Shown one piece after another: positions 1-64,000 of a stretch of 64,000 bases of DNA (the stretch's first letter is position 1; every line of letters starts with the position of its first letter). Origin of the DNA: Theobroma cacao (taxonomy: Eukaryota > Streptophyta > Magnoliopsida > Malvales > Malvaceae); the NCBI RefSeq assembly GCF_000208745.1, contig NC_030855.1:12861998-12925997 (forward strand), given 5' to 3'. A program made the translations under genes and the position numbers. Under the pieces are notes generated by a model. It had not been told where the DNA came from. It did no database searches and was given only the letters and a program-made list of their open reading frames with translations.

Positions 1-2123
1 GGAAAGATACAAGCTAAAGGGGAAAAGTTTTAGTACAAACCATCAATTTGTAATAAGCATGCATCTTTGCATAATCATAGATTTTTCATTTAAACCTTGG
101 AAACTAATTAGCTGTAAATATAACAACATTCTGTCATATCAATTATCACATTTGATAAACACATTTATGAAATAAAAGATTGAGTATGTATGGAATCATA
201 TGCATGAAAACAAAGATGTTATACGTTACCGGTATTAATTCCCTTGCAAGGGTTGATACCATATCTTCAATCTCGTTTTCTAGCATATAAAGATTCATAC
301 TTGAATCATATATGATCCAATTCTAGGATCTACCACATAACATTTTCCTTTCATAATTAGTGAGTAAACAGTCATTCCTAAAATGGGGTTCAATTCAACG
401 CAACATCATATGAATATAACGCATAAACAATGCATTATCTCATAGTTAGGTGGAATCTCCCATCACCAATATAACCACTTTTGCAAGAACATCAATACCA
501 TGGTTTAGGGTCTCTCATATCCACCTTGTATACCATGTCAATCACTATGCCTCAATGGATTAGGACCCTTCGACGTTGCCTCGTATACCATCCCCGACAC
601 TATTATAATCGACTAAGGCCCTTCAACTCCACCCCATTTACCATCCCCTCATCATGCATGATGAGTGTTGGGCCTTTCAGCTTCACTTATATGCACCAAC
701 CTCTCCATACATTAATCACACAATAGTACAACCATTCAACATTTCAAATATAACATTCACACATTAATCGTATAAAATTAACCATACATAATCACAAGTA
801 TTCATAAATCAATGGGCAATGTCATGCATTTTCATTTCTCCATATCAATATCAATCAAGGGATATCATTTGTCCATACAAATCATATGATGTTTACAAGT
901 CATTTCTCCTCTGCCATATCATGGGAAGATATTTTGAAGAGAAATCATTTGGAAGGGCTTGTCCCCCTTTGTTCAAAACTACTATATGGTAATATATTTA
1001 CTTACATAATAGATTGAAAACTTCTTCCAAAACATTTGAATAGGTATTCAAAACCAAGATTTTACAAACAATGTAGTGGTAAATAATCAATCAAAATATG
1101 CCCACTTCACGTATCCAAAATTTTGGAAAAGGTGTACCCACTCACGTAATTAGAGGCTTAATCTCTAGCTTCAATCACAACCCTTTTTCCAACGAACTCC
1201 TTAGAGTTTTCAATCGTTCCTAACATTTAATAATCATCACAATCAATATCTAGATTTAAAATTTCATAATACCAATCCTAAGCATTTTCAAAACTAGTCA
1301 AATTCGTCTGAAACTAATTCTCTAGCTTAAATCCATTACTACTTATCATAATAAATATTTAGAAACCCATAACTCCTTCATCCTTACCTAAAGTGAGCTT
1401 TGATGCTAAGGAAAATCACAAAACCTTAAGCTTTAGCAACCAATAGAAAAATCTAGGCATAAGGACAACATTTTTAGTTTTGGAAAATCAAGATTTAAAG
1501 ATTTCAAAGTTGAAAAATGTCATTTTGTTCATGAAAACCCAAAACCAAGCTTCCAAATCTTAAAAATAGTGATTTGGCTTGAAAATGGGTATGAAAGGGT
1601 TTAGGTTGAGAGAATACATAGCAAAAATGGCTAAGGGTCACAAATTTTCGTAAAATGTGACATATTTATAGGTTATGACGTGAAATACGTTTTTACCCCT
1701 TTTATTTTTTTGAAAGTGACATCATTTATCGATAAATTGGGGTCATCTATTGATAGATGGACTTCAGGGTTCTTTTAAAAAGTTTTTGAGTTGTTATCTA
1801 TCGATAGATGGACACATCTATCGATAGATAGGCTCGATCTATCAATAGATGTTCTTCAATCCTCTTTAAAATACTTTTCTGTGTTTATCTATCAATAAAT
1901 GAAGAATATCTATCGATAGATCAGCTCCAATAAGCAAAAAGAAACGTTAAAAACTTGTCTAATTAGACTCCTTTTAACACTAAACTTTGCAAATCACCCT
2001 AATTTATCAAAACATAAATTTTTTCAAGATTAAAACTTAGTTTGAATGTTCAAAACATGAAACCAACATGGCTCACCTAAGGATTTCTTAACTTAGCATC
2101 ATACATTAAAGTGATATTTCACA
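1..2123. repeat. Partial old LTR (same family as 3474-16634)
   Basis: No gene is supported here. The stretch is AT-rich and shares with 3474-16634 the same late landmarks in the same order: clusters of the CTATCGATAG motif, an A-rich block, a 'gctcacc..aag' block and an end near TTTCACA (2117-2123). Its left end lies outside the window. Positions 480-720 hold loosely repeated 'taccatcccc / ggccctt' blocks, a kind of short degenerate repeat common inside long plant LTRs. The short open frame at 481-726 shows no recognisable protein. The LTR reading is inference from the shared layout. Confidence 0.4.
1723..1925. repeat. Cluster of CTATCGATAG palindromes
   Basis: At least six exact or near copies of the 10-base palindrome CTATCGATAG, usually within 'atctatcgatagat', lie in 200 bases with irregular spacing. 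Similar degenerate clusters occur at 4540-4600 and 6100-6165, and at 14072-14105 just beyond the solo LTR that interrupts the third cluster. The clusters therefore belong to the LTR family seen at 1-2123 and 3474-16634. No function is known to me. Confidence 0.7.
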
Positions 2124-3054
2124 TCTCTATTCTCTATTCTTTTTCTACTCTCTTTCTCATTTTTCTAAGTCATTCTAAAGCATTTAAGACCGTATTTGAG
2201 TTTAGATTTTTCATTTTAAAGACTCTTAAGGGTAAGGTTTCACTATCCTAAACATCTAATCTTGTGGTTTTGATTTCCAAAATTTATGGTTTCCTAAAAA
2301 TCCATTTCTCTCCCTAAAATTTTCATTTTTGATTGCTTTTGGTTCTCTCAAGCTCGCCAAGGTAAGTTTAATAAGAAATCTTAGTAGTTGAACTATAAAC
2401 TCATAGTTAAATTAGATTTTAGTTACTAATTTTGGGTTAATGAATGATTTAAGAAGTTTGTGGAAAAATAAATGGGTATTTATGAAAGTTATGGCTAAAG
2501 AAAGAGGTAATAACGTTGGAATATATGGTGATAGGTACTGTTGGAGGGGTNTCACATATGGTCTTTTCACAAATAAAATAATGCCCTAAACCCTCATAAA
2601 CCCCCCTAAGACATTTTTACACTTTCTCTCTCTATTCTCAGCCTCTATTTTTTCTCTAATATCTCTTTCACTTTTCTAAAGCATTTTAAACCATTTAAAC
2701 TCATACTTGAGTTTAGATTTTGATTTTAAAGACTTTTAGAGGTAAGGTTTTCACATCTTACACATCTAATCTTTGGGTTTTGTTTTCCAAAATTTGTGTT
2801 TCTTAAAAATCTGTTTTCCTTTCTAAAATTTAGATTTTTGATTGGTTTTGGTTCTCACAAGCTCACCAAAGTAAATAAGAACTCTAACTAGTTGAAATAT
2901 GAAATCATAGTTATATTAGATTGTAGCTACTGATTTTAGGTTAGAGAATGATTGAAGAAGTTTGTGGAAGTATAAATGGGTATTTATGAAAGTTATGGCT
3001 AAAGAATGAGGTAATAATGTTGGAATATATGGTGATAGGTACTGTTGGAGGGGT
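2119..3054. repeat. Direct tandem duplication around a single N
   Basis: About 430 bases (2119-2550) recur diverged at about 2620-3054, a period near 504 bases. Both copies run from a CT-rich block ('ctctattct') through 'gagtttagatttt' and 'tttccaaaattt' to an identical 22-base end finishing 'tgttggaggggt'. A single N at 2551 follows immediately after the first copy's end. The copies differ at many sites, so this looks like a real old tandem repeat, but the N at the junction leaves an assembly join possible. Confidence 0.75.
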
Positions 3055-3267
3055 TAGTAGCTTGAAGAGGTCGAGTTCGCTATTGAAAGGTGTTAGAGGG
3101 AAAAGCACACTTTGAATAAGTAAGTAGATATGCATTTAATTATTTTGATACAATTAAGCATGTTTTGTCTACAATTTTATATAAAAATTTTATTTCGATA
3201 GAGCATGAATTATTTAAAGGATTTCAATGTTGCTTGATGGGTTTAAACAAGTTTGATGAATTATATA

Positions 3268-3311
<44 letters not shown>

Positions 3312-3473
3312 ATGATATATAAATATGCCTATCAATTATGCATTTAGCTTTGTGCATGGGGAACAAGCACTTTGAATGTTTTCATACCTTAATAATATGA
3401 ATTTTTTTATGAATTGATAGTATGTTTGATATTGAAATTTATAATGAAAATGATTTTGAAAAAAGAAACCTTA
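3055..3473. other. AT-rich spacer with a TA/TGTA microsatellite
   Basis: No gene is seen. Positions about 3270-3312 are a (TA)n run passing into TGTA units, flanked by AT-rich sequence. The last five bases (cctta, 3469-3473) may be the target-site duplication of the LTR starting at 3474. Confidence 0.6.
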
Positions 3474-6400
3474 TGTCATGACCCAATCTCGAGTTCATGA
3501 TCGGTGCAAGGGTATCAAAGGGAGTTATCCTTTTAACCCATGCAAGCCTAATTATTGATTAAGTTCAGCACTTGTATGTATGCCAACGTAAACATGATTA
3601 CTTATATATAAGAAAATATATTTAACCATCTTGCAACTCACGTGCTCAACACTTGGGAAGCAAATAAACATGAATCCAGGCATCGACCATCTTGTGTCAG
3701 GTATCCCCCATAAGCCATCTTGTGACAAGACATTCAGAGTATATTTCTTACAAAGTGTTAATTATTACATGACATAAACAAGTCAATAAAACATAACAGT
3801 TTTAAAACATAAGGACGGACTTGACCAGCGGAGTATGACGTCAAGAAAAGGGGCTAACACCTATTGAATTCCATGACAATCACCTACCAAATCACCCATA
3901 GAAGACAGCTACTCCCCAAATGGACAGTGAGCCAAGTAATTTACTGATCTGAAGAAAAAAATAGTAGGTAATAACATGTGAGTCACAAAGACTCCGTGAG
4001 TAGATACGAGGAGGGGGAGCAAGCAAATGGGAAAGAGTATTTAGAAAATACACTCTTAGAAATATGCAAATAGATAATAAATCAATATCTAAAAAATTCA
4101 TCTTTTCAAGCACTAATATAAACCAAGTCTCGTTTACCAAGCGTTTTTACATGACATCTCTACTCACTGAGCATGTCAATAATCACCGGTCATTAACTTG
4201 ACCGATTCCATAACCTTTGAATTTGTTATCTTTCAAATGTCATCAAGAAACACATGCATTTTACTCACTCCAAAACTAATATGTTTCAAACAGTACAAGG
4301 ATGGTAGAGTTCCCTTTTATAAAATGTAGTTGTAAAATAGTTCTTAAACCTTAGAAAAATATTTGAAAAAAATTTGGAAGTCATTCAAATGTTTGATTAA
4401 AACATCATTTGAAGAATGTTTGAAAGATGATTTGGGTGTTCTCAAGACCTAGTTTTGAAAATAAAATCATTTCTTTTTTAGAAAGCTTTTAAAAACGTTT
4501 AGTTTCAAAAATAAACCTGATATATTGATACATGAGACCTATGTATTGATAAATGGCTACATCTATTGATAGATTCCTTGAATCTATCAATAGATAGAAG
4601 ATAGAATACAATTTTAAAGGTTCTGCTTTGAATCTATCATACTTCAAGAACAAGTATTGAAAGATGAGTTACAGAAAGCAAAAATTCAGTTTAGAACTCA
4701 TCACTTGGGCCTTAACTAAATTTATACATCAACCATAGACAAGAATACAACATATATTCAACAAATTTACAACAGTTATAACACGATAAACTGATTCAAC
4801 AATGAATTCAACAATATCTTAGTCTAAATCACCACATTAGACATTCATATCTTAACACTTGGTTTAAATCACCACATTAGACATTCAACAAGAAAAAAAT
4901 GGAGCTTTAGCGAAGGACAACCAAACCCCCTAGAGTTATCACACCAAAACCAAATAGTCTGTTACTTTATGGCCAACAACTATTCAAAAAGGGAAATATT
5001 GCGTTAGTTACCAACCTAGCGACCGACTCAAGCTACTTCTCATTATGCACAACGGTTAGTGTCCTTTGCCACTAGCTATAGGTCCTTACATCGATAGGCT
5101 CCAACAACCATAATACACAATTCAACATATAGTGAATAATAATATAAGGAACAAAACAATTCATCCATAGGCATAATTAAAATCCTTAGACAAGCAACCA
5201 TGACAATATTCTCAATAATTAACCATAAGTACCATGGCATCAATAAAGAGAAAATATTTCTAATGCATCTTTTAAAATCCATCCATCAGACATCAATCAT
5301 TCACAAATGAGATGTTGAGATATAAACGTATTGGAAGGCTTGTTCCTTATTTTCAAATACCATATAGTAGACTATATATAGTTAGTCTATATTTTTCACA
5401 AACATCCTTGAAAACATTTGTTCACCACACAAACGTAGTCAAAATCATTTTTATGCAAGGCTAAAGGTTTGGAATGCTTAATTATATCAAAATAAGTAAA
5501 AATGCTGCATCTACCCACCTCAATGAAATGTGCCTTGCTCTTTTGCACCTTTTGTCGAACACTTGCTTTTCCAACAACCTTATATCAACTTCACAACCTA
5601 ACACAATGTTTCCAACATTAATATTTGGTTTTTTTCTAGGCTAATAATCATCAAATCATTCCTCAAAATTGCCAGTAATGCTTAATCCAATTTCCAACAT
5701 CTAATGTAACATCTAACTTAAGGATTTAAATCAACTATAAGCTAGAGTTAGAGCAACTTTACCTTGGTGGGCTTGAGAACCTTAAAACCAACTCAAGAAC
5801 CTAGGTTCCAAGATTAAAAACGAAATTCAACAACTTATAAAAGTTTTGAAAAATCAAAGCTTAAGATTAAACAGTTAAAAATCCTTTATTTACCTTCTAA
5901 AACACTTGAGATAGAAAACCAAGCTTGAAGATGACTTAAAATCTTCGAAATCCTCTAATTTGATGAAAAATGGAGTTGAAAGCATATGGTGGCTGTGTTT
6001 TTGAGAGAAAACCTAGTTTTTGCCATTTTGGAAAAAGTATGAGGATTTAAGGGTTTTAAATAGGGGATGAAAAGACCAAAATATCCTTTTTCCCTATTTG
6101 GATGTCATTTATTGATAGATTTGGTCATTTATTGATAGATTGGCAATCTATCGATAGATATTCACTTTTAAATTTTTTGTGTTTTTGGGTTAATCTATTG
6201 ATAACTCTATTATATAGAGTTATTTTGACACATTTTGGGGGCTTAAATAGTCATAGTTTTGAGATTTTAGGTTCAAATTTTAGCATTTTAGGTGTTTTTC
6301 TAGTTTAAGTTTGATTATATGTTGAGTAGTTAATTTAAGTTATTTTAGTTTAATTTTATGTCATTTTGTTTTAAATTACTTTAAGAGTAGTTATTTCTGA

Positions 6401-6872
6401 TTTTTTTTATTGCTTTTATAGGAAATTTGATGAAAAAGGCTCATTTGATGAAAATCTGTGCAAGTATGGTGATAGCTTTATTTGTATATGTTTTGGTATT
6501 TTACCCATATCTCTCTATACAGAACTCCAAATGAGGTGATTCATAGACCACTAGAATGCTAAGAGGAAGGGCTACAATTGTTATGTTCAACACTTCACCT
6601 AGTTCTTATTGGATTGTGGTCCAAATATTTGTCTAAGTCAGAGCATTGTAGTAGTATGCATGGACTAAACATGATGTGGTATTTAGAGCATATCTTTCAC
6701 TCCAAAGGTCCAATTGATGTGATTCTTGATCCATTAGAAATTTAAGCAACAGGGTTAAAACTTTCACGTTTACCACTTTGCACATTTCAAATCATATCAA
6801 GGTGAAAATCACGTTGGAAAATGCTCGACTACTGTAGTTCTGCACAAGGAGGCATATCGAGGAAGGCCACGG

Positions 6873-9800
6873 TGTCAAGCCCAGCTCTACAATATGTTTA
6901 TTATGCCATTCTTACATAAGAATGCATGTTTGCTTACTTGGGTACCTCAGAAATCATTAAAGGACAACAATGTACTAATGGTATAATTAAGTTGAATTAA
7001 GCCTTGAACTAGTCCAAATAGAGATTTCAAGATGAAATTGAGAATTTTAAAACCCCAGAATGACTTAAAATGGTGATTCGGAGTTCGAGGACCGATTTAA
7101 AGTCAAATTGGAATTTTCATGATCTAGGGGCAAAATGGTCATTTTGCCACCCGAGGTTAAGATGTGAGTGTTGGATGAAATTTTTGACTAAGATTGATCA
7201 TTTGGAGTATAATTTGAGTTTGAGAAGTGAAAAATTTTAATTTCGACATTTTTCGAGCATAGGGGTAAAATAGTCATTTTGCTACCGAAGGGCAAAATCG
7301 TAATTTTACACCACCCAACACTTGTCCAGCACATGGATTTTACCCAATATTATCATGGATAATTGAGGAAATTTAAGTGGTGGAGAGAGATTGCTTAATG
7401 GGTAAGTATGACACATGGACCAATGGAATGGTGACACATGGTAAATTTTTGTCCATTTAATATTTTCCTTTATAAAGCCAATTTGAACTCTTCCACATTC
7501 ATTTTTATGGCCGGCCAAAGCAAGAACAAAGGAAGAAAAGAAAGAACAAAACCCTAAGTGGAAAAATTCAAGGAAAAAGTGTGAAAATTCAAGGAAACAA
7601 GTGAAAAAAAGGTAAGATTTTTCAATTAAGCTTGAGATCTCTCTTTCTTAAGCATTTTTTCTTATTTTCCATGGTTGAATCATATGAAATCATGATGAAT
7701 CCCTTACTGGCCGAACACTTAGAGGGAGGTTTTGATTCTTGATTTGGTTAGATTTCAATGTATTTTATTGTTTTTAGTTAGTTAGTGATGTGTAGCATGA
7801 AAAGCCAACAAGAAAAATTCATTTTCTCCCATCACCCATCTTTGGTCGAATCTTCCATGTAGAGTGTGGATGGTGGATTTGATTTTATTTCAAGTGAATT
7901 GGTTAGGAAATGATGAATTACGGTGACAAAATCAAGTAGAAAAAATCATAGTGTTGATGCACCCACCATGGCCGAAATTCTCAAGAGAAAATGTGAAGAT
8001 GATTTTGTCATATTTCAAGTTATTTAATTTGTGTTTGAAGATTTGGAGTATTGGGAGAAGAATGGAATTATTTGGAGTTGAATTGGACATATTGGCCAAT
8101 TAATCGAGTGATAGATCGAATTAGGCCAATACCATTTTATTTAGGTACACAATTAAACTTATATTGAACACCGTATTTAGATGGTTATCCGAGCGTTTCA
8201 CATCCCATTTCATGCATTAGTAAAGGGCCTGAAATAGATTTATAATAGTATGACACAGTATATTGAATTATGTGTCGTGTATTGTCTAGGTGGTGAGTAT
8301 TCTGGCAAAAGTAAAGAGATAGTACCCGAGGATCAAGAATCAGAGTACTCGAAATTCGATTCCCATTATAGTGAGTAACCTTATCATCATCTTGATTATC
8401 TAAAGTGAATTTTAATTCGTTTTTGTAATTTTATGGAAAATGAGTTTAAATGGTAAATCTTTATGTTTTATAAGCAAAATGTGAATAAATGAAATGATTT
8501 TATAAAATTGTCTTGAAATTGAATGATGGTTTTGAAAATGGAGTAATTGGAGACTAATTGTTGTGTTATAAATCATGGTTTGAATTGAATGGCTTATGAT
8601 AATATTGGCATGAATGGTTGAATTGGTAAATGTGCTGAAAATGTATGAACTGTTGATTTGCCTTAAGAGGCTGTAAAATAAAATAATTGCCATGTCATGC
8701 TATTGCAAATTTTATTGTATAATGGGTTTAGCTTGCTACAGTGGGCGAGTTCTGTGGACTAGCCTTTTTGAGAGGCACAAAATCCTGTCATATTCTTACC
8801 TCGATTGGGGAGGCGCGTAGGGTAACTCCCGAGGTACACCTTTAGAGTTCACTTCATGCCAAACCACCATGTGAGGGTGAACTCAACCGACGTCAAGGAA
8901 CGGCTATGTTTTCAAAATAAAAACATGATTTATGCGTACATGACTTTTTAACAGTCTTGGCGGACTCGGTTGGGATAGCCCCAGGCCAAGGTATCCCTGA
9001 TAACTGAGTATGTAAAGCCTGACCTTATAAAATACTTGTCATGACATACATGTGATGGATAGCATGTTTCCATGCTGGGAGCGTCTCGAAAAATTTACAA
9101 AAGTAGGTATTGTACCTAGAGGTACAACAAAGTTGATTTAAGCCTCGAACTTGATCAAATAGAGATTTTATGGTGAAATTGAAAATTTTACAATCCAGGA
9201 ATGATTAAAATGGTGATTTGGAGTTCGATGATCAATTTGGAGTCAAATCGAAAATTTCACTATCTAGGGGTAAAATGGTAATTTTGCCACTCGAGGACAA
9301 AATGGAAAAATTTTGAAAGATTTTGATCACATTTGACTTATTGTAGTATGATTTGAGGTTGAGAAGTGAAAAATTGTAATTCTGGTATTTTTCGGAGCAT
9401 AGGGGTAAAATGGTAATTTTGCCACTCCAGTGGCAAAATTGTAATTTTACACCACCCAACACTTATCCAACATATGGATTTTACCCAATATTATCATGGA
9501 GGATTGAGAAAATTTAAGTAGTGGAGAGAGATTACGTAATGGCTAAGTATGACACATGGACCAATAGAATGGTGACATGTGTCAAATTTATATCTTTTTA
9601 TTTTTTAGCTTAAAAATCAGCATAAAATCAGCCCATTTCTCATTCATATGGCCGGCCAAAGAAGAACAAAGGAAGAAAAGAAAGAACAAGAACCCTAGGG
9701 TTAAAATTCAAGAGAAAAATTGGTGGATTTCAAGTAATCAAGCAATCAAAGGTAAAATTTCTTGATTTTGACTTGTGATCTACCTTTCTCATGCATTATT

Positions 9801-12473
9801 TTGCATTTTTCATGGTTGAATCACAAGATATCATGGTGAATTCATTGCTAGCCGAATGGGTATGGAGAGAGAATGATGTTGGATTGATTTGATTTCAAGT
9901 TATGTTAGTGTTTTTAGTTAGTTTACCATGTCTAGAAGCAAAACAACAAGAAAAGAATTCATTTTCCCCATCACCCATCAATGGCCGAACCTACCTTGTA
10001 TTGAGTGAGAATGAATTTGATTTTTATTTTAAGAGAATTGGTTAGAAAATGATGAATTATGGTGTGGAAAAGTAGTAGGAAAAATTATAGTGTTGATGCA
10101 CCCACCATGGCCGAATATTCTAAGAAGAAAAGTGAAGATGGTTTTGCCAAATTTTAGGTTATTTGACTCGTGTTTGGTGAATTAAGGTATTGGAAAAAAA
10201 ATGGAGCAATTTGGAGCTAAATTGAACGCGTTGGCCAATTAATCGGGTGATAAGACAAATTAGGCCAATACTGGATTTAGATGGTTATCCGTGAATTTTG
10301 CATTCCATATCATGCATTAGTAGTTTAAATTAGTCTAATTTTGATTTAGTACCAATGTAGTAAGTTTCTCGATTTTGTACTATGTCAAGGTGGTGAGTCT
10401 TCCGATAAAGGCAAGAAAATTGCATCCGAGAACCAATAGTCAGAGTACTTCAAAAATCCGCACTCTAGATATTGTGAGTAACCTTACTATCGTTTTAATT
10501 ATCTAAAGTGATTTTTATCCGATTTTGTGAATTTCATGGAAAATGAATTAAATGATTAATTTTTTGGTTTTATAAACAAAATATGATTTAATAAAATGAT
10601 TTTATAAAATTGTTTTAAAATTGAATGATGGTTTGAAAATAGAGTAATTGGATACTGTTTTTGTGTGTTGTAAATTCATGATTCTAATTGATTGGCTTAT
10701 GACAATATTGGCATGTATGGCTGAATTGGTATTTGTGTTGAAATGTATAAACTGTTGTTTGCCTTGATAGGCTGGATAATTATAAAATTACCATGTCATG
10801 CTGTTGAATTTTTATTGTATGGTGGGTTTAGCTTGCTGTAGTGGGCTGGTTCTGTGGACTAGCCTATTAGAGGGGCACGAAACTTGGTCATATTCTTACC
10901 TCGGTTGGAGAGGCGAGTAGGGTAACTCCCGAGGTATATCTTTAGAGTTCACTTCACGCCAAACCACCTCGTGATGATGAACTCCGCTAACGCCAAGGAA
11001 CGGCTATGTTTTTAAAATAAAAACATGATTTATGCGTACATAACTTTTTAACAGCCTTGGCGAACTCGGTTGGGATAGCCCTCGATCAAGGCATCCCTGA
11101 TAACTGGGTATGAAAATGATTTTTGGCACGAGCCAAAGTTTTAAGAAATTCATAAGCCATGTTAATTACTTGATTTATATGAATTGATTTTATTTGGTTG
11201 AAACAAGTTGAAAAGTGATGAATTTCAGTATGTTAAACTATTTTATCTGTCTCCATTTACTCGGCTTTAGATATTTTAGATGGTATCCGTTTACTCACTG
11301 AGATTATATAATCTCACCACCCTCTTTTCCACCCATTTCAGGCTCAGTATAGGCAATAGATAGCTGATATCGTCGAAGGCTACAATTGGCTTTACTTCCT
11401 AAAAAATTGTAGGTTTGCAACCTTTGTTCATATTTGTCATTTAGGGGCCCACATGTCACTGTAAATTAAATTTCATACTCTAGTTATCTATACTACTGTA
11501 TATAGAAATTTATTTTGCTTTTACGCTGTAAAAATTATTTACGCAGTATTTTAAAAATATTATTTTATGAAAAAATTGAGTATTTTATTCAATATTTTTA
11601 TTTTATTCTAATAGTCATAATTTCATTTTAAACGAATGTTTTAGACATCCAAATTTATTTTTGATTATGAAATATGTGTTTTGCACCAGCATACTACATT
11701 TTTAGCAGATTTCGAGATTTTTGATAAAAAATGACCAAAATGCCTCTGTGAGAAAAAATTGTTTTTTTATTTTTTTGATTTGGAAAATGTTTATAATCTC
11801 TCAAGACATAATTTTAGTGACTAATACTCATAGGGGAAGTGAGAAAAACTGATGTTAAGCCTTGCGAGGTTTCGATTGACATTTCGAGTAATGAATGTCT
11901 ATCGGGACGTCGCGACCGTTGTCACGAGCTCGATAGGAGTTCCGAGTCGTGACAGAGTATGAGAATGATTTTGGCACGAGCCAAGCTTTTCAGGAAATCA
12001 TAAGCCTCGTTGTTTATTTTGGTGAAATGAATCTATTTTATCTTATTAAAATGAGTTCGAAATGCTGTGAATCATTTTTATTTTAATCTATTTTATCTGT
12101 CTCCATTTATTCGGCTTTAGATATTTTAAATGATATTTGTTTACTCACTGGGATTATATAATCTCACCACCCTCCTTTCCATTCCTTTCAGGCTCAGGAT
12201 AGTCAGTAGATAGCTCATTTCTTTGAGGGCTACAGTTGGACTTGCATCCTAAAAAACTGCAGGTTTACCGATTTAGATACTTTTGGTCGTTCGTGGGCCC
12301 ATGTGTCACTATAAATTAAATCTTATGCTTTGGTTATCTATATTACAGTATGTATGAATTTATTTAGTTTTTACCCTACAAAAATTATTTACCGGTAACT
12401 CTATAAATATTATTTTATAAGAAAATAGAATATTTTATTGAATATTTTTATTATATTCAAATAGGTATAGTTT
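6873..12473. mobile_element. LTR copy A, split by copy B; far end in the N gap
   Basis: It begins TGTCAAGCCC at 6873, preceded by cacgg (a possible TSD whose partner would lie in the N run). Positions 6873-9010 align with 9011-11107 of copy B. The sequence then resumes at 11960 with 'gagaatgatttt..gcacgagcc', which copy B shows directly after the same point (11108 on). About 330 bases of copy A should lie in the unsequenced gap. No open frame of note; the 'taaaatggtaattttgcc' motif repeats several times in the first 500 bases. Confidence 0.8.
9011..11954. mobile_element. LTR copy B (2944 bases) nested in copy A, TSD GAGTA
   Basis: It runs from TGTAAAGCC (9011) to GTCGTGACA (11954). GAGTA lies on both sides (9006-9010 and 11955-11959), and copy A continues on the far side without loss. 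It shares its whole layout with copies A and C, including a ggccggcc motif near 9650. It carries no polymerase or gag domain, so it is a solo LTR. The gypsy chromovirus type is possible but not shown. Confidence 0.9.
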
Positions 12474-13207
12474 NNNNNNNNNNNNNNNNNNNNNNNNNNN
12501 NNNNNNNNNNNNNNNNNNNNNNNNNNNNNNNNNNNNNNNNNNNNNNNNNNNNNNNNNNNNNNNNNNNNNNNNNNNNNNNNNNNNNNNNNNNNNNNNNNNN
12601 NNNNNNNNNNNNNNNNNNNNNNNNNNNNNNNNNNNNNNNNNNNNNNNNNNNNNNNNNNNNNNNNNNNNNNNNNNNNNNNNNNNNNNNNNNNNNNNNNNNN
12701 NNNNNNNNNNNNNNNNNNNNNNNNNNNNNNNNNNNNNNNNNNNNNNNNNNNNNNNNNNNNNNNNNNNNNNNNNNNNNNNNNNNNNNNNNNNNNNNNNNNN
12801 NNNNNNNNNNNNNNNNNNNNNNNNNNNNNNNNNNNNNNNNNNNNNNNNNNNNNNNNNNNNNNNNNNNNNNNNNNNNNNNNNNNNNNNNNNNNNNNNNNNN
12901 NNNNNNNNNNNNNNNNNNNNNNNNNNNNNNNNNNNNNNNNNNNNNNNNNNNNNNNNNNNNNNNNNNNNNNNNNNNNNNNNNNNNNNNNNNNNNNNNNNNN
13001 NNNNNNNNNNNNNNNNNNNNNNNNNNNNNNNNNNNNNNNNNNNNNNNNNNNNNNNNNNNNNNNNNNNNNNNNNNNNNNNNNNNNNNNNNNNNNNNNNNNN
13101 NNNNNNNNNNNNNNNNNNNNNNNNNNNNNNNNNNNNNNNNNNNNNNNNNNNNNNNNNNNNNNNNNNNNNNNNNNNNNNNNNNNNNNNNNNNNNNNNNNNN
13201 NNNNNNN
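12474..13207. other. Assembly gap (734 N)
   Basis: A run of N. By comparison with copy B, the gap should contain the last ~330 bases of LTR copy A and then the resumption of the Athila-type LTR. Open frames called across it are artefacts. Confidence 1.
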
Positions 13208-14194
13208 GCAAGAAAACAAAAGAATTTGAGAGAGAATTGAGATTGTAAAGCTTTTATAATTAGTTTCTTTCTCTATTTTTGTGTTTTTCTTATTTTCTTT
13301 GACTTGGATTCATGGCAAAATTTCTTTGGATATTGTTTTTATTAGATATTATGAGCTAAACTATTTTTCTAGGATTATGGTGGATTTCAACATGTACTTT
13401 GAATATTAGTTTCCTTTTTATTTACTATGAATGTGTATGATTTTGCTTATTAAAATTTGTTCCTAATGCTTTTGATTGTCTGGCCAATAGTTAACTGATT
13501 TGTGAATCTAATTGAGACTCGACAAAGAGATTTTAAATTTAGATTAAGGTTTGAATAATGTATGTTCACGTCATTTAGGTGATTTGATCTGTGATTCAGG
13601 TAGACATACACCAATTGCCATACATAGCGAAATTAGAACATTAGCTTAATAAACCTTTATTAATTGATTACTAAAGACATATAATGACCCAATTAAGTTA
13701 GGTATTTGTGCAAGCATCTCAATGGAGACTTGTACATAGCTTTGGATTCTAGGTTAGTAGACTCACCCATGAATGTAAATAATACGAGACGCTATTATCA
13801 TATGAAGTGTTGAATGAACCCATAATCCTAGGCTTTAGTCTATTGCTTTTTTTTTTAAGTAATTTTGATTTCTGTTGATTAATTTAGTGTTTATTTTAAT
13901 TTCATTTTAATTGTTTTTCCTCAATTTTCAAATTACTTAAAAAAGATTAATTTGTTATAAAATTTTAGTATTTAGCAAAAATTTAGAAACAAATTCCTGT
14001 GGGAACGATACTTTACTTTTACTATATTATTAGTTTGCAATAACATGCACTTGCGTGAAAATTCAACAACATCTATCGATACATGATGAACATATATCGA
14101 TAAATACACTTTATAATACAGTTTTAAGTTCAAAAATCAATCTTTTTAACTCTAAAAGGATTCCAACTTCAAAGTAAATTTATATGCTCAATAA

Positions 14195-16516
14195 TGTCAA
14201 ACCCTGTTCTATAAAATAATTACGACATCATTTACATGCTCAATAGAATGTTTACATGTTTAGGAAGTTCGAGGAATCGTTAAAAGACGATATTGCCCCT
14301 AATGGTACCATTAAGTCGATTAAGCCTCGAACTAGTTCAAATAGGAATTTTGAGGTGAAATTAAGAGTCTCACAGTTCAGGGATGACTCAAAATGGTAAT
14401 TCGGAGTTCGAGGATCAATTTGGAGTCAAACCGAAATTTTCACTATCTAGGGGTAAAATGGTCATTTGCCACCTGGGGACAAAATGAGAATTTTGAGAAA
14501 AGATTTTTTTGGCCCCATTTAACTTATTGGAGTATGATTTGAGTATTGGAGTATAATTTGAGGGTTTGGCAGTAAAAAAGTTTAATTCCGGTGATTTCGG
14601 AGTGTAAGGGCAAAATCGTAATTTTTCCACCCGCGGACAAAATTTGAGATTTTGAGAGAATTTAGATCACATTTGACAAATTGGAGAATGGTATGAGTAT
14701 AAGGGATGAAAAATATGTCTATGGGCAATTTTTCAGTTTATGGGGCAAAAATGTACTTTTTCCAGCTCGGGGGCAAAACGATAATTTTGCACCTCCAGAG
14801 CATTTTTCCAGCACAAGGTCTTCACCCATCATCATTTTTGACCCTTGAATAATGTGTGGTGGAGAGAGAAAGCTTAATAGGTAAGAAATGACACATGGAC
14901 CAATAATAAGGTGACATGTGTCAAGTTTATATTCATTAATTATTTAACTTTAAAATAAACATAAAATCAACCAATTCTCTTTCATATGGCCGGCCAAACA
15001 AACAAAAAGGAAGAACAAAAGGAGGAAAGGAAAAAACAAGAAACCTAGGTGGGAAAATTAAAGGAAAATTGGAGGATTTCAAGGAATCAAGCAATCAAAG
15101 GTAAAATTTCTTGATTTTGACTTGTGATCTACCTTTCCCATGCATTTCTCCTTATTTTTCATGGTTAGATTTCATGTTTTCATGGTGAATTCATGGCTGC
15201 CCAAATGGGCATGGAGAGAGAATGAAGTTAGATTAATTTGATCTTAAGTTATGTTAGTATTTTTAGTTAGTTTAGCATATTTAGAAACAAAACAACAAGA
15301 AAAAAATTAATTTTCCTTAATTACCATTATTGGCCAAATTTTCTAGGGGAATATTGGCTGCTGATCTTGATGTTTATTTGAGGAATTATGATGAATAATG
15401 ATGAATTATGAGCCTAGAAAAATAATGGGAATTTTTGGAGCAAAAATACAAATTTTTACCCACTAGGGGTATTTTTGTAATTTGCTATCGAGACTGATAA
15501 TATGCACTACACTGAGGAACATTAAGTCAATTTGGGTGCAATTGAGGTATAGAAACGAAAAAAAATTAATTTGGAGTTTAAACGGACGCGTATATCGATT
15601 TATCGGGTAAAAGACCGAAATAGGCTAACATCTCGTTTAGGCAAAATTTAGACATTTTGCACTTCATATCATGCATTAGTAGTATAAATTAGTTTATTTT
15701 GATTTAGTACCAAAGTAGTAAACCTCTTAATTGTGCAATTTGTCAAGGTGGCGAATCCTCTGACAAGGGCAAAGAAATCGCACCCAATGAGTAATAGTTG
15801 GAGTACTCGAATTTAGTTTTCAAAAACTGTGAGTAAACTTATTATCGTTGGTCCAAGTGTCCCCGAGTACAGGATTTGGCATGAGCCAAGTTTTGAGTAA
15901 TTCACGAGCCATATTGATTATTTGGTTGAAATGAATATTCGTGATGTGAAAAATTTGCTGAAGTTAATTATTTTTAATTATCTCCATTTACTCGCCTTTA
16001 GATAGTTTAGATAGTGTCTGTTTACTCACTGAGATTTTATAATCTCACCACCCTCAATTCCCCACATTTCAAGTTCGAGATAGCAGGTAGATAGTCAATT
16101 GCATCAAGGACTTCAGTTAGCCTTGCATTGTCAAAATTATAGGTTCACAGACTCGCATCTTATTGGTTAGTTGGGGGCCCACGTGTCATTGTAAAAGTAA
16201 TTTTATACTTTAGTTATCTGATTTAAAATATGTATGAACATATTTAGCTTTTACACCATGTTTTTGGCGAGTTTCGGTATTATCGAAAAAAATGACGAAA
16301 ATGCCCATATGAGCCAAAAAATAATATTTTATTGTTTTGATTTGGAAACGACTTATGATTTCTTGAAATGCAAGATTTAATAACTGTCGCTCACCGGGGA
16401 GATGCGAAAGCTGATGCTAGGCCTTGTGGGGTTTCGATCGACATTCGGGGTAATGAGTGCCTATTGGGACGTCGCAGCGGTTGTCATGAGCCCGATGGGA
16501 GTTTCGGGTCGTGACA
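14195..16516. mobile_element. LTR copy C (2322 bases), TSD AATAA
   Basis: It starts TGTCAAACCCTG and ends GGTCGTGACA, so its outer five bases are inverted (TGTCA/TGACA). AATAA flanks it exactly (14190-14194 and 16517-16521). It is related to copies A and B across its length but lacks about 600 bases present in copy B (roughly the part equivalent to 10490-11100). No coding domain; solo LTR. Confidence 0.9.
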
Positions 16517-16639
16517 AATAAATTATGAATTTCCCAAGCTAAAATGCTTCTATAAAAACGTTTAGAAATGTTAAATCACTAGCTCACCAAGTTAAGTTAC
16601 AGTTCAAATCTTTATCTAAGGATGGGGTTTCATACCCTA

Positions 16640-16877
16640 GCATTGGGTCACTTTGTTTTGATAATTTAGATTGAGTTGTTGACATCGAATGATTCATGTC
16701 TCAACATTCTGATTGTATAGGCAAATGATTTAACTTGATGAATTTTGTTATAATAGTTTGAAATGACTCTGATTTGAAAATGTTTTAGTGAAGCATATTA
16801 AGATAAAGACATGTAGTTAATGATAGTAGACACTAGCTATTGTGCACAATGATCTGTATTGTTTAAGGTCGGTGGCT
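16640..16877. other. Intergenic, nothing recognised
   Basis: AT-rich sequence between the outer LTR end and a gypsy polymerase remnant. No gene or clear repeat boundary is seen. Confidence 0.5.
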
Positions 16878-17160
16878 TTACGCACTAAACCACATAGGTG
16901 TGACAATACCCGTTGTATGTTCCAGACAGTGGGGATGAAACCTCGTGTGGAAAGCAATTTGGGGTATGTCTCCATCTCTAATCCTCATCTGGTGGTAACC
17001 TGATCGTAGGTCAATCTTAAAGAAACAATTACCCCTTTGCAACTGATCAAATAAATCATCTATACGCGGGAGGGGGTACTTGTTCTTTATAGTTGTTTTG
17101 TTCAACTGCTTGTAGTCGATACAAAGTCTCATCAAACCATCATTCTTCTTCCTAATTCAT
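16878..17160 (-). pseudogene. Ty3/gypsy reverse transcriptase fragment
   Basis: Read on the minus strand it encodes the Ty3/gypsy reverse transcriptase core: [20 protein letters not shown] followed by a DDLFDQLQ block and [13 protein letters not shown]. Only about 85 residues remain. The following catalytic YxDD region is absent and the frame loses similarity after 'IAFHTRF'. No LTR or TSD of its own is evident. It is a relic lying in opposite orientation to the copia remnant just beyond it. Confidence 0.85.
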
Positions 17161-17184
17161 TTATGGTGTCAGATTGTTATCAAG

Positions 17185-17471
17185 CAATTCATTTATGTTG
17201 TTAGCTTATTTAGATGCCAATTAGGCAAGTTGTCCGTTAACCAAAAGATCCATAATAGGATATTGCACATTCCTTGGTGATAGTTGCATCTCTTGAAGCC
17301 CAAAAACAATCTACTATAGCCAGATTAAGTGCAGAGGCAAAATACAAGGCATTAGCCTCCACAACTATTGAACTTACATGGATATCTTACATTCTCCAAG
17401 GCCTTGGCCTATATACATCACAACCAACTCTCTTTCTATGTGAAAACCCTTTTGCCTTTTAAATGACTATC
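17185..17471 (+). pseudogene. Ty1/copia RNase H remnant, first part
   Basis: The plus strand encodes degraded copia RNase H: an 'AYLDAN' block (canonical AYSDADWAG), then 'IGYCTFLGDS', and after a frameshift near 17280 the 'STIARLSAEAKYKALASTT' block (canonical ..ARSSAEAEYRAL..). It stops at 17471, where a solo LTR was inserted, and resumes at 18918. The frameshift and stops show that it is dead. Confidence 0.85.
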
Positions 17472-18912
17472 TGATAATTCTATGAAATAGAATTATTTTA
17501 GTCTTATTTTATTCTTAAATGCTAGCTAAGTGCTTAATTTTAATTAAAAATTAGTTATTTTCAGTGTTTTTTCTAATTAGTTTATTTTTATTAAGTTATT
17601 TTAATTTTATGTTTATTTACTTTAATTTGGCTATTATTTATTAGTTTTATGCTTTTGTAGGATTTAAAAGAATAAGGCTTAATTTTTGAAAGAAAGGTGT
17701 TTGAAAAACCCAAAATCTTGCGTGTATATGCTTTAGTATTTCGACCATTACTCTTACTCCAGGTGTCCAAATGATACAATTCTTAAGTCATTGGAAAGGT
17801 AAGACATAGAGATACAATTTTCATGAAGACCCATTTTCCCAATTCTACTTTTAAGAGAGAGAAAACCATGTTGGAAGATGACTGAATGTAATATTGCAGA
17901 AATGGCAATTTGAAGGGTGATGTTTGATGTTTGAGCCTCATAACACTTCTCAGCCCACAAGTTGAGTCATTGGAATAAAATAAATTTAATTTAGGGAATT
18001 TTAGGTTATAATTATTAGTATTTAAAGAATGTTTTAGTAGAAGTAAAAAGAGGAGAAGAACCCTAAAAGAGATTCAAGAAGAAGCTTAGAGAACAAAGTT
18101 TCAAGCATATGTTTTGTCTTCTTCCTTAGCTTTTATTTTACTTGTTATTCTTAATGGTTGAACTTCACGTATTTTTATTTATCTTCGTAATTACTAGTCG
18201 CTAATTTTATTTTCTAGGATTACAATTGAATTCACATATAATTTGAATTTTTAATATCTTTCTTGCTTATTTAAATGGAATTGAATTGTTTATTCCAATT
18301 TATTCTTAATATTTTTAATTGCTTAACTACCAATTAAATTGATTAAAAAACCTAAACAAACTCGAGAAAGGAAATTTATGGGTAGACTAAAATTGGAATA
18401 GCATATGATCATATTAATTGATTTGTGTATCGGATAGGGATATACCTATATACCATGTGTAGCCAGAATTAGAGTCTGAACTTCATGAATCTATTTTAAT
18501 TTCAATTCACATAAGGATATAGTGTTTTGGTTAAAATAGATAATTTTATAAGACGAGTTGGGAAACCCTTATAAATAATTGAGGACTTTAGGTTAGCAAT
18601 TCAACCCATTAAAATAAATTAAGAAAGAGAGGTAAGATTTAAATGAAGTGTGAGGGCTATTGTAATCCTTAGTTTATTTCTATTGAGTTTTATCATATTT
18701 CATTTTTGCTTTGATTTTTATTCTTGTTAATTAGTTTTGTTAATTTTATTTTAAATAGTTATTTGCTTTTAGACCATTTGAATAAAATTAAATTGTATTC
18801 ATTTTAATACTTGGTAAAATTTTTAGAACAATTCTCTATGGGATCATACTTTATTTGCCATTATACTATCCTTATGATACATATACTTGCGTGAGTAGAA
18901 AGTTAAACAATA
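17472..18912 (+). mobile_element. Athila-type solo LTR (1441 bases), TSD CTATC
   Basis: It starts TGATAATTC and ends AAACAATA (family end AACAACA), with exact CTATC on both sides (17467-17471 and 18913-18917). The copia RNase H reading resumes directly after it, which independently confirms the boundaries. Same family as the LTRs ending at 14071 and 32629 and the minus-strand LTR at 23982-25480. Confidence 0.93.
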
Positions 18913-18917
18913 CTATC

Positions 18918-19130
18918 AATCCAGTTTTCATGCTAGAATCAAACATATCAAAATTAACTATCATTTTGTGAAAGAAAAAGTAGCCTTAGGATCCATTGTC
19001 TCAAAGTTTGTTCCATCCACTATCTAGATAGCTGACACTCTTACCAAACCTTTATCTAGATCTACATTTGAAAACTTATGAAGCAAACTTGATCTATGGA
19101 AGCTTCCCTTGGCCAATTTGAGGAGTGTAG
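18918..19130 (+). pseudogene. Ty1/copia RNase H remnant, second part
   Basis: It continues the copia RNase H: degraded 'NPVFHARTKHIEIDYHFV'-like, 'EKVALGSI', 'KFVPS' and 'TLTKPLS' blocks can be read with stops and frameshifts. A probable 3' LTR starts at about 19124 (TGTAGGAGTAATATAG), but its right end was not fixed. Confidence 0.8.
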
Positions 19131-19856
19131 GAGTAATATAGCCCTCACCTAGATTATAGAAGTAAGAACACTAGAACAACAATTGCAGCAGCGAGAACAC
19201 CAACACAATAGCATTGAATCAAAGACAGCAGAACATTCCATTAGCAAATAAAATACATGGACAAAATCTCAGCAAGAAACTTAGCACAGGATTGTCGGCA
19301 ATTCATAAGCAACAATTAATGAAATATCAAATCCTTGATCTCATTTCCTCATTTTGTTGTTGTTGCTGAAAGAACTTACAAAGCCTTCTCAACTTTGTTT
19401 ATATTAATACTTTTCAATATTGATGTAAAAAACACTAAAAGCAACACAGTAAAAATTAGCCAATTCATTTTTTTTCCTTCTCTTACTCTTTAATTCCATC
19501 TTGAGAAAAAGTCTTAGGTAAAGAGATCTAATTGTAGTCTCTGTGGCATAATTGAGCTATTTCCCTCCTTTCATTGGTCTAGTTGGAGTAGGAGAAACTA
19601 GTCTTGAAAAATATATAACAGTAAGAGAAATAAAAATTGATTAACATTAGCTAAATTTACTATAGTTTTAAAAATCCAGAAGTGGATTTTATACAATAAG
19701 GACAGAACTTTAGGCTACTTGTTGTGTTCAAACCCACTTAATTTAGGTTATCAAGAGGATTACTTAGGCTTGTTGCACTTGACAATAATATTGGGCCATA
19801 ACTAGGTTAACATACCTTCACTTAAACCCCATTTATTTCCTTGCATTTTCCACATA
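19131..19856. other. Probable copia 3' LTR and spacer
   Basis: The position right after the copia RNase H and a TGTAGGAG start suggest the 3' LTR of that element; an end near 19812 (TTAACA) is possible. No gene is seen. Confidence 0.4.
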
Positions 19857-19865
19857 TATAATAAT

Positions 19866-20265
19866 GGTCAAAAGACTTATCTAGTTCCTATACTCTTCAA
19901 TTTAGCCCTTGTACTTAAAATCGAAGCAATTTAGTCTCTTGATTTTGGAAATTGCTCCAATTTAGTCCTTTTCCCTAACGACATCCACTTTAATCGTTAA
20001 AAGAGATTACGTCAGTATTGAAGTGGCGCTGACATGGTAAACTTTGATGATGTGACAATGTATGTGTGAATGGCATGATGACATGGCAATGCCATGTCAC
20101 TTTTGAATGATGATGTGGCATGGCAGTGCCATGTAGTAGACAAAGGAAAAAAAATTTCTTGCCTAAAAAAAATCAAAAAGACTAAATTGAAGAACAATTT
20201 AAAGTATTGGGACTAATTTGGGTAAAAATTCAATGTATGGGGACTAAATTGAACAAAAAAATATA
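19866..20265 (+). repeat. MULE left terminal inverted repeat
   Basis: This ~400-base arm pairs with the right arm at 36392-41296. The core holds alternating 'gatgtggcatggcagtgccatg' type inverted units, so the arm is itself rich in small palindromes. Confidence 0.85.
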
Positions 20266-21890
20266 TTATGCTAATAAAAGAAATGCCACATGGCATTTCT
20301 GGTCAGATGCTGCTAGGGGGGTTATTTGGCTTTTAAGGTTCATTTCTCATTAACCTCGATAATTATCCTTAAACAGTGGCCAAACCCTAAACCCACTGTT
20401 ATCGTCGCTGGAACCTTTAACCCTTGAAATTCTAACCACTTGAAATTGAGAGATAACGGTAAATCGAGAGTGAAACCCAACCTAAACATTAAACTAATAA
20501 TGAAACGCCACCTAAATACTAAATCGAGATTGAAATCTAGCCTGAACACTAAATTGAGAGTAACGAATTGAGAAATTTTGAAACTGACAAACCCACCTAA
20601 AAGCTTGAAACTCAACCTGAAATTGACAAACGTTGAAAGCTTTTAAGCCCGAAAACAACAAACCTTGGAAGCTTTCAAGCTTGAATTCAGGGATGCTTGA
20701 AAACTGAAATCGAGACAATTGATAGGTGAGAGGTCGAAAGAAGGAAAAAAATCAAGAAAAGGAAGGGGAAAGAAAAAAAGAAAAGGTTACTAGTATAGAA
20801 GAACGAGGTACCAATTCATTTTGTTGCTAATGAACAGTATTAGTTTCTTTTTTAAAACGATGATCGATATTGGGTTTTGTTTTTTTCATTTTTTATTGTT
20901 GCTGATGTATATGTTTATAATATTAGGTTGTGTTTTTAATGAATGCCGATTTGGCTTTGTTTTTTAAATTTGTTATTGTTATTGATGTATTATATAAGGC
21001 AAACAAAATATAGAAAAATAGTAATGCACCAAGATTCTCCTTGATTCAATTTCCAACTTTGGCAGATTAGATGACTGTATGTGGGTACTTTAAGGTGGTT
21101 AGGGCACGTAAAGAGAAGTATGATGTTAATAATAAATTATCCATTTTGAACATATATCTAACAAAAACATCTCAAAGTGTGTAAAGAAAATTAAATATGA
21201 CCCTCTAAACATACTGGTAAATGAAATTGACATGTGAGGATATGATTGGAACAAAATTAATTGAACTCATTAAATCAACTAGTTTATAACTCAATTTAAC
21301 TAAGTTATGTTCAATCGAAAAGAGTACAAAAACAATATAATATGGAGCCTCAATCATTTAGCTAATATTTAGATATTTCTCAATAACATATTTAAATTCT
21401 CATGGACCTTTGTTGATATGTGACAATACTTTCTATGCCAAATATTAAACAAGATTTTTTAGTTTTAGAGTTGTGTTTTCTAGATTCATAGCTTGCATGC
21501 CAAGTTAGTTCTCATCTTTGCATTTTCTTGTAAGATGATGCTTTTAGTTAGTGTTACTGATATGATGAATTAAGAGGACTTTTAGTTAATGTGATGTTTG
21601 CAACACATAAGTTTTTTTTCTAGAATTCATGGCACTTAAATGTGTAGTATTTGTTTAGATCTATTTACCTGTAGCTTTTAATTGGCCATGCCTAAGTCTA
21701 GATATTGTTGAGTTGTAGTATATTCATGCTTCTATTATTTTGATTAATTTTTTTTCTGCATTCTTACTTAGCATTCTATTCTCCACACAGTTAACGACAA
21801 ATTCAATTTTAATGTTCAATTCATGGTCAAATATTAGATTTGTATTTGTTTTAACGTATGCTAATTAAGTCTTTAAATTTTATCATGCAG
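20266..21890. other. MULE 5' region, non-coding; short tandem repeats at 20455-20590
   Basis: It lies between the left TIR and the transposase start. Positions 20455-20590 contain about four degenerate ~35-base units of the type 'aaatcgaga.tgaaa.c.agcct.aacacta'. The minus-strand frames here are low-complexity by-products. No captured host gene is recognised. Confidence 0.6.
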
Positions 21891-21909
21891 ATAACAATTG
21901 CTCTTAAAT

Positions 21910-22638
21910 ATGCTTTCATCATGGAGGGATCTTAATTCATGAACCCAAGTTTGCATATAAAAGTGGGAAGAGGAAGATGGTAGATATATCGGATATCGAT
22001 ACCATTTGTTATTGGACTTTATTACAGATGGTAAAGGCTTTAAAATATGATATAGGATTGATTAAAGGCTTATATTATCAAGATGGGAATGGTTTGAGAG
22101 TAATTTTAGATGATAAAAGTGTCATTGATTTGTGTAGATTACTTAAGGAGAAAGGTCTTCTTTCTATTTATGTTGACCATGGGGAAAATACTCAACAGGG
22201 TACTCCAATCCTAAAGCAATCAATGAAGATGTGGAGTTTTTATTATTAGCTAATGAACTTGGAAATGGTGATAGTCAAACAAATGATAATGAAGTAGAAG
22301 GTTTAAATGAAGATGAAAAGGGTTTAAATGAAGATGAAAAAGGTTTAAATGAAGATTATTTTGATAAAGCATGATTAAGTGATGAAGGGGAGAATGAGTT
22401 GGCAATGGCTAGGGAAAAGTAAAAGAATTTAAGGCAAGTAGAGATAAGTTGCTAGTTGTTGCATCAAAAGAATTAGATGAGGAAGGGCCATCTAAATCAT
22501 TTGAATCAATAGCTGCAGGCCCATCTAAAGTTATTGTCAATCATTTGAAGTGACTGGAAATGATAGAGGCCCAACTATTGGACTATCAAGGGTAGAACAA
22601 CATAGTGATTATATTGACTCTAGTGACTCAAGGAGTTA
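21910..22638 (+). pseudogene. MULE transposase, N-terminal part
   Basis: The reading around 21915-22200 gives an 'FHHGG' start, then 'DISDIDTICYWTLLQM', 'YYQDGNGLRVILDDKSVIDL' and 'YVDHG', the layout of the PB1-like N-terminal domain of plant MuDR-type transposases. An acidic linker follows, with three repeats of GLNEDEK (22300-22365), then 'SDYIDSSDSRSY', a Ser/Asp-rich stretch typical before the MuDR domain. Frameshifts and stops occur near 22230 and 22370-22540. The coding sequence is cut at 22638 by the Athila-type insertion and continues in frame at 25486. Confidence 0.8.
22300..22365 (+). repeat. 21-base coding tandem repeat (GLNEDEK x3)
   Basis: Three consecutive units of about 21 bases (ggtttaaatgaagatgaaaa) encode an acidic heptad in the linker of the MULE transposase. 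The period is a multiple of three, so the frame is kept. Confidence 0.85.
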
Positions 22639-22849
22639 TTGTCATGAATTGCATCAACATCTCTTCCATAGTAAGCTTTTTCTTAGGGATAGGAGATTTT
22701 ACTTGTGGTGGAAAGTTAGGAAGATTGTTAGGCCTTGGATTTAAAGGTCTTAGATTATTATTCCATGAGAAGTTTGGATGATTCATCCAACTAAGATTAA
22801 ATGCATTGGAATATGGGTTATTCTGCTATTTGTTGAAGTTCCCAACAAA

Positions 22850-23869
22850 CTGATTAGATGGACATTAATCACTTGAATGGTTATCTCCACACAAATCACA
22901 AGTTATAAAGGATTTTTGAAAAGCATTAACTCCTATTGAGTCAAATCTCTTTGTCAAAGCAGCTACTTGTGCAATCAAAGCATTCAATGCATCACTCTGA
23001 TAAACACCAGCATTTGTTCTATAACCAAATCTTTTTGAAGGCCATTGGTAATTATTGGATCCCATCTCTTCCAACAAATTATAAGCTTCATCAGGATTTT
23101 TACCCATTAATGCCCCATTAGCAGCGACATCAATTATAGATCTGATTAAACTGACCAACCCATTATAGAATGTCTCAACTTGAAGCCATTAAGGAAGCCC
23201 ATGGTGTGGACATCTTCTAAGAAATCTCTAAATCATTCCCAAGCCTCATATAAGGATTCACCATCAAATTGTGTGAAAGAAGTTATATCATTCCTCAACT
23301 TCACAGTCTTTGCAAGTGGAAAGAATTTTGCCAAGAAGTTTTTAGCCAAGTCCTCCCATGCAGTAATAAATCCAGTGGGCAGTGAATTTAATCAACTTTT
23401 TGCCTTATCTCTTAGTGAAAAGGAAAGAGTCTTAATTTAATAGCATCATCAATCACCCCGTTATCCTTGAAAGTATCGCAAATTTTCAAGAAATTAATCA
23501 GATGGGAATTAGGATCATCACTGGGTAACCCACCAAACTGAACGGAAGATTGAATCATCTGAATGTAAGCAGGCTTGATCTCAAAATTGTTTGCATTGAT
23601 AGGAGGTCTCCTAATGCTTTGGTGCAAGTCTTATAAAAAAAAGTAACTACATAATCTAGCAGAGCTTTGTTCTTTTCAAGAATATAAATGCCAACATTAT
23701 TACTATGATTATTATTATTATTATTATCTTCAGCCATTGTGTGATTTAGAGTTTGAACTTGCAAATTTTCCTTCTGAAATCTTCTAGAAGTTCTTTCTAT
23801 CTCTAGATCAAAAGGAACAAGATTCAAGTTTCTCTTTCGCATACAACAACCAAAGATGCCTGAAAGCAA
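22850..23869 (-). pseudogene. Athila/Tat-lineage gag, frameshifted
   Basis: From high to low coordinates: an Asn-rich N-terminal part (AEDNNNNNNHSNN), 'RRPPINANNFEIKPAYIQMI' and 'FGGLPSDDPNSHLINFLKIC' (retrotransposon gag core), a frameshifted middle with 'RRCPHHGLP.WLQVETFYNG', then 'AANGALMGKNPDEAYNLLEE', 'NNYQWPS' and a 'CDLCGDNH' zinc-knuckle-like motif. These blocks are characteristic of gag from the OTA (Athila/Tat) branch of Ty3/gypsy. At least two frameshifts and stops around 23160-23410 disable it. The reading continues to about 22640 ('LTMEEMLMQFM') before being cut. Confidence 0.88.
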
Positions 23870-23957
23870 GCAAAAAAAATAAAAATTAAAACATAAGGTT
23901 TGAATTAAAATTAAATTTGTTTGGTATTAGTATTAGTAAGAATTCTAGAAAAAGAAT

Positions 23958-23975
23958 TCCTCAGCAACGGCACCA
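23958..23975 (-). other. Primer-binding site, tRNA-Asp type
   Basis: The minus strand reads TGGTGCCGTTGCTGAGGA, a degraded match to the TGGCGCCGTTGCCGGGGA complement of the plant tRNA-Asp 3' end used by Athila elements. It lies a few bases inside the LTR end. Confidence 0.85.
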
Positions 23976-23981
23976 AAAACT

Positions 23982-25480
23982 TATCAATTACAATTCTACT
24001 TACGCAAGTATACGTATCGAAAGGATAGTATAATGAAAAATAGAGAATCAATCCCATAGAGAATTGATCTAGAATATTACTAAGTACTAAAATTAAAACA
24101 ATTTAGTTTTATTCAAACAATCAAAAATTTAATAACTAATTAAACTAAAAACTACTCAACTAAAACTAAACTAATTAACATTAATAATCAAAGAAAAAAT
24201 ATAATGGATTAAAAATCAAATTGAAAAAGCTTAGGATTACAATATCCCTCACACTGCATTTTAATCTTACTTCTCTCTTAACTCAAACCAATGGGTTGAA
24301 TTGCTAACCTAAAGTTCTCAATTATTTATAATGTTCTCTTAAGTTTCTTACAAAAATATCTACTTAAAGCAAAACATTATATTCTTAGTGAATTGAAATT
24401 AAAATAAACTTATTAAGTTCAGGCTCTAATCTAGCTACATACGATATATAGGTATGTTTCTATCCTATACACAAATCAATTAATATGATCATATGCTATT
24501 CCAATTCTAGTTTACACTAAAGTCCCATTCCCAAGTTTGTTTAGGTTCCTCCATTAATTAAATTGATGATTGGGCAATTAAATGCATTAAGAACAAATTG
24601 GAATAAACAATTCAATCCCATCAATAATAAGCTAGAAAGAGATTAAAAATTTAAACTACATGTGAATTCAATTGCAAACTTAGAAAAATAAATCTAACTA
24701 CTCATAATTGCAAAAATGAATAAAAACTTATGAAGTTTAGCTATCAAGAGTAACAAGAATAATAAAAGCTAAGGAGGAAGAAAATAAATATTTTTACAGC
24801 CTTGATCTTCAATCTTTAGACTCAGCTTTTAGCTTCTTGAATCTTTCTCAAGATTTCTCTTCAATGTGTGTATACTATGTATATAGATGTGTGGCTATAT
24901 GTGTATATCTAAGTGGCTAACTTCTCCGTAAGCCAACTATTTATAACCTTATGTAACTAATTCTACCTAAACTAAACTATTTTGGTCTAAAAACTCATAA
25001 TTTGGGCTTAGAATAAGTGTAGAGCCCAATAAGAACTTAACCAGCCCGTAGCCTAATTACTGCACTTTATTAACTTTGACTTTAATTTTCCTCATCTTCG
25101 ATGCAGAACTAGGTGACGTTATCTCATAAAACTTGTATCTCTGTCTCTTATCTTTCCAATGGTCTAAGAATCGCATCATTTGGAGTTTTAAAATGAGAGT
25201 TATGCTCAAAATGCCGCGACATATACAAATAAGATCTAAACTCCTTAAACACCTTTCTTCACCCAATTAAGCTTTAGTCTTCTAGAATCCTATAGAAACA
25301 TAAAAAGTAATAAATAAAAACTAAAATACAATAAATAAACATAAAATAAAATTAACTTAATAAAAATAAAGTAAATAGAAAAATAACTAAAAAATAACTA
25401 AATTTTAACCTCAACTTAAGAACTTAACTAGCTTTTAAGAACAATTAATATAAAAATAATTCTATTTCATACAATTATGA
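23982..25480 (-). repeat. 5' LTR of the truncated Athila-type element
   Basis: About 1.5 kb, colinear with the plus-strand solo LTRs at 17472-18912 and 31139-32629. The boundary with the internal region is set by the primer-binding site. The minus-strand short frame at 25057-25266 lies inside it and is not a gene. Confidence 0.88.
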
Positions 25481-25485
25481 GTTAT

Positions 25486-26400
25486 ATTTCTACAAGCTCT
25501 AGGTCTGAAGTTGATGTGGCACAAAGGGTCAGGTCGAGTAGGAGGTTTCGCACTTCGGATCAACTGATATCGAACTTCTTTGTGGGTCAATCTTTCAAAG
25601 ATCCAAGACACTTCAAAGCTATTTTGTGTGAGTATAGTATGGCTAAGTAGTTTTCTTTCATCTTCAAGAAAAATGACAAGGTTAAAGTTGAGCTAAATAT
25701 ATTGTAACTGGTTGTGAGTGAGAGATATTAGCTTTGAAGCATGGGAATGATAACTCGTTCAGAGTGAAAACCTATCTCGGAATCCATAATTGTTTACCCA
25801 TAATTAAGAATAAGTGAGTGAAAGCAAGGGTTTTGGCTAGGAAGTTGAAAGACGATATCATCAAGATGCCATTCCTAAGGGAAAGACAAATTAGAGTGTT
25901 TGTGAAAAATAGCTAGGTGAGGCAACTAGTCTAACAAAGGCTAGAAGAGCCAAGTTGAGAGTGATGGAGGAAGTGAGAGATAATTATGTAAAGAAGTTCA
26001 GAAGATTAAGACAATATGTTGATGAGCTTTTATAGATAAACGAAGTCTCAACCATTAAAATAGAGGTGGATAAGTCTACACCAGATGAGATAGCAGTTTT
26101 CCATTGAATGTATATCTGCTTTAGGACATTGAAGAATAATTTTTTAAAAGGTTGCAAATTTATATTTGGATTGGATGGTTGTTTCTTGAAGGGTTTAATG
26201 AAAGGATAGCTTTTGGTTGCTGTTACCTTCTTGCATGGGTAGTGGTTAGTGATGTTGAGAACAAAGACCATTTGAAATGGTTTTTGGAGCTATTATGTGC
26301 TGATCTGGGTATTGAAAATGGAATGGACCATCATGAGCGACATGCAAAAGGTATTTTTAAATATAAAACAGTAAATAAGACTATTAGAATTTTTTAAATA
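25486..26400 (+). pseudogene. MULE transposase, MuDR domain and first part of the DDE core
   Basis: It begins 'ISTSSRSEVDVAQRVR', then 'FFVGQSFKDPRHFKAILCEYS', the start of the MuDR N-terminal domain, with a stop (TAG) right after 'SMAK'. A frameshifted DDE core follows: 'FGLDGCFLKG' (first catalytic Asp), then stops, then 'SDVENKDHLKWFLELLCADL'. Several frameshifts and stops mean no functional enzyme. The frame peters out near 26400, before the solo LTR at 26550. Confidence 0.85.
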
Positions 26401-27814
26401 TAATTTGATGTTATGTACTGTATGTATGTTTTGTATCTTTTTATGAATCTTTTAATAATCACATGCTGGAAATTATGATATGAATTTAGTGTTTAGCTTT
26501 TACATTGAAATAAATAAACACATGCTGTAAATTATCTAAGCATTCTTTTTGTGAAACCTCGACCTTCATAGACGTGTAACGGAGGTAGACATGATGACAC
26601 AAATTAGGGGTAATTTTATCATTTTTCTTAGTGAGCCCCTAGAAGTGAGTTTTTCTAATATTATTAAGGTCTAAGTAGACCTAAGGAATAAATGAATGAT
26701 GCATATAATAATAAAATAAATGTAAAAAATAAAAATAATGATAATTTTCATGGTAGGGGTAAAATGGTCATTTTGGGTCTTGAGTCTAAATTTTTAACTT
26801 TTCTTAAATCTGAGTACCTCTAATCTCTTGTGGACCTTTTATCAGTGTTAAAGAGTAAAAAGTCTTAGCCAAAAGGAAAGAAGAAGGCAAAGTCAACTAT
26901 ACAATGGCATTTTTGTAAATAGGTGGAACTTAGTCAACTATAGGTTAAATATCTCATTTTTTCCAGCACTTTCTCCTCACTTCCAGCAGCTTTTTCTTCT
27001 TCTTCCCATTTCTTTTCTCCATTTCACGTTTCCATCTTCCATGGAAGTCATCCCTTGATACCTCAATAACTTTCTCAAAGCAATTTCAATTCTCATGCTT
27101 TGGCACACTTTTTCGTAGGATTTTTTGTGCTCTTTCACTTCTACACCTCAAGAACCCTCAAAAGTCTTTCCTCAATACTTTCTCTCACTAGCTAGACATT
27201 TTAGAAAGAGAGAGAGACTTTCCATAATAGCTTGACAAAATCTTGGAAAGGAATTCAACTACAAAACCACTAAGGTGAGTAATGAGTTAGGTTTGATTTT
27301 AAGTTGTTGATGATGACCAATAAATAGAGTTATGGGTTGTTTTATTGTTGAGGGTTGTTTATTTATTCTTAGTGTGACTAGAGTAGTGTAAACTAATGAC
27401 TACTCAAATGGTAATTGGAAGCTAGTAAGGAATAACTAGCAAAACTTGATTTAGGAAAATAGCTTTTGGAATAGTATTCATGTAAATTGAGTTGGTGTAA
27501 TGCTATATGTGTGATAGGTTCTAACAAGGCCCCACATCTTCACTTGGAGCATTAGTGAAAGTCGGAATCAATTAAAGAATCAACAAAGACAAGTGAGTGA
27601 ACTTGTATTAAAATGTTTTGGGATAAATGCATATGTATTTGGTTGAATAACTTGAAATATTTTTATTGAACTTTTCTCTAAATATGCATGGGAACAAGAC
27701 CTTGATGAAAAGTTTTTATGTTGTGAAATATGAATGTGATGAACTCATATGGTTCTACATTATGTTGATGTGTATGTTAAGCATTGAATGGCACTATTGG
27801 GTGATAATTGTAAC

Positions 27815-27985
27815 CGTGCGTGTGCGGTGTAGGAGTGCACATGACGGTGATAATGGTGTGCTATGTGAGTGCACACACTGATGATATATGCCATGTGCGA
27901 TGTGGGAGTGCACATGATGATATTGCCTTGTGCGGTGTGGGAGTGCACAGGATGATTCTAGCTATGTGCGGTGTGGAGGTGCACA
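27815..27985. repeat. Minisatellite in the LTR: about five 31-47 base units
   Basis: Units have the form 'tgtgcggtgtgggagtgcac' followed by 'atgatgat' and a variable tail. Each holds GTGCAC or a near match. Short frames on both strands here (rich in His, Thr and Ser on the minus strand) come from the repeat and are not genes. Confidence 0.85.
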
Positions 27986-28109
27986 TAAGCTGGTGAGACG
28001 AGAGTTGTATACATGTATACACATACATAGAGAGGTTAAGGAAAGTATTATGTGTTTGCATTGAGTATTGAATGTTAATATTTGACAAATGCTTTCCAAT
28101 GGATTTTCA

Positions 28110-28350
28110 CTGCAGCAAAAATGAATTTCATTATGACCAAAATTCTTTTAATTTTATTGACCTGTTTCTCGCTATAGGGAGAAACTCTCAAGTGTTGGGG
28201 GCCTGACTAGCCCAGAATTTCACTGCAGCGAAAATGCATTCTCACTGTAGCAAGAAACTCTCGGGTTGTTGGTTCAAAAATTTGCCCTGAAGTTCGCTGC
28301 AACAAAAATTTGTAGCTGCAGCGAGAATGCCTTTCCGTTGTAGCGAGATT
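28110..28350. repeat. Degenerate 'cgctgcagcgaaaatg' repeats
   Basis: At least six variants of 'cactgcagcgaaaatg / gctgcagcgagaatg' recur in both orientations of the CTGCAG core within the solo LTR. Spacing is irregular, 20-60 bases. Confidence 0.7.
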
Positions 28351-29043
28351 CACTCTACTATGCTTGCCTTGTTTGAACTCTACTGTACTTTCACTTTTTA
28401 ACTTCTTTATTGATCATGGATCTTTCAACACTAAGGCACTCAATAATCAAGAGTTGAATTAAGAGGTTTTAACAAGAAATTGAGCTAAATTGCATTGTTT
28501 TCAACATAAATGCACCATGTTTTCTAAAATTTCTCGTATTAATGCTTGTTCCCTTCCTATGTTCACTCACTGGATTTATACTCACTCTTTTTAACTTCAT
28601 GTTTTTCAAATTTAGAGGTAGTTGGGACCTAGACTAATGCGTCCACTAACAGTCACCTTTCGGTAGGTACCATGGCATTTGGTAGCTGTACCTTCACCCA
28701 AGGTCACTCCGTTGGAAGTCAATGAGTCTTTTTGCCAGTGTATCTGTACATGTGATGTAAATCACTAAGATACATGTCGTAAACAATAAATGTTTATTTT
28801 GATTAACGTTGCCACTATGAGTTGGCTATAGATGACATTATTTTAGATTATATAAATGTAAGTAGTTGACTGCCATTGTAAATTGTTGAAATAATCATAC
28901 TTGAGAATCACGAAATATGACATTTAAAGTGATGGATAGAATGATGAACAGGATCATACGAAAAGGCTTGCTTGGGCTTAGTGGGCTATGCCCTTTGGGC
29001 CCATGCGCCAGTCATGGCCCGGGAATTGGGTTATGACACTTTT

Positions 29044-29900
29044 CCACCATCAAGATCATAAATTTCAACTCCTAAACTCATGCATAAGTTGCCATCTATA
29101 CATGATCTTTCAAAACATTCCCAATTGTGCATAGATTTAAAGGAGGAAAAGTAGGATTACAAAGCAATATAGCAGTTCATGAATAACTCAAACTCTTTTT
29201 ATTTTCTATTTAAAAGAGTCACTCCTTCCAATATTTTGTTTACTCAAAACTTTGTCTACTATAATATGATATATGATATATGTCTAAAATTTCCTAAATA
29301 TTTAAGATTTACAAGAAAAACTTCTTTTCTGCTAGACTTGTATAGTTATTAATACTATTAATAGGGTGTTTGATATTGCCAAAAGTAAGTTTGAATCTTT
29401 TAATTGTCTTAACTTTTAAGGTCACCAAAAATATCTTACTTAGTGTTTGAGCAAAACAAAACTAAATTGCTTCAATTAGTTATAAAGACTAGGATTTAGA
29501 ATGTGGGCTCGAAATTACATAGCATGGGTCATGCCATTTAATCCCACCCTCGCTTGACAAAAAACCACATCAACTGTTTTCATTGAGATGCATCAACCCC
29601 TAGAATATTTTTATATTCCAACAATAGCTTGCTTTTTCCTTTCATTTTTGAACTTATTTTAAATGAGCTCTTGTTATCATTTTGACTATTATTGTAACTT
29701 CATGTTGATATTGCCATATCTAATTGGTAAAGCTTCTACAGTATGATATATGCACTTTTCTTCTATAGTATGATATCTAAGATTGGAAACTTGTAAATAA
29801 GGCAAGTAATAAATTTATCTTTAATATATATCTTCTCATTATTTACTTATTTATTTTGTTGTTAGAAGGGCTTTTAAGTGCTATTAGTGAGCTTCTTCTT
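29044..29900. other. MULE intron-like or degraded stretch
   Basis: The MULE continues here after the solo LTR, but no transposase reading is recognisable until about 29905. AT-rich with stop codons in all frames. Confidence 0.5.
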
Positions 29901-29904
29901 TTCG

Positions 29905-31138
29905 TTGAACAACAAAGGTGTGCACGACACATCTACGCAAGGTGGGGGAAGAAGTTCTAAAATGAAGACTTAAAGTTCCAATTTTGTCGTTGTGTTAGAT
30001 CCCCAAAGTAGCCAGAGTTCAAGAAGCAAATGAAACTTTTATGCTCCATGAATGAGACTACATACAATCACTTGATTGAAAACTAGGATGCTATGTATTG
30101 TTGTCAAGCATTCTTTTCCAATTTCTCCAAGTGTGATGTCATTGACAACAACATGTGTGAGACATTTAATGGATTAATAATAGAAATAAGATGCAAAGCT
30201 ATCATCAGCATGCTTGAGGATATTAGGCTTTATGTCTTGAGGCAATTGGTTCAAAATAGGGAATACGACATGAAGTGGAAAACTGAGTATAGCCCTTGTA
30301 TACTCACCAAATTAAAGAAGTCTAGATTGCTGGCAGTTAAATGGGAGGTGGATTAGAATGGGGTCCATTTGTATGAAGTCTTTTGGGAAAATCCTAAAAA
30401 TCTGGTAAAGGAGAGCTACATGGTATCTTTGGAGCATGCAACTTGTTGTTGTTGGGCTTGGGACATTAGTGGAGTGCCATGGCAACAGGCCATCAGCGCT
30501 ATTTATTATAAGGGAGAGGACTTACAAAGTATTTAGCATATTATTTTAAAAAGACTGAATACCTTAAGGCCTATGAACAACATCTCCATCTTGTTAGAAG
30601 GCCAATGTTATAACCTCAATGAAATGTGGAGGTTGTCTTACCTCCATATGTGAAGAGATCTGCTGGACAACCAAAGAAAGAGAGGAGAAGAGAAAAAGGT
30701 GAAGGGCTAAAGAAAAGGATGTCAAAGGTCAAAAAGAAAATAAAATGCTTTATTTGCTATCAAGAAGGACATGATAGGTCAAATTGTCCTATGCGAAATG
30801 TAAGTGTTATCTATTATGTATCTTGTTGCTTGATTCAGTTATTATTTATATTGCTAGTTACTTACCTTTTCTAAGTCTTATGTCTAGGTTCAAACAAGCA
30901 CATAAAAAATTCATAGTCGAAAGAGGAAATCTTATACTAGTAAAGCGAGTGAAGTTGCTACTGGTGCACTAAGTGAAGCTGCTACTATTGCACCAAGTGA
31001 ACTTGCTACTAGTGCAAGTCAACTTGCTGTTGATGCAAGTGAAGGTGTTGTTAAGTCCACCGCATTTATTGCTGTTAAAAGGAAAAAAATGGGGGTTGCT
31101 AAAAGAAACCAATCTACCGCTACAACTACTAAGGGCTT
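29905..31138 (+). pseudogene. MULE transposase, C-terminal part with SWIM remnant and zinc knuckle
   Basis: Readable blocks in order: 'CARHIYARWGKKF' (29917 on), 'SKCDVIDNNMCETFNGLIIE' holding the last acidic catalytic residue, 'LEDIRLYVLRQLV' and 'MKWKTEY'. A SWIM-type zinc finger remnant follows, 'CCCWAWDISGVPW', in which the usual PCAH is PWQQ, so zinc binding is lost. Then come 'VVLPPYVKRSAGQPKKERR' and a CCHC knuckle, CFICYQEGHDRSNC. A Ser/Ala-rich tail follows. Stops (for example before 'NEDLKF') and frameshifts interrupt it. It is cut at 31138 by a solo LTR and continues at 32635. Confidence 0.88.
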
Positions 31139-32629
31139 TGATAACTTTATGATATAGAGTTATTTGGGTTTAATTTTGATAGTAATCTAACGTAGTTCTT
31201 ATAGTAATACATAGAAATTAGTGAGTTTTATTTAATTATTTTAAATTTTAATTTAGGTGAGTCAATCTAATCTTAGTTAATTTTATACTTAATTTGGTGT
31301 TAATGTAGTTAAGAGAGATTGTTATTGATTTATTTATGCTTTTGTAAGTATGTGATGAAAAAAGAATTTTAATGAAAGAAGGAGAGCAATTTCAAGGTGT
31401 AGACTTGCACTGCACATGTTTCGGTATTTTGACCATAACTCTCTCTACAGAGCTTAAAATGAAGTGATTCTTAGACCATTGGAAAGATAAGAGAAAAAGA
31501 TACAATTTTATGTTTACCACTTTGTCCATTTTGGCTTAAAAGGTGGTCAAAACTCTTATCGAAATTAATACATTGTAGCAGTCCTAAAACAATTATAATT
31601 TCTATTAATTAATTGGGCAAGGCTGCGACCCACATAGTTTGATGTGGACATCCCAACTGGAATAGACTTCCTTCTTCACCCAACTTGGCCTAACTTCAAA
31701 AACCTATAAAAATAACCTTTTGAAAGACTTTAAGGAGAGAAGAACGAAACATCATATTGACATCTAAGAGTCAAGCCACAAAGTCATTGAAGCTAAGAAG
31801 AATTTGAAAGATGCAAGGAGATTTGGAGATCAAGAATACAATTCTTGAATTTTTCTATCTTTTTTTTATTCTCTTATTCTCTTGGTTTTATTTTTAATGT
31901 TTAAACTTTATTCAATGATGATGTGTGACTTGATGGGGAACTAATTCATTAATCTAAGGTTATGATTGAACTCAATATGTAGTCTAAATTATTTATCTAT
32001 CATTTACTTATGTTTGATAGATTTACGTTGTTTATTTTATTTTGATCTTAATGCTTCTGATTGACTGGCCACCAATTAGATTGAATTGGAAACCTACATT
32101 AGACTTTGATGAAGGAGATTTGGATAGACCTTGAATAAAATAGCGTATGATCGAATGCACTTAGTTGATTAGGTGGTTTGATTTGCATATAAGATAGACA
32201 TATACTTATTAGCCATACGTAGCTAGAATTAGAGCACAAACCTAATGAATCTTTCTTCAATTTAATTTACATAGACATATAGTAAATTAATTGGGAGAGG
32301 TATTTTTATGAAAAACTCAATAGAGAGTTATAAATAATTTAGGACTCTAGGTTATCAACTTAATCCATTAAACTAAGTTAAGAGAGAAAACTAATAATCA
32401 AATGAAATATTAAAGGATATCATAATCTTGGTCTGATAGTTGATTGAAGTTTTAATTTAATAGTTTTAATTTTTTTAATAAATTTAATTATTTGGATAAG
32501 CTTAGGGTGTTATAATTTTAGTAGTTAATAATTAGGAATTAATTCAATTCTCTATGGGATTGATACTCTACTTATCATCATATTATCTTTGCAATATGTA
32601 TACTTGCATGAGTAGAAAATTGAACAACA
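31139..32629 (+). mobile_element. Athila-type solo LTR (1491 bases), TSD GGCTT
   Basis: It starts TGATAACTTTATG and ends GAACAACA, with exact GGCTT on both sides (31134-31138 and 32630-32634). The MULE reading 'TTKGF' before and 'FILEDVVVPRLKLKY' after joins across it. Same family as 17472-18912. Confidence 0.93.
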
Positions 32630-32634
32630 GGCTT

Positions 32635-33243
32635 CATTTTAGAAGATGTTGTTGTCCCAAGATTGAAATTGAAGTATACAAGCCCTAAGAGAAAGGGGAC
32701 AGTAGTCTACAAACACCAAACCTAATCTACCTTGGCACCTACAACTCCTCCACAACATATTTTTGGTATAAATGTGAGTAACAATTTAGTCCTTGTTCAT
32801 GTCATGTTGTTTGATGATTTTGCTGGTTGGATATTTGATGATTTAGGGTCCATGCATCTTTCAATAAGTTGGAAGGCCAAATCAATTGGTTGTTGCAATT
32901 GGCCATGGGGATTCAAGGTCATTGATATCTAGTAGGCAGTTATTGGTGAGAAAAATTATGACTTGCAACATGATCATATTGCTTTAGCATTATTTTTGTG
33001 ATTCAAACATTGAATTTGTTCATATTGCCATAGGTAATCACACGCTAGAAGCAATCCAGTAAATCGGATTCGGTTACTGATTTGCCCACTCAAGAAAGCA
33101 TTGAAAATGCTTAAGAATTTGTTGTGGTTTGTTGTGTGGTTTATATGCTGTCTTGGTATAATTTGTTGGTATATTTGTTTTTGTTGCTAGGTACTTAAAT
33201 GTTGTGTAAATATTGTTGCCATGATTTTGTCTATAATAGCTAG
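32635..33243 (+). pseudogene. MULE transposase C-terminal tail and 3' region
   Basis: It continues the tail of the transposase ('FILEDVVVPRLKLKYTSPKR', 'APTTPPQHIFG') and soon runs into stops. From about 32940 it is non-coding MULE sequence up to the LINE insertion. The last 12 bases are the LINE target-site duplication. Confidence 0.7.
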
Positions 33244-33518
33244 TTTTTTTTTTTATGCTGGAAGTTCTCGCAAGGCCCAACTACTCTGTAATTATTTTAT
33301 TAATAATCGAAAAGTTAAGTACAAAGGGGAGGGGGACCGAAACCTTAACTCTAGAATTACATGAGCATATGACAAAATCGAAAAAAACATTAAAAGTAGG
33401 AAAATCTTATTTACCTGCATAACTAGTGATGCTACAGTAAAATAGAGATCACCCACTATTACAAAGAAATAAGGAATTAAAATAAGAAAAATAAATAAGG
33501 AGTACTACTCCTTTACAA

Positions 33519-34442
33519 CTATCTAAATCGAACATAAGGTAAATTTAGTCTATCTAACTTAAGCATACCATGTAGTTCACCTTGTGCTTCAGTAATTAGA
33601 CAAAGATTCTGATGTGTGTATCCTTGGTTTGACAGGAAATATGCAGCTTGATTACCTTCTCGAAAAATGTGCAAGATTCTATAAGAAATACTACTCAGGC
33701 CCTTTCTAATGGACGTCAACAAATATCGTATATCGTGGGACCCTTTCTGATATTGATGGATCATCTGAATCACCACCAACGCATCCATTTCTATCCATAG
33801 CCTCTCAATATGTTGTTCTTTACATAGGAGTAATCTTCTGAGCAATGCACGTAGTTCTGCATGCAAAGAATTACAACGACCTATATTCTCTGAGAAACCA
33901 AATACAAGCTTACCTGTATGATCTCGGAGCAATCCCCCACTTGTTGCACTCTGACAATTGCGGGAACTACCATCTACATTCAATTTATATTCACCTGTAA
34001 ATGGTTTAACCCAATGAATAATTTGAGGAGTTGTACCATGTTTAGGGGGAAATAGGAAACTCCACATAGCTGCTATATCTTTGTCTACTTTCCACTGCCA
34101 CTGTTTCAAAGGGGAACCGTCATGTAACTGCCTTAACAATTTCATAGTCTCCCACACCACTCTGTCCGGATACATGCCCAAATGCCTGTGCTTAGCATCA
34201 TTTCTTTCCAACCATAAAAACCAGCATATGAATAAGGGAATTAAGATGCGGATATGACCCTTTTTTACATAATCACCAGAATAATACCATGCCCATATAA
34301 TCTGAGAAATATGTTGAGGAGTTGAAACATAGATTTGAAAAAATTTTGCAAAAAAATTCCAAACTTGTTTCGCTACCGAATTATCCCAAAGAACATGAAT
34401 TAGTGATTCCTCAGAATTACAACATACGCATTTAGAAGCCAA
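33519..34442 (-). CDS. LINE zf-RVT/RNase H region (open, 307 codons)
   Basis: An uninterrupted frame starting with a Cys pair motif (MASKCVCCNSEESLIHVLWD), the end of the zf-RVT domain of plant LINEs, followed by 'ICWFLWLERNDAKHR'. The plant LINE RNase H comes next: 'YKLNVDGSSR' (first catalytic Asp, about residue 156), 'SLHAELRALL' (Glu), 'WIEMDALVV' (Asp), and finally 'FREGNQAAYFLSN', where the family has AAD. The last catalytic Asp is therefore Tyr and the domain is probably inactive. The ATG chosen is only the first in the frame; the natural frame would come from upstream. Confidence 0.85.
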   Translation of the reverse strand: MASKCVCCNSEESLIHVLWDNSVAKQVWNFFAKFFQIYVSTPQHISQIIWAWYYSGDYVKKGHIRILIPLFICWFLWLERNDAKHRHLGMYPDRVVWETMKLLRQLHDGSPLKQWQWKVDKDIAAMWSFLFPPKHGTTPQIIHWVKPFTGEYKLNVDGSSRNCQSATSGGLLRDHTGKLVFGFSENIGRCNSLHAELRALLRRLLLCKEQHIERLWIEMDALVVIQMIHQYQKGSHDIRYLLTSIRKGLSSISYRILHIFREGNQAAYFLSNQGYTHQNLCLITEAQGELHGMLKLDRLNLPYVRFR

Positions 34443-34575
34443 ATGAAAACCTTTTTTCCTTCATTCGAAGTTCAACCAAGATCCAATTGTTTAATGCTCT
34501 CCATAGGAAAAAGGAAATAGATAGTGGAATGCTTCTGTGCCAAATTAAGGATCCCACCACATTAGGGGATTTGCG

Positions 34576-35560
34576 CTACCTTACTTCCTCCCAAGCACTC
34601 CAAGTAGAGAGTTCTCCATTCGCAGTAAGAGCCCAGTAAGCAACATCCTCATGTGATCTATCGAATGGAATCTGTAAAATCTTATCAACTAAATTCATAG
34701 GCAGGTATAATTTCAATTTATCCATGTCCCAAGTATCACCCATATAAAATTTATTAACATAGGACATATCATTTTGGAATGAAGGGAAAGATGTTACCAA
34801 GGGATGGTGTCCCATCCAACAATCGTGCCAAAAAAAAAAAGCTCCTCTTTTCCTAACCTCCATCAAATCTTCTACAATGTCATAGCTCGACCCCCGACCA
34901 TCCGTTTCCACACTTGAGAGTCACATAACTTCGATTGTACATAGTGAGGTATTCGGCCCTTATAGTATTTTGTTCTCAGAAACTGTGTCCATAGGTTATT
35001 ACCAGTTTGGAATCTCCACCATAATTTTAATGTAAAAGCCTAACATACATCATTCAGATATCAGATATCAAGTCCTCTTTCAGAACATGGAAAAGTACTT
35101 TTAGACCAAGCCGCCTAATGCATTTTCTTACTCTTAGTAGAATCACCCCATAAGAAGCTATTGAAATGCCACTCTATTTTCTCTATCACTGTTGCCGATG
35201 GTTTGGGGACTTGCAATAAATACATCGAAAGCGAAGAAAGAACGCTTCTAAGCAATGTGATACAGCCTCCTGATGATAGAACCTTATTCTCCCAACTTGA
35301 AACACGATCTCGAATCTTAGTAATTAAAGAATAAAAAAGAATTACCTTTTTCAATCCTTTGTACAAAGGAGCTCCGAGATAAGTAACAGCGAGTATTTTA
35401 TTCTGAAAACCGGTCGTATGAGATATGATTTGCCTCTTAGAGAGTGGACAACTATTAGCTGTTATAAAACAGCTTTTCTGATGATTAATCTGCTGCCCAG
35501 ATACCTGTTCATATTCTTGTAAGAAACTCAAAACTTTCTGCAAGGCTGAACGATTATTCA
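34576..35560 (-). pseudogene. LINE reverse transcriptase C-terminal and zf-RVT part, frameshifted
   Basis: Positions 35115-35560 encode the typical plant LINE block after the polymerase core: 'FLQEYEQVSGQQINHQKS', 'YLGAPLYKG', 'ISSWENKVLSSGG'-like, and 'FNSFLWGDS'. Positions 34576-34911 encode the next block ('AFFFWHDCWMG', 'AYWALTANGELS'). Between them (34912-35114) and after 34576 the frame is broken. The element starts within the reverse transcriptase because it is 5'-truncated. Confidence 0.85.
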
Positions 35561-35572
35561 TATAATAGCTAG

Positions 35573-36391
35573 CTTTCTTTTGTAATTGGCATATATTGTA
35601 CAGGGGCTCTATTTGATTTGTGTCAAACTATTGTTAGCTTACAAGCCTCTTATAAGGGTTTTGTAAATTGTTTTTCATATGTATGTGTGTGTGCCTTTCT
35701 TTCCTAAGTAGATAGATGTTCTTTTCATATTATAATTATAATTACATAATTTCCTTAAGAATGTGCTATTTATGAGAGTGATTTCTTTTATTCTAGGCTT
35801 GTTTGTAGATGTTATTCTTGTTATGGTTATTGGTCTTTGAAGCTCTTATGAGCTAGAGCAATTTGTTTTGATGAAAGCTTTTTGTGATTTGTAATGTAAC
35901 CTAGGCTTGAGATTGTTGGAAATATTGGATCCTTGCTTTTGCATGATGGTTCCTTTTGGTTTACATTTTGTTGAAGTTCACTTTTTCTTGGGGTTGAGTT
36001 ACAAATGTTTTGTTAGTCTCCACTAGTTTTGTATAGTTTATTGTGTGCAAGGGAGTTGGTTTTTGTGTAAATGCTAGGCTTATCGAGTATTCTAAAGAGC
36101 CCTATGGTTGATTTTGATTTTTAGGGTGTGGTTGTGATTGACAAGGTGTTTTTGTGCTAAAAGTCTAACCATCTTAGTGTAAACTTGAAGCAGCATCGTA
36201 ATCTTTGCTTAATGGAATTTAGATTTTTAACTTTCAACAAAAAAATTAATTGTCAAAGTACCTTTGAAAGAAATGATCATAAAGCTAATATATGACTCCA
36301 TTTACTTTTATTTTTAGTCCAATATATTTATTATTGAAATGATACCAACAAGAAAAGAAAATAATTTGAAAAGTGAGTTAACTATATTTTT
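35573..36391. other. MULE 3' region, non-coding
   Basis: T-rich sequence between the LINE and the right terminal repeat of the MULE. No gene is seen. Confidence 0.6.
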
Positions 36392-36656
36392 TTGGGTTCA
36401 ATTTAATCCCCATACATTGAATTAATATTCAAATTAGTCCCTATACCTTAAATTTTTCTTGAATTTAGTCTTTTTGATTTTTAAGGTGGGAAATTTTTTT
36501 TTCTTTGTCTGCCATGTGGCTGTGCCACATTACCATGTCAATGTTGCATGGCACTACCATGATCAGACTGATATGATGTTGTGGCAATGCTACGTCATCA
36601 TGTTTGGGTGACGTGGCACTACCACGTCATCGTGTCATTCACTCATACGTAGCTAT
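36392..36656 (-). repeat. MULE right terminal inverted repeat, inner part
   Basis: Reverse complement of about 20050-20265 in the left arm. The outer part continues at 41113-41296 after a nested LTR. Confidence 0.85.
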
Positions 36657-39600
36657 TGTAACGACCGCTTCTCGATCACTACCGACGTTCGAGTCTTGTG
36701 GGAGGACCCACCAAGTCTCGAGCAAGTCTTATTTGAAACCTTTGTATAACAATGAACCCATTCCATTGATTTATTTAATTACTTGAACCATACATCCTTT
36801 ATGTAACATAACTTAACATACATTTACATTAATACTATTTACAATCAAATTATGCCACGAATGACTCGACCTTTAGTAGCGAAGTGACTCAAAATGAAAT
36901 GCCATGAGACGCCTTTACCTATCCGTGGTGAACCATAAGTGCTAATGATTGCACGTTAGGCCAATCACTATCTGCAAAAGGGAAATAAGGGGGTGAGTCT
37001 CATAAACTCAGTGATCATCGACTCCGTGAGTAGGGCATAGATGGGAAACAAGCATAAAGCAGAAAAGATTTGAATATATAAAAACATAAGAACATGTAAA
37101 CCATTTAAAAGCAAATGGGACATTGTGCCTTAGGCATGGAACCAAGGATTTTTATGCACAAAATATTTAACCATCATTGTGTCAAAACCAGTGTGAGTGA
37201 AAGATTTCTATCATCGAAATTATTTCACATCTTTACTCAAATCAAATCAGTATAATCTCGCACGCTCTGGTGAAATCAAATATTATCAAAGCTTATACAC
37301 AAATTTGCAAATCACCTCATATGCGAGGAGCTAAATCCAACATCATAGTAGAAATAAGGGAGCTGTGGAAAAGCTTATAGTTTTCACCATGCAAAAGCAT
37401 ACAAGTTTGAAAACCCAAAGAGATATCACTCTCGAGTAGGTAATAGAAATAAAAACTCGTCGACCCGCTTCCACGTAATAACATCTAGGAGCCTCACACC
37501 ACTGGATCCCACAGCCATGGCAGTCTCAACGATGTTGGTCGACATCGAAGAATCAAGGGGTCGCAACCACGTAAATCACTTGTGGCCTAGCCACATATAT
37601 ATCACAGACCATGGCCCTATCCATTTCTAACAGCCCGTCGACGACCCAAAGGTTCTCTAGCTAGAGCTCACTTGTGCACAAGGGTCACACTTTTTCGATG
37701 TGACATCCGACTTACTCTCGAATCTCCCGGTTTAATAAAACCATTTAAAAATCAAGTTGGTTTCTCAAAAGCTTATTTTAAAACTATTTCCAAAGTACCG
37801 ATCACAGTAACATGGTAAAACCCCCTTTTTGTAAGGCTTTACATTATAAACCTTTGCATGAGATTTTAATATCAAAACGACATGGTGAATATGTGATTTA
37901 ATTCATGAATGTACATCACATAAACAATAAGGCACATTTTGATAGAAATAGTGGTAAAAAGCTTGTTTCTCGATTTTAAAATCCTTTATGTATATAACTT
38001 GTATATATATATATATGGTCAAGACAAGTTCAAATACTTTGACATTCACAAATTCTTAGGATATCTACTAGCTCATGCTGTCCACAAATGACATTTAAAA
38101 TAAATCAGCACGTCTATCAATTGTATAGCAATATATATAGTATGGAAATTTGGAAATCAACACCCCCTACTCACCTCATAATAGCGGGATATTACTTCGC
38201 TATCGACTCGGATGTGTATCTAGCTAATTTTACTTGCCGGTCACCCGTTACTTCCTCCGGCACGCCACCACAGCAACTTCTCTACTTATACACTTCCTAG
38301 CAAAAATTTGAACTCAATACACTTAATTATTCTCGAGTACGGTTAACACATCAATCATTAAATCCTTAACCTAATTTCATATTTTTCATCAATTTCAATA
38401 ACAAGCATTTAACAAGCATTCCACATACTATCAACCGATCATAATCAACATAAAACATTTTAGACATATTACATGCTTACCTTTCGGTTTCAGCTTGAAT
38501 TTCACACATATAGCTCACAATTTTCTCATACCCATTGTCACCATTGCTACCACAAACATAAACAATTAATACACATCTCATTTCTTTAGTTTACTTGTGA
38601 TTTCAAGACCAAAATACTTACCCATAGCTTATCTAGCGTAAAATCACCATGGATTCCAAGATTGACCCATAAGCATGCATCTATTTCTTTCAATTCTTGA
38701 AGGACCTTTGCTGCCACAAACATCTTCACACAATTACCAACTCATTTCCTCAAGAAATTGTTGGTCCCTATAATATGTGCTAGAGAGAGGGGTGAATAGA
38801 ACAATTTGGCTCTTAACAATATTGAAAACTAATTTCTAGAACTTAAGAAAATAAAAACAGAGTATAAGATGCACAGTAATTTAGAGTGGTTCGGTCCAAG
38901 ACCTACGTCCACTACCTTGATTATCCACCCAAGGATTTTCTCACAAATTCACTAAACACTAGTGAAATTCACAAGCTTTCACCAAGCTTTACAATGGCTT
39001 TTACCAAGCTCAGCCAAAACCTTTTACACTAGTTTTTCACAGGCTCAACTAAAACCTAAAGTGGTTTTCCAAGGCTTAACCACAACCTTCAACAATCAAG
39101 CTATCCCAAGCTTGAACAATCCCTTAGAGTGACTCCCTCACTCTAAGAATACAAGAAAAGTAATAAAATAAGGTACATATGATCACTGGTTGATCTGAGT
39201 GGTACAAGATTGAGTACTAAATACAAATGCAAGGAGTAGGCGTTTAAGTGTAGACAAGTGCAGTGAAGCTTTTCTGGTTTTTCAACTTTCTATAGCTCAA
39301 ATCTCTTTCAAGGCTTCTAAAAAACTTGATTCTAATTGTTGGAAGACCCTTTTATACTTGGAGATGCAACTTTGGTGGCAGTTTGACAATTTATGGCTAT
39401 TGGAAACAGTTGAGGATGAGTTCTAGCCGTTAATCTGTCTTGTAGTGCTTTGGTTCAAATTACAGACAGAGAGCTCTTAATCGACTAACTTGATTGACTA
39501 TGTTGGTTTTGTTTTAGGTTGCAGATTCTGGCAGAGAGCAGTTACGACTGACTTAGTCGACTAAGTTGATTCTATTTCTCAAACTCTTCAGCCCACCATT

Positions 39601-41107
39601 TCTTCAATTTGAAGTTTGGTCAACCAATATTCTTCCTTGTTTCACCAATAGGCTTCCTCCTTGTTAGATAGTTACATCTTGTTGTTTTTATTCCTCCTTT
39701 TCTTTTGATATACTCTTTGAGGAGTTAAATGATTAATTTCATATATTAATTTTCTTGCACACTCAAGTAAAGATATTAGACACAAATAAATGAAAATATT
39801 TTATTATCATCAAAAACTAATGGAGCCAACAGAAATCACAACTAAATTCAAAGCTCTACTTACCTTCCTTAGCTTGGAACTACTAGGCCGAACCTTGTCT
39901 TTTTCTTTTTTCTCCTTTCTTTCTTTCTTTCTTCCTTTTTTTCCTTTCTCTCTTTGCTTCCAAGCTAATTCTCTCTCTTTTTCTTTCCATGGTGCGGGTT
40001 TTCTCAAGGTAAAGATATTTTGCCATTCCTTGGTGTGGGTGGATTCTCCCAAGTTCCCCACTACTCAAATTTTCTTTCTTTTCTTCTCTCATGGGTAGAT
40101 TGCCCAAAGCTTGGTTATTTTGGCATTTCCTTATTCTTTTATGTAGTTAAAATTACAAGCCAAAAAGGCTTTTGGACTTTTCCACCCACCACCTTCATTG
40201 ACCATTCTTTTTCCATTATTTTCTTTTCTTTTCTCTTTACATGTCATGCCAATCAATTCTTCTCTTTGACCCATTCAAGTCACATGCAACTCAATTTCTT
40301 TTTTCTTCATTTGACCACCATTGCACCAATCACATTACATGCAAATAAATTTTAGTCTCATTCTTTTTTTTACTTCACATGGTGGGGGTCCCCTATGTCC
40401 CCCACTAACTATTCCTTTTTGTACACTATAGTTTGCATGTAATAGTAAATTTCACATGTATATCTCATATTCTACATAATCTAACCTTCTTTGGTTAGTA
40501 ATTTCCCTTTTAAATTCAAATATTAAAATTTACACATAAGTCCTCAAACTTTTCTTTATTTACCGTGTGAGCCTCCAAACTTTCATCCTTTACAATTTGG
40601 TCCTTCCTTTGCACTTGTACAAATAGGATATAAAATTTGCACTTCACCAAGATGTCACCATAATATTTAAATATTTACTTATCCGTTCTAACTCTATTTA
40701 ATAATGACACGCGAGTCCCACTATCGTCATTTTTTTTTTGAAATTCTTTCCTATTTTTTCTCTCCCACTTAGATTAATCATATAATCCTCCTTCATGACT
40801 AATTTCGACAACAGATAAACTATTAATATTTTAATATTATTTTATTCCAAAATTCTCCACTTGTCTCCTCAAGACCCAAAATATCTCACTTTGTCCTGGT
40901 TCACTTTCGAATCACCTTTTAACTCGCTAATTCATCCTCGATAAAAATATTATTATTTAATTATTATTTTGTTATGTGCAAAATATTTTACTTCAAACTA
41001 TTCTTTTCACACGTCACTGCTCTTTGACACTTAAATTTACGTCAATTGCCTCTTCGTCTTATCGATACGGTTATATTGACTACTATACGAGGGTATGGGG
41101 TGTTACA
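36657..41107. mobile_element. Long LTR in the MULE right arm, TSD GCTAT
   Basis: It starts TGTAACGACCGC and ends GGGGTGTTACA, with exact GCTAT on both sides (36652-36656 and 41108-41112). The arm of the MULE terminal repeat continues directly beyond it. Without the nested LTR at 38759-39831 it is about 3.37 kb. It holds no recognised protein domain. Its left part shares 'gactccgtgagtag' and other short landmarks with the LTR starting at 3474, so the two may be distant relatives. Frames at 39790-40355 come from CT-rich sequence and are not genes. Confidence 0.9.
38759..39831. mobile_element. Copia-like solo LTR (1073 bases), TSD GAAAT
   Basis: It starts TGTTGGTCCC and ends GGAGCCAACA, so the outer six bases are inverted, as in many Ty1/copia LTRs. 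GAAAT flanks it exactly (38754-38758 and 39832-39836). Its body has the 'gagtggttcggtccaagacctacgtcc' type landmark seen in plant copia LTRs, split here only by its length. No coding domain. Confidence 0.9.
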
Positions 41108-41112
41108 GCTAT

Positions 41113-41296
41113 GTCATCAAAGTTTGCGACATCAGCGCTGATGTCATCTCTTTGAATGGTTAAATGGATGCTATTAGAAGGAATGACTAAATTGGAGCAA
41201 TTCTCAAAATCAAAGTACTAAATTGCTTCGATTTGAGTATAAGAACTAAATTGGACAAAATTGGAGAATACAAGGACTAGATAGGTCTTTTGACCA
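41113..41296 (-). repeat. MULE right terminal inverted repeat, outer part
   Basis: Reverse complement of 19866-20050. It ends CTTTTGACCA, followed by the putative TSD TATAATAAT (41297-41305). Confidence 0.85.
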
Positions 41297-41305
41297 TATA
41301 ATAAT

Positions 41306-43555
41306 TATAAAAATTGTTCATGTAGTTTCTCATTTTCCTTTTTTCCTCTCCTAGTGAATTATGAGGTTTAATGCAATCTGATCATATAAGCTAGAAAAAT
41401 TAAGAATAGAAACAACGGGGGAAAGAGATTGTTATATTAATTATTTTTCTGATGATCTACCTAGTTATTGGAGTTTTTTTCCAGCAAAAATTAATTTTTA
41501 TTTGAGGTGTCATAGCAACAAAAGTAAATGATGATTTTCCTTTTTATCTCACTTTTTGGGCTCATATTTCATATTTACATTATAGTCATCCTCCCAAATC
41601 CATAATAAGTAAAAATCTCTAACTTTTAATTTTATTTTAGCATAATATCTAAAAAATCTCTAATCTATTTAAAAAAATTTAAATAAGTTCTTATTTTTTA
41701 TTGTCTTCAATTAAACCTTTACAATTTTTATTTCGAGTAAAATAAATCCTTATGATCAATGATTTACTACTTTTTTAGTAAAATTTTACTTATTATTCTA
41801 TGTCATGTAATATTGACGTGACATGTTGATATGTCATAATAGATGATGATATAACCATATAGCATTTTCACTTTCCACGTCAATGTTGCATTGATGTTGT
41901 GTTATCGTTACATGGGTATAAAATGATAAATAATATTTTAACAACAAATTTTTATTGACTAATGACAATTATTCAATCGTTAACCATAGAGTCTATTTAG
42001 TCAAAAATAATAAGAGTTTGATTAAATACAATAGAAGAATAAGCATTTATTTAATTTTAAAAAAAATAAAGATTTTTTCATAAATTATGTTATTTATTTT
42101 TATAAAAAAGTAAATGAAGAAAAGGAAAACAATTTGGGGTTTGGAGATCAATTTGGGTGAGTGTTAGGATTCTTCCTTGTCATTACAAGCTTCCAACCTA
42201 AATTTGGGGCAGGTACATTTTCAATTTAATGCATCATCTCCAGGGTGTGGTTAGTAGTTGAGATAATGTAGGGCCTGGGTGGAAATAAAACAAAAGGCAC
42301 ACATTCAAGGTTATTGTCGTTTCTAGGCTATGGACAATATATTTTTATTGTCAAATAATTTGTGATAAGGAGTTTTTATCGTGTAAGAACTTCTCACTTT
42401 CTTCATGTGGCCAAACTCACAACAGCTTGTGTATTCATGCATATGTAGCACCTCATTAGATCGTTGCTACCATTTTCATCGCCGTCCCTTTCATAGAGAA
42501 TTAATACATGAATCAAAAGCCAATGATGTTGATATTGTTAAAGTCATTAATAAGTGTGGGGGACATTCGAATTTGAATTTAATTTTTTAAGTAAAGAATA
42601 TAAATCATACACCTATCATTAAATTAAATATCCCAATATAATTGCATGTAACAATTCCAATTATGATGCATGTTAACATGTTGGTTCTTTAAGCCATTAA
42701 TTTGTTAAATCTTGAGCATATAATTTCCTAAAGCCTAAAAGAGTGGAAGCTATGCTATCATTTTTTAATTTTGTGGTATAAGAGAGTTAAAGAGAAAATT
42801 TTGCACAACCCATTCCCAAAGCCTGCAAGACAAAGCACACAACAGAAAAGAAGAGTTAAAAAATTCTTTTATGATTTATAGGCAAACTGTTCAACCTAAT
42901 TCTTCAATACTTTTTAGGGATCCATGTAACTTGAAATATTTCAAAAGATCAAACATCATTGATTCGAGAATGAGGAGAAGCTAGGGAAAATATATTGGTT
43001 TCAATAAACATAGATAAGTAATTATAACTTATAAGTACTGTCAGAACATTCCCCCTTATCTGTTATATATGTAGAAGTTAATATTGGAATAAATTATTGG
43101 TAATGTTAAGGAAAACCCTTTCTTCCAAGTTGCCTCAGGACATTGTGAGAAGATGAGACAGAGAAAGAAGGGAGGTAAGAAGGGAAGAGATGGAGGTAAT
43201 TAGTAATTAATATACATGTCTACAATTAGTTTGCAAGTTTTCATGCACATAAGAATACTACTACTTCAGTTTGGTGTAGTTAAGTATAATTACTAATTGA
43301 CTTCTACTTGTTAAAGAAAGCTGTGCAAGCAAAATTGAAAGCATAAAGGATTGCATAATATTTTTGACACATGGATACATTTCTTAGTTTCCATTATTGA
43401 TGGATACTAGTGAAACCACCAGTACTTCACAACAATTATACATTTGAAGATAGGATGGTGAGAGACCTTATATGCAGCATTTGTCTTTTTGTTGCGCATT
43501 TGATTTGGAAATTAGACTTAACCATCTCTTAGATGTTTGTATTTTGGAGGCTTGA
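41306..43555. other. Intergenic with one non-autonomous element
   Basis: Apart from the element at about 41610-42115, no gene or repeat boundary is recognised. Positions 42120-43555 are AT-rich, with short frames that lack similarity. Confidence 0.5.
41610..42115. mobile_element. Small non-autonomous element with ~90-base inverted ends
   Basis: The left end ('cataatatctaaaaaatctct') and the reverse complement of the right end ('cataatttatgaaaaaatctt') match for about 90 bases, with a middle of 'gacatgttgatatgtcataatagatgatg' type. Related sequence lies at about 45480-45860 and 63050-63480. No TSD could be fixed. The superfamily is unknown to me. Confidence 0.55.
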
Positions 43556-43559
43556 GTGA

Positions 43560-45290
43560 TCTAATTAGAGTCCAATGCATACCTTTGCAAAAAAATTATG
43601 CTTCTTTATTTCAACAGAACCCACAAATTGCCCATTCTCTTCTTCTGGATTTTTCACCAGAAGCTTTCTTATCAAGTCATTTGCCTTTTCCATGTCTTGG
43701 CACTCTCTAGCATTACTTGAACAAGTCCTAGGAAAAGTTATTGGTGTTTAAGGATGTTTCTTAATGTTGGCTCCTCTCTATCACCCTCAAAAGGGGCCTT
43801 CCCATACAAGAGCTCATACAAGATTACCCCAAATGCCCACCAATCTACAGCACTTCCATGGCCTAATCCCAGTATCACCTCTGGAGCCAAATACTCTCGA
43901 GTGCCAACAAATGAATTTGATCGAGCATCAGTCGGTTCAGCCCCATATTTCAACATCAGATTTATGCATTTCCACTTGTAGTATTATTTCAACATTTGAA
44001 GCTGTCTTCTTCTTTTTCATGCTAGACAATATTGGTAAATGAGAATTGCAATTGCAGTTCTTGTCCATGGTATTGGTTTTAAATTTTATAAGCTTTGGTG
44101 AAACATTGCACGTCAGGGAGAGATCAACGTCAGAGAGCATTATATGGCCGTCTTCTTGAACAAACACATTTTCTGGCTTGAGATCACGATAAATTACACC
44201 CATCATGTGAAGATAATCCAAAGCTACAAGGACTTCAGCTGCATAGAATCTGTTGAAGCAACTTTAGCTATAGTGATTTTATATATATCTCCAACAATAA
44301 CTATATAAGATAAAGAATGATTGAATACCATTAAAATGGGACTCTGCTTGCTTGGACTACACCAAAAAGATATGACTATTTGTAGTTTCTTTAATAGCCA
44401 TCAAGAAAGAAAAGAATTCAGATTTGAAACAAAATCAATAAATATTTTAGGCACAAACGAGTCTGGAGGAAAATCAAACGGCTTGCCCCTGTTCAATACA
44501 AGGTGAAACATTTGTGAGCCGCAAATTTATCAAAATCTTTGTAGCTTATATCATGTCTAACGTGTCATGTCACTACGCATGCATAAAGGTATCAGTGATG
44601 CACGAAACGAGAGCTTCTTTCCTCTAGTTTCTCAAGAAAATATCAATTCAACAGATATGGGCATAGCTACCTCAAAAGTTTTAGCAATATGAAGACTTTC
44701 TTTGCTGTTGGGATACTAAATCTCATATTGGACTCGCGCTGCAGAAAAGTGAGCAAGTCACCACCAGGACAATATTCCATGACCAAACACGAGTACTGAC
44801 AACAATCAAACTCTGCATGCAATGTTGGAAGGAAAAGATGATCAAACATTCCTAAAATCTTCCTCTCAATTGCAGCTTTATGTAATTTGTTGCTAACTCT
44901 TAATGCATCTGTATCTAACACCTACATAGCATAAAGGCAGTGAGCATCAAACCTGATGGGGGTGTTCTTAATCTAGCAAAGATATACATTTCTCGTACTT
45001 CCACTGCCTACTCGATGAAAGAGCCGGAAGTGTTCAAGCAAAGATATACATTTCTCATACTTCCACTGCCTACTCGATGAAAGAGCCGAAAGTGTTCAAG
45101 TTCCACATGACCATGTTCCAATAAAAGGCGGTTAATGGCAACCCAAGCAGGATGGTTTCCTTTGTGAGGTTTGTGACTACAAGAGAAAGTGTGTCTGATG
45201 TGGGAACCGAAAGAAGATGAGGTTTGGTTTCTACTAGAGCTTAAGATTGCATTGTGAGATAGAATCAGAATTTGGCATAGCATGTGAACT
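43560..45290 (-). pseudogene. AGC VIII protein kinase pseudogene (D6PK/AGC1-like)
   Basis: Minus-strand blocks in kinase order: 'LEHFRLFHRVGSGSMRNVYLC' region (degenerate glycine loop, third Gly lost), 'YAM*VLDTDAL' where the catalytic lysine codon is TAG (44922-44924), 'ERKILGMFDHLFLPTLHAEF', 'YSCLVMEYCPGGDLLTFL', '[18 protein letters not shown]', '[11 protein letters not shown]' (HRD-equivalent intact), 'MLSDVDLSL' (plant AGC VIII kinases have DFD), '[13 protein letters not shown]', '[20 protein letters not shown]' and 'KANDLIRKLLVKNPEE'. Frameshifts lie near 43950 and 43740, another stop before 'IKNTP', and a 62-base tandem duplication at 44976-45099. About 430 bases of unrelated sequence (44255-44690) split the domain. 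Members of this family act in auxin transport; this copy cannot be active. Confidence 0.92.
44976..45099. repeat. 62-base tandem duplication inside the kinase pseudogene
   Basis: Two units (44976-45037 and 45038-45099) differ at two sites. The unit covers the codons of the glycine loop, and since 62 is not a multiple of three it shifts the frame. The near identity says the duplication is younger than much of the decay around it, or was recently homogenised. Confidence 0.95.
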
Positions 45291-45299
45291 GACCATTGT

Positions 45300-46290
45300 T
45301 CGAAAAGTAACTTTCGTGTGCATTCTTTGCTTTAGGAGGATTCTCAATTTATAGAAACTTGGACTCCTTGGATAGAAGCATGATAAAAAAAGGGGCATTA
45401 AATACAAAAATATTAATGCGCGCACGCACACACACATATATATAGCATTTCTAGTTTCACATAATATCTAATATTGTGCAAATTCAAACAAACTTTTTCT
45501 ATTGTGTTTAATTAAATTATAATATTTTTATTTTAAACCAAACAGGACATAATGACTAATTATTGACTAATTATTATTAGTCAAAATGCCGCTTATATTG
45601 TTCAATACCGTATGAAGTTGATATGTCATAATGGATGATAGCGTAGTATCCTGATGTGGCTAGATGATATGATAATGTGAAATTTTCATCCTCAACATCA
45701 CCACTACATTAGTATAAAATGATAAGTGACATTTTAATTAATTACAATTAGAAGTGCAAATGCTTGATTAAGCGCAATAGAAGAATAGAAAAATAAGAGT
45801 TTATTTGAATTTTTTTAAAATAGTTCAGAGGTATTTTAAAGTATTATGTCATTTAATTTTTAACTAATTTTATCTAAATGATTTAATACATAAATATCAT
45901 ATTTATAATGATAAAGATAATATTTCATGGATCAAGTTTTGATTCATCCACAATAATTAACTTTTTTAAGGTAAATATTTTCATAAGAGAAAATTAAAAT
46001 TAAATAAAATTTATGTGTAAGATAAAATTTTCTTTGTCAAAAACAATATACTATAACTAATCAAAATTTAGTTAACAAATTTTGAAATTATAAAGGTACA
46101 AGGGAAAAAGCAAATGAATTCTCAAAAATATATATATTAAAGTAAAATTTTAAAATTAACTTTTTAATTAGTAACTATTTAAAAATTATTTATTAACTTA
46201 TTAAAAATTAAATAATAATTGAGTAAAATTTTATAAATTATAAATAATTATAAAATGACATATAATTCATAATAAACAACAAAATAAAAA
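45300..46290. other. AT-rich intergenic; decayed element copy at ~45480-45860
   Basis: A short CA/TA run (45418-45443) is followed by a sequence sharing 'gttgatatgtcataatggatgat', 'tataaaatgataa' and 'caatagaagaata' landmarks with the element at 41610-42115. From 45860 on, only AT-rich sequence with no recognised feature. Confidence 0.5.
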
Positions 46291-46974
46291 GGGTAAAATA
46301 CACTTACTTCCCTAAGGATTAGTCATAATTACATGCAAATTTATTAGTATTCAAAATGTAGAGTTCACCCCAAAAGAATATTTTCTTTTGACACAAAAAT
46401 CTTACCGTTAGTCAACTATCAATGTTTCTATGAATTTAATTACGTGATAATATTTATTAAATAATTTTATCTTTCATTAATTTTAAAAATTACCATTATA
46501 TAATTTTTAATTTTTAATTTTTAAAATTTTTTCTCTCTTATTCAAAAACATAATAATTCTCTCTACCTTACCTCTTGTCGACAAGCCACCTCATGGCTAG
46601 ATCTAGTTGGAGTGCTCCAAATTTGGCTAGATCGTGCTCCCCCAAGGGAGCGCCGATCTGGTGCACCCTAGGGGAGTGCAAGATCTAAGGTGTGCGGCCA
46701 GATCTTGTGCTCCCCTAAGGAGATCCAGCTGAATATAACATTTCACAGCCAGATTTAGATGCAGGATGGCCAGTTAGTATAAGGGAGTGCTATCTACCCG
46801 CCCGAAAGAAAAGAAAATAGTGGAGAAAGAAGAATGGTATTTTAAATATTTCACATTTATCTATTAATATTATTTACATGTTTAAAGTGAACTGTCAATT
46901 TTGAATATTAATAGGTCCACGAGTAATTATAGTCAAGACTTAGAGAGATTAGTGTATTACATCCAAATAAAAAT
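46291..46974. mobile_element. MULE-type MITE (684 bases), TSD AAATAAAAA
   Basis: The left end GGGTAAAATACACT and the right end in reverse complement GGATGTAATACACT open inverted repeats of about 80-100 bases with diverged sequence. AAATAAAAA lies exactly outside both ends (46282-46290 and 46975-46983). Nine-base TSDs point to the Mutator superfamily. There is no coding capacity. The middle (46590-46760) is a GC-richer block unlike the rest. Confidence 0.85.
46590..46760. repeat. GC-richer internal repeats in the MITE
   Basis: Three to four imperfect units of ~40 bases built on 'ggctagatc..gtgctcccc.aaggga', some inverted ('ctaggggagtgcaagatc'). Base composition is well above that of the surrounding element. 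Confidence 0.7.
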
Positions 46975-47109
46975 TATGAGTCATAATTTTTATCCTAAAT
47001 AATAATTATTCATAGGTATACATATTTTTAAATTATAAAATTTGAAGCATGGTTGCATTTGCATAGTAAAACATACTCTCTCAATTTTGCTTTCTATTTC
47101 AACAATTTG

Positions 47110-47315
47110 ATTTCAATGTTATATGGGCTATTTGGAACGAGAGAAATGAAATTGTTTTCAAAAGTAAAGAATGAGATGGCATACCGATACTTGAGCTTAT
47201 CAAAGTCAAAAATGCATGGTGGATGAAAGCTAAATGCTCTGACTATAATTTCTCTATTCGTGATCTTGCCAGATTTCCAAATCAGGGAGTTGTTCCAAAA
47301 AAAAGTCGAATGCCT
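47110..47315 (+). pseudogene. LINE-type C-terminal remnant
   Basis: The plus strand reads 'IWAIWNERNEIVFKSKE', a stop, then 'ILELIKVKNAWWMKAK' and 'DLARFPNQG'. This matches the tail found after zf-RVT in plant LINE or LINE-derived proteins. It runs straight into the WD40 pseudogene at about 47318 without a poly(A) tract, so it is a fused relic and not a clean LINE insertion. Confidence 0.7.
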
Positions 47316-47317
47316 AA

Positions 47318-48070
47318 GGAAAATGTTGTGGGATCTAAGAAGTGGCAAAATTGTTCAGACACTTGAGACCAAATCCCCTGTCACCAGTGCTGAAGTGAGT
47401 CAGGATGGCCGCCATATAACCACTGCTGATGGATCTCATGTTAAGTTTTGGGATGCAAATCAGTAAGTTTTGAGCAGGACTACTCTTGTAGACTCTGTTC
47501 TTTTGCCACCATGGCTGCTGACATTTGTAATTGCTGTTATTAGTTTTGCATTGGTTAAAAGCTACTACATGCCATGCAGTGTAGAATCAGCTTCATTGGA
47601 ACCAAAGCATGGCAATAAGTTCATTGCTGGAGGTGAAGACATGTGGGTCCATTTGTTTGATTTCCATACTGGAGAAGAGATTGTTAGGTGCCTCTTTGAT
47701 TTTGTGAGATGAGCAGCAATATTGATGATGACTTCAATAATGGCTGATGCGATCGTATTTTTAATGGCGTTTTGTCATAGTGGTAACAGATGTAATCATG
47801 TTGTGCTTTAACTATATATTCGTGTAGGTTGCAACAAGGGTCACCATGCATGGTCCTGTCCACTGTGTATGTTCCTCACCTGGAGGGGAATCCTACGCTT
47901 CAGGATCTGAAGATGGTACCATTAGAATATGGCAGACAGGCTCGGGGAATCATGAAAAGAATGATTCAGTACCTCCAAATGGACCTAGTGGGAGAGTGAA
48001 GGCTAGCTGTGGCTGCTGAGGTCACTGGTAAGATTAAGAGTGGCTTTCATATCGGCAGGGAAGGGGAGAG
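47318..48070 (+). pseudogene. STRAP-like WD40 protein, 3' part only
   Basis: Three exon-like blocks match the C-terminal half of plant STRAP (serine-threonine kinase receptor-associated protein, a WD40 protein): 'LWDLRSGKIVQTLETKSPV' to 'VKFWDANQ' (47320-47463), 'LVKSYYMPCSVESASLEPK' to 'FDFHTGEEI' (about 47550-47685), and, after 'tgtag', 'CNKGHH' to '[17 protein letters not shown]' (47829-47940). Splice-like ends remain (gtaagt at 47464; gtagg before the third block), so this is a DNA-level copy, not a processed one. A 4-base insertion (gcat) after 'KGHH' shifts the frame, the N-terminal WD repeats are missing, and stops follow at about 48018. Confidence 0.88.
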
Positions 48071-48799
48071 GGTAACGCTATATATGCATGACATTCATAT
48101 ATTTATGACTTAATTCCTTCCAACTTGTTGACTAATAAGAATGTTATTCATCACCTTGTTAAAAATTTAAGAAGGAAAAAGTATCTAAGACCCTACTATA
48201 AAGCTTTATTCCACCACCTTGTCTTAGACTGCATTTATCAAAAACTTTGCCCGAACTCTCTGACATTCATCATACATCATCATTGCAATCTGAGTGAAAC
48301 AACAAATCATTATTGGTCTTATATCCTTATACTGGCATGAATAAGAATGAAATTAAGGTTTAGTTCAAGTTAAGTTGGAACACTTATTAACAGCCAAATA
48401 ACAAGTTCGGCTCAAATATGCACGAGCAACACCCTTACTGACTGAAAAGAAGTGTCAGATTTCATGCATTTAGTACTTTTACAACTAATGTGCATCATGA
48501 GGGCCTTTTGACCCCTTCCAATCCATAAAGTGCATATTTTAAATTAAGTCTAAACATCCACAAAACAAACAAAAACAATAGCAAGCTACATAAATTGGTT
48601 CCAAATTTCAAAAGTTTAACAGTAGTTTCAGGATCGATTGGCTAACTTGTTTAAAAACTATTTGAACAAGATTTCATCTGTAATCTCTAAACCAATGAAA
48701 TTACAAGACATAGCATTCAACCTCACGTCTTTTTACATTAATTCAGAACGATGATCTCCCCAACTAAACTACTAAAGAAAAATTCAGTAACAGTTCCAA
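48071..48799. other. Intergenic, nothing recognised
   Basis: A short plus-strand frame at 48125-48340 has no recognisable motif. Possible 3' region of the minus-strand gene candidate to the right. Confidence 0.5.
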
Positions 48800-49640
48800 A
48801 AGTTTAACAATGAATTCTAATACAAGCCACTCCCTCCGTGCTTGTCCTTCATCTAGTCTTGTCTTGCCCTACAAAATGAGAAAAGAATTTACATTCTTTC
48901 ATTTATTTATGAGACAGAGGAGCAATGATTACCTATCAAAAAAAGAGGTGACACAGGGAGCACAAATATGCAACATTTGGCTACTGTTTTGAGTGGTTGA
49001 TGCTCATCTACAACAATTCTTATGGGCCGCTCATACTTCACAGAGACAGCCTGCTTTCCATCATTAATTCTAGTTTCTAATACATGTTTTCGGAGTAATC
49101 TTTCTCCAAACTTAGCTTCATTAAGTGTTATCAAGCAAATGACTATTTACCAGTCAAGACTTTCACTTTACCTTGTTTCTACTTGGTATTTTGTCTCCAA
49201 CATTTTTTCTGCATTCTGATATGTAATAAAGAATGAAAATGATATGAAAAACTTAAGCCTCTCATTTGGTACACTGCAAAGTTTAGGTTCAGGAACCCTT
49301 AAAAAATTTGAATTTTATCATTTTGCTTCTGTAACTAAGGAGCAAATACTTCCCAGTAGGAACTATGACTCGAAGAAGCATTACATCTCACTTCATTCAA
49401 CTTTCATTGAATCATAAGAAGAAGCAAACTTTCTATGTAGTTAAAAGTTAGAATGCCTTGAAAACCCAAAAAAAGAAACAGATCAACATGAAAAAAGAGT
49501 GGATAGAGCTACCTTCGGGGGTCCAACCGGAGCTCCGTCGAGAGACGGACAGCATCGAAGTCAACAAAGCTGAAGCAGTGGCTGTGGGATACGGCAAAAT
49601 GGTTTCCACACAGCAGCTCATCTCCAGCGCCGATCTTTTT
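48800..49640 (-). CDS. Unidentified minus-strand gene candidate, probably several exons
   Basis: I do not recognise the product. A first exon may start at ATG 49623-49625 ('MSCCVETILPYPTATASALL', then 'RRSSGWTPEG') and end at a GTAGCT donor near 49513. A second block at about 48980-49140 reads 'FGERLLRKHVLETRINDGKQ', then 'VSVKYERPIRIVVDEHQPL'. A third at about 48800-48865, after a TTTTGTAG acceptor, reads 'GKTRLDEGQARREWL'. Codon use and splice-like ends suggest a real small gene, or its remnant. Exon limits are provisional and no stop or start was confirmed. Confidence 0.4.
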
Positions 49641-49739
49641 AAAATTTATTCAAAACTCGAGATTAATTCCCTCAAACGATGCCGTATTTTTAATGCTAAT
49701 GTGTACGTGTGTGTTATATATAGAGATATTAATACCCAA

Positions 49740-50540
49740 GCTTAGCTCCTCTCCTTTTCTTCTTGTCCTTCTGTTTAGTATCTCTTCAACTCCCTTCCCG
49801 TGTCGCCGGCCGTTGTTCACCGGTGCCGCTCAAGAAACGGCTCCTATTCTCGGTATCCCTTCTTTTCCGTTTAACATGTTTTATTTTGTTTTTCTTCCAT
49901 TTTCTTTTATTTTTTCTGGAGAACGCATTGGGCATTATTTTCCTTTCATTTTCAAGTTCATGTTTTCTTGTTTTTTCTGTTTTATTTTTTTTATTTCATT
50001 TTCTTTTATTTTTACCAGAGAACCCATTTCGCATTTTCCGTTCATTTTCCAGTTCATGTTTTCTTGTTTTTCTGTTTTACTTTCCTTTGGAGAACCCATT
50101 TTGCATTTCCCTTTCCTTTTCCAGTTCATATATTTTCTTGTTTTTCTGTTTTGTTTTCTTTTTCTTCCCTTTTCTTTTATTTTTTTCTGGAGAACCCATT
50201 TTGCGACTTAATAAGCCCTCTCAAAATTAAATGATCATATAAAAATGGGCTCTCTCGCAATGTCCTTCCCTTGTTTCGCTTTCTGAGTCGCCGGACCGCC
50301 GCCTTTGTCGCCGGCACGCCGCCCTCTTTGTCGCCGGCCGTTGTTCACTGCCACAGGACCTTCTCAAGCCGCTCTTCCGATTCTCGGTATCCCTTTTTTT
50401 TCTGTTTAATAAGTTTTCTTGTTTTTCTGTTTTATTTTCTTTTATTTGTTTTCATGTATTTCCATTTTGGCTCCGATTCTTGGTATCCGTTCTATTGGAG
50501 ATAAAATTATTTATAATATCAAGTATGATACCTACTTTTT
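49740..50540. repeat. Leader-like region with duplicated blocks and an 80-90 base tandem array
   Basis: The block 'tcgccggccgttgttcac' to 'ttctcggtatccctt' occurs at about 49800-49865 and again at 50325-50395. Between them, at 49915-50205, four units of 80-90 bases recur, each with 'ggagaacccattttgc', 'ttccagttcatgttttcttg' and 'tttttctgtttta'. The same 'gtaacatgttttcttgtttttctg' stretch occurs again at 52005-52035, right before the F-box reading, so this is probably duplicated 5' leader or promoter sequence of that gene family. The Phe-rich frames here are by-products. Confidence 0.7.
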
Positions 50541-50782
50541 ATAAATAGAATTTCTTAGTGGTTGCAAGGGCATTAATATTCCTGTCATCATTACCTCTGG
50601 AAATTTTGGGTGATTCAATCTTGGTTTAGGTTAGCTTCTACCCAGGAAACCAAAACTTGGGGAAGCAGTTTTGAGTAGGAAAGAAAGTAGGACCGGTCTA
50701 CTATGCCTGAGGAAGAAGAAATGATACTGCCTTAGCAAATGCTTAGCCTACAAAATTTGATTTTTAAACTCTCCATAGAAAC

Positions 50783-51199
50783 TCACCTTGCCACAGCTAG
50801 ATAATTGATACTGTAAAAGCCAAAATCAATCAAAAGCTGCTTTGTCATTAATATAGACTCTATAAAAGAACAAAGGCACAACGTCTTGAATTTACAGTGA
50901 AAAGAAATTTCTTCGTTGGAATCTATAGGAACCATCTCTCCATCTTTGTAAACAAATTTTAAATAAAACACGAATTCGATGTTTGGAGAGGTGGTGCCTA
51001 CAGAGTGACAGCTACATTCCGTTGGAATAACTAAACTATTTTCTGAGCTTTTACAACGACATTTGTGCCACTCTTGACACTTGGATAACTTTCCATGTTT
51101 TTCAGTTCTCAGGTTTTCATCAAATTTATTGCTGCTATATCCAGCAGCATAAACTTTCCTAACTGTTGAAAGAAGATCCACAGACATTGATGCAAACAT
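50783..51199 (-). CDS. Unidentified open frame, 138 codons
   Basis: The frame opens 'MFASMSVDLLSTVRKVYAAG' and contains a Cys-rich middle (CQEWHKCRCK, then CSCHSVG) and 'FVFYLKFVYKDGEMVPID'. Amino-acid use looks protein-like and there is a stop in frame seven codons upstream of the first Met after 'MEASGQ'. I do not recognise the family. It could be one exon of a longer or broken gene; no neighbouring exon was identified. It lies between the duplicated leader blocks and a copia fragment. Confidence 0.35.
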   Translation of the reverse strand: MFASMSVDLLSTVRKVYAAGYSSNKFDENLRTEKHGKLSKCQEWHKCRCKSSENSLVIPTECSCHSVGTTSPNIEFVFYLKFVYKDGEMVPIDSNEEISFHCKFKTLCLCSFIESILMTKQLLIDFGFYSINYLAVAR

Positions 51200-51229
51200 C
51201 AGCTACTGTCCGCTGGCTTCCATCTGATT

Positions 51230-51985
51230 TCAATTCTTGAAGCAGGAATTTTTGCATCAAACTAAGGACGTATCTAGAGTGTTTGGATCATTATCTTTTG
51301 TATCTACCATTTCAAGTGATAGAAAGAAATTTGATAAAAGAGCTACTAAGTGTATTTTCATAGGTTATCTTATAGGAATAAAAGGCTAAAAGCTATACGA
51401 TTTGGAGATGCATAATGTCTTTGTATCTAGGGACATCATTTTTCATGAATCTATGTTTCCTTTTAAACATTTGCAACAAACAGCTGATTCTTATACTTCA
51501 TTTCCCATTCTGCTTGACACAGCTTCATCACCATTTGATTTGCTTCATTCTTTTAATTCACCTGATGTCACTTTACATTCACATATTCATCCATTACATA
51601 CCCATCAAGAGCATGAAGTTGACACAAGCAATTATAATTCTCAAAATACCATTTCCCCAGAAAACAATGTTTCTGAAAATAACCTAATTACCGATTCTAT
51701 AAATTCTCAGCTTCTTAGAAAGAGTAACAGAGCTGGAAATCCACCAAAGTACCTTTTGCCTACCAATGTGATCTACCTTCTTCTCATTCCAATTCTGTTA
51801 CTCATTATCCAATAACTAAGTACCTGTCTACATCACAGTTATCTACTTCTCATAAAGCCTTTACTTCTATCCTTTCTAATGTACCCGAACCAAGTCATTA
51901 TCATCAAGCTGTGAAGTATGCACAATGGAGAGATGTCATGAATTCTGAAATCTGTCATATAATTTCCTTCATTAAATAAATAAAT
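51230..51985 (+). pseudogene. Ty1/copia fragment: integrase C-terminus to start of reverse transcriptase
   Basis: The plus strand reads in order a degraded 'KKFDKRATKCIF.GY' integrase C-terminal block with stops, then an open stretch (51402-51815) 'YDLEMHNVFVSRDIIFHESM', a Ser/His/Asn-rich linker, 'SQLLRKSNRAGNPPKYL', and after a frameshift 'PSHYHQAVKYAQWRDVMNSE', the lead-in to copia reverse transcriptase. Nothing follows. No LTRs are seen, so this is an internal fragment. It separates the leader-like blocks from the F-box reading. Confidence 0.88.
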
Positions 51986-52087
51986 TTATCTCTAATACCT
52001 TCTTTTCCGTGTAACATGTTTTCTTGTTTTTCTGTTTTATTTTCTTTTATTTTCTCTGTTTCCTCCATGTCTCTTAATCAACTAAGG

Positions 52088-53215
52088 CATTTTTGCAGTG
52101 TCGACCATCCACCTGTCTCGTATTCCAGCCGATCTCATCCCCGACATACTTTGTCGACTTCCCGTGGAGACACTACTCTGCTTCAAATGTGTGTCCAAGC
52201 TGTGGGCTTCCCTAATAGATAGTTTAGATTTCGCCCAACTTCATCTGCATCAGTCCTTGAAAACCAACACCAATCTCAAGCTTGTTCTTGATAACTCTAC
52301 GACAAAGGATGAGAAGGCTTGTTCAGTGGACTTCGACTCGTTATGCAACTCGGTGCAAATCCCTCGCCCGTTTTAAGAATATTTGGTTCTTGCAATGGTT
52401 TACTTGCTGTATGCCATAGTGAACAAGGCGTCATTGCTTTGTGGAATCCATCAACCAGAAAATGCCATTATCTGCCAACACCAGGTGATGATATAATGGA
52501 TCATGATATAGTACCTAGATATTGGTATTCTGACAATACAGTACTTGGATTTGGGTATGATGTCTGTAACAGTGACTACAAGGTGGTTAAAATGCTCAGA
52601 TCCAAGACCCAAAATTGCTTCAAAGTTATGGTTTATAGTCTGAAAGCTAAATCTTGGCGGATAAAGGATTGCCCTTACGGCAATCCTCGGGATTTTATTG
52701 ATGGTGCTTATGTAAATGGTGCCTTGTATTGGGTAGGGGATGAAATAGGCACAATTTCTAGAGGTAAACTGATCTTTACTTTTGATCTTGGTACTGAGGA
52801 GTATTATGTGATATTTGAAGGTGACATAAGATTCAGAAAGGAAAAATGTGGCTATGATGGTACAATTTTTATTAAATGAATGTGAGGGTGTTGGGAGAAT
52901 GTTTATATGTTTTTCGTTGGTACGCAACTTGTACACCCGATCATGTAAATTTATGGGTGATGAAGGAATATGGAGCCAAAGAGACTTGGACTAAACTACT
53001 TTATCTGTCACAATACATATGACCGATGAATATAATCAATGTTAGAGTTGTAGCATATTTCAAGAATGGTGAAAAAATATTGGTAGATGATAATAGAGAT
53101 ATATGGTTTGCTTGTTTCAATGTGAAGAATGAAACAGCGAAGTGTCTCCTTATTGGCTCCATTCTCCAGATTGAACCAAGCAGACCATGTATCTCCATTA
53201 TTATCTACTAATATT
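52088..53215 (+). pseudogene. F-box gene (CPR30-like) with lost start and frameshifts
   Basis: The N-terminal F-box reads 'HLSRIPADLIPDILCRLPVE', then 'CFKCVSKLWASLID' (52101-52220), followed by the F-box-associated region: 'FGSCNGLLAVCHSE', 'ALWNPSTRKCHYLP', 'LGFGYDVCNSDYKVVKM', 'YSLKAKSWRI' and 'DGAYVNGALYWVGD'. Such proteins are substrate receptors of SCF ubiquitin ligases. The expected ATG before 'STIHLS' is GTG (52098-52100), right after a TTTTGCAG acceptor-like site. Frameshifts fall near 52375 and 52878, and further pieces ('VRVLGECLYVFRWYATC', 'WFACFNVKNETAK') continue to about 53215. From 52680 on, the sequence is one arm of a large inverted repeat. Confidence 0.88.
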
Positions 53216-53610
53216 TTTCATCATTCCTATAATATACTACAGTTCTAACATTAATTATATTTATCGGTCATATGTATCGTGATAGATGAAGTAGTTCAGT
53301 CCAAGTCTCTCTGGCTCCATATTCTTTCATCACCCATAAATTTACATGATCGGATGTACAAGTTGCGTGCCAACGAAAAACACATAAACATCCTCCCAAC
53401 ACCCCACATTCATGTAACATAAAATTGTACCATCATAGTCACATTTTTCCTTTTTGAATCTTATGTCACTTTCAAGAATTATATAATATTCCTCAGTACC
53501 AAGATCAAGAGCAAAGATCAATTTACCTTCAAAAATTTTACTTATTTGATCCCCTATCCAATGCAGGGCACCATTTACATAAGCACCATCAATAAAATCC
53601 CTAAGATTGC
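52680..53610. repeat. Large inverted duplication of the F-box 3' part (~441-base arms, ~48-base loop)
   Basis: The left arm 52680-53121 and right arm 53170-53610 are reverse complements with roughly 87% identity in the segment I counted (52 of 60 matches at 52801-52860). The centre (53122-53169) keeps weak residual symmetry, so the arms may originally have met. The right arm thus carries a second, inverted F-box fragment and ends abruptly at 'agattgc' (53610). A transcript through the locus would fold into a long hairpin. Confidence 0.93.
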
Positions 53611-54270
53611 TTTTCTACAATGATATATGTGGAAAGCCTTGTTTCTTTCTATTAAAAAATTGATTCAACAAACCTTGTTGAGCTTGTCATGCTTGGCGTT
53701 TCACCTTGAACGGTAGCGTCTCAATGGAAGTCTTTTTTTTGAATCTTAAAAGTCTTACCTTGCCTTTGTTTGTCCATTCTAAATTCTCCACAAGTTAAGA
53801 CTCAGATCCTTTTTCCTGTTACTATGTCCTCTACAATTATCCAATTGCAATTTGGTTGTTCAGTTGATATGTAGTCTAGTAGAGATGGTTGTTATGATCT
53901 TGTGTGTATTGTGTATACAGAATATCTTTTGTACAGGCCTTTCCCTCAGGTTGCTATGTGATGATCTCTGTTGATTTGTGTGGTCTTGTATGATCCCATA
54001 ATAAGCAACCTGGTGTTTTGGCAGAGACATCTTGCATTGCAGCCACGCTGGATGTATTTTGTGACCATTGAAGTGCTGTCTGACTGCCTGAAGGTAATAT
54101 TTTTTCTTGTACTAATTTGATGATTAATTATAGCTAATCGCATTCCAAAAAATATTTTGAAAACATAAAACATGTTTGGCAAAGATAATGTTGCTTCATG
54201 TTGGAATTGTTGTAGATATAACAATTTCGTATGCAAAATGAAAGTTTTAAGGATAAAAAATAACAATATA
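53611..54270. other. Intergenic, nothing recognised
   Basis: Mixed sequence with short frames lacking motifs. Imperfect 'tcaacaaaccttgttgagcttg' palindrome near 53670. Confidence 0.5.
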
Positions 54271-55320
54271 TTAAGTAAATTAAATTAAAAATTTTTAAAT
54301 GTGGATGTTAAACAAATATTATTTAATCATATCTAATAATACTATTAAATTAGAATTATTTAATCATATTATAGTTTAATATAATTTAAATAGCATAATA
54401 ATCATATAAAATATTAAATTATATATAATTATAAAATGTTAATTAATTAATTATTGAAGACTACAATTCTATACCACATTAATTGATCTGATTTAATATT
54501 AATTTATTACATGATATCATAATAATTAATCTTATTACGAAGTTATGTTATTTAATATTAATAATTTCATAATATCAAATTATTTAATATAACATAAAAT
54601 AATTTCATAATAATTGTAACTATTATAGTATTAATATTCTATTAATGAATATTATTTCAATTATATAATATTATTATTTTAAGTAGTACTAAATAACCAA
54701 ATAATTTTATTAACTTACTTATACTAAATAACATTATATAATCTTAAATCGTTTAATATTAGATTTAACTATTCATTAATAATAATAAATAATATAAATT
54801 TAAAATTTATATCAATTATTAAATTATTTAATTGAACAATATTATTTCATAATATATGACTTAATATTTTTTTCAAATATATCTAATATTTTCAATAATT
54901 TCGTATAATCTTAAAATTGATTGAAAATGTTATACTATTATTTTATTGGTACTCATTATGTAATATGTTTAAAAACTTTATATATAACAATTTGTCTTAA
55001 AATTATTGAATATTTAAGTAAATTATTTTATATTAAATTTAATATTGTTTTATTTAATTAATTTAGTTCATAATTTTTATAACCAATTTTAATTTATAGA
55101 TACTATTCACTTACGAAAAATGTCCAAAACGGGAAACATTGTTTCTGACAACCATCAAAGCCAAAAAAGTATATATTTCAATAAAGATTATTCCAATACA
55201 ATTAGAAATTTTATATATAAATGAATAATACATTTAATAAACAGTATTTAAAAACATAATAAAAAATATATCCCTTTCTATAAAAAAAAATTTTACCAGC
55301 ATAGATAAATAATGCACCAT
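54271..55320. other. Extremely AT-rich island
   Basis: About 1 kb composed almost only of A and T, with many 'ttaatatt / aataatta' variants. No terminal repeat or TSD could be fixed. It separates the F-box pseudogene from the BRCC36 gene and may act as a matrix-attachment-like or insulator-like stretch, which is only a guess. Confidence 0.7.
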
Positions 55321-56100
55321 TCCAGTAAGAATACCAGCTGCTAAAGAGTAGAGATCCATGAATAATTACTTACATTTAACGCGAGAAAAATGTGCATACA
55401 AAGGGGTTCACCGTTACTTAATGCAAAATGCCCCAATCAACAAAAGTACTGCAGGGCCCCAAGGAAACATGATGGAAATGGAAACAAGATTATGTACACC
55501 AGCATTGTTTCTTCCATGACCCATCTCGTCCCCAATCATTCTAGTTTCACTTCGGGGATCTCCTTTCGGAAATACCAGGAAGACAACAACAATCACTAAG
55601 AAGCTCTCTTAACAAGCTGCCTCTAGACTAGACCTGCTTTAACTCGGATGCCGAGAACCAAGTTGCAGAAGTTCCTCCGATAAACCCAAAAACACATTCA
55701 AACCTACAGGAAATGGACTCAAATAAATAGCAGTGATCAACATGTAAATTTTGAGATCGAATTCAGAAACATAATTCAATTTATGATCTATCTAAAAATG
55801 GTTACGCAACTTCTTCATCTTTTTTTAATAAGGAACATAATTTCCCAAAGAGAAATTCTTATCATTATCGGTAACAACATTTGGGGTATTCTAATCTTAA
55901 AACCTAATAGACAAGTGAAACAAAGTCTACAACACCAGAAAACAACATGCCAGTCTGACACTTGACAATCTCTACACATAACTCATACCTATGCAATGTA
56001 AAGAGCAATGAAGAAATAAAAAAAGGGGAAAATTAATGGAACAGGCACAGTTACAATTACTCACAAATGCATGGAGAAGAAGTTTGGTCTGGAAATTTTG
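55321..56100 (-). other. Probable 3' untranslated and downstream region of the BRCC36 gene
   Basis: Less AT-rich than the island to the left and directly after the BRCC36 stop codon. Short frames on both strands at 55390-55600 overlap each other and have no motif. No polyadenylation site was assigned. Confidence 0.45.
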
Positions 56101-59100
56101 TCATGATCGTTTTCTGCTTCGGCTCCCAGGACCAGCATATGTCCTCATACTGATGGACTCAGCTGAATTGTGCAACTCTCTCTGACCAACCAAAGCACTT
56201 CCTCGGAATCCATGAGATGAAGCATGATGAGGAGAACTTGGCCCACTCCCCCTGACGGCTTCAGTCTCCAAAGTCTTAGCTTCGTCAGTCAGCATTGCTA
56301 ACTGTTTTAACAGAAGTTGTTAAGTCTCCAAAATAAATTTCATATCAGAAAGAACTTGATGATATCATGAACCAGCAAAGAGAAATATAGTATTGATTGG
56401 GTCTATATCCAAGGACCAATCAAATAGAATATGATCATGTTCCACCAAGCATGTCTTGTCCAAAGAAAAAATGGAAAGCAATACTCCTATCCAAAGTGCA
56501 TAAATCAGAGAACTAACAGGACAATTCTCTGACAAAGTTGGTACATGGAGTTTGCAACTCGTAGTATGGGAATGTCCAAAAATATCACAGGTAGGCCAGT
56601 CTAACAGAAAATGTAACTTTTATCTGAGCTATGTTAAAATTAGGAGAACCTGCTATACCAAACAACTCAGTTTCATTCTGTACCCGAATTTCATTCTCTT
56701 TTAATCGATCCTGAAGTGCATTGATGGCAGGACTTAAACTGCAAATTATAAGAAAGAACATAAGTACAAACATAAAAGCAATCACAAATGATTAAAGAGA
56801 TCTGCATCTGTTTCGAACCAGTATTCAATTAACTTGCACATGGACGCCTGATATGTTGAGGTGTGATGGATAAAAGAAAGAGGATGCACTTTGCCGTCTC
56901 TAAGTCAAATGAAGCAAGTTAGAATTGGTGATAAATGATAAGTTAAAGTTAGAAAGTAAAAATACTTATGAATGGTATATTAAATTCATATTAATAAAAC
57001 CTCATATTTTGCAAGATGGCTTGGTTATATGCTGCCCGCTCCTCTTCATATAGTACACGTTGCAAATCCGTAAATGACATTAATGGTGAGTCAAGATTAA
57101 CAAGAGATGATGTTGGCAAAACATGAAGAGGAATTTCTTTCCTGACATACTCTGCACCACTGTCAGCAAAAAAAAAAAAAAAACAAGATGAGGATTGCTC
57201 TGTACAAACTCCAGATAGAATAAGACAAAATTGATTAGCAGATGAAAATGCACCAGAAAAATATATGCAAGTGTAGGCACATGCCAAAGCACACATGGAT
57301 GCATTTGTGTGTTTTTGTGTATATGCTAGCCAAATGATCTCCTTTGCACAAATTCAAGATCTCTGAGTGACAATTCCAAAAAGGTATCATGAGATCAAGG
57401 ACATACTCATTTATACCTCATGTCCATGTTTGAGCGGTGCATGGCTTCTTGCATGCTTTCTGACATATCCATGGGGTCAATATCAACAACAGCATTCTGT
57501 ATATTACTAGCATTATAGTTTCCTTCGCTTTGCTCTCTCCCTAAATAGTTGGCATCAGCATTAGCGAAGAAACCTCCCAAGTCAACAGACCGTCCCCCAC
57601 CCTGGTCCAATTCCATATGCAGCAACATTGAAAGAGAATCATAAGGAAGAACAAGCATAAAATATGACACAGAGCATAAAAGCATGGAACAAATAATAAG
57701 TACAACAACAAACTTAAGAGTGGTCACCACTCTTGTAAAACACATCGTCTAGATACCCAGCCATTTTCACCACATTAGTACAATGAAAAATAAATACCAT
57801 ATCTTACCTTAGGATAGTTCTCCAAAAGAAGCAAAAACCTCAATTATAATTTAAAAGCTAAATGTATCGCATTGCATTCATAATGTTCTATTCCCAGCAA
57901 ACATGCAGACAAGACATTACAATATAGTTTTCAAGCAACTAAGTATACTTCAATTAGGCTTTCTCCTACATAGAAGATAGAAATGGACCTTGGTTTATTG
58001 ATCTTATGGAGTATATGATCTTAAATACAGCACAATGGTGCAATATTATCTATACAGCTGATCCGGCATGGTAAAAAAGGTTCAGTTTGTTGTTTTCTGT
58101 TGTAAGCTTTCTTCTCTGCAGACATAGACAGCAGGAATAGCCCAGTGCTTGCCTTGAAGTAAAAACCTTTTTCATTTTTTCCAAAAACATAATTCCTTAG
58201 TGAGGAATTTAGAGAGACCACTATGAGATACCATATACTAGAGACAAGTTAAACAAAGTAATAGCAAATCTAAACCATAACCACCTCTTTTATGCCAAGC
58301 TAAAATCAACTGCAGCATAATATCAAATATGTTCCATTCCATTACCTAAAACATTCCTTATTCCCTCTTCGTTTTGCTGGTTTAAGAGTCCTAATATTTA
58401 ATAAGATATATGACATATTTTAACTTCGTAATCAGAAATGGTACCTTACTGGATACCAGAGTCAATCTGGAATCACCAGTGTCTTGCAGAGGACTATCTA
58501 CTTTTGCAGATCCCAATGTCACCAATGGATTTTCAGAAGAACTTAAAGATGACTCAAGATCGATGACTGAACTTCTATTCACTGGAGATAAAGCAACAGG
58601 TCCTGATGCATGACTCTGCTTCCCATCTGATGACTGAAAAGCAATGACTTGGATTCTTCCCACCTGAAATTAACAAAATTTTATTTTGACCTTTGCAGGG
58701 TTAAAAATACTTTTATAAGATAAGTTTTAATTTATCTACCATCCATGAAGCACTAACCTTGTTTGTATCTTCACTAAAACAAGAAAATATTAGTCCAATA
58801 AATCCAGAATCTAGAAGTTGATACATTGCCTGAGTCCGCACATCTGCAGAAAGTAGGGAATGGGAGACACTTTTAAGTGTCCAGCAACCAATCATAAATA
58901 TGCAGCTATCTAAAAAGAAATAACTATAAGTAGTCTTCAGTAAAAATAAATAACCAATAAGGTCAGTTCAATACTTCAGAATTCCAATTGTGCTTATAGC
59001 AGAGATTGATCAGAACAAATGAAGAATCCTCTTCTTTAGAGCCTTGTTTCACAACAAGCAAGCACTCTAAAGCTCAGCTACACAGGTTCAAATTTAGGGA

Positions 59101-61623
59101 GTGTGATTCCACACTTGCTAGGTTTAAACTTCCAGCTAACAAAAATAAATAAAGCATCCGAATTTGGCATTTAATGGGTTAAATTTAAAACACAGCCAAT
59201 TAAAAAGGAGAGTGTACCAGAAAATTGTATAACTTAGACATGCAAAATGGCTAATCATTCTTCCATTCAATAATTCATGATACAAAATAGTAATAAATTC
59301 ACTGAAGAGAATAGTGAATGCTACTTAGGATTTTAAAAAGTAATAGAAAGTGAAGTGAAAATTTTCACTTAAAACTCGAAGAAAACAGCACAGAAAGCTG
59401 AAGCACTTTAATAAACATTGATTTCAATTCATAAAAAAGGTAAAACAAATCACATCAGTCTCCTAGCTATTTCGATGTAGAGCTTCAAACAGACAAATAT
59501 ATTTCTCTTGGAAAAAAGATGGAGCAACAAATTAATTTTACAAAAAGAAAACTAAAGTTCAAAGCTTACCAACATGAGAAGGAAGAACTGTTATATGAGG
59601 ATGTGAATGGTACCACCCAATCACTCTTGTTGTTCTGCCAGTTGATGCCGTCATTCTGTGCCTTGAAGTTAATTTCACAACAAAACTAACAACCTCGAAC
59701 ATATCACTATGCATCAGAACATGCAAAAGATATTTATATTCAAAGTTACAGTAGCTCTACATTTTCATACCAAAGGGGTTAGAAGAGCATTGATTTTATG
59801 TTAGCACTTCAATGGCTTTCGGTGAAAGCCGGTAAGCAGAAAAACTATCATGCCACATTAAACATCACAAGCAGATTTATAACTATAGCTTCACATAATT
59901 ACATAAATTATTAACTTGATACCAGAAATATGTCATATTGCACAAAACAAATAAACCATTTCTTTTTGACACATATTAACAAATTACAAGGTTTGAATCA
60001 TTACTAAAGAACCACAGTAAATGCCGAAGCAAGCATCTTGAAAATTAACTTCTATATTGTAATGAAGACCAAATAATTTTAAAACCAAGATGGAATAATT
60101 GCACAAAGACTAAGGATATATCAGCTTGAGCTGATGCAGCTGCCAATTGTTCAGGATTTGTCTCAACTCGGTCCTTCCGCCGATCTGATCGTGATTGTGG
60201 TGATGCTCCCCATATCAATGCAGTGACATTTCCATCTTTTGAGTACTAAAATTTGCAACATTTCAACATAGTATCATAAACAAAGTCATATGAGAAAAGC
60301 GAACAGAAAAAGACCAATGAGAAACCATCATATTAAAACTCTGTAATACTCCTTGGTAGGAAACCAAAGATTACTATGATCAGATTGTTCATCAGTTATT
60401 GCCTGTATACAAGAGTTTCAAGTTCCTAGTACAGTATTTGAGTAAAAATACTAATCAGATGCAAAGTTTCACAAAGTCAAAATGAACAAAAAGGTGGATA
60501 CACTTCCAACATTATTTTTGTGAAATACATCAAACATACATTTGAAACCATGTTCAACAAGCCCCAATATAAAGAATGCCAGAACTGGAACGTCCGCATC
60601 AGTGTGAGGGAAAAAAACACAAGCATTCAAATAAGCTCGACACAAAGAGTAAGGTATTAACTTCTTTAGCTAATCTGCACTAGCCAAACTGAAGTAGAAT
60701 TTGTTAAAATCACAGTTCAGTAAACAAACAAAATACCTAAGATGTAAACAACTTCTCAACATCTACAAAGCATTTGAGGCTCCAATAGCAACAAGACAAC
60801 CTTGTTAATTTACATATATACAATATAAGTGGCATTAAAAAGGACATAAATTAATTGACTTCAAAACCCCAAATGACGTTGAATCGAAACAAGAAATTTT
60901 CAAAACTAATAACTTCTCTTTTTAGTGAAGAGGAATGAAGTAATAACTAAGAACACCAAAGTCTACACGAAATCAGGGAAAACCAACAAAGCCAGAACCC
61001 CAAAATCCCACTCCAGAAACCCACCAGAAAAGCACAAAAAACACACCAATCAACTTCAATTTCACTCTCAGTAAAAGCACAGAATGTGATAAGGAAAAAG
61101 ATAAAAATGAACTTTGAAATCAAATATAACCGACAACAAATAAATGAATGAATGAATAATAAAAGCTAGTATTTGCAACTTCAATTCTGCTCTTACTAAA
61201 AGCACACAAGTTTATAAGGAAAAAGAAAAGGATAAAACTTGAATTCGAATATAACCCACAGCAGATAACCAAATAGAATAGAATTTGGAAGAATACAATC
61301 AAATTTTGACTAAAATTTTAAAAACCCCTATCAGCTAACAATTTAAAAAATCCAAGGTATTTCAAAGCTAATCCCCATATTAACATCAGCACCATATACG
61401 AATTACATTACGAAATAATCCCACAATTAAAAGTCAAGAATAAAAAAGCTTGGATTTTGGGACAGGCGATTTATGTAAAACCAATTACTAAAAAAAAAAA
61501 AATCAAACAAACCTCAATATCACCGAGAAGAAGACCCATGATCTCTTCAGTTTCAGTAGACAATGCATGCGTGAGACAAGTTAACCAAACATCCTCAGAC
61601 ATTTTCACACATGTTAAAGACAT
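56101..61623 (-). CDS. BRCC36A: Lys63-specific deubiquitinase BRCC36 (JAMM/MPN+ protease), multi-exon
   Basis: BRCC36 cleaves Lys63-linked ubiquitin and works with BRCA1-complex proteins in DNA repair. Exons, 5' to 3': 61623-61513 (MSLTCVKMSEDVW; EEIMGLLLG has the catalytic Glu), 60245-60120, 59657-59570 (zinc site HSHPHITVLPSHVD, fitting HxHx7Sx2D), 58843-58758 (..YQLLDSGFIGLIFSCF..), 58663-58445 (or ending at 58450), ~57602-57417 (start unsure; ..NPMDMSESM-like..), 57159-57001 (LQRVLYEEERAAYNQAILQN), 56899-56819, 56748-56694, 56301-56101 (LAMLTDEAKTLE to SRSRKRS, stop). Exon phases agree at nearly all junctions, and no stop or frameshift is seen. Intron 2 is AT-AC. The exon 5/6 junction is unresolved and a small exon may be missing. 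The plant A-type paralogue name follows from similarity to my memory of the Arabidopsis protein. Confidence 0.93.
59658..60119 (-). other. U12-type AT-AC intron (intron 2 of BRCC36)
   Basis: After the GAT codon ending exon 2 (..AQAD), the intron begins ATATCCTTAG, the U12 AT-AC donor consensus. It ends ..TTAACTTCAAGGCAC directly before AGA ATG ACG (R-M-T) of exon 3. TTAAC lies about 12-16 bases from the acceptor, right for a U12 branch site. No GT-AG alternative keeps the conserved AQAD-RMT junction. Length 462 bases. Confidence 0.88.
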
Positions 61624-62049
61624 TTCTGTTTATGAGTACACCACCAAAAATTATATAGATAAGTTTTCTTCTCTAAAAAAAAAAAACTGTCTTCTTCTTT
61701 CTTTTTTTCTTGGCTCTGCTTCTGCCTCTTTAAGAAGATCTTTGGAAGATTTTCACTTCTTCTCCGAAGAGACTTCTTTTTCCTTTGGGGCGAAGGATCT
61801 TACGGGACAGGAAAGTATAAAGGGGAATAGAGTAGAGTCAGTTGTAATTTATTTGTTTACAACCATAAAATCTAGACCGTTGGATTTCTTACATTAAATC
61901 CATTCCTTCGAATTCCTGCGACCCCATCATTGTTTTCAGCGTTTTTCTTTTTGCATTTGATGATGATGCTATTCACATTTCTTTTTCTAAATTAAAATCT
62001 TTATTCTTAAATAACGGTGATTTTTTAAACCTATTTTTTGAAAATTAAA
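61624..62049. promoter_or_regulatory. Presumed promoter and 5' untranslated region of BRCC36
   Basis: The sequence upstream of the minus-strand start codon contains GA/CT-rich tracts (61670-61780), common in plant 5' leaders. No TATA box or start site was assigned. The plus-strand frame across 61457-61897 overlaps exon 1 in antisense and is not a gene. Confidence 0.4.
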
Positions 62050-62058
62050 AATTTTAAT

Positions 62059-62984
62059 CCCGTAAATTCAAAAAAACTCTCAAAATACTTTAAAAGATAC
62101 TTTGGTCCATTTTATTTCAAAATAATGTTTTTAGTCCATTAATTATTAACACCATTAATCAACAGTTAAAAACAATTATAACTAATACTACATAAATATT
62201 TTAGGATACAAATGCCTTTTTAAAAACACCTACTTATGTTCCTTTCTAAAACTTAATAAAATTTATTTTGATATTAATAAAATTCAATATTTGACAAAAA
62301 AGAAAAAAACTTCATGTTTTATAAAATTTTAAAACGAGATTTGTGAATGTGGTAATTTGTCGCACTTTAATACTTAATAAAATTCAATATTTGACAGAGA
62401 AGAAATAAACTTAAAATTTTTTGTATATAATAATCAAGTCAAAATCTTTTTATGTCACCCTACAAACCCTAGTGTCAAAGAACAAATTTTGGGCCAAATT
62501 ATTTTAATAAAATTAGTAATCACAAGTAAAAAATTAATCTCTTGACTTGATACTATCAAATTTGAAATATCTATCATTGGATAAAAGATTTACTTTTTAA
62601 TATATTTTTTTCAATAAAAAAATTTCTCAAACTGTTGGAAAAATAAAGAGTTTAATGATAATAGATTTTACTTCAAGAAAGAAGTTTATAGTTTTAATGC
62701 AAATATGACTTCAAATTTTCAAGCCTTTAAATAAAAATGTTTTATGTTTTTTTTTTCTTATTAAGGTTTTTAAGGGATTGATGAGTAGTTTCTTTCAAAA
62801 GAAAATATGTTTAAATTAAAAAATAAATATAAAGGGTATTTATGTTTTTAAACATTTATGTAATATTGGGTTTAATTGTTTTAACTATTGACTAACGGTG
62901 TTAAGCATAAAAATATCATTTTGAAATAAAAGGAGTTAAAGTGTCTTTTTAAAATGTTTTGAGGGGGCTTTTTGAATTTTATCC
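62059..62984. mobile_element. Long-TIR MITE (926 bases), TSD AATTTTAAT
   Basis: The first ~150 bases (from CCCGTAAATTCAAAAAAACTC) are matched in reverse complement by the last ~150 (GGATAAAATTCAAAAAGCCCC at the right end), including 'ttatttcaaaat' and 'ttaacaccgtta'-like landmarks. AATTTTAAT lies directly outside both ends (62050-62058 and 62985-62993). There is no coding capacity. The nine-base TSD points to the Mutator superfamily. The TSD is low in complexity, but the fit at both ends is exact. Confidence 0.82.
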
Positions 62985-62993
62985 AATTTTAAT

Positions 62994-64000
62994 ACATGTC
63001 AATGCAATGTCGATGTCTACATGGTCTCACATCACGATCGAATTTCATTTTTTTAAATATAATGTTTTAAAAAGTTCTTTAACTATTTAAAAAAGGGTTA
63101 AATAAATCTTTATTCTTTTATTGAGTCCATTCAAAATTTTATAATTTTATTTTGAATTAAATAAGTTTTTATAATTAAACCTTAACTAGTTGTAACTAAT
63201 TAAAATATTACTTATCATTTTATACTTATGTGTCTTAACATAGCATTGACATGATGTAAAGGGTGAAAAATATTTAATAATCATGTCATCTTGTAATATT
63301 AGTATATGACATCATCATCCATTATGACAAATTAACCATCATGTTAAGGTTATATGATATAAAATGACAAGTATAATTTTAATTATAAAAATTTATTTAA
63401 TTTAAAATAAAAATATAAAAACTTAATTAAATAAAATAAAAAAAAACTTATTTAAAATTTTTAAAACAATTTAACAACATTATTTTTTAAGTTGGGTATA
63501 CATTGTTTTAGTATTTCATGTTTTTATCCTTGTTTCTTGGCTTCTCACAATTACTATCTATCTAGCAAAACTAATCAAGTTTCGAACAAAGCATCAATTA
63601 TGACGCAAGGCAACCAAGCCATAACATAAATATTTTTTCATTGGTTACCACTCAGAGATTAGATTCTCTAGAACACACTTAACTTTCTTCAACAAATACA
63701 ACAATATTGAAACCTACTCTTTTAATCACTGTTCCATTCCCTCACTTCAAAAAGAAACCCTATTCCCTTTTTCAAGATCTCTTATCCAAGAATTGATCAA
63801 AGTATTTTTTCTCTAACTAGGAGTTGCAAGATCTCTTGCTTTGTATTATTTTGAGATTTTTTAAAATTTCTCATAGTTGTACAGTATTGTGATTGTGTTT
63901 GTTCATTTTTGCTAAAAGATTAGAGCTATCCTATTAATACAAAATTAGAATCCTTGTGTAATTTATTTGTCTATTAGATTTCAACGGATTTGTACCTTGT
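62994..64000. other. AT-rich intergenic; element-like stretch at ~63050-63480
   Basis: Positions 63050-63480 share 'aattaaataagttttt', 'catcatccattatgaca' and 'tataaaatgacaa' landmarks with the elements at 41610-42115 and 45480-45860. The rest, to the window end, has no recognised feature. Confidence 0.45.

Follow-up and report, generated by a model that had tools for sequence, protein, structure and literature searches.

The question raised by this locus is whether 21.4 kb of a 64,000-nucleotide stretch of the Theobroma cacao genome (the whole stretch is referred to as the window) is a single Mutator-like element (MULE), as an earlier note had claimed. The analysis confirmed the reading of window positions 19866-41295 as one MULE, a wreck with six later mobile elements inside, and the claim is upheld by the inverted arms, the flanking repeats, the register of the arms and the collinearity of the transposase. 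It also supports an original single element of about 7.8 kb that would later have grown to 21.4 kb by insertions with target-site repeats of their own. The outer frame of the element is made up of the following features.

19856-19865, unstranded: left target-site repeat ATATAATAAT, 10 bases
19866-20268, plus strand: left arm, one of the terminal inverted repeats, whose outer and inner part both carry AATTTAGTCC-type repeats
36379-36656, minus strand: right arm, inner part
41113-41295, minus strand: right arm, outer part
41296-41305, unstranded: right target-site repeat ATATAATAAT

The left arm has only two inverted matches in a self-comparison of the window (E ≤ 1e-6), and these are the two parts of the right arm. 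In the outer pairing, 19857-20050 matches 41303-41114 at 148 of 181 aligned positions (82%) with a score of 188, against 40 for the best of 200 shuffles, the alignment extending into the flank. In the inner pairing, 19994-20268 matches 36664-36379 at 207 of 264 aligned positions (78%) with a score of 223, against 48 for the best of 200 shuffles, the alignment entering the insertion that splits the right arm (insert 5 below) by 8 bases. Gaps are left out of these counts and both local alignments overrun the proposed limits. Between insert 5 and the outer right arm lies the second copy of GCTAT (41108-41112). With the flanks of insert 5 joined, the right arm aligns with the left at 321 of 387 positions (83%) and the junction carries no gap; gaps lie elsewhere, the right arm having 461 bases and the left 403, a difference of 58. 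The arms of about 400 bases that had been claimed, the right one split into 36392-36656 and 41113-41296, thus stand far above shuffled sequence with slightly corrected boundaries, and the check that had been suggested, realignment across the removed insert, gives a continuous register at the junction. Arm identity exceeds the 75% criterion of PMC3903597 in both parts and across the site of insert 5.

Since the same 10-base word, ATATAATAAT, lies outside both arms, we place the termini of the element at 19866 (GGTCAAAA) and 41295 (TTTTGACC), which are symmetrical; the terminal sequence can also be given as GGTCAAAAGAC. The two copies are identical at 10 of 10 bases and fall in the range of 8-11 bases that is quoted for MULE target-site repeats in the part of PMC6446971 drawn on here and is a criterion in that of PMC3903597. 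For two fixed places, the local flank composition gives a 10-base match a chance probability of 4.4e-6, and two random 10-mers from the wider flanks agree empirically at 7.5e-6. The repeat consists of A and T only, which counts against the reading as a single MULE. The earlier note had a repeat of nine bases, TATAATAAT, and an element ending at 41296; the identity at both ends stood, while the length and the right end gave way to 10 bases and 41295. Nine bases are called typical of MULEs in the part of PMC4486113 drawn on, but a 9-base repeat leaves an unpaired A (41296) at one end only, whereas the symmetrical GGTC..GACC ends give 10, within the 8-11 range (PMC6446971, PMC3903597, both as excerpted), and we consider the shorter version unlikely.

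The build of the arms also bears on whether they belong together at all. Each arm is loosely palindromic, with AATTTAGTCC-type repeats whose direction changes from outward at one end to inward at the opposite one. This would suit a rival reading in which two MITE-like elements of one TIR family had inserted separately, in opposite orientation, on either side of an unrelated transposase fragment. We regard this as highly improbable, given that an exact 10-base repeat recurs in both outer flanks (with a chance probability of about 4e-6 to 8e-6), that the inner arm ends, inspected by eye, are without the GGTCAAAAG terminus, and that transposase pieces lie in order between the arms. The single MULE is accordingly the preferred reading, and its coding features are as follows.

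21908-22246, plus strand: N-terminal transposase piece (P0008 residues 13-98, 38.5%, E 6e-14)
22298-22356, plus strand: 21-base tandem repeat, 2.8 copies, encoding GLNEDEK in the acidic linker
25481-26350, plus strand: MuDR-domain piece, then the first catalytic Asp (GLDGCFLKG) and the second Asp (MSDMQK), across three frames
26351-29865, plus strand: probable transposase intron, AAAG/GTATTT..TTAG/AAGGGC, containing insert 2
29865-30611, plus strand: transposase piece with NNMCETFNG (catalytic Glu) and a decayed SWIM finger
30623-30795, plus strand: C-terminal piece with a CCHC knuckle, CFICYQEGHDRSNC

A protein search with residues 280-505 of the read-through translation as query kept 11 of 209 candidate proteins. 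The best homologue is P0001 of Hibiscus sabdariffa (57% identity over 96% of the query region), and further close ones come from Pterospermum kingtungense (P0002, 54%), Ipomoea trifida (P0003, 57%) and Corchorus olitorius (P0004, 55%). Seven of the 11 belong to Hibiscus, Pterospermum or Corchorus, three to Dioscorea and one to Ipomoea; the first three genera we take to be Malvaceae, which would place 7 of the 11 homologues in that family. In tblastn the 11 proteins map in order onto 21908-22419, 22595-22639, 25480-26361, 29865-30611 and 30512-30808, in frames 2, 1, 2, then 1, 3, 2, 1, then 3, 2, so that the claimed order of plus-strand pieces is borne out by collinear matches between the arms. 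The one row outside the element (P0008 at 52166-52104, E 0.71) was taken as chance. P0003 continues across insert 1, with residues 115-129 on its left and 128-197 on its right, the left piece alone having an E-value of 0.36. An intron is likely at 26351-29865 because P0002, P0005 and P0008 continue there without a missing residue.

Domain searches recognize the family in the homologues: among six scanned with Pfam, PF03108 was found in all, PF04434 in five and PF10551 in four. The N-terminal piece in the window (21908-22246) had no Pfam match. PF26130, which we take to be PB1-like, stands in the precomputed annotation of P0002, P0004 and P0008 and is absent from the direct Pfam scan of the same proteins. 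Ten separate open pieces from the window gave no MULE match in Pfam, eight having no match of any kind and one weak zinc-finger matches below the cut-off; four read-through pieces likewise gave no MULE match, only a chance-level SMC_ScpA match and weak zinc-finger ones, and a PDB search with the NNMCE piece gave no match. From established knowledge of MULE transposases we presume that GLDGCFLKG, MSDMQK and NNMCETFNG supply the D, D and E. The SWIM finger has, by eye, lost two ligands, a Cys and the His (CCC..WQQ against CSC..CQH in P0003). An intact transposase reading frame was not found, the pieces lying in changing frames with stops; the transposase is dead, and the element is not an autonomous (functional) MULE. 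As regards a captured host gene fragment, the mark of a Pack-MULE, the open frames in 20269-21880, 32635-33231 and 35573-36378 reach at most 100 codons.

Two parts of the protein had been called notable, the CCHC knuckle after the SWIM finger and the acidic GLNEDEK repeats, and neither description held. The knuckle in the window scores below the Pfam cut-off, and Pfam names no CCHC domain in the six scanned homologues; by eye, a knuckle follows the SWIM finger in three of these (P0003, P0004 and P0009), while P0001 ends within it and P0002 and P0008 stop before it. SWIM and CCHC fingers are tabulated for several plant MULE groups in the part of PMC6446971 drawn on, and the arrangement is a usual one. 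GLNEDEK is the product of the 21-base tandem repeat and sits in a variable linker, where P0002 has, by eye, a different repeat. The CCHC knuckle and the PB1-like start are thus ordinary for the MULE lineage.

The remainder of the 21.4 kb is accounted for by later insertions.

22640-25480, minus strand: insert 1, with one LTR, a presumed primer site and partial gag, flanked by GTTAT
26550-29038, unstranded: insert 2, presumed solo LTR of 2489 bases with TG..CA ends, between copies of CTTTT
31139-32629, plus strand: insert 3, presumed solo LTR of 1491 bases, belonging to one family with the LTR of insert 1 (78%), GGCTT on both sides
33244-35560, minus strand: insert 4, a probable LINE fragment with an RNase H-like domain and a 3' A-tract, flanked by the 12-base TATAATAGCTAG
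36657-41107, unstranded: insert 5, a TGTAAC..GTTACA element, presumed solo LTR, flanked by GCTAT
38759-39831, unstranded: insert 6, within insert 5, TGTTGG..CCAACA, 1073 bases, presumed solo LTR, flanked by GAAAT

Five insertions had been counted; the five direct ones stand and the total becomes six, the sixth nested in the fifth. The statement that each interruption has its own target-site repeat is sustained, exact repeats of 5 bases, or 12 for insert 4, being assignable to all six, least securely to insert 1. These repeats were assigned after inspection; the chance probability of about 0.002 for five matching bases applies to places fixed beforehand, and here the places were chosen afterwards. 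Inserts 2, 3, 5 and 6 have TG..CA ends and 5-base repeats; only insert 3 among them has another LTR copy in the window, and inserts 2, 5 and 6 are probably solo LTRs. Insert 4 carries an RNase H-like domain in Pfam (PF13456, 7.9e-20, plus two weak matches), and because this domain and the terminal A-tract are as expected of a LINE, we assign it, with some caution, to that class.

The LTRs of inserts 1 and 3 agree at 1077 of 1374 aligned positions, flanks included, and the same family occurs upstream at about 17456-18928 (1153 of 1408). A start of insert 3 within 31150-31400 was rejected, the boundary scan having yielded chance-like 6-base words only; alignment to the insert 1 LTR moved the start further left, the GGCTT repeats were checked next, and 31139-32629 is the best choice of limits. 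None of the nine 6-base words listed near this insert was used for the repeat assignment. Insert 1 we take, by eye, to be an Athila-like retroelement with part of a gag. On the left it starts within a gag-like reading frame, with TGTCATGA, and its right end is ..ATGA, not ..CA. Rival words nearby are a longer chance word, TTATATT, and the 6-base CTCTAG; GTTAT is preferred because in the homologues the transposase sequence reaches 22639 and resumes at 25480, which is also why right ends further to the right were dropped. This assignment is the least secure of the six. The ends of insert 1 could reflect a deletion ending exactly at the lost LTR tip or integration of a truncated copy, either of which would be unusual. 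Antisense to the gag-like frames of insert 1 there is an Rfam match to snoR71 (23196-23301, plus strand, 56.9 bits, cut-off 40); retroelement sequence may have contaminated the family, or the overlap may be due to chance.

When the five direct inserts, each with one copy of its repeat, are subtracted from 21,430 bases, 7,809 remain, in agreement with the original length of about 7.8 kb that had been proposed. That the order of events is recoverable, as had been claimed, holds only for the MULE, which came first, and for insert 6, which entered insert 5 later; how the five direct insertions followed one another is unreadable from the sequence.

We now put forward a history for the locus. The arms, the flank repeat, the collinear pieces, the repeats around the inserts and the nesting of insert 6 in insert 5 are observed. 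The best explanation, in which we have great confidence, is one MuDR-type plant MULE with an intron-containing transposase gene, cut-and-paste insertion with a 10-base duplication, and later inserts and decay. We propose that an element of about 7.8 kb carried one transposase gene, with a PB1-like start, a MuDR DNA-binding domain, a DDE core, a SWIM finger and a CCHC knuckle. It would once have been mobile and have arrived as a unit, entering an AT-rich site by cut and paste and thereby generating the 10-base target duplication. Later elements presumably entered via their own integrase or LINE machinery, after which inserts 2, 3, 5 and 6 would have shrunk to solo LTRs and a fragment of insert 1 would have remained. 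Over the same time the MULE would have decayed, such that its own transposase can probably no longer move it.

The arms contain one further regularity. With at most one mismatch allowed, the window contains AATTTAGTCC 20 times, where 9.1 occurrences are expected and none of 100 shuffles reaches 20; 13 of the 20 lie inside the arms. Steps between neighboring units within an array are exactly 31 bases in six of nine cases (29, 28 and 10 in the rest), and repeat searches recover the same period in the arms. The orientation is opposite at the tip and the base of each arm, such that the two arrays of an arm face each other, the units at the tip being directed outward and those at the base inward. 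Because the binding motif of the maize transposase MURA, likewise located in the arms, is about 32 bases long (PMC3310237, as excerpted), our guess is that the AATTTAGTCC units are candidate transposase binding sites. That the facing arrays are binding sites that make each arm a self-mirrored docking site, pairing with itself or with the other arm, is a speculation that we rate as distinctly unlikely.

Other features lie elsewhere in the window. Three MITE-like copies, 79-80% alike, occupy 41600-42090, 45450-45870 and 63100-63540, and two of them lie in opposite orientations on either side of a minus-strand pseudogene (about 43.9-44.3 kb) that looks, by eye, like a protein kinase. A further long MULE enclosing this pseudogene (41600-45870) was considered and dropped, since by eye the copies resemble separate MITE-like repeats. 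Two adjoining direct repeats of about 2 kb (6971-9016 and 9111-11116) are 77.6% identical. An F-box gene piece at 52086-52990 shares 72% identity, over 88% of the region, with a Theobroma cacao protein, and the best E-value among the matches listed (the best 120 of 166 passing, from 235 candidates) belongs to Corchorus olitorius (61%), which points to a host within the Malvaceae; a related fragment was seen by eye at 53345-53614 on the minus strand. A tRNA scan found none.

The locus is well resolved yet ordinary, such wrecks being common in plant genomes, and it leaves the general view of transposons unchanged. It adds one well-resolved plant MULE wreck and a testable guess on the 31-base arm units, and it is useful for annotation as a case in which sequence alone sufficed to separate a badly fragmented region into its layers. 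Compared with plant MuDR-type MULE transposases, the protein has the same order of parts and the same catalytic motifs, with the CCHC knuckle after the SWIM finger, by eye, as in P0003, P0004 and P0009, but the copy in this window is broken by frameshifts, stops and inserts and has, again by eye, lost two SWIM ligands. In the part of PMC3903597 drawn on, more than one third of coding-MULEs in maize and rice contain nested insertions, and this locus resembles them in its arm identity above 75%, its transposase homology between the arms, its target-site repeat within 8-11 bases and the LTR elements among its inserts; it has six inserts, whereas the average per insert-bearing coding-MULE is two in maize and one in rice. 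It shares with the domesticated MUGB genes (PB1 with MuDR, MULE and SWIM domains; PMC3435246, as excerpted) a PB1-type N-terminus fused to a MULE transposase. Unlike the MUG genes, which are conserved host genes, the locus shows arms and a target repeat, and its reading frame is ruined.
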